A stretch of DNA of 64,000 nucleotides from Tetraselmis striata. Taxonomy: Eukaryota; Chlorophyta; Chlorodendrophyceae; Chlorodendrales; Chlorodendraceae. Position 1 is the first letter of the stretch. Each line of letters opens with the position of its first letter. Of the stretch, positions 1 to 64,000 are shown in pieces. The notes beneath the pieces are model-generated. The model was not told the origin of the DNA and made no database searches. It was given only the letters and a program-made list of their open reading frames with translations. The translations under genes were made by a program, and so were the position numbers. The stretch is taken from assembly GCA_006384855.1 (NCBI GenBank), contig VCJN01001046.1:50599-114598 (forward strand). The letters run 5' to 3'.

Positions 1-640
1 CCCCCCCCCCCCCCCCCCCACCCGCCTTTCGCACGCCCCGCCGTGCGACGGTAGCGAACTGTTTTCTCGTTGGCGGTCGCTACGCTCTCGACCGGCCGCC
101 GCCCTTCGGCCAGCGTCCAAGATTGTTGGCAATGTGCGTGCGCCCCCAACCTTCCGTGAAATGTTTACTACCATTAGTTATTGGGGGTTAATTTCCCTCG
201 CCGTCTACTTTGCAGGCGCGGTACGGCACAAATACGGTGCTATTGTGTCCGGTGCTAGTATGCCATACCGCCCGAGGGGCTGCATCGACCCCGCAGCGCC
301 TAGCGGAGCTGCATCAACATCGTCCTGTCTCCCGTACGGCACCTCCGTGTGCGATTCCCGACGCAGCCATCCCGGGTAGCGCGGCTCCCGCATGCTGCTT
401 CGTCGTGTGCATAAAAGCAACAGGGGACTTTTCTGTCCCCAACCTTCCTTTGTCGCGGCGCACCCACCACGGGGTCGCACCGCGACAGCGACACCCACCC
501 TCCCGCCCTCACTTCGTTCAAATTCGCGGGTCTACCTCTTCGGCCCTCTGCCCCCTCCAAAAGGCTTGTAATGATGCGAAAGCACCTTTTCGGCGATGTG
601 CCTTCGCCCCCACCCTTCCTAATAAATAAATACCGAATAT
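1..640. repeat. Dispersed repeat family R, copy 1 (cut by the window edge)
   Basis: This stretch is similar over its whole length to 39966-40620 and more weakly to 16190-16650. Shared landmarks, in order, are a C-rich start, the short GTGCGACGGTAGC block, GTTGGCAATG, the GAAATGTTT...TACCA block, a CGCACCCACCACGGGGTCGC-like block, and AGCACCTTTTCGGC near the end. Copy 1 begins in a run of 19 C at the window edge, so its true left end is unknown. No long conserved reading frame or element terminus was recognised. Several short ORFs cross it, but their frames are not conserved between copies. Confidence 0.7.
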
Positions 641-1104
641 CGACGAAGCTAGACCCTAGTGCCCAAGGGCCGGCACCTCAGACTGGCTAAAAGTACTGAT
701 GTGCGGCAGGGGCCACTTGAGCAAAAACTGTAATGTACAGGTACCGGTACCGGTACCGGTACTGTGTTTACAGTTTACATCAATTCACTGTGGCCCAGCC
801 CCTGGACGGGTGGTAGTCGCTATGTACAGTCATCTAGAGTAGGATATATATATGCAATTCATCTATTTACATGAGCTAGCAGCAGAAGGCGAAGGCGTCT
901 AGAGTGGGATAGTTCAGAATGGTAGAGTTTTTGGCTACGAAATATAAATCCTTACAGCACAGGCCACCACTCGGTCGTCCCCGATCAGGCGGAAGAGCCC
1001 TGCTTGCCGTCGCTCCGCCCCGCCCTCCGTCGGGCCAGGTCTTCTTGCCGCAGGGAAGTGAGCCATCCACCAACACCTCCCTACGCCTCAACACAGGCCC
1101 CAGA
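641..1104. other. Upstream region of the PITH-domain gene
   Basis: No gene is seen here. The stretch holds a short tandem array of the hexamer GGTACC around 740-765 and a TATATATA-like run around 843-852, about 255 bases before the PITH start codon. The run could be a core promoter element, but this is only positional inference. Confidence 0.3.
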
Positions 1105-2485
1105 ATGGCGTCCGGCGGCTGTTGCGGGCACGATCACGACTGCGAGGCGGAAGATTGCGCGCCGCAATGGTCGTTGTACAAGTACGTCGACACGCCGCAG
1201 GTGAGTAGTGCTCCTGTAGTACTCGAGGGGGTCGTCGCCGACCGACTGACAGCTGCCCGAATGGCTTGGAGGGGGAGGAGGGCAGCAGAGAGTCAGAGCC
1301 TGTCGCGGCGGCGCCCCGTTGGCTGGTTGCTTCGATCGGCCGGTCGGCAGGATGCTCCTGCCGCCCGGCGTGCTGCGCTCGGCTCGGCTCGGCGTGCTGC
1401 CTCGGGCGCCGGTCCACACGGGCCAGGGCGCTAGGGAGGGGGCGCGTAGGTGCGCCCTAGGCGTGGCCAAGACGGAGGCCTTGCATCGGACAAATAGTTG
1501 GCGGGTTTGATGGCGCGGCGCAGCACGGCAGCACGCAACTGCTTATGCATGCCACCATACGGTGGCCGCACGGTGTCGCAGCGTGGAGGGTGCTGCACGT
1601 TATTGAGGGGCTGGGGCTGGACTGGGCGGACTGCGCACAGCTATGGGAGCTCCTTGCACGCTGTCACGGCCCCACCACTGCGTGTCTGCTGCACTGTGTC
1701 TTGCACTGCTCTCTGCTCCCCCACAAGGAGCCCGGCAGTGGGGCTGAAGCCCCCCCCCCCCTCCACCTGGCACACGGCATTGCCCACCAGGTGTCGTGTC
1801 TTAATGAGGCGGTGCCAAACAGCTGCCGCAACGTGTTCAAGCCCTGGCACCAGCGCACAGAGCCGACGGTGCCGCCGCTGGCCAGCAACGAGGACGACTG
1901 TGAACTGCTGCTGCACATCCCGTGCCCCCCCCCCCCCCCCCCCCCCCCAACCCTCTTCCCCCTTTTCCTCTGCCGTATTCACTTGCAGGCGTGCATTGAC
2001 ACGACATTTTGGCACCAGGCCGTCTCCATGAGCCTGCCATCCGGAGCACTATCTGACAACCTCCTTCTCCGCCTCGTCCCTCGCAGTTTCACCGGCGACG
2101 TCAAGCTGTCCAGCATCTGCGTGATCGGCGGGTCTGATGGCAGTGGCCCCGCCAAGATGCGCGCGTACGGCGCCCCACCATCTTCCCCATATATCCACCG
2201 CCTTCACCTCTACCCTCCGCAGCCCACTCCGGCCGTCCCTATTCCCTCTGGCCTTGAAACACCCTCGCTCCGTCCTGCGCATGCGCAGTTTCATCAACCG
2301 TAACGACCTTGATTTTGCGATGGCGGAGAGCATGGCGCCCGTGCAGGAGTGGGAGCTGCTGGACAATGCCGCCGGCCACATCGAGTACCCCACCAAGTGC
2401 GCCTCCCGCACTCCCTTGATACGATGGCCCTGTCATGAGAGAGCGCCCAATAATTGATCATCCCCCCCCCCCCCCCCCCAACAAC

Positions 2486-2522
<37 letters not shown>

Positions 2523-3686
2523 TTCACCCGCGCGATGGTGGCGCCGCGCGCGCAGGGTCGCCAAGTTTATCAACGTGCACAGCCTCACGCTGCACTTCCC
2601 GGAGTGCTTTGAGGGCGACGTCACATGCATCCAGTTCCTGGGTCTCAAGGGCGAGTACAAGGAGGTGCGCGGCGGGGGCCAACCGTGGCATAAAGTAATG
2701 ACTTCAGCAAAGTTTCGAGTTGAATAACTAATCAAATTACACTTCAACAAACTAGTGAGACATGTGTTTCGATTTGCGCTAGCAGATGGCCGGCCGAAAT
2801 CCCTGGCCTGTGCGCGATGGCACTGCACTTCTGCACCCCCATTATGCAGTGCCGGTACTAGGCCAACAGCAATCACTGCTGGGCAGATATAATCAGTGAC
2901 CGCGACTGCGTCGGATTCCACGCGGTGAAACAAAAAGATATGTTGAAAGCGAGAGTTTCTGGCGAGGTACGAATTGAGAAGTGAACAGTTAAATCACATT
3001 GATTTCAGCGCTGTTACGAGACGAAATCTGTCAACATTTGGGCCATGGGAATCAAAGGCATAGAAACGCTTCGGGATGGTTGCAGATAATAACCTTATTC
3101 GGCTGGCAGGCAGCGCGAATTGGTATGAAGATACTACAAAAACCCATACCGGTGTGTAGAAGTTAACAAACGAGAGAGGTAGTCCTGGTGGCGTTTGCTG
3201 TAGCTGATGATGAAAACAGAAGCCTGGGGGTACATGCCAGCCCCTCCGTTACAGTAACGCATCGAATGACAATTAACGCACACCAAACTGGGAGAGCTCC
3301 AAGCCCTGACTCCCAGCGCTGGCGTAGCTGGTGCTCAGCCCCGGGACCAACTCTTGACACACCCTCACAGGCGGCGCAGCTTTCTAGTTATCCAATAGGG
3401 GGCGGGGATGACCATAAACGCCCTTCAGCACTACGATAGGCTTTAGGTTTTTCTCCTTGTCTCTCTAAACTTAACATAACATCAGATAACTATAATACCA
3501 ACAGTGTTAATAACAAGGGATGATAGCTCCCAACTCCCTGTGAAGAGCCATGGGTTGTGTGGGCTGCTGACCCAGCTGCGTGGCCAGGCCAAGCGGCAGG
3601 CGGTGACGGCGGTGTACGAGTCGCGCGCGATGCCGGAGGACCATGCGGTGCCGGGCGAGAAGCACCTCAACAAGTTCATCAACTGA
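1105..3686 (+). CDS. PITHD1: PITH-domain protein (PITHD1-like), six exons
   Basis: Exons inferred by splice phase and family similarity: 1105-1200, 1791-1921, 2087-2164, 2289-2396, 2556-2664 and 3576-3686. All introns are GT-AG and the joined frame is open for 210 aa, close to the roughly 210 aa typical of PITHD1. The protein starts with a His/Cys-rich stretch (CCGHDHDCEAEDC) like animal and plant homologues. The PITH domain follows from about residue 27, with landmarks VFKPWHQRTEP, LLLHIPFTGDVKLSSICVIG, a TKVAKFINVHSL strand and the final QAVTAVYESRAMPEDH. PITH domains bind the proteasome in the thioredoxin-like protein TXNL1; PITHD1 has been linked to proteasome association and transcriptional regulation in animals, so a role here is inferred. 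The ATG at 1105 gives the family-like N-terminus; longer frames upstream do not match. Introns 1, 2 and 4 contain C-homopolymers, and intron 4 also has an AC microsatellite. Confidence 0.93.
2461..2520. repeat. C-homopolymer and (AC)n microsatellite in intron 4 of the PITH gene
   Basis: A run of about 18 C is followed by AACAAC and about 17 AC dinucleotides. It lies wholly within the intron between exons 4 and 5 and is likely to vary in length. Confidence 0.95.
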
Positions 3687-5245
3687 GCTGGACGGGGAGG
3701 GCAGCCCAGGAGCGAGCGGCTGCATTCCTGCCTCGCGCTGCCTGCCCCGCTGTCCCGCCCCGCACCGCAAAGAGGTGGCAGCCCGCAAGCAGCTCCCGCT
3801 GTTGTCTTCCCCAGGAGAGGGCAATCCCTCAATCTTCCCAGGCATAACCCCGCCCCTCTCCACTCTGTCACGCAACCCCAGCGTACACCGTTCCCCAACA
3901 CCAAGCAGCCGCCATACGTGGGAAGCTGCCCTGGCCGACCGGCTGTGTATATGAATGAATAGGCGCTGCGATTGAGGTGGTCGCCTCCCTCGGCTTGCCA
4001 CAGCCGGCAGATCAAGCAGTGAGGTGGTCAGTGAAGCCAACGGCAAAGCTCCCCCCCCCCCTCTGTGCACCCCACCTCTCCCTTGGGGGTGGCTGCATGA
4101 GGTTGTCAATTTGTTAGACGCTGCTGAGCTCCCTTTTTTTTGGGGGGGGGGGGGGGGGGAGGAGAGCTTTTGCAAAAGTGCTGATGTGGGCTAAAAGCAA
4201 GGCCTTTTCGCGAGAGTGGCCCTGAGAGGTTTTCATAAGGGAAGGTGGGACTTCATTCAGTAGCTATTCTATTCTAATGTATTCCATTCAGTAGTTTAAT
4301 TTAAGCGAAAGACACTCGTTTAAGCTGAACTTAGCCGGAATAAGGGACCTGAATTCAGCCTAAAGCCCGGGCTGAAGACCGCCCAGACAAGCGTAAGTGC
4401 TGCACAGTGGTCACCATTGCATTTGCATCCTTACCGGAATTCAGCTCAATTCCGGAGGAAAGCAGACAGAATTCAGTTCAGGCCATATTCGGGATGTTTC
4501 CCGTTGGAACTCTTATTCCGGAAAGTACTGTTGTGTGCGGGGCCATTCCGGACACATCTTGAAAAAATGCATATTCGTATGTGCCTCTATACATATTAGC
4601 ACATGTAATCATCATTCTATCGGCATCAGGTCTACTTGCCACGCATGGAAGGGCGTTCCCGGATATGCAGGAGAGGGTCAACAGCTGGCCGATACATAAT
4701 TAGTACTGTACTTGGAAAACGCAAGGATTACTGTGGAGGATTGCAGGACACATACCAGGGGGATGCTGCGTCGCAAATTTTGGGAGATTGGGGGGTATCA
4801 AAGTGCCAGAGGGGGATTGTGGGGGAGGGAAGCTCTTGGTATATTGTGCCGGGGCCTCTCAAGCTATTTGCGGGGGTTTGGGAGGGGTTATGAAGCCAGT
4901 CTGTCCTTCGAGGGCTCCCTCGCCCGGCCGCCTTGCCTGCCTGGTTCCCTCCCACGCAATCGCCCTTGGGTTGTGACGACAATGGCAAAGATCTTCCGCG
5001 CCTTGTGCCTGTCGTTGATCTCCGTTGTATTTATGTTTCTGCCATTTGGTCGTCGTTAAAACCCGCCTCGTGGTGGGCAGGCGAAGCAGACAGGCCGTAG
5101 ATCCCCTGGTGAGACGCCAGCTGCGATGAAACCAATTCGCCACAGGTACAAGTTCTGTTTCACCCTGTCATACACTTTTTCACAAAATGGTTCAATCCCA
5201 GCCGGCAGCCTGCTCGTCTCCCTCTGCGGCGCTTGCGCTCCATCC
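3687..5245. other. Intergenic region between two convergent genes
   Basis: It lies between the stop codons of the PITH gene (+) and the phytanoyl-CoA dioxygenase gene (-), so it should hold both 3' UTRs. It contains an 18-base G run near 4142-4159 and a duplicated ATTCAGTAG motif near 4256-4293. There are many short ORFs without family resemblance or conserved frame. No RNA gene or element end was recognised. Confidence 0.6.
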
Positions 5246-8028
5246 TCAGGCTCCCCCGCCCGACACCAGCGGCACCGCCAGCGACACCGGCTGGCCGCTG
5301 CCTGTGTGGCATATGGGTTCCGCGCTGAACTGTGGCATCCAGGCGCGCCGCGCGAAGGCGCTCCCATTTGGCCCGCTCCCGTGCCATACCATGTCATCCA
5401 TCACCACCTGCGAGCGTGTGGCAGCAGCGGCACGTCCCCGCAAAGGCGCACAGAGCACAATTGGTGCTGGATATGGCGCGCTTTGACCCGCTGACCTGTC
5501 GGCTCAAGCAGCTCGCGGCGCCATGACAAGCTGCGCGCAATGGGGTGGCCGACTTTCCACACTCATAGAGTGAGCGCAGAAAAGACATCATACGCTCCCA
5601 GCCGCAGCAGGCCGCCAAGCACACTGCTGGCACTTAGAGGGTTGTTGAGCGAATGATGTCACACAGATAAGCGACATCAACGCCATTGGCCGCCGTAGCT
5701 TTCAAAGGAAATCCGTATATGGAGTCCATCCACAAGTGATATGAATCGTTTGATACCTGTCAGCTGAGCGCTGAAGCTATTATACATAAATACACATATA
5801 TACTCTACGAACCATCGACAGTAGCGATGAAAGCAAAGACAATACACCCGCATTGAGGGCGTCTTGGAACTGCAATGAGTGCAATTATATCATCTCGTAC
5901 ATGCTGCCATGGCATCCACGGCATCAAGCAATTGACTGCCAGCCCCCCTGGTGCAATGTATGAACTGGCACCTATACATGTTCTGGTCCGTCCATCTTGT
6001 GGTCGCCCCCTTGGCGCTCATAGATAGCCCAGGGGCAGCGGACGGAGGGGAGGGGGGGCACGCCAGCCTCACCGCATCGCCGGCGCGGACCGCCAGGGGG
6101 CGAAGTCCAGGGTCACCGCCACCGTTGCCCGCCAGCGACGGGCCACCGGCCGGGGCCCCGCTGGGCTGTGCAGACCAAGCACCACCGCGTGGGGCCACCA
6201 CCAGCGTGCCGTTCCCTGCGGCGCACGGGCACAACAGCAGCCTGGCTCATGGGATCAGGGAGGATGCCAACTTGCGAGGCCTATTCACACCTATATAGAA
6301 TGCTCCTCCGCAGAGACACTTGGGGTTGCAGACTGTGAGCCCCCCCCCCACCTTTGTCAGTCAGCAGCTAAATGATGTTTTAAATTGAGAACACTCCCCG
6401 TATACCCGAGAGCATTGACGCAGCGAATTTGAAAGGATTCGATTTACTGTCATATCAGAGCCATCGCCCCTATGCCACATACGACGCGGCAATCAGAACA
6501 CTGCAAATAGGAACTTGCTCTGCCTGTCAGATGTCTAACGTGGACAAAAATATAGCGGAAATATAGCGAATGCTCCTATAGGCTGCAGGCAAGCCCATTC
6601 GAGACTTCCAATAAGGGTTCTTACAGGTAAGTCGGAAAACGTGGATAGGGAACTATATTATAATATTAAAGTCTTACGGCAAATGATAGTGCGTGACCAC
6701 GCCGTGGCGTCCTTTCCCGTCTACACACTAGCGCATCCGCCCGCTCGCTGAGTGGCTCAACCAAATGCGACAGACCCACACATGCGCATGCGCACCAAGT
6801 GTCATGTCGTCCAGCGCGCACCACACCTGAAGCCAGCCGCGCATGCACATTCACCGGGTCAGGCGGCTCGTCGAGAAGGGCCGCATTGGGGAATAGCACG
6901 GCGCAAGAGGGATGGGCCGAGCGGCCTCACCGAGATGTAGGGTGCATAGGTGAACTGCCCGCTGCGGCACCAGTCGGAGTCGCGGTGCCAGCGGAAGGAG
7001 GCCAGGCTGGAGCGCGCCGGCTTGACAATGTACTGTGGGTTGCACAGACGCAGCGGGGCATCGAGGAACACGATGGGGGGGAAAGGGGGGGGATGTGAGA
7101 GGTGGGTGAGAGCTTGGCTGCGAGATGGGTGCGCCAAGCCACTCCTGCCCGGCATGTCGTTGCCGCATTAGCATCCAATGTAATCAGGGGGCGAGGTAGC
7201 GTGGCGTTCATGTGGGGAGAGGCAGGGAGGGGATAGAACCTGGTCGTTGTATAGGTAGGCGGGGCGCCCCAATACGGCGCCCACGAGCTCCGCCATTCGA
7301 GCGCCCAGCAGGATGTCGCGCGCCGCAGGACTGCAGGGCCGGGTGGCGCGCGCGGTGCCGTACGCCCGCGCGTCGGTGCGGAAGGCCGCCGCCGGTGCGG
7401 AGGGCTCCGCTTGCGCCACCGGCAGCGGCTGGAAGATGCAGCCTCGCTCCCGCGCCGCCCATTCGCCGTCGCGTGGGTCCGCGTGGCACTGCTCGGCGGC
7501 CACCTCCACAAGGCGGGAACACTCCTGGGCAACCACCAGCCGGGGGAAAAAAAACACTGGGGCTGTTGCGGGTTACCATTTTAAAGCATCGCCTGCATTT
7601 AGTCATCCCAGCTGTCGTGATTAATTTCAGTTTGTAGAAACGAAAGGATGTCTCTTTATTTAAGGTACCACCATCCGGTCTGGAGATTTGCTCTGGCGTG
7701 AGAGCAGGAGAGGCTGAAATGGACGAGCGAGGAGGGTTGGATGGAAATGAACTGGGACATGCAGACGATGAGGTCACCGCCCGTGTCGGCCTGTGCCTCG
7801 TCGTGCCTTAACAGCGGCAGGCGGCGAGCCTAAACCGCTCTGCGAGCAGGGCGCGGGGCGAAGGGTGCGGGGCGAAAGGGGCCAACGCGCGGCCTCCACC
7901 TCCTCCAGCGCGTCCACCTCCGCGCTCGACAGCAGTTGCGGCACCACGGCGTATCCCTCCTCCCGAAGCTGCTGCCCGATGGTTTCGAGGCTCTCGCCCG
8001 AATCCCTGTCATGCAGGGCATGCTGCAT
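5246..8028 (-). CDS. Phytanoyl-CoA dioxygenase (PhyH) family Fe(II)/2-oxoglutarate oxygenase, six exons
   Basis: Exons on the minus strand: 8028-7900, 7524-7240, 7032-6931, 6826-6796, 6215-6073 and 5407-5246. All borders are GT-AG and phases agree, giving 283 aa. Family landmarks appear in order: GYAVVPQLLSSAEVDAL near the N-terminus; YIVKPARSSLASFRWHRDSDW with the iron-binding HxD (His154, Asp156); WCALDDMTLGNGTLVVAP; AVRAGDA; and MVWHGSGPN, with the third iron ligand His239 and Arg250 placed for 2-oxoglutarate binding. Such enzymes hydroxylate a C-H bond using O2 and 2-oxoglutarate; the substrate cannot be told from sequence. The end of exon 1 (GAG|GTGGAG) is the least certain border. Upstream on the minus strand, at 8361-8137, is an open frame that might be an extra 5' exon, but no clean junction was found. 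Confidence 0.88.
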
Positions 8029-8615
8029 CAGCCGTTTGATGTGCGGGCAAAGGGAGCGGCTTCAGAGCATAGCAGGTGAAAGCTGGGTTGGGACTACGCC
8101 GGGTCAGGGGGGTGCCCCTGGGGGAAGGCGAGAAGGTCAGGAAGGGGGATACGCGCCAGAGTCCCATGTTATCTCTCCATTCGCCGCGAGTAAATCCGCG
8201 CCCGGCGGGACCTCGTCGAGTTTGCCGTCGCGCTTCGGGGATAGCGTGCCTGGTCCAGTTCTGGAGACAGCCGACAACGACGGTAGTCGTCGGGACCGGT
8301 GCTTGCAGGCGCTTCTTCTCAGCTCGTGGGTGCTGCATCTCCGACATCTGCATTCCGACATCTATACGCGACATCTCCTGGTGCCGGTGCGGTCACAAAG
8401 GCTTTGAGGCTTATTGGCGTCCGCAGTAGCATTTACCGGTGATGTACCCTCCCCGATTATACAGCATCATCATGACGAGGCATGTAAGGATTACTACCTT
8501 AATTACATCAGGGCTTGTAAGGATTATTTATGCATTATTATTGTGGTGTGCTTGCTCATCTTGTCGCTAGGTCGCTAGAGTATACTGATGCAGCGCTGCG
8601 ACCCGGCCTATTATT
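8029..8615. other. Region between the PhyH gene and the PAT-like element
   Basis: This should contain the promoter and 5' UTR of the minus-strand PhyH gene. A 74-codon minus-strand frame (8361-8137) has a soluble, mixed composition and could be a first exon, but this is unproven. 8440-8600 is AT-richer and shows nothing recognisable. Confidence 0.4.
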
Positions 8616-8792
8616 TGGTCAGATGTAGTCATCTAGAGGTTTACAGTACATTAGCTATGTTGTACTGCGCACGACCCCCGAGGTCGGCGCACGGACTAAG
8701 GCCTGCCGGCCCGCACCAGCACTACGACCTGAGGGATCCACCCTCGGGCACAGGCACTCTCTGCTTTGCGCTCGCCTCAACCGGCTCGCGCA
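8616..8792 (+). repeat. Split direct repeat A1 of the PAT-like element
   Basis: 177 bp, identical by eye to A2 at 13226-13402. It starts TGGTCAGATGTAG and ends GGCTCGCGCA. Confidence 0.95.
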
Positions 8793-8836
8793 AGCAGTCT
8801 CGACTCTAGCAGTCGAGCAGAGTGTCAGCTTACTCT

Positions 8837-9877
8837 ATGCCGACTCGGACCCGAGCCTCTGCCTCCCGAGACGCTACACCTTCCCCACCCTGCGACAGCA
8901 AGATGCCCCCTCGCCCTGTACCGGAAGACGCCTTAGCGGACGACGCCCCGGGCGGCGCCACGGCGGCATCTGTCGCGGAATTGGAGAAACGCCTGACGGC
9001 CCAAGCGGAAGCCCTGGAGAAGCGGCTGGCCGGGCAGTTTGAGGCTGCTACGGCTGCCTTGCTCGCTCGACTCGCCCCCCCCACTGACCCGCTTCCTCCC
9101 GAAGGTACCCAGCCAGCCAACCCCGCGGGCACGCCTGCGCCCGAGGGTGGTGAGCAAGGAGCGCGAGAGCCCCTTCCTGCTGAGCTAGACGCACCCGACA
9201 ACGAGCTCGAGTACGTCGACTTTGCCTACTACGGCCGAGTCATCCCCCCCGGTCTGGAGCGCCCCCCGCGCGACGTCGACGAGCCCCGCTTGTGGACCCT
9301 GACCGACGACACCGCCCGCGCCCTCGCGGATAAGCGGAGTCAGGCAGCGTACGACGAATACCTGCACCTAGGCTGCTATGCCTTCTTCAGTAGCTGCGCC
9401 AACGAGGCGATGCGCTGCGCTCTGGAGTCGCTTTCGACCGAGTCTGCTACGCCGGCAGACAAGGTTGCGGCCCTTGCCGAGCTCCGCGCCTGCTACCGCA
9501 CCCACCTGGCGACGGAGGAGGCCACCCGTTCCCGGTTGGGCTACCTCCAGCTCGCCAAGAATGGACCAACGGCTACAGAGGCGGACCGTGTTTTCGCCGA
9601 GCTCGCCCACGCAAAGTTCTGCACCCCACGGCGCATCGCCGTGTCCGGGCAACTCGACCAACTCCGCCGAGCGTTCGACGACAAGACCCTCGAGATCAGC
9701 CTTTCCGCAGCGGGCAAGGCCCGTGCCGCGGCCGCGTTCGCCAAGGCTACCCCCGACAAGCCCTCCCCCATGGAGTCCGCCGAGAGGCGCAAGCAACGCG
9801 AGCAAGCCGCTGCGGCACGGAAGGCCGCAGCGACAGCCGCAGCGTCCGACAAGGCCAAGGCGAAGGTCACCAAGTGA
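8837..9877 (+). CDS. ORF1, gag-like protein of the PAT-like element
   Basis: The frame runs to a TGA at 9875-9877; the first ATG, at 8837, gives 346 aa, and a second ATG at 8903 is also possible. An acidic, Ala/Pro-rich N-terminus contains a predicted coiled coil (SVAELEKRLTAQAEALEKRL). A helical middle and a Lys/Ala-rich basic tail (RRKQREQAAAARKAAATA) follow. No CCHC zinc knuckle is present. Position before the RT ORF and the coiled coil support a Gag-like structural role, as in other DIRS-order elements. This is inference from position; the sequence has no recognisable domain. Confidence 0.7.
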   Translation: MPTRTRASASRDATPSPPCDSKMPPRPVPEDALADDAPGGATAASVAELEKRLTAQAEALEKRLAGQFEAATAALLARLAPPTDPLPPEGTQPANPAGTPAPEGGEQGAREPLPAELDAPDNELEYVDFAYYGRVIPPGLERPPRDVDEPRLWTLTDDTARALADKRSQAAYDEYLHLGCYAFFSSCANEAMRCALESLSTESATPADKVAALAELRACYRTHLATEEATRSRLGYLQLAKNGPTATEADRVFAELAHAKFCTPRRIAVSGQLDQLRRAFDDKTLEISLSAAGKARAAAAFAKATPDKPSPMESAERRKQREQAAAARKAAATAAASDKAKAKVTK

Positions 9878-9923
9878 CGGTGTGGCCCGCCGCGCCGACT
9901 CCTGTACGCCTACCTCCCTCTAC

Positions 9924-11921
9924 ATGCGACACCGCGTGCGGAGAAGATGGCGAGACTGGGAAAGCATCGGCGCGAGCGGACAAGTCTTGAGTTGGATCCG
10001 CCAAGGGGTCCGGATACGCTTCAAGAACGGGCGACGCCCTCGCCCCTACAACCACGGCGTCTCTATGCGCGACGCCACTCAGGCACAACTGGATTTCATG
10101 GCTACAGAACTGCCCCGCTTCGAGGCGATTGGCACGTGGGAGCGAGGACACTGCAACAAGTGGGTGTCCAGAATGTTTCTAGTCCCCAAACCCGGCACCA
10201 ACAAATGGCGCCTCATCATCGACCTACGGGAGCTCAACAAGTGGTGCAAGACGTTCACGATGTCCTACGAAACGCTCAACCACCTGCGGCACCTGGCGCG
10301 CGCGGGAGATTGGTTCGTGTCGATGGACCTGGCCGACGGCTACTACGCCCTTGGGATTCGGGAGGAGGACCGCGACTTCTTTACCGTGAACTACCGAGGA
10401 GAGCTGTGGCGACTTGCTTGCCTACCGATGGGTTGGACAGGCTCGTCGTACTACTTTTGCAAATTGACGGCGGCCTTTACGGACTACCTGCGGACGCCAC
10501 TGAAGCAGCGCGACCCAGCGTTGCCTCCCACGGCCCCGTCCAAGCCTACTCGCCGTTTCCTGCGCAACACTCGCTGGCGGGGCGAGCGGCTCCTACCCTA
10601 TATGGACGACTTCCTTTTCCTCGCGGACTCCCGCGAGGCAGCCCTGGAGCTACGCGTCCGGTTAAGCACCTTGCTGGACCGCCTGGGCCTACTGCGCAAC
10701 CCCAACAAGGGAGTCTGGGAGCCCACCCAGGTCGGCCCTCACCTGGGCCTGATCATCGACCTGAAGCGCGGCGAGTTCCGCGCCCCCGAGGAGAAGCTCA
10801 TCGCTCTAGCCAAGGCCGCCCGTTCGCTCCTTGGCCGCGCAGCCTCCAACAAGCGCTGGCTCCCAGCTCGGCAGCTGGCGTCCTTTGCGGGCAAGGCGCA
10901 GTTCCTGTACTTGGCAGTTACGCCGGCCCGTTTCTTTTTGCGGGAGCTGCACTGCGTCCTCGCCACCCGGCAGGGCTGGGGCGGGCGCGTCAAGATGACA
11001 AACTAGCTGCGCCGCGACCTAGAGTGGTGGACCCAGGTACCTGCGCAGCACAACGGTCGCTCTATGTACAAGCCTGTGGAGACCGCGTATCTGCACGCGG
11101 ACTCCAGCTCGTACGGATGGGGGGCTGTGCTCAACAACAACAGCGCTTACCAGGCGCGCGGCTTCTGGTACGAGGACGACCGCTCGCGTCACATCACATG
11201 GAAGGAGCTTCGCGCGGTACGTCACGCGGTCGAATCGTTCCTGCCCCAGCTCCGAGGACGGCGCGTCTTACTGCACGAGGACAACACGGCCGTAGTGGCA
11301 GCGCTGACCAACCTTACCTCTCGGTCGCCCGTCATGATGGAGGAGCTCCGCAAGCTGTGGCACCTCCTGGATATCCACGACATCTCCATCAGGCCCCGAT
11401 ACATCCAGTCTGCAGCCAACGTTTGGGCGGACCGACTCAGCAGGGAGCTGGACGACTCCGACTGGCAGCTCAATCCGCGGATATTCGCGTACCTGCAGCG
11501 CTTATGGGGTCCGCACACCGTCGACAGATTTGCGTCAATGGAAAATACGCAACTTCCGCGGTACAATTCCCGCTGGCGCGACCCGCATTGCGAAGCGGTG
11601 GATTCGCTCCATTTGCCGGACGAGTTCTGGCGCAGGGAGCGCAATTATTGCAATCCTCCGTGGGGTTTGTTAGACGATTTGGCGGACAAACTGCGCCAGT
11701 CGGGCGCGGCCGCCACGGTCGTCGCACCGCACTGGCCAGGACGGCGTTGGTACCAGCTGCTGCAGGACCTCGCCACCGAGACGATTGTCTACCCGCCTAC
11801 CCGCGACCTCTTCTTTCCTGGGCGGCGGGGAACGCGCGCGGGGGTCGGACTGCCCGGATGGAGCGTCGTGGCTTTTCGGCTGCCACGCCGGCATGGCTGC
11901 ACCTCCGCCGGGGGTCGCTAG
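9924..11921 (+). CDS. Reverse transcriptase / RNase H / adenine-methyltransferase-like ORF of the PAT-like element, with an in-frame TAG
   Basis: From ATG 9924 the frame encodes an RT: FLVPKPGTNKWRLIIDLREL fingers, WFVSMDLADGYYALGI, the catalytic YMDD box at 10599-10610, and GLIIDLKRGEF. An RNase H follows (YLHADSSSYGWGAVL, LHEDNTAVVAALTN, SAANVWADRLSR). Last is the DIRS-type methyltransferase-like module, with DRFASMENTQLPRYNSRW, ERNYCNPPWG (NPPW as in N6-adenine methyltransferases) and VVAPHWPGRRWYQLL. The frame is interrupted once, by TAG at 11004-11006 between RT and RNase H. The decayed relative at 15.2 kb has a sense codon at this place, so the stop is probably a point mutation. Without it the ORF would be about 665 codons. 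It ends just before the recombinase start at 11930. Confidence 0.88.
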
Positions 11922-11929
11922 GCCGGGCT

Positions 11930-13168
11930 ATGACCGTACAGCCGTCGCTGCAGTACGGTGTGCAGTACGGTGTGCAGTACGGTGTGCAGTACGGTGTGCA
12001 GTACGGTGTGCAATACCCGGGCCGCCTGTCCCACACTCGACGCGCGCGCTACCGGCTTGCGGCGCGCGCCGGCTCGGAGGCGCCCTGGTCGGCATCAATG
12101 GCGGCCGAGCTCCGGTCTTTGTTGGGGACCGACGACGTTGGTCAAGCGGCGCTCGGTTTGCTTACAGGTTCGCTGGCGGCCGGCACCTACCGCAACTACG
12201 ACAGCGGCATGCGCTCTTTCGCTACTTTCTGCGAGCAGGAAGGCTTACGCCCGCTGCAGGCTACTACCAGCACAATCGTCCGCTACACTGCCTGGCTAGG
12301 CTTGCAAGGTACCGTCGGCGCGGAGTCCCTTCAACAGTATTACTCGTCCATCAACAAGTACTTCCGCGACCATCAGCGCCAGCCTGTCGCCCTCGGCGAA
12401 ATAGTAGCCGACGCGCGCCGCGGCCTGGCTATCCAGCAAGAGCGTCTTGCGGCGGAAGACGTCCGCGTCGCCCTACCTGCGCCCGTGGCGGCTGACATCC
12501 TGAACACCGCGATTGGCTTTCGGCAGACATTGGCGTGGGAACCCGCTAATATTGCGGACATCCGCGCTTTCAGAGCCGCGCTCGCGACGATTACGGCGTA
12601 CGTCTTCCTGTGCCGAGCGGAGTCCGGCATTAGCTGCGAGACCGGTGATTTAGTGGTCGACCGGCCGTCCGGAAGCATTCTATTGTACGTCCGCAAACAG
12701 AAAGGCGACCAGCGTACGAGGGTTTCCGCGAAGCCCCTGATAACTCTGCCCATCGCCGCCGTTCCGGACTTCGCTGACCTGCTGGACTGGTACACCGTCA
12801 GTCGCGACGCCTACTGCCGCCGTTTCTACGGCGCCAGCCCGCCGCCCAAGTTCTGGAGCGTCTCCCCGCTGGAGTCTTCCGCCACTTGGTCGGTTTCAGC
12901 CACTCTTACCGAGTGGTTGCGGGAAGCCTACCTGGCGGCAGGCGCCCGACCTCCCACCGGTTTCAAGTGGACATCGCACAGTTTACGCAAGGGTGCCGCT
13001 TCCGCAGCAAGCTGCGTCGGCGTCCCTTTGCCGGCCATCAAGCACATGGGCGACTGGTCGAAGAACAGCGAGGTGGTCACCGGGAAGTACATCGACCCGA
13101 CCATGCGCCCGACTCCTGCGGCCTGGAGGTTCTTCGGTTGGCTCGTCCCCGTCCGGCCGCCGGCCTAA
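11930..13168 (+). CDS. Tyrosine recombinase of the PAT-like element
   Basis: 412 aa from ATG 11930, eight bases after the stop of the RT ORF; the same frame is open far upstream, so coupled translation is possible. The N-terminus contains five QYGV repeats from a 12-bp tandem repeat. A SAM-like core-binding region follows (LAAGTYRNYDSGMRSFATFC). The catalytic domain shows the Arg (FLCRAESGIS), Lys (YVRKQKGDQ), HxxR box (HSLRKGAASAA), His/Trp (IKHMGDWS) and the presumed nucleophile Tyr (VTGKYIDPT). All residues needed for tyrosine recombination are visible. It would integrate the circular DNA intermediate of the element. Confidence 0.9.
   Translation: MTVQPSLQYGVQYGVQYGVQYGVQYGVQYPGRLSHTRRARYRLAARAGSEAPWSASMAAELRSLLGTDDVGQAALGLLTGSLAAGTYRNYDSGMRSFATFCEQEGLRPLQATTSTIVRYTAWLGLQGTVGAESLQQYYSSINKYFRDHQRQPVALGEIVADARRGLAIQQERLAAEDVRVALPAPVAADILNTAIGFRQTLAWEPANIADIRAFRAALATITAYVFLCRAESGISCETGDLVVDRPSGSILLYVRKQKGDQRTRVSAKPLITLPIAAVPDFADLLDWYTVSRDAYCRRFYGASPPPKFWSVSPLESSATWSVSATLTEWLREAYLAAGARPPTGFKWTSHSLRKGAASAASCVGVPLPAIKHMGDWSKNSEVVTGKYIDPTMRPTPAAWRFFGWLVPVRPPA
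11951..12010 (+). repeat. 12-bp tandem repeat (CAGTACGGTGTG)x5 at the recombinase N-terminus
   Basis: Five perfect 12-bp units followed by a partial sixth. Because 12 is divisible by 3, the recombinase frame is preserved and reads (QYGV)5. Confidence 0.97.
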
Positions 13169-13199
13169 GCTTCCTGTGCTAGCCTTTGGCTTTCGTCTC

Positions 13200-13227
13200 T
13201 GGCAAACAGTGCCTCCTTGGGTAAATG
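13200..13227 (+). repeat. Split direct repeat B1 of the PAT-like element
   Basis: 28 bp starting TGGCAAACAGTGCC and ending GGGTAAATG, repeated exactly at 13498-13525 (B2). It directly abuts A2. Confidence 0.9.
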
Positions 13228-13402
13228 GTCAGATGTAGTCATCTAGAGGTTTACAGTACATTAGCTATGTTGTACTGCGCACGACCCCCGAGGTCGGCGC
13301 ACGGACTAAGGCCTGCCGGCCCGCACCAGCACTACGACCTGAGGGATCCACCCTCGGGCACAGGCACTCTCTGCTTTGCGCTCGCCTCAACCGGCTCGCG
13401 CA
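13226..13402 (+). repeat. Split direct repeat A2 of the PAT-like element
   Basis: 177 bp identical by eye to A1 (8616-8792), located between B1 and B2 as expected for PAT-type termini. Confidence 0.95.
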
Positions 13403-13497
13403 CCCACCCACCCTCAACCATCTTTTTGCGCTAGGAGACACCCAGGCCAAGCCTGTGGTTCTCGTCTTAGCCTCCAATGTAAGCGAGCTGACATTCT

Positions 13498-13525
13498 TGG
13501 CAAACAGTGCCTCCTTGGGTAAATG
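13498..13525 (+). repeat. Split direct repeat B2, right end of the PAT-like element
   Basis: Exact 28-bp copy of B1. The element is taken to end here. Confidence 0.88.
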
Positions 13526-14932
13526 TTGTATACTGGAAGCGCAGTGAGTCTGAGCGTGAGCAGTGAGTCTGTGCGCAGTGAGCGTGCGGCACGTGATGGT
13601 ACTCCTGCGCCTGCGTCGCGTCGCTCGTCGGCATGTGTTGCTATGACCCGGGTCATTGGCTGCAAGCGTCCTCGCCGCGGCTGATAGCCTACCCCGGGGC
13701 GGGGGTCCCTTTGGTCCCTGGCAGCTAAGTGACTTCGTGGTTCCCTTGGCTCCTTCTTGGTTCTTGGCTCCCTGTCCTCCTGCTCGACCTTGGTTTCAGG
13801 CTTATGTCTCTCTTTTGTTGGCAACCTTTCACAGTTTAAGTTAGTTCTGTTTGTTGTTCTGTTTGTAGTGCGCTTTTGTGAAAGCCCTTATGTACTAAAA
13901 AAAAAAGCAGTGAGTCTGACCACCCTTTGTGGAAAGGTATAGCGACTATACGCATCCTCCGAGCGCATGCGCGCATGCTGCACCCGCGCCGCCTCATCCT
14001 GCTGTAGGCGGCCAGTAAGAATTGATACCCTGTTTAGGACCGAAATCTGGCTCAAATCCGAGGGGGGGGGGGGGGGGGGGGTGTTGAAATTATGCTAGCC
14101 GGACAACATTATCGTAGCTAGTACATAAGCAGTGCTTCCCGGCCGTACACGTGTCATATCGTCGCGCGCGCACTACGCACCATCGTACTACAGGGGGCGG
14201 GAAAAAAAACTACAGGTACGAGAAGTTTATGAATACTTTAATATTCAAAAAGTACTTCACTCGTCGCGCGCTCAGCCGGTGGGCCGCAACGGCAGATGCA
14301 CCGTAGCAATGCGCTGCCACGGGGCAGATGCGCTGCACGACTCATTTCATTGCCAATAACCAGCCAAGAACCCAGCCAGCGCCGCCTTCGCTGGGTGACG
14401 GCTTGGATAGCCAGCTAGCGCGGCAGGGGTGGCTGACCCCAACCCCGACGACAACGATGTCTCGGTGAAGGTGGGCGTGACATGGGACGGCCAGCCGCTG
14501 GGCAGTAGGCCGCAACTACATCCCCTACCCGAAGATTGGCTGCTAAGGCACAAGTGCTACGAGCTGCTAGAGTGCGTCGAGTAAGCCCTAGACCCGCACA
14601 TATCGTTCGAGCTCGTAGACTCAGTGACTATGGTGGTATTGGAGCACAACGACTACGTGGCAGGGTCTGAACGGAGAAGGCGGCGGCTAGTGGGCAGCGC
14701 CGGAGCGAATCGCATGCTGCAGCGTAGAGTGTAGGCCGTAATGGAGTAGGCGCTCCACGTTCGATGTATAGGCACTTCATGTACACATTATGTAAGGATA
14801 ATGTCTAGGCACTTCATGTTCGATTGTAATAATGGTAGACCAATCACCTCTCTACTAGCGTAGCTCGGCATGTTGACACTACCCGGACAAGGGCGCATGT
14901 GGGAGCCGGTGCAACGGTAGGAGCATTTCGGC
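13526..14932. other. Non-coding or decayed region between two DIRS-order elements
   Basis: It contains repeated GCAGTGAGTCTG motifs (near 13538, 13559 and 13907), an 18-base G run near 14063-14081, and a possible decayed reading frame at 14429-14734 (listed separately). It may be remnants of the 5' half of the decayed element that follows. Confidence 0.45.
14429..14734 (+). pseudogene. Short decayed reading frame, not recognised
   Basis: About 101 codons in one frame with a single TAA at 14582-14584, ending at TAG 14732-14734. The translation has ordinary protein-like composition (for example VKVGVTWDGQPLG and LRHKCYELLECVE) rather than the Pro/Arg-rich look of the surrounding chance frames. 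No ATG opens it and no family was recognised. It could be the far upstream part of the decayed DIRS-order copy. Confidence 0.3.
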
Positions 14933-16080
14933 ATGGAGTTCGACTCTCATGATGGGATGATTCGGGCGCTGGAGCGCAAGCTCGAATCGCTCGTTGTGAC
15001 GGGCCTCGGCCTCGTCTGCCGAGCGAAACGAGACAGGCGATGGCTGCATGTACATGAGCTCGCGTCTCTAGCTGGCCGAACCCAGTTCCTCTTCCTCGCC
15101 ATCAAGCCGGTCCGATACTACCTCCGAGAGCTGCACCGCGAGTTCCGCACCGCACCAAGGACTCCCGGAGCGGGCGCGTCAGGCAGGATGGCGCATCATC
15201 TCCGGCGTGATCTCGAATGGTGGACCGCGGCTCCGACACACAAGAACGGCCGTTCCATATACAAGCCCGTTGAGACCGTAGACATGCACGTCGACAGCTC
15301 CAGCTACGGGTGGGGAGCCGTCCTCAACGAGATTACCGAGGGGCGCGGTACGACGACGACCGCGAGTGCACACCACCTACGAGGAGCTTCATGCTTTCCG
15401 GTGCGCCGTGCTCATCTTCCTCTCCGAACTGCGGTGTCAATAGGTACTGGTCCACGAGGACAACGTGGGGCTAGTCCACATCCTCGTCAACCTTACCTCC
15501 CGCTCTCCCGTGCTCATGCTAGAGCTACGGAAGTTGTGGTTCTTCCTCGACACCAACGACATCTCCATTCGCTCGCGCTACATCAAGACCACGGCAACAT
15601 CTAGCCAACCGCCTCTGCCACGAGATCGACTACGACGGCTAGCGATCAACCAACGCCACTTTAACCACCTCGACAACATCATGGGCCGCCACACCATCAA
15701 TCGCTTCGTTACGATGGAGAACGCGATGCTCCTGGTTACATCTCCCGCTCGCGCGACCGCTTTAGTGAGGCCACCGACAGCTTGAGCATTTCCGACGTCG
15801 CTTGGCGTCGCGAGCGCAACTGGTGCAATTACCCCCCCCCCCCTTCCCCCCACAAAGGCCTCATCGATGATATCGTCATCAAGAATCACACCTTCGGCAC
15901 GGTGGCCACCGGCATCGGGCCTTGCTTGCCGGACATCAGCTGGCACTAGCGCCTCTCGGAAAAATAATGCTAGTGGTCGTCTTCCCACGCTCCCCGGACC
16001 TCTTCGCGCTAGGCCGCCTGGGCGTGCCGACGGCGTCGGTCCTCCCAAGTGGCCAATGGTCGCCTTTTGGCTCCCACTAT
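14933..16080 (+). pseudogene. Decayed PAT/DIRS-like RT-RNase H-methyltransferase fragment
   Basis: The translation aligns, with several frameshifts and stops, to the intact element's 10.8-11.9 kb segment. Matches include HVHELASLAGRTQFLFLAIK, HHLRRDLEWW, YKPVETVDMHVDSSSYGWGA, LVNLTSRSPVLMLELRKLW and ERNWCNYPPP (relic of the NPPW box, now disturbed by a C run at 15831-15847). Divergence is much greater than between the repeats of the intact element, so this is an old insertion. No fingers or palm region and no terminal repeats were found. Confidence 0.85.
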
Positions 16081-16189
16081 ACGGGCCCAGTGCCTAGCCC
16101 CGACTTCCGAACCGCCCCTCGTATGCCCCTCGGGCTATCTGGCACCCTCACGCGTCGTGCTCTTAGATTGGCCTCGGCAAACTACACAT

Positions 16190-16650
16190 CCCCCCTCCCT
16201 CCTTTGAAATGGTTACTACCAGTAGTTGGAGTTTCCTTCCGCCTTGCACGCACAACGCGCGTTTGCTTGCGACAAGCTAAGACGTGGCGCGCATGAGGCG
16301 CGCGCAGCTACACATCCTAACAAGCACGGGCGTGGACCGCTGCACCGCGGACCCGCTACGGGACTTACATTAGACGTAGAAAACTGCCGTGACAAGAGCA
16401 CATGCATTCAACTCCAACACATCGCTGCGAGTCGACCCTACGCGAGGTAGTATTTTGTAAAAAGTAGCGGACTCTCTGTTGTCCCCATCTTCCATCTTTG
16501 CGCCCCGAAAATTATGAGGCGGCCCGCGTCCCTCCCTCCCTCCCCCATTTCGTGCTTTATGTTCTTGCGGGTTGCCGATAGGCTCTTGCCCCATAAAACA
16601 CGGTAACCCTAGCAAAGGTGCCTTTTCGGCAGACAATACAGCCCCCTCCC
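16190..16650. repeat. Dispersed repeat family R, degenerate copy 3
   Basis: GAAATGGTTACTACCAGTAG followed by a TTGGAGTTTCCTT-like block, and later GGTGCCTTTTCGGCAGACAAT, match landmarks of copies 1 and 2. The centre is diverged and partly replaced. Confidence 0.5.
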
Positions 16651-18585
16651 TTTAAAAACATTTAGAAAATATAGAAGATTTTGCGAACCGCGGTGCAAAT
16701 CTGACTCTTTTTAGTAGAACGAAGCAAACTCGGCTTTTGCAAATCAAGATGAAATCTGGTGCTGCGATTGTAGATTGCAAAGCAAGCGGGTGTAGTCGTA
16801 ATATATGCGGGTTCAAACCGGACTATATATGATAGATTGCAAAACATGGTGTAGTCGTGTAGATGGTCGGCGGCTTGAAGGGGTACTCCATATCTGGGGT
16901 CCGCATATCCGTCGTCCATAAGGGGTCCGCATATTTGTCGTCAGCTAGGGCGAACTTCATGTACGCGCGTAGTGCAAATAAATGGTCTTCGTGCGCACGT
17001 CAAGTAACCATCGGTAAAATCTCGTACCATCATCAATGCTGCAAATGTGTGCTAGACTGCTAGAGGACTTCCAAATGAAGGTTATGAAGCATTGATACGG
17101 TTTCTTTGCGCCGGTTTAATAGTTACCCGCAATTTGAATTATTTTGAATTGTCTGCCATTATCGGACAACCCAAGTTCAAATTGCAGTAGTTCACTCATA
17201 CCAACACTACAATTAGCGATATCCGGTAGATAAAATACAGCCCCTTAGGTGGCCTTTGGAGAGCCAGGATTAGCGGTGCCGTGACCTTTTCCATTGGGAG
17301 CTACAAGGTGGTGTTAACTAATAAATGTGCCTTGGCGCCCGCCGCCAGGCAATGGCCCACCATGAGCTGAGGATCCTCGGTGCGGCAGGCCCAGCGGCAC
17401 CACCCCCACCTCCACGTGCTTGGCGTTGGTAATCCCGCAGACCAGTGCCCGGCTGGGTGCGGCAGGGGGCTGAGCGGGGTGGCCGATTGCGGCGGGTCCT
17501 TGAATCATGCGACGACCGGGGAGCCCTACGCGGGGCTTTTCAAATAATACTCGCAGTTCCGGCAGCGCATGTTGGCGCCGCCAAGAAGCAGCCATGTACG
17601 GGGGCTGGTAAAAATCAATCCAGGTACGACCTCGGTCTTGCTTTTGCCTCTCCGAGATCCGCCTACATTGGGGGAATGGGGTGTGTACGACTCGGACGGG
17701 GGCAGCCTACTCGCGAGGGTTGTTCAAAATAAAACAGTGTTCTCGTACCTCGGGACGACTCGCGACCGACATGCAAAAGACCTGGCGTACCACCTCACTT
17801 GTATGTGTTCCACATGTGAATCACTCGAATCCCGGCCTACCCGTTCGGAACCACCCGGGCAACCTTCAGCCGCCCCGTGAGAACATGCGAGGGCGGCGAG
17901 CGCGAGGAGACGGAAGCCCGACACTTTAAGGCGGGGCAGGCGTTCGGGGGCGGAGAGGCCGCCGGGCATGGCAGCGACTGAGGGGCTAGGAGATAGAAGC
18001 CGGAGCGCCCTCAGGGAGTCGAAACCATCCAGCGGGAGGAGTCAGCTAGCGGCCAGCTCCGTCGGTCGTACCATGGATAGGCGGCTACAACGACGAGTCG
18101 CGCTGCGGAGACAAGCGGCGCGCGGGCGAGCATGACCGGCCTGCCGACCACGGAGCGACGACACGCGGACGGGGTGGGTGGGGGGGGGGGGGGGAGGGGA
18201 GTTGGTGCCCGCCTTCTCCCCCTTGGGGATCCTACCGCTAGAGCTCAGGCGGGCGAGATGGAGGTAGTATCGGCGGACCGCGGCCGACGCCAGCGGATCG
18301 CCACAGCCGGTGCGGTGGGGCGATCAACGCCGCGACCAGCATGATATTTTCAGCGATGGCGGCAGGTAGAGCCAAGACGCACTACGGCGACCGAAGATTG
18401 CGCGGTGCCGGTGCATTACCGATGTACAAGAAAGCCTTTCCGGGGGCGGGGCGAGTATTGTATTTGTAATCCCCGTATTGCCGATTAGCGGTAGTCACTC
18501 ACTCACTCGAACCGGCGACCGCCAGTAGTTATCCGGAACTGACACAGCTACTGATCACGTGATGGAAGGAGGCGGGGTTTGGAAA
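16651..18585. other. Intergenic region without a supported gene
   Basis: 16650-17290 is comparatively AT-rich, with a repeated GGGGTCCGCATAT motif near 16897 and 16921. On the minus strand near 17590-17540 a short frame contains MRCRNCEYY, a possible zinc-binding CxxC, but it meets a stop quickly. 18130-18360 is G-rich with a G run near 18178-18194. No gene family could be supported. Confidence 0.5.
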
Positions 18586-18589
18586 CGAA

Positions 18590-18725
18590 AAAGAATGGCG
18601 GAAAGCTTGAGCTGCAATTACACTATATGTGTTCCCTATGGTTAGAGATGGCATGCTCGAAGAACAACTCAGTCTAGGCGGTGGAGAGCAACATACTAGC
18701 ACGCTGTAATCAGTTTTAATTTCAA
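18590..18725 (+). mobile_element. 3' end fragment of the LINE-like family L
   Basis: The stretch from AGCTTGAGCTGCAATTACAC through GGCATGCTC...AAGAACAACTCAGT to the TTTTAATTTCAATG tail matches the 3' ends at 35165 and 39131. Only about 135 bp remain, as expected for a strongly 5'-truncated copy. Confidence 0.7.
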
Positions 18726-19029
18726 TGAATGTGCCCTATCAAAGTAAAGACATAACGTACGCTGATGGGCATTGGGACAGAGCGTGCCGTGCGTGCGATG
18801 CCATCATCGTCGCATACGTCACTGACTCATCTTCTCCGATACTTATGTGACAGTTCCAGTCCCATAGGACCTCTTCTGAGTTGGGCTATGACGTCGTTTG
18901 GCCATGACTTCTCATTTTCCCGCCAGCCCTTAACACAAGGTACAATACTGCATATTTGTACCAACTCCGGGCGAGCCCGCGCGCCTAATGGTACTGACAG
19001 TGTAATTCTCATGTGAAACGGTGGACCGT

Positions 19030-19040
19030 CCGACGACCGG
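19030..19040 (+). repeat. Left 11-bp target-site duplication (CCGACGACCGG)
   Basis: CCGACGACCGG here and at 19702-19712 flank the nested insertion. Copy B has this sequence once, uninterrupted, at the matching place near 35820-35830, so the pre-insertion state is known. Confidence 0.85.
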
Positions 19041-19701
19041 GAATTGAAATTGAATTAAACTGTTAGTCCGCTGCTCTCCGCCGCCCGGACCGTGTCGCGC
19101 TAAGGGCATGCCATCTCTAACCGTAGTAGGGACTACATATATATGTCTTACAGCTCCGGCTACCGGCCATCCTCTTCCGTTTCCATCCCCGTCTTCTTCC
19201 GTCGCAGCCTTGGGTTGCCCCTCATGTCTGCTATCTCTGATTTCGCGGCATCTCCGCCTTTCGCGCTCAGTTCATTATAGTATAGCCTGTTTTCGTTCTC
19301 CGTGTATTTGATATGCTATGTGCAACTTCGACCCGTTACTAGGGTAGGCATCTAGCTTGGGCGGCGCCATGTCGCCGTTCATTCCCATTGGTGGAGTATG
19401 TCCCGCACAGGAAGCGCGGGCGGATTGAGGGAGCCGAAGAGTCCCGCACGGCCCCGCGCCCCGTACATGGGTCTACGCCACAATATGAGGTGCCGTCTCA
19501 GGCCTGTGGTAGTTGTGGTCGCGATTGGGAGAGTACGTTGTGTGGCCTCAGGCCAATTGGGGTTTGCGAATGGTGCGCCGCCGGCGGGGCGCGGGTGGTT
19601 TGTGCGGGTGAGAGGGGCTCATAGGCCCTCTACATATGCATCAAATAATGTAGTCTTGTTCGTCTTCCATGTCACCGAATTCGGCGCCTGAGTCGTGGTC
19701 G
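19041..19701 (-). mobile_element. 5'-truncated LINE-like family L copy nested in copy C (minus orientation)
   Basis: Read on the minus strand, it matches the last several hundred bases of copy A (about 34500-35165) and ends in a CAATTTCAATT-like tail at 19041. It is flanked by the 11-bp duplication CCGACGACCGG. Truncation at the 5' end, a simple-repeat 3' tail and a target duplication of this size are hallmarks of target-primed reverse transcription. Confidence 0.8.
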
Positions 19702-19712
19702 CCGACGACCGG
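19702..19712 (+). repeat. Right 11-bp target-site duplication (CCGACGACCGG)
   Basis: Exact copy of 19030-19040, immediately followed by the continuation of copy C. Confidence 0.85.
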
Positions 19713-20033
19713 ACGGCCCACCACCAAGCCAACTGCCGGCTTGCGACCACGGCGGCGCGAAGATCGGGATCCTTATTAGGAGGACATCACTGCAGCCACC
19801 ATGGGCATCGACATACCCGAGGAGCAACCGGGGCCGGCACCTTTCTAGCCGCGCTGCGCGGCGGCAAAGTCATGCAACAGCCGGCGATCCGCACGATCGC
19901 CACTGCAAACAGTTTCGCGGGAACCCGACTCCCACCGGCTACACGCCGCCACCTTCGCGTACTGAAACGCCCATCCCACTTCCACTTAACCGGCCTCGCC
20001 CCCAGCACGGACGATGCCGCCCCACGGGTACAG

Positions 20034-20091
20034 GGGGCAATATCGAGTCAAAATGGGCACATTTACGGACTCGAAAATGTGCCCCCCACGT
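20034..20091. repeat. Hairpin-forming repeat, inverted copy at 29497-29555
   Basis: The 58 bp around TCGAGTCAAAATGGGCACAT recur in reverse complement at 29497-29555. The unit itself folds: GGGCACATT pairs with AATGTGCCC. Its neighbours differ at the two sites. Confidence 0.7.
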
Positions 20092-20505
20092 GATCGCTTA
20101 GACTCGTATATGTACCCACTTTTTGGGTATTACATTTCAGGTGCAATTTATAACTATACGAGAGTACTAACAATGACCATTCGCCGTGTCCTCTTCGCGC
20201 CCTCTCCTGCGTAAAGTACTACCCGCCTCAACCTAGGTGGTGGGGCTACTTCGCGCCATTTTGCGCGCCACGGTGGCCCACCCTGTTAAGGATTTCACTC
20301 CTCGCTGCTCGAAGCTCCAAGAGACCTGCTGCAGCGCCGCCGTTTTGGGAGCCATCTCCGCCAGACCCCGCTGGCAGTGGTTGAGATGCGGGCTTGGAGG
20401 ACCCGCCAGCCTAACGCGGCGCCGCTACGACCTGGTAGTAGCGGTCATCGACTGAGACGGGGGGGGGGGGGGGGGGGGGGGGGGTTAGAGACCCGGCTCG
20501 GCAGA

Positions 20506-20760
20506 TCAAGCAGGTGTTGGTGGACTTAATAAGCGTTGCTTCTTGATGTGTTGAATGCCGCGCCGCATCTCGTTGTCGTTGCGCCAGTCGCGCACGGTGC
20601 GAATCGAGTAGCCACAGTGTTTTACAGTCTTGCTCTGGCACTCCCCGAAGAGGGCAGAATCCACGGCAGCGTACCACCAATCTACGGAAAAGTCCGGCGC
20701 AACAGCCTGCAAGACAAGGTTCCACGACGCACGGGAGCCGGGTGTGGAAAAGCGTCTCAT
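20506..20760 (-). pseudogene. Family Y protein fragment (KTVKHCG module)
   Basis: A 84-codon frame reading ASWNLVLQAVAPDFSVDWWY, then LFGECQSKTVKHCGYSIRTV and NDNEMRRGIQHIKKQRLL. The second half is clearly homologous to the frame at 28402-28178 (TQCSAKTVKHCGYSIRSVRE). The tryptophan-rich front part is also repeated, in diverged form, in the tandem units upstream. The spaced Cys/His residues could bind zinc. The function is unknown. Confidence 0.5.
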
Positions 20761-20890
20761 CGTTACAAGAGCTAGGAGCGACAGTACACGGGTTTTTACG
20801 CGAGATGCGGGCGTTCACCTGCCCCCGCTGCCGAGATGCGGTACCCCCACCGTCACGGTTGAATCTCTCCACCCTATGCATCTCTTGCTC

Positions 20891-20936
20891 GTCAGTCTTG
20901 CCAGCGGTGGCCTCAGCCACAGCTGGCAAGACTGAC
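20891..20936. repeat. Inverted repeat (hairpin) in family Y, first unit
   Basis: GTCAGTCTTGCCAGC and its exact complement flank a 16-base centre that itself pairs partly (GTGGC/GCCAC). Confidence 0.85.
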
Positions 20937-21450
20937 GCGAGCCTCCGGGTTCCAGTGCCGCATCTCTCTCGGCGCAACCGTCTGTACGACATGGTCCCAC
21001 GACGCACAGAAGTCGGGTTTGGAAAAGCGTCTCGTCGTTACAAGAGCTAGGAGCGACAGTACACGGGTTTTTACGCGAGATGCGGGCGTTCACCTGCTCT
21101 TGCTGCCGAGATGCGGGTAATCTCACCCTCACGGTAAATCTCTCCACCCTTTGCATCTCTTGCTCGTCAGTCTTGCCAGCGGTGGCCGGAGGCAAGACTG
21201 GCGCGAGGATGTACTTGTCGTCCCCAATGTGGGCCTCCGGGTTCCAGTGCCGCATCTCTCTCGGCGCAACCGTCTGTAAGACATGGTTCCACGACGCACA
21301 GAAGTCGGGTTTGGAAAAGCGTCTCGTCGTTACAAGAGCTAGGAGCGACAGTACACGGGTTTTTACGCGAGAGGTGCGGGCGTTCACCTGCGGAGATGCG
21401 GTACCCCCACCGTCACGGTAAAATCTCTCCACCCTATGTATCTCTTGCTC

Positions 21451-21496
21451 GTCAGTCTTGCCAGCGGTGGCCTCACCCACCGCTGGCAAGACTGAC
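21451..21496. repeat. Inverted repeat (20-bp perfect stem) in family Y, third unit
   Basis: GTCAGTCTTGCCAGCGGTGG pairs perfectly with 21477-21496 around a six-base loop. In the second unit the second arm is missing, so the hairpin is not in every unit. Confidence 0.9.
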
Positions 21497-22270
21497 ACGA
21501 GGATGTACTTGTCGTCCTCAAAGTGGGCCTCCGGGTTTCATTACCGCATCTCTCTCGGCGTAACCACCTGTAAGACAAGGTTCCACGACGCACTGGAGTC
21601 GGGTTTGGAAAAGCGTCTCGTCGTTAAAAGAGCTAGGAGCGACAGTACACGGGTTTTTACGCGAGAGATGCGGGCGTTCACCTGCTCTTGCTGTCGAGAT
21701 GCGGGTAATCCCACCCCTCACACTTAACTATCTCCACCCTCTGCATCTCTTGCTCGTCATTGTTGCCAGCGGTGGCCTGAGGCTCTTCCAAAAGGAGGAG
21801 TCGGCCCACGCTTCTTGGAATGCTGCTTGCGCAGCTTAATGGGCGACAAGCTGCTGCTCTTGCCTCCATAGGCGGAGACGCGGGTCGGGGAGGCGGAGAT
21901 GCGGCACCGCCACGGGAAGATATGGCCCTGCGACTCCCACCAGCGGCACCCGAAGGCGCCTGATGGCTTGACGTGGCTTCGCGTTTCGGCTTAGGCGCCT
22001 GGAAGGGTCGTCGTCCTCCAGCTCTATCGCCATCTTGGAGGAGGACTCGGCCCGCGCTCCTTGGAATGCTTCTTGCGCAGCTTAATGGGCGACAAGCTGC
22101 TCTTGCCTCCCGTGCTCAACGCACCGTGCGGGCGCTTCGTCGCTCTCGAAGGCCGAGGCTCACTCGGCGGCTTGGCAGTCTCCGAGGGACCAAGCCTGCT
22201 CGGGGGAGGGGCGGAGCTGCTCGAAGCTCTATCAAGAGACCTGCTGCAGCGCCGTTTTGGGAGCCATCTC

Positions 22271-22275
22271 CGCCG
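22271..22275 (+). repeat. Left target-site duplication of Copia-1 (CGCCG)
   Basis: CGCCG directly precedes the 5' LTR and is repeated at 25643-25647 after the 3' LTR. Joining the flanks restores the family Y sequence seen at 28110-28130. Confidence 0.9.
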
Positions 22276-22744
22276 TGTTGACGAACACTGGTCGAAGCAG
22301 GTGATCAACTGGTCCACTGAAGTGTAAGTGAGCCCATCTGGCTTATAGGCAAATAGGCCTGATGATAATATATTCGTAATAGTGCAGTATAAATTACGGC
22401 TACTGCGCAGAAATGATGGAATGTACTGGTACTATCAAGTGACATATACTGGACCTGCAGAGCAAGACAGGTGTGAGGCATGTGAAGACATGCCTCATAT
22501 AACACTTTATCAAACACACCCAGATTTCTGACAGGTGTCCGACTGAACCTGAATAGCCTTTTAGATATTGGAACCAGATCAAGAAGCATGAGAAATGGAC
22601 AGATGAGCAGATGGAGCATGCCCCTAGCAAGGGCATTCTGCAGATGAGAATATAATGGGACATTTCTCATCATTTGTAATTACAATATTCAGATCTCCCA
22701 GACTCTGTCCCAACAGCAAGCTAGGAATTCTCCGAACGTCAAGA
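22276..22744 (+). repeat. 5' LTR of Copia-1
   Basis: 469 bp, beginning TGTTGACG and ending CGTCAAGA, a near-perfect terminal inverted pair. It differs from the 3' LTR by a T/C change near 22507 and a C/T change near 22664. Confidence 0.92.
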
Positions 22745-22807
22745 GGCTGTGGCCCCTCCTGACTCTGTAGTCATCCCCTCCTGAGGGGCTGCAGACGGCC
22801 ATGAATC
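22745..22807. repeat. Left arm of a perfect 63-bp inverted repeat in Copia-1
   Basis: Exact reverse complement of 24517-24579. It starts directly after the 5' LTR and contains the ATG (22801) of the long ORF. No primer-binding site is recognisable at the usual position after the LTR. Confidence 0.95.
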
Positions 22808-25179
22808 TGATTGCCAAGGGTGGCTTTGCACCAGAGTGGCAGGCTCCCGCCCACCTGCGTCACAGCAAGTTTGGCAAGTTTGTGTCCCGCAAGGGCAGCT
22901 TTGCGCATCGGATGCATGGGTCCACCCCGGGCAGCAGTATGTTGCTACACAATGGCGTATATGAGGAGGCACCCATCGACATCAAATGCGTCTCTATGGG
23001 CTTCGATGCCAATGCCGTCGTCTTCCCCGAGGTGTCCGCCGATCTGCGTCGATGTATCATCGGAGCATGTGTGGGCTCAAACGTGGCGCGCTGGCTGATG
23101 GCGGCTATCTCCTCCGCGTCCAAGGACGAGAGCGCTCTTCCAAGCATTCACACCTTCCCCCACAAATGGATCTTCGACTCTGGAGCTACCTCACACATGG
23201 TGGCGCCGTACGAGGACTACTCCGACTATGAGACCATACCGCGCCGATGGATCAGCGGCTTGGGCGCCTACGCTGTGGGTACCGGTACAGTCCATATCAG
23301 CATGCGAGCCGTCAACGGCGATACATCCTGCAGCACCCTGCACAACGTTCTTCATGTGCCCGATCTCGCTTCCCGCACCAATAACGAGGTGCTTCGTCTC
23401 TTCAGTGCGCGGCAGGCGCAGGATGCCAATGCAGCCCTACAGATAGTCATGACAGCGCGCAGCAGCGCCATGCAGATCTCCGATGCCGTAACCATTCCCA
23501 TCGAGAATGACGGGCGCTTATTTGTCCTGCACAGTCACGTGCTCCGTCAGGGACGGCGTCAACGCCATGGTAGTCCGGTGGAAGCTACCACAGCCCTCTC
23601 CGCAACACCCTCTAGCGCGTTACCATCTGACAACATGTTGTGGCATGCACGCCTCGGTCACATCCACGAGTGCGCCATGCACCGAGTTACCCATGGGGGA
23701 CGGAATGCCGGCCTGCGTCATACCAGCCTTCCGTTCTGCAAGTCATGCGCAATCGTCAAATCCACTGTGGCCCCGATACCGCGCATCTGTCATGAGAAAC
23801 CAACTGTGCCATTCTCTCTCGTTGGGAGCGACATCTGGGAGCTGCGCACTCCTTCGCTGCAAGGCCACACGTACTGCTGTGGGTACGTCGACTACGCGAC
23901 ATCCCTGGTGTGCTTGTTCTTCTGCAATTCCCGACAATGTGCTACCGCTACTCTGCGTTCATTCAACACCATGGTGGTAAGCTATGACCATTCAATTGCA
24001 GCATTGCGTCTGGACAACGATACAGCCTTCCGCAGTCAAGCATATGTGTCCGCCTGCGACGCCCTCACCATTCGCCGCACATATGCAGCACCATACAGCC
24101 AGTTCCAGAATGGGCTGATGGAGCGCACCTGGCGCACCCTCAGCCAATGGGCTCGCTGTATGCTGGACTACGCCAGCCTCCAAGACACCTACTGGGAGTT
24201 CGCCATGTCGGTCGCAGCCTACATCCATAACCGCACCTTCCGCCGTGGAGTTCATGGAATTCCACTTCACCTTGTGACTGGCGCCATCCCAGACTTGCGC
24301 CATCTCCGGGTGTTTGGCTGTGATGCCTATGCGCACGTTCCCCGCAGTGCCCGGCACAAGGCTGCCCCTTCCGCCCGCCAAGGTGTCTTCGTTGGATATT
24401 ACACAGACTCGCCGGCATGGCTTGTGTACTTTCCCGCCACGCGCTCTGTTGTGGCCAGTCGATCCGTCACCTTCGATGAAACTGATCGCTCTACGCCCTG
24501 CACCCTGGAGCACCCCGATTCATGGCCGTCTGCAGCCCCTCAGGAGGGGATGACTACAGAGTCAGGAGGGGCCACAGCCGCCAAGACAGGAGGGGCTGTG
24601 CCCCGAGCAATATGCCCTACCTGCTCGGCATCAACCCATGACCGGGGACTGACTTTCGGAAGAGAATGCGAGTTTCGTCTTCATGGTTACAGCAATGCTA
24701 ACTTTCCAACAACGTATCCCAGTCAGTGCAAGTCGACCAGCGGTTCTGTATTCTTTCTTGCAGAAGCAGCCGTCAGCTACCTATCCAAGCTTCAGCCATT
24801 GGTAGCACTCTCGACAGCAGAGGCAGAATATATAGCGCTTTGTGTCACAGCGCAGGAGGCAATGTTCTTGAGGCAGATGCTATCAGAACTGGGATTCAGG
24901 AAGGACGGCGCCACAGCAATCGGAGAGGACAACCAGGCATGTATTACAATCGCCACCAACGACGTGACCTCAGCCCGGACCAAGCACCTGGACATCCGAC
25001 TTCACTTCGTGCGAGATGCACAACGCTCAAAGAAAATCAAGGTGTACTATGTGCCCACTGCTGACATGCTGGCTGACACCTTCACGAAGCCACTTGCGTC
25101 CCGCCAGCAGTTTGAGGCCTTAAACTCGCGCATCATGAACTACAATATTGCACCTGCAACCAGTGAGGAGGGGTGTTGA
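22801..25179 (+). CDS. Copia-1 polyprotein: methyltransferase remnant - protease - integrase - RNase H (RT deleted)
   Basis: 792 aa in one frame. Residues about 55-105 (IKCVSMGFDANAVVFPEVSA, VGSNVARWLMAAI) match the C-terminal block of the cytosine methyltransferase in Copia-2. The aspartic protease follows (WIFDSGATSHM, Asp126). The GAG-pre-integrase zinc site (WHARLGHIHE, then CKSCAIVKS) leads into the integrase core with Asp344, Asp405 and Glu441 in DD35E spacing. After the integrase C-terminal block (FGCDAYAHVPRSARHKAAPS) the frame jumps, through the right arm of the 63-bp inverted repeat, to RNase H (LHGYSNANFPTT, ALSTAEAEYIAL, KHLDIRLHFVRD, MLADTFTKPL). The RT fingers and palm, including the YVDD box, are missing. 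The stop lies within the 3' LTR. The intact frame despite deletions suggests formation in, and recent spread from, a working lineage. Confidence 0.92.
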   Translation: MNLIAKGGFAPEWQAPAHLRHSKFGKFVSRKGSFAHRMHGSTPGSSMLLHNGVYEEAPIDIKCVSMGFDANAVVFPEVSADLRRCIIGACVGSNVARWLMAAISSASKDESALPSIHTFPHKWIFDSGATSHMVAPYEDYSDYETIPRRWISGLGAYAVGTGTVHISMRAVNGDTSCSTLHNVLHVPDLASRTNNEVLRLFSARQAQDANAALQIVMTARSSAMQISDAVTIPIENDGRLFVLHSHVLRQGRRQRHGSPVEATTALSATPSSALPSDNMLWHARLGHIHECAMHRVTHGGRNAGLRHTSLPFCKSCAIVKSTVAPIPRICHEKPTVPFSLVGSDIWELRTPSLQGHTYCCGYVDYATSLVCLFFCNSRQCATATLRSFNTMVVSYDHSIAALRLDNDTAFRSQAYVSACDALTIRRTYAAPYSQFQNGLMERTWRTLSQWARCMLDYASLQDTYWEFAMSVAAYIHNRTFRRGVHGIPLHLVTGAIPDLRHLRVFGCDAYAHVPRSARHKAAPSARQGVFVGYYTDSPAWLVYFPATRSVVASRSVTFDETDRSTPCTLEHPDSWPSAAPQEGMTTESGGATAAKTGGAVPRAICPTCSASTHDRGLTFGRECEFRLHGYSNANFPTTYPSQCKSTSGSVFFLAEAAVSYLSKLQPLVALSTAEAEYIALCVTAQEAMFLRQMLSELGFRKDGATAIGEDNQACITIATNDVTSARTKHLDIRLHFVRDAQRSKKIKVYYVPTADMLADTFTKPLASRQQFEALNSRIMNYNIAPATSEEGC
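24517..24579. repeat. Right arm of the perfect 63-bp inverted repeat in Copia-1
   Basis: It lies in frame at the integrase/RNase H junction where the RT should be. It encodes DSWPSAAPQEGMTTESGGAT in the ORF frame. Confidence 0.95.
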
Positions 25180-25642
25180 CGAACACTGGTCGAAGCAGGT
25201 GATCAACTGGTCCACTGAAGTGTAAGTGAGCCCATCTGGCTTATAGGCAAATAGGCCTGATGATAATATATTCGTAATAGTGCAGTATAAATTACGGCTA
25301 CTGCGCAGAAATGATGGAATGTACTGGTACTATCAAGTGACATATACTGGACCTGCAGAGCAAGACAGGTGTGAGGCATGTGAAGACATGCCTCATATAA
25401 CACTTCATCAAACACACCCAGATTTCTGACAGGTGTCCGACTGAACCTGAATAGCCTTTTAGATATTGGAACCAGATCAAGAAGCATGAGAAATGGACAG
25501 ATGAGCAGATGGAGCATGCCCCTAGCAAGGGCATTCTGCAGATGAGAATATAATGGGACATTTTTCATCATTTGTAATTACAATATTCAGATCTCCCAGA
25601 CTCTGTCCCAACAGCAAGCTAGGAATTCTCCGAACGTCAAGA
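25174..25642 (+). repeat. 3' LTR of Copia-1
   Basis: 469 bp, almost identical to the 5' LTR, followed by the CGCCG duplication. Confidence 0.92.
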
Positions 25643-25780
25643 CGCCGGACCCCGGTGGCGGCGGTTGAGATGCGGGCTTGGAGGACCCGCCAGCCTGACG
25701 CGGCGCCGCTACGACCTGGTAGTAGCGATCGTCGACCAAGACCGTGGGGGGTAAAGAGCTGGCTCGGCAACCTTCCAGTA
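25643..25780 (-). mobile_element. Family Y, copy 2, continuation beyond the Copia-1 insertion
   Basis: It continues exactly where 22275 stops. Minus-strand translation gives the DDRYYQVVAAPR block, as in copies at 20.4 and 28.2 kb. Similarity fades near 25780. Confidence 0.75.
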
Positions 25781-25829
25781 TGAGGATTCTATGATAAAAG
25801 GGGATTTACTTGCCCATATGCTTTACAAT

Positions 25830-26890
25830 ACAATACAGATTGCAAGTCAGTACCACTAATGCCTGGTACTTGCTCGCGGCACGCCGCAGATTGCTGCAGC
25901 GCTGCACCGCAGATGCTGCCTTAAGGCGTGCTCTAATTGTCTAGATGGCTGCAAATTATTTAGTATGCGGGGCTGCATGGCATAGAAGGGATGTGAACAC
26001 GCACCGGCTTGACGATACTATACAGATTTGCAAGGCAGTACCACTAATGCCTGATATGTGCTCGCGGCACGCCGCAGATTGCTGCAGCACTGCACCGCAG
26101 ATGCTGCCTTAAAGCATGCTGTAATTGTCTAGATGGCTGCAAATTATTTAGTATGCGGGGCTGCATGGCATAGAAGGGATGTGAACACGCACCGGCTTGA
26201 CGATACTATACAGATTTGCAAGGCAGTACGGCTAATACCTGATAATAGCTGGCGGCACGCGACAGATTGCTGCAGCCATTTGCCTAGATGGCTGCAGACC
26301 ATTTCGCATGCGGGGCTGCATGGCATGGAAGGGATGTGAACACGCACCGGCTTGACGATACTATACAGATTGCAAGGCAGTACGGCTAATACCTTATATT
26401 TGTTGGCGGCACGCCGCAGAGTGCTGCAGCGCTGCACCGCAGATGCTGCCTTAAGGCATGTTTTAATTGCCTGGATGGCTGCAAACCATTTAGTATGCGT
26501 GGTTGCATGGCATAGAAGGGATGTGAACACGCATCGGCTTGACGATACTATACAGATTGCAAGGCAGTACGGCTAATACCTTATATTTTCTGGCGGCACG
26601 CCGCAGATTGCTGCAGCGCTGCACCGCAGATGCTGCCTTAAGGCATGTTTTAATAGCCTGGATGGCTGCAAACCATTTATAAGTATGCGGGGCTGCATGG
26701 CATGAAAGGGATATAAACACGCACCTGCTTGACGATACTATACGGATTGCAAGGCAGTAGGGCTAATGCTTGATATTTGCTGGCAACACGCCGCAGATTG
26801 CTGCAGCGCTGCACCGCAGATGCTGCCTTTAAGCATGCTTTGATTGCCTGGATGGCTGCAAACCATTTATAAGTATGCGGGGCTGCATGA
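25830..26890. repeat. Tandem array of about six 188-bp units
   Basis: GACGATACTATACAGATT-like blocks recur at about 26011, 26199, 26354, 26541 and 26731. Each unit contains CTGCAGCGCTGCACCGCAGATGCTG-type and GGCTGCATGGCATAGAAGGG-type segments. The unit between 26199 and 26354 is about 33 bp shorter. ORFs across it are chance frames. Confidence 0.93.
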
Positions 26891-26892
26891 AT

Positions 26893-27125
26893 CACCAACA
26901 TGCGCCGCCCGCGGCGCCAACGCGGCCCGCAGCGCGTTGGCGCCGCGCTGCGCGGCCCGCGGCGCGTTGGCGCCGCGCTGCGCGGCTCGCGGCGCGTTGG
27001 CGCCCCGCTGCGCGGCCCGCGGCGCGTTGGCGCCCCGCTGCGCGGCCCGCGGCGCCCCGGCCGCGGCGCGTTGGCGCCCCGCTGCCCCGGCCGCGGCGCG
27101 TTGGCGCCCCGCTGCCCCGGCCGCG
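26893..27125. repeat. GC-rich minisatellite, about 30-bp unit
   Basis: About seven units built on GGCGCGTTGGCGCC and CGCTGCGCGGCCCGC. It begins inside the last 188-bp unit. It is open in several frames on both strands only because of its composition and its unit length divisible by three. Confidence 0.93.
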
Positions 27126-27280
27126 CTAGCAAAGGAAGTGCGGTTTGTGAAATCGACGGACAGGAGTCGATTCAACTCTTATCTGCGGTTGAGAATGATT
27201 TGTTATGATCGTTGACTATGATTAATGAGGTATTGTCCAGGGAGCTATGGCAGCGAATTTCAAGCTGCATGAATCCCTTG

Positions 27281-27667
27281 TCACGGACCAGACACGAACT
27301 CACGTTGCTTGCCGAGGTGCTCCGAGAGGTGCGCTCTAAAAGTCGCCGAATCTCTTCCGACGACCAACCACAAGGCGCGTCCGTTGGTTTCGGGGTTTCT
27401 TGGGTGCTTTGACGCGATGAAAAGTACACGATTCGCTGTCAACATGCTGTCGAGGTAGATCATTCGCGGGAGGGGCCCTTGCGTCAAGTAGGTGCTCGGA
27501 ATCTGCACGCGATAGATTTCCGCCTTGGAGGCCGCCAGCAACGGTAGGAGGACATCCAGGTGAGTGAACCAAGGCGACGTGACAACGACAAAGGGCTCCT
27601 TGGACAGGGCAGCGTTACAAGTAGAGCTAGGAGCGACAATACACGGGTTTGTACACGAGAGATACAT
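27281..27667 (-). CDS. Family Y C-terminal protein fragment, possibly N6-methyltransferase-like
   Basis: A 128-codon frame that looks like a folded protein: EPFVVVTSPWFTHLDVLLPL, then AEIYRVQIPSTYL and GRALWLVVGRDSATF. Its start (NPCIVAPSS) matches the NPCTVAPSS block in the 20.7-21.7 kb tandem units, tying it to family Y. The arrangement of a hydrophobic strand, a Pro-Trp step in a TSPWF motif, another strand and a later LW motif resembles adenine-methyltransferase-like modules in retroelements, where the motif is NPPW or DPPY. The canonical Asn/Asp-Pro-Pro is absent, so a catalytic role is doubtful. There may be no proper start codon of its own. Confidence 0.35.
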   Translation of the reverse strand: MYLSCTNPCIVAPSSTCNAALSKEPFVVVTSPWFTHLDVLLPLLAASKAEIYRVQIPSTYLTQGPLPRMIYLDSMLTANRVLFIASKHPRNPETNGRALWLVVGRDSATFRAHLSEHLGKQREFVSGP

Positions 27668-28600
27668 TTAGTAGGAGGCCGAGATGTCCGCGCATGCGGC
27701 GTTACGGGCTTTGCGTCCCGAGATGAGGGCTTTTTGGGCGGAGATGTGGGTCGGGGACGCAGAGATGGGGCACCGCCATGGGAAGATGTGGCAAGGCGAC
27801 TTCCAGCAGCGGCACCCGAAGGCGCCTGGCGGCTTGACCGGGTTTCGCGTTTCGGCTTAGGGGGTCGTCGGCCTCCAATTCTTTCGCCATCTTCAAAGGA
27901 GGACTCGGCCCGCGCTTCTCGGAACGCTTCCTACGCAGCTTCATGGGCGACAAAGTGGTCTTGCCTGCTGTGCTCAACGCACCGTGCGAGCGCTTCGTCG
28001 CTCTCGAAGGCTGAGGCTCACTCGGCGGCTTGGCAGTCACCGAGGGACCAAGCTTGCTTGGGGGAGGGGCGGAGCTGCTCGACGCTCGAGGAGACCTGCT
28101 GCAGCGCCGTTTTGGGAACCATCTCCACCGGACCCCGCTGGCGGTGGTTGAGATGCGGGCTTGGAGGACCCGCCAGCCTAACGAGTTGCCGCTACGACCT
28201 GGTAGTAGCGGTTGTCGACCAAGACGGTGCGGGGTGCCGAGCTGCCTTGGCAGGGCTGGCAGGTGTTGGTGGACTTCGTGAAGCGTTTGTTCTTGATTTG
28301 TTGAATGCCGCGCCGCATCTCGTAGTCGTTGTGCCATTCGCGCACGCTGCGAATCGAGTAGCCACAGTGTTTCACAGTTTTCGCCGAGCATTGGGTCGAC
28401 AAGTGGCGCTTCTTGTTGAAGGGGGTCGTGGAGATGGTCTATGTAGGGAGGGGGGGCGTGTGAGAATCTTTTCCCTCACGCGCGAAGATGCACACACGTT
28501 TGAGGTTTTGTTGACAAGGGGCGAGGGGTTACCATTTTGCTCCCACTTGTGGCGCTTGTGGCGGAGCTCGTTTGTCCAGGCGGACACCCTCCGACAGTAA
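27668..28600 (-). mobile_element. Family Y, copy 3 (least rearranged copy)
   Basis: In minus-strand order it holds: a charged SAWTNELRHKRHKWEQN frame (28587-28372), the TQCSAKTVKHCGYSIRSVRE module (28402-28178), a CQPCQG pair and DNRYYQVVAATR, then a Ser/Pro/Lys linker (KRSHGALSTAGKTTLSPMKL) until about 27710. The same order is seen in copies 1 and 2. At least two frame changes occur, so this copy is also broken. No terminal repeats were identified. Confidence 0.6.
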
Positions 28601-29192
28601 TGGGCCCCTCCTCCTCCTCCTCCTCTTTCTTCTCCTCCTCCTCCTCCTCCTCTTCCTGTCCGTGCTCATCCTCATGAATCGTGGCCAAAGGTTCACCTAG
28701 ACCGGCTCCAGACTGTTCGACATCGGTCTGCGTGGATTGAGATCCCTCAGATGCGCGATGGCGAGGTGCGCTTAACGCAGCCCACGGCGCCGAGATGAGT
28801 GATGCTAACGAAGATGCGAGTCCGCGTACCGTTGGAGTCGCTCCGGGGAGTGGGTCCAAAGGTGGCACGCCTCGAGGCTGGGGGTTAGGCTGAGGCCCCG
28901 GCTCGGCCAAAGGCTGCGAATCTCCGCCGTACCAAGGCCATGGCGGTCCGCTCCGATGTTGCCCACCGCTCGGTTGCAGGGGCCTTTTGGGCTGAGTCGT
29001 GGGTATTGGAGCCTGACACGCCCTCCTGCCCGAACGCAAGTGCATCTGCGGAGAATCTTGCGCCATGGGGGTCACTAGCAGTGCGTCGGGAGCCGTCGTT
29101 GGCTCGAAACCAAGCGCAGCTGCAGATGCCCCCGCCACCGGAGTCTTCAACCGGGCAGAGGTGCGTTTTCCTTTGCGAGGATGGTCTGCCAT
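28476..29192 (-). CDS. Low-complexity acidic/proline-rich ORF upstream of family Y
   Basis: The frame is open from 29276, but MADHPRKGKRTSARLKTP at 29192 is the more natural start, giving 238 aa. It has a basic N-terminus, a Pro/Gly/Gln-rich middle, and a run of more than 15 Glu with Lys (EEEEEEEEKKEEEEEEG) from a CTC-rich tract at 28605-28655. No domain was recognised. Its position directly upstream of the family Y frames, on the same strand, suggests it is the N-terminal part of that element. Confidence 0.35.
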   Translation of the reverse strand: MADHPRKGKRTSARLKTPVAGASAAALGFEPTTAPDALLVTPMAQDSPQMHLRSGRRACQAPIPTTQPKRPLQPSGGQHRSGPPWPWYGGDSQPLAEPGPQPNPQPRGVPPLDPLPGATPTVRGLASSLASLISAPWAALSAPRHRASEGSQSTQTDVEQSGAGLGEPLATIHEDEHGQEEEEEEEEKKEEEEEEGPITVGGCPPGQTSSATSATSGSKMVTPRPLSTKPQTCVHLRA

Positions 29193-29276
29193 GCTTTTGT
29201 GAACCAAGATGCGTGAAGATGCCTCCCTAAACAAAAGCGCGAGGGTGCTTGCGAGTGATAGAAGAGTGAAAAGCAC

Positions 29277-29649
29277 AGCGACGGAGTAGCATTCGAGGCA
29301 AAAACGGTTAGCATGGACTGGTAGCGACGTATCTCGTCAAGGGGCGGTGGACAGATGCGTAGTACATAGTGCAGTATAGGTGAAGGGTACCTCGTACAGT
29401 GTTGGCAAGAATGTGTGAAAGGCCAGTTTCATAGTACATTCGTACGGTATTGGGCGTTACTCAGTTTTTGCACCCCCTTGGGGGGTGCAAAAACCGAGTT
29501 AAGGGGGGCACATTTTCGAGTCCGTAAATGTCCCCATTTTGACTCGATATTTGCCCTTTTTCCCAACTCAGTGGGTTCCATAGGTTCAGTATCAGTTGCT
29601 GAACTGGGTGTATGAAATAAATATGTTCCAGGCGGGTAGCTCTGAATTT
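29277..29649. other. Intergenic stretch with a palindrome and an inverted dispersed repeat
   Basis: 29464-29496 is a near-perfect palindrome (GTTTTTGCACCCC and its complement). 29497-29555 is the inverted copy of the repeat at 20034-20091. No gene is seen. Confidence 0.6.
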
Positions 29650-31184
29650 TCTTATATTTTGAAAGCAGCGGTTTCCAGGATTGTCCTAATTTGTGAGGAC
29701 CATCTGGGCATGACAATAATAGCTCTTGTGTCAAAGGGTGACTTGTCTTTGCATCTCAAAATGCTGCAAGATGGGCAGGGCTGTGTCATCATGCACTGGA
29801 TTGATGAACACAGTTTTACCTTCGATGTCTTGTTGCAGGAATGGTTTTTCAGCACTGCAATAATCTGAACACAGCATCATATGCTGAGGCACCGGCATCA
29901 AAAGTGACTCGACCATAGGCATAATCCAGTCTCTTGAATTCTGCTTGGTCAAACACAACAGAGTCAGCTGGACATGCATATGGTTTTGCATATTTGTCAG
30001 TTTCAGTGTCATTCTTTCGACTGTTGTTTTTGGTACGCATTCTGCGCAGCCACTCGAGATCTCTTTTCCATGATAGTCGGCATGCATTCCAGCACGTTTC
30101 TTTTTGTCTTTGACATTTTTGTCGACATTTTCTCTGCACCCTGCTCGTCCTTGATGTCGGCAACGAGGTGTGAATAAGCACATGAGCACCCATGAGCTTC
30201 ATACTCAGGTTGCGAGTCGGAGGGGTTAAGTGCCGCGGGAGCGCAATGCTAAACCATATCGACATTTGTATCCTCGATCTCATGGAGGGGCTGGTCGGGG
30301 AGTTTTTGCATGCATTTTTGCATGGACTTCGTCTGAGTCGATTTTCCCGACTTGCTTGGCTAGCTTGTTAGCTGCCACTTTGGCATTACATGCTTTTTGC
30401 ATTTTTGCCAGTAGCATTTTTGCCGGTCGATTTTCCGACTTGCTTGGCCAGCTGGTTTGCTGCCACTTTGGCATTGCATGCATTTTTTGCATGGACTTCA
30501 TCTGAGTCGAGACAGTCTCGTTGGCGTGGTTTGCCATCTTCTGTACCTCGGCTCTCTCGCGCTTCGGAATCGCATGCAAAATACGTTGCACTTGCAAGTA
30601 CTCAGGCACAGCAAAAGGTTCATGAAACAAAGCAAATGCAGCTTGTAGCTTGCGCTGCAAGTCGACACAATGTAGCCATCTTGGGGTCGCTCGTATTTTG
30701 ACGCAGATGTCACGCGCGTAGTCTCCGACGGCTTTCTGAATGCCGTTGGGGAAAGCTGCCTTGAAGAAAGCTTTGTTTTCAGTCGTGATATCTGGCGAAG
30801 TGAGTAAGGACCTCGCAGCCAATGACAATGTCAACCTGAAGCTCATGGTTGTTGAGCAGCAGCTGGTGGGTGTGAGCCGCGATAGAATCGGGCTTGAAGT
30901 GTCGACCGAGCCATGCTTCCATCTCAGGAACCCAAAGCTTGTTTCGGTCGGAAATCTCCTTGTCGACGTCCTCCAGAAAATGCCTTGACTGCCGGGAAGT
31001 TGCGAACGTCATCGGCGAGCTTCAGAGAGATGTTTAGGGTTGGCGCCACAACGCGGGCTTCCAGCATCTTCTTCTCGACAATCTGACGCATACACTGTTC
31101 GGCGGTGGACCACCGAGAGGGTAAGCGGCATGGCGGGCGCTCCGGTGAGATGCCATGGCGACACGCGGCCCGAATAAAGGTCAA
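29650..31184 (-). pseudogene. Decayed, comparatively AT-rich gene of unknown family (possibly retroelement-derived)
   Basis: Successive minus-strand frames overlap and read on from each other with frameshifts: 31184-30924 (EKKMLEARVVAPTLNISLKL), 31012-30779 (DRNKLWVPEMEAWLGRHFKP), 30846-30280 (TENKAFFKAAFPNGIQKAVG), 30283-29849 (DKYAKPYACPADSVVFDQAE) and 29855-29650 (DTRAIIVMPRWSSQIRTILE). The translation is protein-like and its base composition is visibly more AT-rich than neighbouring coding DNA. The last part (IEGKTVFINPVHDDTALPIL, then IIVMPRWSS) recalls adenine-methyltransferase-like modules of retroelements. The middle contains Lys/Met-rich repeats. At least three frameshifts make it a pseudogene. 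Intron boundaries could explain some breaks but were not found. Confidence 0.45.
30318..30510. repeat. Imperfect direct duplication of about 85-110 bp in the decayed gene
   Basis: TCGATTTTCCCGACTTGCTT...GCTGCCACTTTGGCATT near 30338-30390 recurs near 30425-30480, each copy with a TGCATGGACTTC-GTCTGAGTCGA-like segment. On the minus strand it yields repeated AKMQK...ANKLAKQVGK motifs. Confidence 0.75.
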
Positions 31185-31540
31185 AGGATTCAGAATCGCT
31201 ACCGGGGGTCGGCAGAACCAGCGATGTTCGCGTGTGAGAGCAGGTCGTTGTGGGTCGACAAGTGGGGATGGACCTTAACAGGAAGCCGAAACCAGTGTAA
31301 GTACTCGTGGCAATACTTGGTGGAACATGGCTCTACTCGTAGCGTCAATTTGGCGAATTGAGTTGATTGCAGAATGTAATCTGTTACAAAATGCCGGTGG
31401 CATCGCATATCTATCATGTAGCGGTATGACTCGGTACCGCGGACATGCAGCTAGTATCCTGATAGTTAAGGAGTTGTAGCGCGTACTGTGTGTTGCGAGG
31501 AATATTACTGGCACCTAGTCGTGGCCGTACCAGTAATAAT
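31185..31540. other. Intergenic stretch before the 192-bp satellite
   Basis: Moderately AT-rich; nothing recognised apart from chance ORFs. Confidence 0.5.
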
Positions 31541-31544
31541 ACTC

Positions 31545-32510
31545 CGCGTGCGCGCCGCCCGCCATGGTCCAAGCCGCACCCCTCCGCCCCCCATTCCCCA
31601 ACCACACCCGCTCCCCTCCCCATCCCCGCAGCCACACCACCGCCGGCGCGTATCCCCGAGTCACCCGCGGCACCGTCCGAGGCAGCTTCACAGCACCTAT
31701 CTTCGCCCGTCGGTCCGCACTTCACGGTGATGACTCCGCGTGCGCGCCGCCCGCCATGGTCCAAGCCGCACCCATCCGCCCCCCATTCCCCAACCACACC
31801 CGCTCCCCTCCCCATCCCCGCAGCCACACCACCGCCGGCGCGCATCCCCGAGTCACCCGCGGCACCGTCCGAGGCAGCTTCACAGCACCTATCTTCGCCC
31901 GTCGGTCCGCACTTCACGGTGATGACTCCGCGTGCGCGCCGCCCGCCATGGTCCAAGCCGCACCCCTCCGCCCCCCATTCCCCAACCACACCCGCTCCCC
32001 TCCCCATCCCCGCAGCCACACCACCGCCGGCGCGTATCCCCGAGTCACCCGCGGCACCGTCCGAGGCAGCTTCACAGCACCTATCTTCGCCCGTCGGTCC
32101 GCACTTCACGGTGATGACTCCGCGTGCGCGCCGCCCGCCATGGTCCAAGCTGCACCCCTCCGCCCCCCTTTCCCCAACCACACCCGCTCCCCTCCCCATC
32201 CCCGCAGCCACACCACCGCCGGCGCGCATCCCCGAGTCACCCGCGGCACCGTCCGAGGCAGCTTCACAGCACCTATCTTCGCCCGTCGGTCCGCACTTCA
32301 CGGTGATGACTCCGCGTGCGCGCCGCCCGCCATGGTCCAAGCCGCACCCCTCCGCCCCCCTTTCCCCAACCACACCCGCTCCCCTCCCCATCCCCGCAGC
32401 CACACCACCGCCGGCGCGTATCCCCGAGTCACTCGCGGCACCGTCCGAGGCAGCTTCACAGCACCTATCTTCGCCCGTCGGTCCGCACTTCACGGTGATG
32501 ACTCCGCATG
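31545..32510. repeat. 192-bp satellite, five units
   Basis: Five nearly identical units of exactly 192 bp, each with CCGCCATGGTCCAAGC, CCACACCACCGCCGGCGCG and CGGTCCGCACTTCACGGTGA. Units 1, 3 and 5 read GCGTATCCC where units 2 and 4 read GCGCATCCC, suggesting a 384-bp higher-order dimer. Units 4 and 5 share a CCCCCCTTTCC variant. 192 is a multiple of three, so plus-strand ORFs of 375 and 334 codons and a minus-strand ORF of 359 codons all run through. Confidence 0.97.
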
Positions 32511-32843
32511 CGCGCCTGCGCGCAGCGGTGTGGGTCGCCCCGCCAACTCCACAAGACTCAAGACATGAAGACGGAGGCGGTGCTCATTCTCGCGTGGGCT
32601 TCAGGCAGCTTTATTGAAGTTGCCCGTGACGTTGTACTCCGCGGTAGGCTCTTGTTGCTTACGCTTTTGTAATTCAAACCAGTAATAATACGCGTGAAAT
32701 ATCGGCACGACAGTATGATTGTACGAGTACATGTACATGTACTTGGCCATAATATCGGCATCGCACGTTTTGTGGTGGTACTAGGGTAGTCGCTAGGCGT
32801 AACCCTAACACCCTCCGGCGCCCCTATTCAGCAGTTCCCGGTA
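32511..32843. other. Spacer between the satellite and LINE-like copy A
   Basis: It contains a GTACATGTACATGTAC palindromic run near 32728-32743 and AT-rich sequence. No gene is seen. The left end of copy A may lie here, but no 5' start (GACTTCTCA...) was found. Confidence 0.5.
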
Positions 32844-34645
32844 GTGCTTCTCCCCGATGCGTTCATGTACGCTACATTGGAAATACGCCATATCCAAAAA
32901 CCGCGTTCCGCCGTCACGTCAGCCCGCCTGGAGCTGGCCTCCCAAGACGACGCCACTCTCCTAGCGGGGGCAGCACAAGCAGCATTGATATGCCTTCCCA
33001 CAACACACCATATGCCGGACCTCCACCTCTAGCTCAGCACCGACCCCATCCCCGACTCCGCCATCCCCGGGCACGAGGTCTCGAAACAGATAAGCGATGA
33101 GTTCTTCACATTGGTCATTAACGGCCACCTCGATCCTCTCGACCCCCCTCCCCCCTCCCCGGCTCAAATCGCGGCCGCTATCGTCGATGCTCTCCAACGA
33201 CGCCAGCATGCAGATCTCCCGGCCCGCGACCCACACAACATGGCCCTCGCTCCTCACGGAGGAACTGCAGGCCGCCGGTGTTGACCCCACCACGTACCTG
33301 GCCGAGCTCATGCTCCGCGCCTGCCACACGGGCGAAACAGCAATCCCACGCATACCACTCTCCCGCGAGCCATGAGCCATGCGTGTCGCCATATCGGTCA
33401 CTTACCCATTAGCTGTGATCTTCGCGACGCAGACCCGCCGCATACGCCTCACCATCGAAGATGACCCCGACAACCCGAACGCCTACCGCATGTCCCCTCC
33501 CCCTCCCCCACCGCCTATGACGGTGAGTGGCCAACCATCACGCAGACCCGCGTGGCTGCTCGGCGCACTCGCTACCCACGGAGTCGGACTTTGCTTCCTC
33601 GACGTCTCCCTAGACGCGTACGCATACGGCGGCGGCACACTACACACGTTCACCCGCCCAGACGGCACCGACATTGAACGTGCCTTCCTTATCCGAGCGG
33701 CCATGTCGCAGCTCACGGGCTGGACCGACGCCGACTCGGGCCGCACCACCAAAAAATCAAAGCCCCCTGCCCACCGGCACACCCCTGGCGAGCGCCCCCT
33801 ACCGCCTTCAAGTGGCCGAGGCCGAGGCCGCGGCCCTGGCGGCGGCCGACGCCAATACGAAAGACGCGATCGTAGCCGCGGCGCGGGCCACAGCTCCCCC
33901 ACACATGACGCCCGGCCTACCACGTCCATCGCTCGACACAGCCCCGAGGCACCGCTTGGCCCTCTCGCGGAGCCAACCGCCCGCATCCCCACCCAACCAT
34001 ACCGCATGCCCGCGGCCACTAGGCAGCCCCATGGCGCCAACCCCCCGCACCGCGGCCGTGGCCCCGCTCCGCGCCAAAAGCGACTGGCCCACAATCGCAT
34101 CCCGGCCGCGTCCCAATCTCCCTCAGTGGCTAAAATCCCAAGGTCAACGTCTTCTCTCACGGTCCATACCCGGGCCCCAGAGGACCTCACATGCCGAGAC
34201 AACTCCCCCGATGCCGACCGCAAAGAGCTCATCTCGGAGGCCGCCACCTTACTTACCAGTCGCTCCCCCCGCACGCACCCCCACCTCACCGCTAGAATCG
34301 CGGCCTTGGGAGCGGGTGGCCCGTTGCACCCCATCACACGCACTCCCTCACCGGAACCCCCGCGGGGGACGACCACATGACAGACGGCCAGCCACCCTCC
34401 GGGGGGGACTACTCCTCGAAGAAGAGGAAGACGAACATAGGAGAGAGTCCATTCCATTTAGGCCGAGGACTGGCTCTTACTCCTCCGCCGCGCCTCCCCC
34501 CGTCTACCTCTCTCCCTACAACCACCCACACCGTTGGCCACCGTCCGACCCCCAACGCCGCCAGACCCCCCCTCAAGCACCTCCGGCGCCCACGAACAGG
34601 CCGCCTACCCCCATCAACAACCACCACTCGGCGGGAACCCCGTGA
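32844..34645 (+). pseudogene. Broken coding region of LINE-like copy A
   Basis: Readable segments in changing frames include PDAFMYATLEIRHIQKPRSA, SKQISDEFFTLVINGHLDPL, TEELQAAGVDPTTYLAELML and TQTRRIRLTIEDDPDNPNAY. A glycine/arginine-rich tail (SSGRGRGRGPGGGRRQYERR) and a Pro-rich stretch follow. The Arg-Gly and basic content fits an RNA-binding ORF1 product. No RT or endonuclease motif was found. There are at least two stops or frame changes before 33379. Confidence 0.4.
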
Positions 34646-35165
34646 TCCTTGCTCGCTGACAACACCACAGGCAGCACTCCCATGAACAACAACTCCCTCA
34701 TCTAACAACGGCCGCGATGGCGCCCGCTACTTCGGGATGGCCCCCCCTACACGATACGTAGAGCGGGCGGGAAGCTCCGGCTGCCTTTGTCCAGCTAGGT
34801 CTCCTCTGCGGGACACCCATACCCTAGTCGGAGTGGACGGTAACATGGCACCGCCCTAGACCGACGCCTACTTGAGCAGCGGGTCGATCCTGCAAGTAGC
34901 GGACCAACAACCTGCGGACTACTTGGGGCTCTATGCCGAACAGGGCGCGGAAGACGGAGAAGCCGCGAAGCCGGTGATGGTAGACATGCGGGGTAGCCGA
35001 CGGCTGCAGCGGAAGGAGGGGACGGAAACTGAAGAGGAAGGCCGGTAGCCGGGGTTGTAATACACATATAAGTCCCTACTACTGTTAGAGATAGCATGCC
35101 CTAAGAACAACTCGGTTCGGGCGGCGGAGAGCAGCGAATTAGCATGTTGTAACTCAATTTCAATT
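32844..35165 (+). mobile_element. LINE-like family L, copy A (left end undefined)
   Basis: The 3' end (34765-35165) matches copy B (38850-39131), the fragment at 18.6 kb and the nested copy at 19.0-19.7 kb: GGCGGGAAGCT..GGCTGCCT, then GAGATAGCATGC..TAAGAACA, then a CAATTTCAATTTC tail. Inside are broken frames, followed by a long Pro/Arg-rich region. After the tail the 67-bp minisatellite starts. Confidence 0.65.
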
Positions 35166-35697
35166 TCGTCTCCGCGGCCCAGGCACGCAGTTGGTCGACG
35201 CCGTCAAGCCGTCCCTGCACCATGTGCCCATGGTCGCCTCCGCGACCTGCGCATGCCACCGGTCGGCGCCAACGGGCCGCCACTGCCCCCTGCGCCCCGG
35301 TCGCTTCTGCGGCCCGCGCACGCAGCTGGTCGGCGCCAACTCGCCGCCTTTGCACCTTGTGCCCTGATCGCCTCCGCGGCCCATGCACGCAGCTAGTTGG
35401 CGCCGTCAGGCTGTCCCTGCACCATGTGCACGGTCGCCTCCGCGACCTGCGCACGCAGCCGGTCGGCGCCAAAGGGCCGCCACTGCACCATGCGCCTCGG
35501 TCGTTTCCATACCCGTGCACGCAGCTGGTCGGCACCAACGGGCCGTTACTGCACTATGTGCCCCGGTCGCCTCCGCGGCCCATGCACGAAGTTGGTCGGC
35601 GCCGTCAGGCCGTCTTTGCACTCTGTGCCGCGGTCGCCTCCGCGACCAACGCACGCAATAGTTGGTCGGCGCCAACTGGCCGCCACTGCACCATGCG
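35166..35697. repeat. 67-bp minisatellite, left block (about 7.5 units)
   Basis: GGTCGGCGCC-type blocks recur every 66-70 bp (35261, 35328, 35395, 35461, 35527, 35594, 35664), each with CTCCGCGGCCC..GCACGCAG and a CTGCACCATG segment. Two unit types alternate irregularly, with GCCGTCAGG or GCCAACGGG after the core. The array is interrupted at 35698 by LINE-like copy B and resumes at 39132. Confidence 0.93.
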
Positions 35698-35915
35698 GAC
35701 TTCTCACTTTCCAGCCGGCCCTTAACACCGGGCGAAGTACTACATATGTACTAAATCCGGACGAGCTGGCGCGCCTACTTGTACTAGTAGCGTGTTCCTT
35801 ATGCGAAACGGTGGACCGTCCGACGACCGGACGACCCATAACCAGGCCAATTGCCAGTCTGCGCCCACAGTGGCGTGAAGATCAGGCCCTCCAGGAGGAC
35901 ACTACCACAGCGACC

Positions 35916-36443
35916 ATGGACACCGACAGATATGAGGAGCAACAAGACGCCGGGGCCAGCACTTTTCTGGCCGCGCTGAGGGGTGGCAGAGTGCAACAGC
36001 CCGCGATCCACACGGTCGCAAGTTTAAAAAAATCGCGGGCGCCCAACTCCCACCAGCAACCCGCCGCCACATACGCGTACTCCAACGCCCATCCCACCTT
36101 CTCCTAGCCGGCCTCCCAGCCGGCACGGACGATGCCGCCCACGTGGCCCTACTATGCGGCGACCTGGTGGCCCAACATCAAGCGATGAATGAAGAGTCGC
36201 GCGGCCGGACTGTGACGAATCTGATCCGTACCCTCAACCCCAAAATCGGAGTCCATATCCTACCAACATACGTCCGAGTGGCGACTCGCCCCCCCCCCCC
36301 CCCCCCCCCCCCCCCAAAACGCACCGCCGCTGATCCAACCTGATCAAGTGGAACCATGCTCCCCACTACCACTGGGTCCGTCATCTTGCGAGTGGCCCGC
36401 CGAGAAACGGCCGCTAGCGTTTTGCGGACCCAATGGACATGAG
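35916..36443 (+). pseudogene. First ORF region of LINE-like copy B
   Basis: From ATG 35916 it reads ASTFLAALRGGRVQQPAIHT, like copy C. A frameshift at the A run near 36025 moves the frame. It continues as DDAAHVALLCGDLVAQHQAM and NPKIGVHILPTYVRVATR, then hits a C run of about 26 at 36290-36315. Later in-frame stops at about 36341 and 36441 separate it from the next ORF (GSVILRVARRETAASVLRTQ lies between them). Copy C is intact in the first block, which supports the reading. The function is unknown. Confidence 0.45.
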
Positions 36444-36490
36444 AGGGCACAACGATCCTCGACCGCCATGGCCGCCTCTGTTCTTCCCGC

Positions 36491-37573
36491 TTGCTAGGCG
36501 CGCCGCACCTCGACGACATCGAGCGACCGGTACACCAGGTGTGGCTCCGCTCCCCCTCGTTCAGGGGCCTTACAGAGGCCGACATGTGGCAGCACCTGGC
36601 GGAGGGCCTCCTCCCGGCGTACGACAAACCCCAACCTGGCAAAGCGGCGGTAGACCAATCGGCGGCAACGCTAGCACACAACCTAGCACGCGCCGGCGTG
36701 AGAGCTTGGGCCGAGTACGAGGCCGACCCAGGCGCAGACGACGCCGTTATTTGCCCCCCGACCCGCACCCATTTGGCCCTTCTGGAGGTCCGCGAAGTGT
36801 GGAAGGCCCGCCAGTCGGCCGACTCGGTGCGACTCGATCTCCTTGGTCCCGATGCGGCGCGCCTACTGCATGATGTGTGCCGCGACGCCGTACTGGCGTT
36901 GCCGTTTGGCGACCAGACGCAAGGCCGAGCGGTGGTCCAAGTCACCGTCGAACACAGCGAAGAACGCGAGGACCCGCCAACCACCTCACATCAGGGATTG
37001 CTGCCCCCAAAACTGTCCAAGCAGTTCTTCCGATGTGCGCTGACGGTCAGAGCGATCTGCACCGGTCCCCTAGCCAACCTGCAGCTGCCGACGGTCGAGC
37101 AGCTAGCAGAGGCCAGCGCAGCCACCATCAGCCAGCGTTTCAACACGCGCCTGGAGCTGCAGCACGCCCAGTGGCTGACGGACACCATGATGGCTGCTAG
37201 CGTCGAGAAGCAGCAATACCTCACCGAGCCGAAACTGCTGCGCGTGGGAGACGACAATCTCTGCGCCATCTCCCTCGGCAAAGAGGACGAGGAGTTCGCG
37301 GACACCCTACGACTGGCAGTGACCCTCACCTCTCCTGTCGCACTACTGCGAGCGGTACGCCTCCGAACCATCGTCGTCTACCTCACGGACTCCGAGTTCG
37401 GCCCCTCGGAACCACTCATACACCCCTTCAACCAGACGGTCCAGGAGGCGGGAGAACTCGGCGGTAACACTTGCCACATCCAACTCCGACGCACAACGAT
37501 GGGCCTGCGTAAGAAGGCTCGAAAGACCCCTGCCTCCAGCATCCCTCGCCCTCCGAACCGAACGACGCCTTGA
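36491..37573 (+). CDS. Second ORF of LINE-like copy B, unknown protein
   Basis: 360 codons in the same frame as the preceding IGVHILPTYV segment, so it is probably the rest of one original ORF; the real start is upstream of 36491. It is an alpha-helix-rich, soluble protein (DDIERPVHQVWLRSPSFRGL, AARLLHDVCRDAVLALPFGD, GRAVVQVTVEH, RFNTRLELQHAQWLTDTMM) with a basic C-terminus (RKKARKTPAS). No zinc knuckle, RT or nuclease motif was seen. Its place in a LINE-like element suggests an ORF1-type nucleic-acid-binding protein; that is inference. Confidence 0.5.
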   Translation: MLGAPHLDDIERPVHQVWLRSPSFRGLTEADMWQHLAEGLLPAYDKPQPGKAAVDQSAATLAHNLARAGVRAWAEYEADPGADDAVICPPTRTHLALLEVREVWKARQSADSVRLDLLGPDAARLLHDVCRDAVLALPFGDQTQGRAVVQVTVEHSEEREDPPTTSHQGLLPPKLSKQFFRCALTVRAICTGPLANLQLPTVEQLAEASAATISQRFNTRLELQHAQWLTDTMMAASVEKQQYLTEPKLLRVGDDNLCAISLGKEDEEFADTLRLAVTLTSPVALLRAVRLRTIVVYLTDSEFGPSEPLIHPFNQTVQEAGELGGNTCHIQLRRTTMGLRKKARKTPASSIPRPPNRTTP

Positions 37574-38850
37574 CTACACTCTCACCCTGCAGTTGACCCC
37601 CTACCACCACAGCATCATTAGTGGCACCCGCGCAATTGACAGAACCGAGTAGTGGCGTACGACAGTCTCGACAGCGAGCGGGAAGATCAAGGCCGGGCCA
37701 ACTCATCAGTAACCGGCCGAGGTGCGACCTGCGGGCACAATGCCAACACCATCACTAGCCGGCCCAACCCAAGTGACACTACCAGCGACTCCAACAGCCA
37801 AGGCCGAAACTCAGGTCCACGGCACTCACCCCCGGGGTTCGAGCACATAATGCATAGGCGAGGAGCGGTCGCTATTATTGCCGTCGCAGCCATCGACCAG
37901 CGCCGAACAGCAACGGAGCGCGCCCCCGGAGCAGCACACCCAGCCCATGCACCTACAGCCACAGCCCCGCCAGCGGCAACCACCATGAGCGGAGTGCATG
38001 CGGAAGACGAGGACGAGCTCGAACTGAACTACGAGGAGAACGACAGCACCATGGATGTGGACACCGCCTAGCGCGGAGCAGCGGAGGCACCATGTCTGGC
38101 TGACATTACCCTCAACTCCCCCCAACGCTCAATAGCGCAACGCACATTCCGCGAAGGCACACCTGATGGCACAACACATCGACTGGTCAAGCTTCATCAC
38201 CTCACCACCGCAACCACAGAGCTGCTCGCCCAATCCTCCCCAACCAGTCAGCCTGCACTCACGGCCGAAACGAACTAGCCAGACTCACAGCGGAGTCACA
38301 TCGACTGCGTAAACCACAGCGCCACTCGATCCAGCTCAAACACCACCCCCGCCAGCCCCTCCCAACATGCAAGGGCAAGGCAGCCGCATCTGCCAAGCAC
38401 AAGAAGAAGCAGCCCATGGGTCATAGCCGCTCAGGCGGCGCCACCCGCAACCGCAGCAAGAGCTAGCCGCGCCTCTGGCACTCGCGACTCCGACAGCGAA
38501 TGGGAAACGGACGACGAAGCAGCCCAACCACCTGGCAGCTCGCATTAGTAACTGCCGCGCGATCCACCGCAGCGACAAGCATGCCGGCTGACTCAAGAAC
38601 ACCGGCCACTACTAATCCATGTGACCGGTGCAGCTACTAAGATATCACACAATCATTACAGCACCGCCCCAAACACGGGACATCCCCATCACTGATTACC
38701 ACAACCCCGCCACATCCAACAATACTTACTCTAACGAAGGAGGGCATCGCGCCCCCCACTAATCCTACTAGCCGGCTCAGCGGTGGATAAATACTGAGCA
38801 ACACTTCACTATTCCGGTCAGCCCCCTTCCCCCATCTCACCTTATAGTAG
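37574..38850. other. 3' part of LINE-like copy B without a supported gene
   Basis: The only notable frame is 37652-38071, which begins with GTG, has no ATG at its head, and ends in an acidic stretch (EDEDELELNYEENDSTMD). 38072-38850 is Pro/Ala/Arg-biased in all frames. No domain was recognised. Confidence 0.4.
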
Positions 38851-39131
38851 ATTTAGGCGGGAAGCTTTGGCTGCCTAAGCTTACCTGTTGAGCTCTGAAT
38901 GGGATAGGCCTGACTTAAGTAGGGACAACAGAGGGGCGCTGGTGTCCTAGCTAAAGCCCGCTGGAGGGAGGAGGGGCTTGGACACACAAGAGGACGGCCG
39001 GTAGCTTGAGCTGCAATTACACATAGTGTTCCTTACCATGGATAGAGATAGCATGCTCTAAGAACAGCTCAGTATGAGCCAGTGGACGCAGCAGATTAGC
39101 AATTGTAACCAATTTCAATTTCAATTTCAAT

Positions 39132-39965
39132 TGCACCATGCGCCTCGGTCGCCTCCGCGGCCCGCGCACGCAGCTGGTCGGGGCCAACTCGCCCCGCCCT
39201 TTGCACAACAAGCATCGGCTGCTTTCGCAGCCCCAGACACTTAGCTAGACGGCGCCAACGGGCCGCCACTGCATCATGTGTCCCGGTCGCCTCCGCGGCC
39301 GGGGAACGCAAATGGTCGGCGACAATGCTAGGCCGCCGCTGCACGCTGTGCCTCTGTGGCTGTCGCAGCCTCGGGCACGCAGCTGGTCGGCGCCATTAGG
39401 CCGCCATTGCACCATGTGCCCTGGCCATTTTCGCGGCCCGGGCACACAGCAGGTCGATGCCATCAGGCCGGCCCTGCGTCACGCACGCAGCGGATCAGAG
39501 CCAACGGGCCGTCACTGCACCCTGCGCCTCGGTCGCTTCCGCGGCATGCGCACGCAACTGGTCGGCGCCAAGAACGGGCCGTCACTGCGCCATGTGCCCT
39601 GGTCGCCTTCGCGGCCCGCGTACGTAGTTGGTCGGCGCCGTCAAGCCCTCCTTGCACCATTTGCCCCGGTCACCTCCGCAGATCGGACACGCGGCTGGCC
39701 GGCCCCATCGCGCCGCCACCGCATCCTGCGCCCCGGCGACTTGCACGGCATGGGCACGCAATAGGTCGGCGCCAACGGTCCGCCGCTGCGCCTTGTGTGC
39801 CCCGGTCGCTTTCGCAGCTCGGGCGCGCAGCTGGCCGGCGGCATCGCGCCGCCACCGCACATCGTGCCCATGCTGCTTTCGCAGCCCCCCGGACACCGTC
39901 CTAGCTGCTGGTCGACACCATCATCAAGCCGTCGCTGTTTGGAGCTGGCTACAAGCTACATCGTC
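39132..39965. repeat. 67-bp minisatellite, right block (about 12 units)
   Basis: The same unit as 35166-35697 (CTCCGCGGCC, GCACGCAG..GGTCGGCGCC, CTGCACCATG), somewhat more diverged. Together with the left block it would be a single array of roughly 1.36 kb without copy B. Confidence 0.92.
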
Positions 39966-40620
39966 TGCCCCCCGCCCACCCTTCGCACGCCCCGCCGTGC
40001 GACGGTAGCCATCCGTTTTTCTCTTGGGCGGTCGCTACTCTCCCGCCCGGCCGGCGCCCTGCGGCCGGCGCCCAAGACATGTTGGCAATGCTATTCATGC
40101 GCCCCCAGCCTTATTCCTTGAAATGTTTTTTCTACCAGTAGCGACTAGTTGGGGTTTCCTTTCTCTCGTTGTCTACTCAATTGGCGCGGTACGGCACAAA
40201 TACAGTGCTATTATGCCCGGCGGTGCTATTATGTCGTACCGCCCGAGGGGCTGCATCGGCCTCGCAACGCCTCGAGGAGGAGCGGTATCGACATTGCACT
40301 CCCGCACGGCACCTCCGCGTGCGGTTCCCGACGCAGCCATCCCGGGTGGCGCTACCCCCGGATGCTGCTTCGTCGTGTGCTTAAAAGCACCAGGAGGCTT
40401 ATTGCCTGTCCCCCCCTTTCTTTGTCGCGGCGCACCCACCATGGGGTCGCACCGCGACGGCCGCAGCCTTCCTCCCCTCACTTTGTTCAACTTCACGCGG
40501 GTCTGCCTCTCTAGCTCTAGCCCCTCCAAAAAGTCTTGTAATTATTATGCCAAAGCACCTTTTCGGCAATGTGCCTGCGCCCCGCTTCCTTGCTTGAAAT
40601 ATGCGCGCGCTGAAGTTTCA
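39966..40620. repeat. Dispersed repeat family R, copy 2 (complete-looking)
   Basis: It aligns with copy 1 from TTCGCACGCCCCGCCGTGCG through GGTACGGCACAAATAC and TCCCGCACGGCACCTCCGCG to AAGCACCTTTTCGGCAATGT. ORFs of up to 233 codons cross it, but the frame is not kept in copy 1. It follows the minisatellite directly. Confidence 0.75.
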
Positions 40621-41767
40621 CTGCCGCTCGCGCGCAGCCCGCGGTTGTATATTGGCGCGGTGCCGACTCAGCATCAGCATCGCAGTGGGTTGGAAGTTGG
40701 GAATGCGCGCGTGGACGAAACGTAGCGACTACAGGTAATCCTTAGTCGCTTCTTGCACGTCGCGGCGCGGATCATCCCAAGAGTCGCTGACGGAAGCTCT
40801 GCTGCACTTATGGCAAACCACAGCACCGGCGGAACACGTAGCACGGACGCGCTGCGCGTGGAACAGCCTCACCTCGCAGTGAAGAACCTGAAACATCGAA
40901 GGTCGTCAAGCTTCGCATCGGGTGAGATACCGGGAGGTGGTGAGTGTGGTGCATGACGGGGAAGGAAGTTGCGCGGGGGAGGGGTGGGGGGGGGAGGGCG
41001 ATGCGGCTGCGCCGACTTCCACGATAATAACTGTCCGACGTCCCAATAAGTAACGACGCCGCCAACCACTCTCCCCGCCAATACACTCCACAGCGAGCTC
41101 TTCCTGACGAATAATGCTTGAGACTGGTCGATATGGACGCCACGGTCGGCGTGACGAGCCGTGTGTCCCTTTCACTGGCTCTCCCTGTCGGCTCGTCTTG
41201 CGGAAGTAGTACGTGGCGGCACCGGCTCGGGGCGTCATACCGGCAGCACGCGCCGATCCCGGAATTAGCCACACGGCACCACGGCCCGCATATGAAGCCG
41301 CCACACTCGTTAGACCCACCCAGGGCTTGCGCCGGGACTTTCAGCCCTTATACCCGTACTGAAGGGCTGACGCGCGTCTCCTTGCTTCGCTGGCCGGGGT
41401 TCCTCAACCGCCTCGTCCGCCTCCTCCAGGGCGTCATGCGACCGCGGGGCCGGTAGTACTTTACAGTTAGATCGACCCGCCCTTTGCGCTCGTGCTGGCG
41501 AACGAAGAATAAACTGCCGTCCGCAGCGTGGTACTAGTGCAGTCGGCAAACTGAAACGCGCCCTCGCAACCCTTGCCTGGGAGCTTCGCAGGCACGCACG
41601 GCTCCTGTTCGCACTCTGACCGCACGAGATTCAGGCTGGGCGTTACAGCAGACGCTCGCGCCTGCGGAGTGTGCAACCGCCGTGATGGCGGTGGGTCAGT
41701 AGGCGGTGGTTGCGAAAGGTCCTAGGAAAAGCTGACCGGAAGCTGACGGAGCGCGCGGGCGGAGGGC
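40621..41767. other. Upstream region of the subtilase gene
   Basis: No gene family is recognised. Overlapping plus- and minus-strand frames up to 154 codons (for example 41272-40808, -) are compositionally plausible but unsupported. The promoter of the gene starting at 41768 should be here; no clear TATA box is seen. Confidence 0.45.
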
Positions 41768-44700
41768 ATGGCGCTCATGACCATGCCTCGGCGGCTGCTT
41801 CTTACGTTCGCCCTAGCGGCGGTACTGCTGGCTACAAGCGCCGTCGGGAGCACGGAGGCGCTGCCTCGCAAGCCGCGTGAGCGCAGCCTGGCCGAGGGGC
41901 TGCCGTCCGGCGCTAGCAAGCCGGGTGCGACAAGTAACCACTGGATCGACAGCCCCGTCACCTTCTCCGCGGGTGGCCCCCCAATCTACGGGTGCGCACC
42001 CATGACTCGCCTATCCAGCACCACCCCCCTCCCCGTGCAATACGCTGTCGAAGCGCAGTCGACGTCGTCGATGTGTGTGTCGACGCCTTGTGAAAGCCAA
42101 AAAATACGTCAAGCGAAATCAGAAGCTCCGCGAGTCCGGCGGAACTTCCGTATCGCAACCGTAGGAACGATGCAATTGAGAGCCGCCCGCCCCTTTTCCC
42201 CTTGTGCACAGGCTGATGCCAAGCGGACCCAAGGGTCGGAAAGGTGGAGTGCACGCAATGTCAGGGGGAAACTCTGATGCCTCGAATGCGGGAGTACCGT
42301 GGGTGGTGGTGCTGCACAAGCGCCGGGAGTGCAGTCCTGCGCGTCTCTGCGCGGAGGCACAGGCGGAGGATGCCGGCCGGTTCAGCGGCAACTGCTTCGA
42401 GAGCTACCGCCGGACAATCAATGGCATGGCAGTCACAGTGAGTACGCGGGGCACATTGAGCAGGGGGGGGGTCGCTACGTGTGGGTTCGTGGAAATGCGC
42501 ATGGGCTCGCTGGTGGCTCAGCTCAGGCTTTGTGTCTTGCCCTGCGGCATGGCAGATGGACGTGGCCAACCTTGCGGCATTCGTAGAGGCGGCCAAGGAG
42601 TGCGTGCAGGAGGTGTGGCGTGATGGCACTGTGACTGTGCAGATGAGCCAGCGCTCGCCGCCATGGGGTCTTGATCGGATCGACCAGCGCTCGCTACCGC
42701 TTTCCAGCCTGTACTCCTACACAACAGACGGCACAGGCGTGCATGCCTACATTATTGACACGGTAAGTTGCGGCCGGGAAATAACGTCCCTTGCATTGCT
42801 GCCTTGTCCACATCTTGCCTGCCTGATATCCAAATATAGGATTTCAACGGTTTCCTTGGCAGGAAAATCCGTAGTAGTTGTACTACTGCCTCCTATCATG
42901 CCTCACATGCTGACTTCCTGTCCCTTTTTGCTCTGCGTGACTCCGCCTATAGGGCATCCAGGAGAACCACAACCAGTTTAAGTACAGTGACGGGCGGCCC
43001 GGCACCCGCGTGCGGAGCACCTACTCTGGCTTTGGCGATGAAAACTCAACCGACTGCCATGGCCATGGCACGCACGTTGCCGCCACACTGGGCGGGCTCA
43101 CCTTTGGCGTCGCCAAAAACGTCACTCTGCATGCGGTGCGAGGCTGTCCTGCTACAAATGACAACTAGTTCATCCTATTATCTTGGTTACAATATATATT
43201 TGCCTGGATTAAGAATGCCACTTGCGAGAGACATGTTCCCTTTTGACATTGCTGATGACTGCTGCAGCATTGGGTCGCATCGCTGAGCTAATCTCGCCGC
43301 TTTCTCTGATGCCTGCCCCGCAGGTGCGCGTGCTGGACTGCCAAGGAAACGCTCAGTACAGCCGTGTGATTCGCGCGCTGGATGACCTGGCTGGAACGCA
43401 CGAGTCGCCAGCTGTGGCTGTGCTCAGCCTTGGCGGCGAGCCGTACAATGCCCTGGACCTGGCAGTGCAGGGTCTTGTCGATGCTGGCATCAGCGTGTCC
43501 GTGGCCGCGGGCAATGACAACCGCGACGCCTGCATGCAAAGCCCGGCACGCGTGTCGAGCGTGATCACCGTGGCCGCCACCTCCTCATCCGACACCATCT
43601 ACTGGAACTCCAACTTTGGCGAGTGCGTCGACATTTTCGCGCCAGGCGTCAATATCTTGTCTGCCGTCCACACCAGCCCAACAGCGACCGGTTACATGAC
43701 TGGGACCTCAATGGCGGTGCCCTTCGTCGCTGGGGCTGCGGCGCTGTTCTTGGAGCGCAGCCCGGAAGCGCTGCCGTTCGTGGTGATGAATGCGCTGGTG
43801 TCCAGTGGTACTCGCGGAGAGGTCGTCGACACCAAGGGCGCGCCCAACATTTTGCTGTCCACCAACATCTTCTCGCCTGTTGAGTTTAGCCCGCCCGAGT
43901 TTCGCCTCAGCGATGATACCCCCAATACACCCTTTCGTGTCGGCGTAGCCCTAGCCAAGCGGCCGACGTCGCGCGTTGTGCTACTTCTCGACGATCTGTC
44001 TCCGGAGCAGGGCACCGTCACGGTGTCGCGCCTCGACTTTTCGCCTGGTGAGTGGAATAGGCCGCAGTACTTTGAGTTCGAGCCATCGGACGCCAACCCT
44101 CGCGGGCAGGGCTTTAACCTGGTGTTCCAGCTGCGCAGCGACGACCCCGAGTTTGACGACTTGGAGAGCTACTTCCAAGTGACGGATGATCGACAGAAGC
44201 TGGGCGAGGACACCGAATACCCGCTGGAGGTGACCAGCCTGCCCTTCGTCGACACCCGCAGCACGACGACCTTCACGCACCGCTTCAACGAGGACTGCAG
44301 CGAGTGGGGTGACAGCGGCAATGCGCCGGACGTGGTGTACCGCTACCGTCCAATTGCCGACGTGGTGGTCGAAATTTCGCTGTGCGACAGTGACTACGAC
44401 ACTAAGGTCTTTGTGCTCACCGGCCGGCGGCGCAAGCTATTTGCTTGCAACGACGACAGCTGTGGCTACAAGAGCCGCATACAGCTGCGTCTGGAGGCCG
44501 GCGAGGAATATTTCATCGTCGTCGACGGCTACGATGGCGACTCGGGGCAGTATGTCATCAAGATAAATGACGTACCGGGGCTGGACCCTCGCGACCTGCC
44601 ACCCGGAGAGGTGGACGAGTCGGTGGCCGCTGTTCCGGGCAGGGCTCCAGGCGAATCGACCTCGCCACCGCCTACACCCACGAGTGTCGAGCTGTCCAGC

Positions 44701-47700
44701 TTGACTTTCACCAACTGCGAGCTGGCCCCCCCGTTCTCGCCGGCAGTGACGTCATACGCCTGCACCACCCCTCCCGGCTCGCCAGAGACCACCGTCACAT
44801 ACGTCGCGGCAAGCGGCGACGCGGCCGTGGACGTCGGAATAGCGAAGCTGGAGGACGCCCCCGCTGACCGCTTGATAACGCAGGACGACACCCGCCTGCA
44901 AGGGGTCTTCGCCGCAGTCGACTCGGCAGTTTCCGCGACCGGATTCCAGCGGCTTCGTCTGGAGGAGGGACGCAACCGGGTGACGCTATCGGTGGAGTCG
45001 TCCGACGGTCGCAGCCGCACCTACGAGGTGGTCGTTACGTTGCGCAGCGAGCCGCGCGAGGCGCTGCTGCAGAGCCTCGTGTTCGCGGAGGGCGGCCCGT
45101 CCGGCCCGCCCCTCTCCCTGTTCCCAGAGTTTCGTTTCGACGTGCCCGATTATCGCGCCGAGGTGGGCGAGCGTGCATCCGCGCTGTGGATCATCGCCAG
45201 CACGCTGAGCACCAACCCGGCGATCACGGTGAGCGTCGCCGGCTCGCCTCTGCCATTCTTGGCGCCAGGAGGCGCTCGCGGACTCGCTGTCCAGTTAGCG
45301 CCCGAGCAGGACACGGTATCGGTATTGGTCGTTGCCGGAGATGGCCTGACGTCGACGACGTACAGCCTTTCGCTCCGCCGTCGCCCCGCTGGCGCCAACC
45401 CGCTCCCGAGCCGCGCGGCCGTCGACTGCGCCGTCGGCGAGTGGGCCACGTGGAGCGAGTGCAGCGTCAAGTGCGGCGGCGGTGGCACGCAGATCCGCGA
45501 GCGGAGCGTGATGCGGCAGCCCGCCAACGCGGGCGCACCCTGCCCTGCCCTTGTCGAGAAGCGCGCCTGCGGGGACAGCGAGTGCGTGGTCGACTGCGCG
45601 GTGCGTTATAGACGGCCTTCCTCCTTTCCTTTCATGGCATGAACAGCACATGTTCGGACACAAGAAGCATGGCGTTCAACACCCGTGCTTGCAGTGCTGC
45701 TGCCCCGAGTATCGTCTCACATGTTTTAATGTCGTTCTGGCATTGATATATTTTGTATTGCTGCTATGGCAGGTGAGCCCATGGGGCGAGTGGGGGCAGT
45801 GCAGCGTGCAGTGCGGCACCGGCATCCAGACACGCAGCCGTTACGTGCTAGAAGTGCCCAGTGGGGGCGGCGCGCCCTGCAGCGAGCTCACGCAGCAGCG
45901 CACCTGCCGCGTGCCGCTGGAGGAATGCTTCACCGACGTGGACTGCCAGCTGGGCGAGTGGGGCGCATGGAGCGATTGCAGCGCCAACTGCGGCGGTGGC
46001 ACACAGCGCCGCAACCGCCCGGTGGTCTCGCCGGCGCTGGGGGATGGCGCGCCCTGCAGCGTAACCGAGGAGATCCAACCCTGCAATACGCAGCCCTGCT
46101 CGGCTGAATGCCAGGTGACGGACTGGGGACGCTGGGGGCGCTGCAACGCCTCCTGCGGCCCGGGCACGCAGAATCGGCAGCGCGCTATCACCCGGCTTCC
46201 CAGCGACCCCGACGGCCCTGGCTGCCCGCACCTCAGCGAGGAGCGCGTGTGCAACTCGCCCGACTGCGCCCCAGGCCAGGAGCCCCGCCCCATTGTGCAG
46301 ACCCCACACACCGACAGCGGCAACTACCAGACAGAGCCCAAGACGGTGCGGGCGGGTGGTGCTGCCTGGCAGCATGAATGTTTGCCACATGCTGGACGCG
46401 CAAGGATTCATCTTACAAATCTCCTTAGCCGCCATGTACACTGGTTGTTTGTTTGCGGCGATGAAATTGTCTATGTGCCGGTGGGCAGGTGGAGTGGAGC
46501 CTAGATAGCATCGAGGATGAGCAGGCGGCAATCCCACCGGGCGGCGCACCCCCTGTGGCGCGCCACCGCTGGGTCATCTACGGCTTTGGACCTTGCAGCG
46601 CGACGTGCGGCGGCGGCGTGCAGGACCGCATCGTGCAGTGCGCCAAGATCGAGGCGGACGGCTGGACGCTTGCCGACCCGCGCGCGTGTGTGGTGGACGG
46701 AGCCGGGGAGTCGCCACCGGCGCAGCGTGCGTGCAACGTGGCACCCTGCGATCAGCCGGTGGTCACGCCGGGCGAGTGGGGCGCCTGCAACGCTGCATGC
46801 GGCGGCGGCGTCCAGGAGCGGCCTGTCATGTGCCGCGCCACTGCAGGCGCTCTTCTGCCCCGCAGCAGCTGCCTGCAGGTGTGTAGCCTCTCGTCGTTAG
46901 TGCATCCCCCGCCCCAACGCTGTCCTTGGTCTGTGAACAACACGCGTTCAAAAGTCAGTTCTTCTGGTAGTGCAATCACAGAGACTCTTGACATATACAT
47001 GTATGGAGCTATTCACGACAGCATGATTTTTCCGTGTGATATGATGTTGATGAGAGACAGAGATACGGGAAAGCCTGTGCTGTGGTGATTTTTCTCAAGG
47101 CATGGGTGCACTTTTAGCTCATGTTTACTTATGTATGATATGATAGAGTGACATTGTCTGGAACTCATAGCACAATATATACATAGCGATAAAATCCATA
47201 TAGCCAAAGGATGTATGTTCCACTTCCAGTCAAAATTAGGAAATACTTACAGAACTGCAGTATTCATTCCACAATTCGCTTGCGCTCTGCGAAAGGGTTT
47301 TGATCATAAGGCGAATTAATTGCCATGAATGAAGAATAATGATTATCATGCCAGAATGAGTATAATGCTGTTCTGAGTATTGCCCAACTCGACACAGGCA
47401 CACATGGATGCCCCGAGTAGCCAAGTGTGCGCAGAGGAGGCATGCCCCTCCACGGAGCCGCATTTGGAGTTGGGAGAGTGGAAGCCGTGCTCCGCGACCT
47501 GCAATGGCCGCTCGACACGTGAGGCTACATGTGTATCGCCGGACGGCCTCTCCGCGGAGGGATGCGACTCCACGGATGTGGTACTGGAGCGGACATGTGG
47601 AGCGCCGACCTGCGAGAGAGCCGTTTGGCGTGTCGGGCCCTGGAGCTCGTGCAGCTCGACCTGCGGTGTCGACGGCGTGATGACGCGCTCGGTGGATTGC

Positions 47701-49920
47701 CGTATGCTCGGCAGCGATGAGACGGTGGAGACGGCGGCGTGCGAGACGGCGGCGCTGAGGCCCTCCGACACCGCGGCCTGTGGCACCGAGCTGTGCGGCG
47801 ACTGCGGCGCGGACGGCGACTGCAGTGGCAGCGGGACCTGCGATGCCGACACCCGCACCTGCGTCTGCATGCCCGGCTTCATGGGTCCTCACTGTGAGGT
47901 GCCGCCGAGCTGCTTCAGCGGCGTGCTCGACGGCGACGGCGCTTGCTGCCCTGGCGCCGTAGACGTCGAGGGGAGCTGTTGCGCACCTGGCGCCTCGCTC
48001 GACAGTTCAGGAGCCTGCTGCACCAGCGGCGTGCTCGACGCCTGCGGCGTCTGTGATGGCCCCGCGCTGTCGGTCGACGCCGGCGGAGCCTGCTGCGCAG
48101 GCCCGCTGGACGCGTCAGGGCTGTGCTGCCCGGCGAGCGGGTCTTCTCTGGACGAGTGCGGCGTCTGCGGCGGGGACGGCACCAGTTGCGTCACCGACCT
48201 GGACCTGGTGTTCGGACTTCCGGGCGTGGACAATCTCGAGGCAATGCTGGCCGAACCTGCGGCCTCAGCGCGACTCGCCTCAGAGCTGGAGACGTTTCTG
48301 GCAGACCGCCTGCTGCCAACCCGCGACGGCGGCCCCGCCCCAGGGCGTGTCACCCTCCAGCAGATGTACAGCTTTCGACCTGGCTCCACCTCCGGCCTCG
48401 ACGCCCCTGCGGGCCTTTCAGCACAGTCGGCCGGTCCAATATCTGTGTCACCGCTCGGTAGCCCGGTCGGCGGCGGCAATGATAACAGTACTGTCCACCT
48501 GTCGAGGAAAAAGCCCCGCCGTCGACTTGCCGAAGTGACTGCGTCAGCGGTGGTTCTGCCGTCGCACACGGAGCCGATGGTGCCAGTCGCCGCTGCCTGG
48601 CTGGACGGGCCCGACGGCCTGCCGAACTTCCTGTCTGCACGCCTGCGTCTGTCGGGCCAGCGCGAGCTCGACGGCACCGCCGTCACCGCCGCCGCCGCCC
48701 TGGCGGAGTTGCGCCAAGAGGTGGCTACGTCCCCCACCGATGCGGTGCTGAGGCGGCTCGCGCTGCTGGGTGTCGTCTACGTTGAGCGCCGCGGCGTGTG
48801 CGGTAACGGACTATGCGAGGTTGGCGAGCGCCCGGCGGGTATCGCCACCACGCTGGTCGGCTACGAGCTGGAGTCGTGTCACGTCGACTGCAGCCAGCCG
48901 CTGCGGCAGTGCCCAGCGCCGGCGGACGCGCCGGACGGGGCACCTTGCGGCGGCACCGGCCGCTGCCTGCACGCCTCGGGCGTCTGCGCGTGCTTTCCGG
49001 GCTACACCGGCGACGACTGCGGGCAGTGCGAGCGCGGCTTCTACCGTGTCGGCCGCGGCCGCTGCACGCCCAGCAGCGAGACGCTAGCGTCGGTAGTGAT
49101 GCGTACGGTGTCCCCAGCCGGCGGCTCGACCTCCAGCACCGTGTTCGCCGTCAGCATCTCGCTTGTCATCGTCGTCGTGTGCACCGCCGCCATTGCCGGC
49201 GCCTTCGCCTACCTGCGCTTTTACAAGCGGCGCGCGGCGGAGCGCTCTGCAGGAGAGCCGGAGGTCAAGCCCGCCAATGGCGCATCCGGCCTCGGTGAGG
49301 AGGAAAACTACTTGTCAGGAAACCAGCACATGCGGCTCAAGGACCAGGATGTGGTCGACCCTAGCATCATCGAGTGCTGCCTCGCCACAGACGTGCGCGC
49401 GCTGGAGCGCCTCTCGGCGCTGCACCCCCCGCAGCCCTCGCCCGGGCGGCGCTCGCCGCTCTGCGAGGCGGTTGTCACGCACGAGTACCACTCGGCCAGC
49501 CCGCGTCCGCAGGAGCTGCGCCGGCAGACGGGGCCACAGGCGCACCCAACACTGGACACGACGGCCTCCAGCCTGGCGTGGGAGTCAGCGAGCGAGTCGC
49601 CGCGCACAGCGCCGCCGTCCATGATCATGGCGGCTTCGCCGGCAGCACGGCCCGCAGCGGGCAGCACCGCAGTCATGCGCGAATCATCAGGCCAGGAGAC
49701 CTTCTCCAACATGTTTTGGTTTCCGTCTAGCCTGGGCAACCGGCCGCACCCGCGGCACGAGCTGCAGTACGGGCCGGTGGCGACCGACTCGCCCACTGGC
49801 TCTCAGCGCGCCGCGCATTTTTCTCCGCGCCGCTCCGCTGCCGGCGTCAACCCCCGTGTGCTGATGGAACGCCTCGGCTCCCCTGGCGGTGAGTCCTCCG
49901 GCTGTCAGTCCCCAGTGTGA
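41768..49920 (+). CDS. Membrane-anchored subtilisin-like serine protease with eight TSP1 repeats, eight exons
   Basis: Exons: 41768-41876, 42265-42437, 42556-42762, 42953-43135, 43324-45600, 45773-46345, 46489-46878 and 47398-49920; phases agree and give about 2144 aa. A signal peptide ([20 protein letters not shown]) comes first. An inhibitor-I9-like propeptide follows ([21 protein letters not shown]). The S8 catalytic domain has Asp162 (AYIIDTG), His201 ([10 protein letters not shown]), Asn288 (VAAGNDN) and Ser353 ([11 protein letters not shown]). After it come a beta-rich stretch, a PPC-like domain (about 541-642), and two cadherin-like beta-sandwiches (about 677-913). Eight TSP1 repeats follow (first at 925-981, [14 protein letters not shown]), then EGF-like modules (about 1439-1475 and 1808-1862) around a CGVCGGDG-type Cys-rich block. 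A transmembrane helix (about 1886-1914) and a tail of about 230 residues, rich in Ser/Pro/Arg, end the protein. It should be an exported, autoprocessed ectoenzyme acting on matrix or surface proteins. The exon 1/2 junction is the least certain. Confidence 0.9.
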
Positions 49921-51390
49921 TCTGGTGGAAGCCGCCGCAGGATGGGGAATGCAAGCGGGACTTGCTTGCCTGGTGTACGCGCACGGCAGAGCCGCACAGC
50001 GCCAACTGTCGCTGATGACACTGAGTAAGAGGGGTGAGTTGCTGTACCTATGAGAAGCGCGGAGCCGAGGCCTCCATGGCGGTGATGCGTGCCGTGGGCG
50101 GCCAGACTATCTGGACACACTGGATCAGTGAATGCGACGATCAATCCAGTGCCTCCTCCTTCTCTCCGCCGTCCCTACACTTTAGTAAGCTGCGCTTATC
50201 GAGGATGGGCGCACATGCAGCAGAAAGTATCCATGCGATCTTGTGTACTATGATGGTCCTACGGATAGTCCTAGTGAAATATCACCGCAGAAGTGCGGGT
50301 TGTGCTGCGGGGAAATTGTAAGCAGGCTGTGCCGCTTCTGCATGTACTTGCATCACGATCAGGGGTGCAAAAGGCTGCAAGGTCTACAACGGCATGCATA
50401 TTGACCATCTGCGTTGCTGGTCTTTTCTGCCCCGACGCATCTTTACGGGCAGCGTCAGTTCACAACCAGACAATGATATATACGCAGCGCAGCACAGCAG
50501 CGCGCAAATACCACTGCCGCAACCAGCAGTAATAGTACACAACCGCAGCGGGCATTGACAGCGCATCACGCGCGTGGCGGCAGACCGTCACAGTGCGGTG
50601 TCGTCATGTTGATGGAATAATACAGCTCCGAATGAAAAACCGTCACTTCCACAGTGATCCACAAGAATATTCAATGATGAGTCGCAGACTCGCATTTATG
50701 CCTCTAAGTATGCACCTACACATGAGAGGGAGTGGAGTGGGGGGAGGGGGTCTCACAAAAAACCTATAAATCAACCATGCACCATTTCGATTCCCAGCTA
50801 CAGGAGCTACAGGGAGCAGCGGCTCAGCAACTTGTCGGGCCATGCGGTGCATGTAGTAGAGCTGCTTTTCACAGAGCGGCAAGCCATGCGCGATAACATC
50901 CATGTTTTTGGAGTTTGTGCAGGTTGCCTTAACGATAAGCAGCCGCTGAGGGTGGCTTAGAATCTGTTTGAGTTCTCAGGGCTCAATAGAGCCCTTATTA
51001 CAGCCCTTATCAGCAGCTACACCCACTGGCCATGGGCTCAGCCGGGGCTGCAGCTGGAGCACCTTGGCACTGCTGTATTCTAGTATGTAAAGCCTGTTGA
51101 GCCGCCATTCTGGCACCTCCTGTCTCTAAACTATTGGTTGGGGTGATGCCTAGAGTTGCATGACCATCTGAGGTCATTCTAGAGTGGGCATGTTCGCCAC
51201 AAGCCTGATGATGGCTCCCTAGGAGCTGAGCTCTGCTCCTTTTTACATTGTACCATATATACAATGCCTAAGTGCTAGTGCCAAATATCGGCACACCACA
51301 TCCAGCTTTACGTGGGCCAGCGCAGTCTGCCTAACACTGCAGCTGATGGTCTTACAGTCAGATCAATAACATACCAGTGTAATCTTTTGG
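49921..51390. other. Region between the subtilase gene and Copia-2
   Basis: It begins with the 3' UTR of the subtilase gene; a TGTAA near 50317 resembles the algal polyadenylation signal, but this is weak. 50900-51390 probably contains the 3' LTR of the minus-strand Copia-2 element, because the stop codon of Copia-1 lies at the start of its LTR. No matching 5' copy was found near 56.4-57 kb, so no LTR is called. Confidence 0.45.
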
Positions 51391-51393
51391 TCC

Positions 51394-52600
51394 TCAGCAC
51401 CCCTCCTCACTGGTTGCTGCAGCTTGCATATCATTCATGACCTCAGCGCTGAGTACCTCAAATTGAGATCGTGGCAGTGCTTTGGTAAACATGTCCGCAA
51501 GCATCTCGTGAGTGGGCACATAGTGGATGTGGACGGCACCTGCTTCATGGGCGTCCCGCACGACTTGAAGTTGGATGTCCAGATGCCTGGGACGCGCTGA
51601 CGTCACATCCGTGGTGGCGATGACTATGCATGCCTGTCCTCACCGACGGGAGTGGGTGCTGTGCCGGAAGCCCAGTTCTTCTAGCATCTGGCGCTGGAAC
51701 ACTGCCTCTTGCACTGTCAAGCAGAGAGCGATGTACTCTGCCTCTGCTGTGGACAAGGCCACCAGTGCCTGTAATTTCGACAGGGACCTGATTGCTCCTC
51801 CGCAAAGGAAGAAAACGTACCCAGTAGTAGATTTACACTGACTGGGTTAGGTCGTTGGGAAGTTGGCGTCACTGTATCCATGTAGTGTCAGCTTGTCGTC
51901 ACCACCAAAGGTGATTCCACGGCTGTGTGTCCCCTCGACGTACCTCACAGTGTCGTGCGTCCTCGATGTGTGCCTTGGTCGGGGTAGAAATGAATCAGCA
52001 CATTCGGGCGACTGACTCAGCGATATCTGGCCAAGCGGCGACTGCGGCGTAGAGCAGAGCTCCCACAAGGCTGCGGTAGGTGCTGACCTCAGTGTCGGTG
52101 AACGGTTCGGATTCACGGGGGTCGTTGGCCACCCTGAGAACCTTGGCTGCTCAGCACTGCTCCATTCCAAATCGAGCCAGCAGGTCATGGATGTACTTTG
52201 ACAGATGAATGATGATGGTACGCGCTGCTCGCTCTCGCTCAACCTTGACTCCTAATAGCCATGAGCAGCTGCCAAGGTCCTTGATGCCAAACCGGGCTGC
52301 CATGGACTCCATGGCGTAGAGGAAGGCGCAGTCAATGTGTTTGTTCCATGTGCAGGTCGAGGTAAGCAGCAATGGAGAAGATGACTCGGAGGGTAGTAAA
52401 CCTCACCATCGGTGCGAAGGGTTCCGTAAAGTCGAGGCCGTGCACTTGCGTGAAGCCTTTGGCGCAGAGCCTGGCTTTCTCTTGTGAAACAGTCCCATCC
52501 GCATTGTGTTTGTTTTGTACACCCACTTGGACTAAACGACTCTGCGACCACCTCTAGGTTTGGGTACCAACACCCACGTACCACGTCTGACAAGCGACGT
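51394..52600 (-). pseudogene. Copia-2 RT (partial) and RNase H
   Basis: RT fragments: KARLCAKGFTQVHGLDFTEP and PMVRFTTLRVIFSIAAYLDL. Then, after a deletion that removes the YVDD region, MESMAARFGIKDLGSCSWLL. RNase H fragments follow in shifted frames: GGDDKLTLHGYSDANFPTT and RPRHLDIQLQVVRDAHEAGA, then MLADMFTKALPRSQFEVL to the stop. The frames change at least three times. Confidence 0.88.
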
Positions 52601-53396
52601 GTATTCCTGTCTCATGGACTTCCATTCAGGTGCTTTGTGACAATTGATCGCCTCCTCAAATGTAATAGGGTCACCAAGCGCCTCGCCCGCCACGAATGCC
52701 TAGTCGGCTGGGTCAAAGTTGCAGCTGAAGCACAGTAGTGCCAGCTCATCCTGCACGGGGCACTCGCCAGTCATCACTGCTACTTCATTATGACTGAGTC
52801 TGCTACAAGCTTTCATCCGGGTTGTACACCCTGCGGTGTCTGTTGCACATTCCTCGGGTGTCCTGTCGGGTGTGAGTTGCAGCAACTGGCGTTGGCGCGG
52901 TTGATGAAACGGTGCAGTCACAGGTACATTGCTGGGTCTTAGTGGCTGATTGGGGACGAGCGGCGCGCGAAGAAGTGGTGTCGGGGCAGTGGGGTGATAA
53001 TAGGAGGCTGAGCTCCTGGCATTGGGGGAGGGGGAGTGATTTTTCTGCTCGGAGGCGGGGGTGTTGCTTCGCGAGGCGCGGTACACTCTGAGGACCTGGG
53101 CGTCGGGGGTAAATCATTGTCTTCAGGAATACCATTGTTGTTGTTGTCGCTGCTGTCGCTGTCGTTGTCGCTGTGGATACGGTTGCAGCTCCGTGCAGAG
53201 CCCGACGCAAGGGGGGGCGGGTCGATGGGCTGCGGCGCTGCGCATGTGGGGCAGCGGGGGTAGGGGCTTCTCCCTCCTGAGGTGGATGCTTCTCCTGAGG
53301 CTGATGGTGGTCTCATCTCCTCCCGAGCGGCAGCAGGCCACTCATCTGGCACATCCGTCGGCACGACAAGACCATGGGGCGTCTCATCGAAGGCGA

Positions 53397-54969
53397 CTAC
53401 CGATCGTCTGAGCAGGCGATGACAATGCGCGTGTCAGCCATGTAGACTAGCCACGCTGGGGAGTCGGGCGAGTATCCAACGAAGATACCCTTGCGGGCTG
53501 AGTGAGCGAGCTTGCGCCAATTCTCTCGGGGTGTGTGGACATAGGCTGGACACCCAAATACTCGCAAGTAGGTCAGGTCGGGCGCGGTGCTGGTGACTTT
53601 CCGCAGCGGGGTGTCCGCAACACCTCGTCGCATAATGCGGTTGTGGATGTGGACTGCGACCATCATACCAAACTCCCAGTGTGAGTCTGCGAAAGCGGCA
53701 TGGGTAAGCATGCAGCGCGCCCAGGTACCGAGATTGCGCCACGAGTGCTCAAAGAGGCCATTCTGAAACTGGCTGTACGGGGCTGCATATGTGCGACGCA
53801 CTTGCAAGTCGTTGCGGGCGGCAATGTATGATGCGCTCCAGAACGCGGTGTCATTGTCCAGTCGTAGGGCCTGTACAGTGATTCCGAGGTTGACGACCAT
53901 TGTGTTAGTGAAGACGCGGAGACAGGTAACTGTTGTAGAGCGATAGCGCGCGAAGTACAGGCACGCCATGGATGAGGCGTAGTCGAAGGCGCCACAGCAG
54001 TGGGTATTGCCTTGCAGTGATGGAGCTCTGGTCCCCCAGAAATCCCAGCCCACCAGCGAGAAGGGGACAGTGGGTTTGTCGTGGCATCGGCGCGGCATCG
54101 GTAGTGCGGTGGTTGACTTGACTAGTGCACACGCCTCACAAAACGATAAATTGATGTGCTGGAGTTGACCATAGCGGGGGATGTCGTGGTTGTCAGGGCT
54201 GCATCCATTGCCCGCTCATGGAGATGACCGAGACGAGCGTGCCACAACATTTTGATATGTTCCTTTGGTAGTGAGCGCACTGCCAGCAGGCCTGTGGAGA
54301 TGGATGTGTCGGTGGGCGGCGATGAATAAGCAGCAATGATTGCGGTGTTCAGCATAATGAGCTGTCCATTGACCTCAATGGGTGCAGATACGGTGTCGGG
54401 TAGCTGCAGGACACTGCGCTGAGCTGTCATCAGCACCTTGAAATCCTGAGCTGCCCGAGCACTGAACAACCGGAGTACGTGTCCATTTGATTTCGATGCC
54501 AGGTCGGGCCGGGACGTGTAGGCAGTTGCGGACCATATAAGACACAGTGCGTATATCCTCGGTCTGCATAGTTAAGGTGGATTGTGCCCACACCCACTGC
54601 GTAGCCGCCAAGCCCACTGATCCATCGTTGGGCTATAGTTCGGTAATCATCGGCGTTGGCGTAGCCTGCGAAGCAGACTGCTATGTGAGACGTGGCACCG
54701 CTGCCAAAAGCCCATTGGTCAGGAAAGCAGTGGATGCTAGGCAGGGCTGTTTCATCCTTGCAAGATGTCACTGAGATAGCTAGAGCCAACCAGCGAGCAA
54801 CGTTGGCATCAATACACGCTCCAAGTGCACGTCGTAGGTCCTCGGATATACCCGGGAGGTTGAGCGTGGAGTGATCAAAGCCAATGCTTTCGCAGCGGAC
54901 GTCGCAATTGGGGTCTGTCCAGACTCCATCAAGGTTCAGCATTCCGTGGAATGGAGTTGGGCCGTGCAT
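53397..54969 (-). pseudogene. Copia-2 protease, GAG-pre-integrase and integrase
   Basis: 54969-54430 carries the methyltransferase C-terminal block and then a protease-like site in which FGSGATSH replaces the usual F-DSG-ATSH, so the catalytic Asp is lost. 54469-54122 holds WHARLGHLHERAM of the GAG-pre-integrase zinc site. 54098-53397 is a 233-codon integrase frame with the first Asp region (VGWDFWG), RLDNDTAF and NGLFEHSWRN (DDE), ending in GYSPDSPAWLVY. It is about as similar to Copia-1 as a distinct subfamily would be. Confidence 0.88.
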
Positions 54970-55771
54970 TCTGTATACCCAGGTGCCCTTGTGGGACAGG
55001 AGTTTCGGAAGGACGCTGACTTTCAGATGCGGGGGAGCCGCCCATGCAGGCGAGAAGTCAGCATGTCATCCAGTGTCACTGGTGGTCTCACACATCGCTG
55101 ACAGTGTCATCGCAGAGCATCGAGAATGTGAATGTTGGTCCAGACTGTAATGTCACGCTGTGCGGTAAAGCCCATTTCGTGCACTCATGCGAGCATGGGC
55201 TGCCCAACGGCCGCGCGGATCTGCTGTGATTGAGCCGCGCCGGTGACATTTTCCACCACATTGTTGGCGCTGGATCTCTCAAATGAGTATAGTGGTTACA
55301 TAGAATGCATGTGCTCGGTTGTCTCGCATGCCTAGACCGAGGCCCGCAACAGAGAAGGGTTGACACTGTGGGGAGCTGACCAACATGTCGATAGTTGGCA
55401 GGGACTTGAATTCCTTAGCCGAGAGTTGGTTGATATTTTGTGATATGGGAGGCGGTCAAACGCATTGTCCACGGCCACACGTGGCAGGCTGTGAGAAATT
55501 TTTTGCGTTGCAGAGTACGTAGCTCTGACTGAGCTGCAACTGCAATTGCACGGTCATTCTCTACCAGTGTCACCATATTGAAACGATGCCCCAATGAGCA
55601 CGGCTCATCAAGGATGGCGAAGGCTGCCCCGCTGCAGAGGCCAACGTAGTGAATAGGCCGTGACTTGCTGAAGGCTGTGCTGTTGGGCTTCAGGTGTTGA
55701 ATCTCTGCCAGTGGGGCAATGATGTCATCAATGTCACGCTCTCGCTGTTGGCATGCAGCCCGTGCAAACAA
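54772..55771 (-). pseudogene. Retrotransposon-borne cytosine-5 DNA methyltransferase (decayed)
   Basis: Motif I and the cofactor region: PIHYVGLCSGAAFAILDEP and NMVTLVENDRAIAVAAQSEL (the VEND step corresponds to the acidic residue that contacts S-adenosylmethionine ribose). Motif IV with the catalytic cysteine: IDMLVSSPQCQPFSVAGLGL, at about 55390-55330. Motif VI: ANNVVENVTGA, at about 55255. A target-recognition-length interval follows with stops. The C-terminal block is VRCESIGFDHSTLNLPGI, then LGACIDANVARWLALAI, at about 54900-54772, comparable to the ReceRlqGFp and GNaVp-pva motifs. The order and spacing are those of a complete C5 methyltransferase of about 330 aa. At least two frameshifts and three stops inactivate this copy. 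The enzyme would methylate cytosine in DNA using S-adenosylmethionine. Confidence 0.85.
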
Positions 55772-56391
55772 TTGCTCTGCAGCGTCAGTGTAGGTGCACC
55801 ATCAATTTGGACGGCGGCGAGCTCGGCGGTGTTCATGCGGTGCGCGTCGTCGCCAGCGTCGCTTGGCGTCGCGCGGTCAATCAGCCCATTGTCGTGGTGG
55901 CGAGCTTCATTGTGGCGTAATTCTGCGAGCGCTGTCCGTGCACGCCTCATCAGGTAGGCACCTCTCAAGGAATCATCATCATAGTCCGGATCGCTGCTGT
56001 CATCAGTGGAGTCGGGAGCGAGAGATGGTATGTCACGGTCGATATCTCCCTCGGCGTGTTCCGTGTGCGTGGAACGCTCGTGCTCATCCTCATCTGGATC
56101 ATTTGATGTCCCTGAGTCGGACTCGAGATCATGCATGTCTCCATCACTGTCTGTCTGGTTTGTGTAGGTATTGCTGACATTCATCAGGTTGCCTAAGCGT
56201 GGAGTGCTGCGCAACCGTCTGGAGTGCGTCGACAGTGGATGCCGTGCCGAGCGCGGGATGTTCCCGGCGGATGCTAAGCGCATTGAACCGCCCCTCGGCT
56301 GTCTTGCGAGCCGATGAGAGCCATAGAAGTCGTAGTCTTGAGGCGTGCTCTGAAGCGCTCCCGCAGCCGCAATTGCAGCTGATCTCTCCAT
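55690..56391 (-). pseudogene. Copia-2 N-terminal ORF in the gag position
   Basis: 233 codons from ATG 56391. The N-terminus is basic, then a strongly acidic Asp/Ser/Glu stretch (DLESDSGTSNDPDEDEHERS) and a helical segment (YLMRRARTALAELRHNEARH). No CCHC zinc knuckle is seen. It overlaps the methyltransferase frame by about 80 bases in another frame; one indel would fuse them. Confidence 0.6.
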
Positions 56392-58550
56392 ATGCTCTGT
56401 GTCAAACTGGCGAGCTAGACGGGTCTTGTCCGGCTGAGCAGGCGTCTTGGGCAGGGGCTAGCGTCTGCCGCCCCGAATGCCTCACACATCTAGCGCTTGG
56501 TGCGGCAGCCACGCAGCAAGAGCGCCGTTCTCTGCGGTGATTCGGCTGGTTCCGACCTATTGGTTAAGTCAAAAGTGCCTAAACATGCTTTCATGACGGT
56601 GGTCCAACTGCGGCAATTTTACCCCTGCTCGCGTAGTGTTCAATGACATTCTTGAGATAACTTTCTGATATTTTCACGCAACGATGTGATTGAAACTGAG
56701 TCTTGAGAGCTGCTCCACGAGGCAGCACACTGCATTATTTAACAATTGTATCACGCCAGACATTTTGCACAGGCGCTCGCCACTGTGCCCCAGCCCCAAA
56801 CAAGCAACGCCCTAGCCTCTTTGCTGACACATTTCCTAACCCATCCGTCATGACAATCCCACCATGAATTTGTTGTCTGCATGCGCCGCCACACCACCCC
56901 TTGCAGTGCTGTTGCCTTAATTGAAACGCCCAATACAGCTCCAGGACTACTCGCGTAGGACCAGTTCTTAGGGTGATAGGGTTTGATTGAACCCTGTGGT
57001 ATAGTTTGAACATAAATGCGCTAAAGTACGCGGTTTCAGGTCATAAAATCTAGATTTTGGTGCCTCAGATTTCGTAAGCAGGTTTCTCAGATTTTGCGAA
57101 AAAGGGCCTGGTGGAAATATGTAGAAACTTACATAAGGGGATGCTGCGCGCTGGCGGCGGCGCGGCGTGGCACGCAGGGCGAGGTACTACTCGCGTACCG
57201 CGTGCAAACCGGAATATGAGTTCATCCCAGCATTAGCTAGACAGTAAGCTTTGAGCATGAAATGGCGCAGCGCAGATGTGTATAGCGAGCATCGCTGGTA
57301 TTATCTTTACATGAGTTAATGCTTTGACAGGCTTGTCTACATCAACCATGAGTGATTCATCACCGCCGTCATTGTCACCCCAAACGAATGGATACCGTTA
57401 CGATAATGATGAACATCTAGCGGTGACATCTTCATTGAGGTAGGCGCATCACACACAATAACAAGTCTGCGTTAAAATTCCCTGAGACTGTAGGGTTTTA
57501 CGGCAGTAGGTTGTAGGGCAATAGCATTTTAGTCTCGTCATCACAAAAATGTTCCTGTATACGCAGGTCGTCGTATATATGAATAGATCCATGGGGATAA
57601 GCCGCTCTTGGGTAAACTCTTTAGCTCTTTAAACAACGGCACACAACAAACAACAAACGCCAGCAAACAACAGTGACATCGGAATATTTAAAACGCCATG
57701 TCAGAAATGCATGTAGTAATGACATCAATCTAGATCAAACCTAGAGGATAAAAACCAAACATGTGAACTCACACCATGGGTTTGTGGAACTGATCAACAG
57801 CAGGCAGGCACTGCAGGCAGGCGCTTGCCACTGTCCGACTATGCTTCCAGTGCTGCATCCCTATGCCACTTGGGGAAGCATCTTTCCGAGCAGTAGCTCC
57901 ACGTCATCCACAGATGCAGGAGAATCTGTTGAACCTGCACGTACCCACCAATGGGCAATGTCCTCAGCCTCCCCAGCCAGACCTCCCTCCCTCTTATAAT
58001 GAGCCGTTTAGCGCTGGGGCATCAGCCTCATGGCGACCTAAACCAGATTCACCCACAGGAAATCTCAATGTCCGCACGTACATTGTACCCAGCGTCTGCT
58101 GTGCTGGTCCATGTTTCACACTAGCGTTTTCCAACGCTTCTGAGCTCCCCGCACAACGTCCTCCCAAAACTATACAGACATGTGGAGTCCCCGCCGCTGA
58201 CAAGATTCATTGTTGTGGCAAAGGAGCAACCTGACACCGTATCTGCGTACCCAATTTGGGCTTAGTGATGCCCGCCAACCACCTACAGCAACATGGCAGG
58301 TTTCTGTCTCCCTTTTCATAACATGAACCCGGGGCCCAATTCCGATCTTAAGCGCCCACTCGATAATGTACTGATTGCTGTCGACATTAGTAGGCTGAGC
58401 ATTTGACCAAGCTTTAAGCTCGCCGCAGCAAGGCATGCACTGTCCCAACGTTAGGCTGTCTTGGTCAGCTAATGAGTGAGCCAACGGCTGGTCCCATGCT
58501 ATCTGGTCCGTGTTCTCTTAAAGGTGCGTCATGGTAATAGTGGGGCTGCA
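56392..58550. other. Intergenic region between Copia-2 and the LRR gene
   Basis: AT-richer than average, without long open frames. It may contain the lost 5' LTR of Copia-2 (next to 56391) and the 3' UTR of the LRR gene (next to 58551). Several short plus-strand frames around 57760-58230 have no family resemblance. No RNA gene was recognised. Confidence 0.5.
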
Positions 58551-61500
58551 CTAAACGAGCCAAGTTGATGGCCAAGTTAGGAGGATGAGGCGGCGGATCA
58601 CCTGAGCTGCGCTGCGACTGGCCCGCTGGGGCCGCCAAGTGACGGCGCACCACAGCGCACGCCTGCAGCGCGGGTCGGACTGCGTTCTCCGCCTCCTCGC
58701 TGTCTTTGCCTGGTTTGTCGGGTCACGCAGCCCGCGGGGCGATGAGAGGCAGGGCGGCCGAAGCCCAATTCCCAGGCGCACCAGCCAATAGACGTAGATG
58801 AAATTATTGCGGGACAGCAGCGAATGTTCTTGCAGGTCGCATGCAAGCCATGTGTGAGTAAGAGTAAAGCTCTCGTCCGTGCGTTGGCACTTGTATTGCG
58901 ACTAGCTTTGCGTAGCTTTTACCCAGGCCGCGCCCCAGCCTCACTCACCATGCAGCAGAAAGTCCTGCAGGCGCAAGTGGAGAACCCATCCCCCGTCTGG
59001 ATTCTTGCGCGGCAGCAGGGCGCGGCACATGGCAGCTCCGGCCTCGGCGCCGATGGTATTGTCTGAAGACAGGCATGCAAAGGCGTGACAATCATGGCAA
59101 CGCGTTTGCTGGAGCCACCCGCCTCGCCTCGCCACAACGTGCCTTCTGTCACACGCATGCCATCGGGTAACGCTACAATGCCATGGGGCGCCACACTATG
59201 CACATCCTGCAGATGCGCTAGTTTTCTACATGATGCTGCAAGTGTGTCCAATGTGGAACGCGCACCATTGGCCCGGCTGTCATTTAGAGCTCGAAGGAAA
59301 GAGCAGCGAGGCAGGGGCATGAGCATTGTAGGGTTGAGAAGACCTAAGCGCGAATGCTGATGCAAAGTACAGGGAGCGGCGGCCACGCTGGCCCAACTGC
59401 ATGCACAGCGCATCACATCCTATACTGCATTCAGCATCCTGAATCCCAACCCGGCAACACCATGAGGCTCAACAATGGCCGCGGTCAACCAATGAATTCG
59501 CGCGGTTGCTGCTGGGCCCATTGGCAGATGCGCAGCGGTTCGTTCCCCGCTCCAAGGCCGGAACATGATCAACACCACGTGGCTCCCGCTTCGATATAAC
59601 AGGGGTGGCGCACCGGCAAGGGAGAGGTAGACGAGGGACCAGCAGCCGGCAGGCTGGCTCTGGCGGGGCTGGATTGCCTCTGCCACCGCCGTTGCGCCCT
59701 CCGAGCCTATCTGATTGCCTGCAAGCCATTCCGCAGAGTCACCAGACGCCCGCGCGAAACTCCTTGGTTACCCAAGCGGTGCAGAGTAGTGCAGAGACGG
59801 TGGTAGATGCCACGTCGTTACTCACCCTGAGCCTGTCCCATGTACCATCAGCTTTGTGCTTGTGGGATGAGATGGAGGCCCTAAATTCATGATATATCTT
59901 TCCGGATATAGCATTTATGGGTGAGATTAGTAATAAGACTATATAGTAAATGAAACTTCCCATCGTTTTATACAATATAGAGGGGGGTCGGGGGGGGGGG
60001 GGGGGGGGGGGGGTGGAGAGACGGGGTCTCAGGCACACCGGCCAGCAGGAGCCGCTGCAGCTTGGTGTTGAACGTCCAGCTGCCCTCTGCGCTCTGCCGA
60101 GGTGCGATAACACTGGCAATGGCTGCCGCCCCAACATCCCCAATGCAGTTCTCTGTAGGGGACATGGCCAATATGTCGCTAGATCAGCCACCTAAACAAG
60201 ACCGCCGGCTCTACTCTTCACAACCCAACACAATAGAGACTGTCATCACCAGCTTGGTCATCTTAGTCCCTCGCACTAGTAGGCACTAGAATACAAGTCA
60301 GGAGCGATTAGCTCTGGGCCCAGTTGATACATATCTGTTTAGGTACATTGCGGCAGTGCAACAACTGTAATGTGCAGGGCTCCATCAGCGCGCATCTACA
60401 GACATATCTGATGGCCGTGGCGCTCACGGCAGGACAGCACAACGGCGGGTTGGGGCGGCTCATTCGCGCGCACACGAGTCCATGTCATGCCCCGCGGCAT
60501 CATGCATGCATGCGGGGGTGGGAGGTGGGTGGGATGGGGTACCGCTGAGCAGCAACTCCTTGAGCGACCCGCCGTACTCCCATGCTCCGCTGGGCTGCTG
60601 CTGCGGGGCCAGTGCCTCCGCGAGGGCCGCCGCGCCCGCTACTCCCATGCCAACGCCTGTGTGTACAGCCGGGACAGCGGACTTTCAGAAGTGGGTCATG
60701 TACACCCCAGCAGCGTGCACGTGGCTAGCAAGGAGACCGTGTGTGTGTGTGTGTGGGGGGGGGGGCGGGCGGGATAGGAATGAGGACATCCGTCGGCGAG
60801 GTGGAATGGCCGGCAGCGACGCTCACCATGCAGGTGGAGGGCGGTGAGAGTTGCGTTGAAAACACCAGCTACCGTCGCCGGGTGCTGCGCGGGGTCGGAG
60901 AGCGGCCGACAGCGCCGCCACCCCCTCGTCCAGCAGGTCATTATCTGCGCGGCGACAGGTGCGTAGCCGCAATGAGCACGGGGTCAGGTGTACCGCCGAC
61001 ATGATCCGCCTCATTGGGGCTGCATCTATCTCAGTGGCTCTGGAGCCTGGGCTGGTCATGCGAATGTAGTCTGCCCGTGCCATGCTTGACATGGGACATT
61101 GGATGAACATTAATGAGTTGAAGCGCGTCGGCCTCAGGTGATCCATGGGGCGGGTTGTTCAGCATGTGGTGGTCATCGGCTCCTACAAGGGCATCATCAC
61201 ACTATTTTCGGGCCTCTACTGCCAGGCCGGGCTAGATAACCTCGGGGTGGGGGAGTGGGGGAGGGATGGGGCGCGGCGCAGGGCGCACACGACAGGTCGA
61301 CCCACTGCAGCACGTCGTTAAAGCGCCACGCTCCGTCAGCAGCCTGGCGGGGCACGAGCGCCGATGCGACCGCCTGCGCTCCAGCGCTGGTGATGCCCAT
61401 CTCTGCGCACCGCATGCGGGCAGAATGGTGCGGCCGCAGCATGGTGAGGGACAACGCAAGGAGGACATGCTGGGAGCTGGTGGTGTTGGTAAGTCGGGCC

Positions 61501-61805
61501 ATATCATGGGAAGCTATGATGTATCCATCAGCACATGTATCCAGACCATTTATTGGGTTCGCGGGTGGACACAACAATAGATTGCATTGGAGCAACAAGT
61601 CAGAATTTCCGCGGTTTTTTCGTGTTGTGTTCTGATATATTTCCATATAAATCGAGTTTTCTCTTCGCTGGGGGGGGGGGGGGGGGGGGGGAGGGGGGGG
61701 GGTGGGGGGGGGGGGGGGGGGGGTCGAAACGACAATGCTACGCAAACCCAAAGCATGGCTACGGTCTGGTGCCGACCGCCCTCTCCCCCATCTACACGCG
61801 CGCGC

Positions 61806-61842
<37 letters not shown>

Positions 61843-63556
61843 TGTGTACGTGTCTGAAAAGGGCGGGTTGGCGCACGGGTGTGTCTGAGCGCGGTCAGCT
61901 TGTCATTGAATACCCAGCCCGTCTCGCCAGCAGCGGATTTGGGAGCCAGCTGGTAGCTCGCTAGCGCGGACAGCTTCCCCGTCGCCGCGCCAGTTGCCTG
62001 TCATCAAAGCACAGCGCACTGTCAGCATTGCCGAAGGCCCAGGCACAACATGCGTGACACCGCCTCCGCCACGCATGGCCAGGCGCCTTTGGGCAGGTAT
62101 CTCCCTATCGCTGACTTTCCCTTGGCTTGCTCAGTAAAGAACCCTCCCCCCCCCCCCCCCCCCACACACACCCCCCCAAAAAAACAATCGCAAGCATAGA
62201 GGCTCTCACTCAGGGCAGACTCCGCGTTGAGCGCCGGGTGATGCGCCACCGAGTTGTCTGGGTTCAGCCGCCACTGCAGCGCCTCTGCCAGCGCCGCCAG
62301 CCCTTCGCGCCCCTGCCGGTTGGCTGATCAGCCACACATACGCGTAGCAGCGCCATCCGCTCAGCAGGGCAGATGCAAAGTAAGAATGGCAAACACTCGA
62401 TCTATACAGGCGTCGCTGCGCGCGCAGCGTTATGCGGCGGAGCGGCCGCTGTGTGAGATGGGATCATGCTCGCATCATGCGCAGCAAACACGGCAGTTAC
62501 AGCACACCTGCTATCAATAGAACTGCGCACTATATCGATTGAAATAGGAATTATATAAGAAACAAATTCCGAATGTGTGGGGCAACGGGAGCTCACCGAC
62601 GTTGAGGTACCGCAAGGCGGGGCATGGGAAGGCCCACGCAGAGGCAGGACCGGATTGCACGGGGCGCAGCACCTCTGCCAGTGCCCTCACACCCGCATCA
62701 TCCACTTTGTCTCCTGCCGCGGCACACGAGAACGTCGAGCAGCATACCGCTCAAGAAGCCATCACCCACGGCGCAAATCTGCCCTCCGCCATGGCGGGCC
62801 GCGTTTGGGGCCCAAATGAGCGTGCTACCGCGTCCTGTGACGGTCCCGGGTGCTTGGGGGTGGGGCGCAGTAGAGTTGGCGGGATGGGGTGCAGGATCGT
62901 CCCCATCTGTGACTGACAACTTCACCTCGTGTGCCGCTTTACACCGCTACTGATGTTGACTTTCGCACTCACGGATCCTTGTCATGTGGCAAACCAATGC
63001 ATAAACGAGTCATGTTGTGTCCTTTTACGGCAGTATTTCAGTGACGCATTCCCTGTCATAATCACATCTGCATTTGCTAATGTAGGGTGAGCGCAGTTAG
63101 TTTCACTTCGACCTTCACTGAAAACAGGTGTGCTCAACTTATTTTGTCACCCTTGCATGAGCTTCAATTTACTCACATTATATTTCGAAGGTACGCCGAC
63201 GTTGAGGGTTACCTGACGTACGGAGCGCATCCACACATTTAACGGAATTACCAACGCAACACAGAAACTGTAACAGAAAGCGCCACACTGTTTTTACGCT
63301 TCAGCAACATCCCCAAAACCACGCGTGGGCTGACAGAGCAGCACTCGGGACATGCAGAAGTAAGCTGATGGAGCGGTAAGCACCGTGTCGAATGTAGTCG
63401 CGTGAAAATCGCGCTTGTTGGGTTGGGAAGCCAGGTAGATACCTGATACGTTGAGAGAGGTGAGATACGGGTTGGACGCCCAGCTTCCGTCCGGCGCCTC
63501 CACTGGCCGTAGCGCTTCTGCCACGGCGAAGATGCCACCGTTGCCCAAGTCCCGCC
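58551..63556 (-). CDS. Leucine-rich-repeat (RNI-type) protein, one repeat per exon; 5' end probably outside the window
   Basis: Ten minus-strand exons each encode one repeat of about 35-39 residues: 63556-63443, 62713-62597, 62323-62210, 61997-61877, 61402-61289, 60944-60827, 60656-60543, 60152-60039, 59718-59614 and 59062-58949. All start after AG, end before GT and are phase 1 at both ends. The consensus is N-x-IG-x-x-GA-x-A-(V/I)-A-x-AL-x-P, then DGSW-x-FN-x-x-L-x-x-L-x-L (for example NCIGDVGAAAIASVIAPRQS), the pattern of ribonuclease-inhibitor/NLR-type repeats that form a protein-binding solenoid. 61997-61877 and 60944-60827 each carry one extra base that shifts the frame inside the repeat, so the gene is a pseudogene, or the assembly has errors. 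58828-58551 is a tentative last exon (LLSRNNFIYVYWLVRLGIGL, then Arg-rich). No NACHT or other effector domain is in the window. Confidence 0.8.
61670..61840. repeat. Long G-rich run and (GT)n microsatellite in an LRR-gene intron
   Basis: 61670-61723 is almost pure G (C on the sense strand of the gene). 61808-61840 is an uninterrupted GT repeat after a short CG run. Both lie in the intron between 61877 and 61402. Confidence 0.95.
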
Positions 63557-64000
63557 CTGCAGGCAAAGGCAGCATACTCAGCAAACAGTGTCGGCGGCTC
63601 GGCGCATCCGCACGGCAAAACGACATGGCAATTCATAGGAGAAGTTGTAGGCAACCCAGGCAATGAGAGTGACATGATTGGTTTGGAGGGCAACGCGGGG
63701 GGGGGGGGGGGTGAGGCGTGAACGAGTATACTATCAGCTGGCGTACATCTATGCCTGCGTGCGTTTATACACTTGCAGTGATTGTACCAGCTTGGGCAGG
63801 GCGGCTTGTAGGACACGGCGGTGAAGTGTTCAGAATAGTCGTGAGAGTGCGTGCGCCATTAAGGTGGCCGGCAGCGTGGGTCGAGCAGTTCCGAAATGAT
63901 CAAATTAAAAAGAGATTTATATGAGGTGGGCAGGCATACTTCCTTAGACATCTAGCATAACCCGTTGTTGGAATTATGTAACGCGATTGGGATACTGTAA
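63557..64000. other. Region upstream of the first visible LRR exon
   Basis: It is either an intron or the 5' region of the LRR gene. A G run lies near 63698-63711. No further repeat exon was found up to the window edge. Confidence 0.45.

Follow-up and report, generated by a model that had tools for sequence, protein, structure and literature searches.

Several groups of Ty1/Copia retrotransposons in the green alga Tetraselmis striata encode a predicted cytosine-5 methyltransferase within the Gag-Pol polyprotein

The window analysed here, a stretch of 64,000 nucleotides from contig VCJN01001046.1 of the chlorophyte Tetraselmis striata (assembly GCA_006384855.1), contains two Ty1/Copia retrotransposons, Copia-1 on the plus strand and the decayed Copia-2 on the minus strand (Table 1). 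Mutually similar repeat blocks surround the Copia-1 insertion (20300-28600), with another set downstream at 35000-40000, and 43213-49920 contains fragments of host genes whose domains are of the subtilase, cadherin-like, thrombospondin type 1 and EGF kinds. Two adjacent frames at 9372-11918 carry a reverse transcriptase (RVT_1), an RNase H and a weak match to a Dam-type adenine methyltransferase (E 0.0025, below the cut-off), and may represent a DIRS-like element that includes a Dam domain; a related but diverged second copy lies at 14882-15946.

Table 1. Features of the two Copia elements in the window (MTase, methyltransferase; RT, reverse transcriptase; LTR, long terminal repeat; o/e, observed/expected)
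Feature	Position	Strand	Remarks
Copia-1 5' LTR, 469 bp	22276..22744	+	2 mismatches against the 3' LTR; CGCCG directly before
Copia-1 open frame, 802 aa	22771..25176	+	MTase C-terminus (residues 11-117), protease, GAG-pre-integrase, integrase, SH3, RNase H
Copia-1 3' LTR	25174..25642	+	followed by CGCCG, a 5-bp target-site duplication
Copia-2 3' LTR start and adjoining CpG-poor stretch	50714..51399	-	50930-51399 CpG o/e 0.27; mapped from LTR start only
Copia-2, decayed element	51394..56391	-	from RNase H end / 3' LTR start through the acidic ORF preceding the MTase
Copia-2 RNase H region	51397..51930	-	C-terminal ATSEEGC and stop, like Copia-1; stop codon falls within LTR start
Copia-2 RT pieces	52169..52729	-	
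Copia-2 integrase with SH3-like domain	53400..54215	-	PF00665, PF25597
Copia-2 linker and protease region	54514..54762	-	WAFGSGATSHI; immediately downstream of MTase
Copia-2 cytosine-5 MTase	about 54763..55717	-	motifs I, II, IV, VI, VIII, IX-X, in order; frame changes and stops
Acidic ORF, 233 aa	55690..56391	-	possible spacer in the Gag-MTase interval; short similarity to spacer of protein P0006, E 0.08

The initial annotation had proposed that Copia-2 encodes a cytosine-5 (C5) DNA methyltransferase. The strings from which this was read are present on the minus strand, with VGLCSGAAF...LVENDRA in frame 1, SPQCQPFS in frame 2, VVENV in frame 3 and ANVARWLALAI again in frame 2 (frames numbered in order of mention), and downstream of them follow Copia protease, GAG-pre-integrase and integrase domains and then pieces of RT and RNase H. 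The Copia-2 MTase scores 203 bits (tblastn) against an annotated T. striata MTase, compared with a maximum of 31.6 among 200 shuffled queries, and a frame-aware alignment of its MTase and protease with the annotated protein P0006 extends over 357 residues, 172 of them identical, and is interrupted by four frame changes and two stops. Identity in the MTase amounts to 55/91 aligned residues in the motif blocks versus 81/225 outside them. A profile built from six element MTases, Copia-2 excluded, was scanned against 1055 unjoined single-frame pieces of the window at E up to 10, and matched only the Copia-1 frame and three pieces of Copia-2: 55801-55418 (3.3e-22, profile positions 1-72 of 326), 55455-55282 (5.6e-18, positions 89-143) and 55065-54433 (7.5e-43, positions 226-326). 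The match is thus significant for both ends of the MTase and for motif IV, and an artefact of hand-joined frames is ruled out by these unjoined pieces; positions 144-225, which separate motif VI from the C-terminal part, are matched by no single Copia-2 piece within the same E limit. The general C5 MTase family PF00145 gives weaker values on Copia-2 (hand-joined read-through 8.1e-7, partly joined piece 2.1e-6) and does not match the first MTase piece alone.

The order of the motifs and their membership in a Copia element hold good, but Copia-2 itself is dead; its reading frame is broken, its catalytic motif is PQC where relatives have PPC, and no 5' LTR was found. The open reading frame that the initial annotation had placed in the gag position is a spacer at best, its similarity to a spacer being marginal; Copia-2 has no Gag match at E 0.01 or among the matches listed in a relaxed search.

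Taken alone, the broken Copia-2 without a 5' LTR would be compatible with a chance neighbourhood, in which a Copia element had inserted into or beside a host or viral MTase gene. This reading is refuted by Copia-1, in which the MTase C-terminus (3.8e-55 against the six-MTase profile) is fused in frame to the protease between near-identical LTRs, so that the MTase belongs to the element, and by several genomic groups with a full MTase inside one LTR-flanked open frame (see below); together these leave chance proximity with practically no probability. The Copia-1 frame lacks Gag, the N-terminal part of the MTase and RT, and over 2838 bp it matches the genomic element L047 at 99.7% identity; L047 has Gag and a complete MTase and lacks RT. 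Copia-1 is a recently inserted, internally deleted copy. L047, L048 (contigs C428 and C2406) and Copia-1 are all RT-less with near-identical or identical LTRs, and have moved recently, presumably by means of the enzymes of other copies.

Relatives of these elements were sought in the T. striata genome (224,097,584 bases, 2903 contigs). Protein P0006 gave at least 54 matches (30 of 1718 first-look candidates scored), at least 11 of which are stop-free over residues 1-1170, from Gag through the MTase into the protease, and five of these 11 sit in open frames of 2295-2299 aa. The Copia-2 integrase gave at least 142 matches (142 of 737 candidates scored), one of them within a 2483-aa frame; the matches listed include nine further loci resembling Copia-2 (79-89% identity) as well as a partial locus (82%). 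For PF00145 there are at least 123 matches genome-wide (123 of 337 candidates scored), all of those listed exceeding the cut-off, many in frames of 1000-2162 aa and one in a frame of 3505 aa.

Twenty regions, picked from the P0006 and Copia-2 integrase matches and therefore not a random sample, were fetched and compared. An MTase, whole or as a remnant, is present in 18 of them, and eight have Gag, MTase, protease, integrase, RT and RNase H in a single uninterrupted frame of 2147-2483 aa. L047 and L048 have all of these domains except RT in one 1805-aa frame, and the two regions of group D (L058 and L059) have frames of 1561 and 1560 aa from which the MTase is absent, the unfiltered element-MTase profile finding nothing better than E 0.28 in them. 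Paired LTRs flank 16 of the 20 regions (one further repeat is doubtful, and none was found in three); over the part fetched, the LTRs are identical in seven of the 18 MTase-bearing regions and likewise in L058. Target-site duplications of 5 bp accompany 9 of 12 LTR pairs, some of which may be due to chance as shifts of up to 4 bases per side were allowed. In six element groups the MTase occupies the same position, between Gag and protease. In group G, represented by contig C444 (L063-L065; PF00145 2.8e-9, RVT_2 8.1e-38), the MTase is likewise found here and shares 32% identity with the group B enzyme (1.5e-43). Other PF00145 frames with the C444 pattern are putatively G-like elements, assigned by their matched range alone, C444 being the one contig of this type that was fetched. 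The domain order protease-integrase-RT-RNase H and the RVT_2-type RT are those of Ty1/Copia elements.

These data show that several Ty1/Copia groups in T. striata encode a C5 MTase within a single Gag-Pol polyprotein, between Gag and protease. Intact relatives with the order MTase-protease-integrase-RT, which the initial annotation had named as supporting evidence, thus exist in one open frame, and full-length relatives lacking the segment, which it had regarded as a sign of an unrelated insertion, belong only to a separate, more distant Copia group (L058 and L059). As that group is abundant and its 1561-aa frames are intact, Copia elements can succeed in T. striata without an MTase.

The same arrangement is partly visible in annotated proteins. 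P0005-P0007 each combine a zinc knuckle, PF00145 and RVT_2, and lack integrase parts that the genomic frames possess, probably because these parts were taken for introns. The protein database yielded six distinct matches, all T. striata gene models, whose clusters comprise 24 sequences by listed member counts. Residues 10-210 of P0001, the Copia-1 segment, retrieve three T. striata proteins, and P0004 has long stretches identical to Copia-1. The MTase region of P0004 retrieves five proteins including the query, all from T. striata and three of them outside the Copia-1-segment set, in a search that scored 7992 candidates of about 700-2230 aa and would miss short stand-alone relatives. The Copia-2 read-through has no match in the protein database at E 10.

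Comparison of subgroups A and A2, between which synonymous change is unsaturated, shows that the MTase is under purifying selection, with dN/dS of 0.18 (0.10-0.31) and 0.22 (0.13-0.35); the corresponding values are 0.23 and 0.33 for protease-integrase and 0.09 and 0.16 for Gag. Between groups, where synonymous change is at or near saturation, identity is 44-52% for the MTase, 25-34% for Gag and 61-71% for RT, and an alignment of the A, A2, B, C and G MTases shows PPC, ENV and the motif VIII arginine retained in all of them. The MTase C-termini of Copia-1 and Copia-2 are identical at 48 of 99 residues, with dN/dS of 0.17 (0.12-0.44) near saturation. Constraint is less clear within subgroups, where four pairs with few changes give ratios of 0.77, 0.68, 0.26 and 0.43. 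In the A2 pair, nine nonsynonymous against four synonymous changes suggest that constraint may be relaxed in RT-less copies. This last pair, the retention of the MTase in RT-less A2 copies and the success of the MTase-less group D would all suit a passenger gene, captured once and kept by linkage alone, whose product is useless to the element. The low ratios between A and A2 and the persistence of catalytic residues across groups with saturated synonymous change speak against such a passenger, which we consider decidedly unlikely.

The kind of MTase involved is less easily specified. PF00145 scores 40.8-44.9 bits in P0004-P0007 (cut-off 22) and covers only profile positions 36-113 of 324. With motifs named and defined as is usual for C5 MTases, an alignment of five MTases displays motifs IV (PC), VI (ENV), VIII and X in order. 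The canonical motif I for S-adenosylmethionine is FxGxG; the elements depart from it with CAGATFG, CSGATFA or CAGALHS in groups A-C and with a further altered appearance in G. The element MTases form one strongly supported clade (100/100), which joins DNMT3A and two phage MTases in three trees (95/95, 96/88 and 91/85, with 25, 20 and 19 rows) on a long branch with few references, among which the DNMT3A sequence was checked. A search of the element-MTase profile against solved structures places DNMT2 first (1.5e-5), just ahead of HaeIII and HhaI, and lists no DNMT3 chain up to E 10 though the library contains them; an hhalign comparison with DNMT3A gives a probability of 1.9% (E 0.026, 208 columns). 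Because the trees favour DNMT3A and the profile and hhalign comparisons do not, we only tentatively assign the predicted C5 MTase to the DNMT3 side. A structure prediction for the MTase (mean pLDDT 30.5) was discarded.

The leading position of DNMT2, a tRNA methyltransferase, could also mean that the enzyme acts on RNA, either that of the element or its tRNA primer, as was proposed for the SymbioLINE MTase in PMC5890265. All three trees group the element MTases with DNMT3A and the phage enzymes instead of DNMT2, and the CpG depletion of LTRs described below indicates DNA, group G excepted; an RNA target accordingly has a rather small probability.

Among phage records, 520 have matches at E up to 0.1, none of which spans more than 80% of the query. 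Viral contigs scanned with P0001 and with alignment A2 contain no relatives, and the 19 loci found in them with core alignment A4 (29-58% over short stretches) look like ordinary phage-type MTases; on these scans a viral source was rejected. In prokaryote genomes, 12 stretches fit a search pattern, and none is a relative. The T. striata genome also has six stand-alone C5 MTase frames of 325 aa that match PF00145 nearly end to end (contigs C1993, C776, C1647, C2337, C355 and C1455) and three of 341 aa on one contig (C1230), which are separate multi-copy MTases, perhaps those of integrated viruses.

The main branches of the MTase tree and the polymerase tree agree. In the polymerase tree (10 rows, midpoint rooting), G is outermost, followed by D and then by C, F, A, B and E. 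With this root the MTase predates D, which lost it; with the root on D, the MTase was gained once and never lost. Either root implies one acquisition. Very probably a single acquisition preceded the divergence of these groups, and the MTase-less group either lost the MTase or never received it, although independent gains at the same place in the polyprotein would be conceivable from the sequences. The captures in dinoflagellates and charophytes mentioned in the initial annotation are real, with LINE, DIRS and Gypsy backbones (PMC5890265), and the Copia capture is likely to be independent of them.

CpG content of the LTRs was measured in groups A, B, C, D, E and G. Observed/expected ratios are 0.31-0.32 in A (five copies), 0.12-0.19 in B (three copies, two partial), 0.36-0.40 in C (three copies) and 0.09 in E (one copy), and within the window 0.37 in Copia-1 and 0.27 in the Copia-2 3' LTR stretch. 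The LTRs of the MTase-less group D have ratios of 1.14 and 1.19. Internal parts of the elements have ratios of 0.81-0.90 in A, B, C and E as well as in D, and host flanks 1.01 over 24,328 bases; in the window without Copia-1, only 9 of 1270 overlapping 469-base stretches are at or below 0.37, mostly in the Copia-2 LTR stretch. The one element measured in group G has an MTase and an LTR ratio of 0.85, which makes it less likely that carrying an MTase is enough to explain CpG-poor LTRs and indicates that CpG loss is a feature of the A-B-C-E lineage rather than of all MTase carriers. Since A, B, C and E are one lineage, the loss may also be a single event with another cause. It may be due to methylation with deamination, to selection favouring promoters poor in CpG, or to neither of these.

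Overall, we favour the explanation that these Copia groups have a once-acquired MTase embedded in Gag-Pol, which is packaged and methylates the element's own cDNA, and give this whole reading a probability of about 0.72. By analogy with established Copia biology, an MTase in this part of the polyprotein would enter the virus-like particle together with RT and be released by the protease. It would then methylate CpGs of newly made double-stranded cDNA, either ahead of integration or during it, and element copies would arrive already methylated. Such pre-marked copies might gain by resembling host DNA, by being protected from attack or by damping harm to the host. For the steps from carriage in the particle and release to CpG methylation of the cDNA, taken by themselves, we would put the odds slightly short of even. 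The MTase might instead enter the nucleus and change host silencing by acting there on the host's chromatin or on other elements; some 85 residues ahead of motif I is a basic stretch (SARRHRNRRSARRLRKR) that could serve as a nuclear signal. The Gag-Pol placement, which suggests packaging with RT, makes this nuclear role unlikely. A more extended form of the self-methylation reading would comprise a further independent C5 MTase capture by a core-chlorophyte Copia element, packaging and self-methylated cDNA, and LTR promoters emptied of CpGs over time in one lineage; we regard it as doubtful but worth stating. If it is true, CpG-emptied LTR promoters could be methylated and yet stay expressible, and the MTase-less Copia group with CpG-normal LTRs provides a natural control in the same genome.

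DNA methylation often serves hosts to silence jumping genes, and here the predicted enzyme for it is part of the element's own protein. The presence of intact, apparently young copies together with an MTase-less Copia group in one alga makes the question of why transposons carry a silencing mark testable. MTase-bearing retrotransposons as such are already known; what is new here is the Copia backbone, the place in the polyprotein, the host lineage and the internal control. MTase capture, described before for LINE, DIRS and Gypsy backbones, now extends to Copia elements and to a chlorophyte host. Among the papers listed in the literature searches, including PMC5890265, PMC9998398, PMC12344493 and PMC10120064 as far as their open text goes (with subscription papers, supplements and repeat databases outside the search), none gives an account of DNMT-bearing elements in Tetraselmis. 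What PMC9998398 reports for Tetraselmis is transcripts of DNMT5 and DNMT6 rather than elements. One sentence in the main text of PMC12344493, which has no mention of Tetraselmis, puts some DNMT3 members in LTR Copia and DIRS elements and cites the 2018 paper (PMC5890265) for streptophytes and dinoflagellates. This clause may be a slip, because the LTR element of the cited paper is Gypsy, or may reflect data in its supplements.

The traits described by de Mendoza et al. (2018), namely an in-frame DNMT within the coding region of the element, multiple copies and purifying selection, are all found in T. striata Copia. PMC5890265 describes DNMTs in LINE and DIRS elements of Symbiodinium and in Gypsy elements of Klebsormidium, together with abundant Symbiodinium Copia elements that have no DNMT domain. 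DIRS elements with a Dam-type adenine MTase, described as known in the same paper, likewise carry a methyltransferase on a retrotransposon, but both enzyme and element are unrelated to T. striata Copia. SymbioLINE-Dnmt resembles the Copia elements as a multi-copy retrotransposon with a C5 MTase for which CG depletion is reported, and differs in being non-LTR, with an MTase in a separate ORF that belongs to an orphan DNMT clade. SymbioDIRS-Dnmt3 shares a DNMT within the polyprotein, of the DNMT3 clade there and on the DNMT3 side by tree here, whereas its backbone is that of a tyrosine-recombinase DIRS element. cDNA methylation has been proposed for these dinoflagellate DIRS elements, and their MTase methylates CGs de novo in yeast (PMC5890265). 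Compared by its description in PMC5890265, KnitGypsy-Dnmt3 of Klebsormidium nitens is, like T. striata Copia, an LTR element with a DNMT in its polyprotein and purifying selection on the MTase; it is a Gypsy element of a streptophyte with the DNMT in Pol, whereas T. striata harbours a Copia element of a chlorophyte with the MTase in the interval between Gag and protease.
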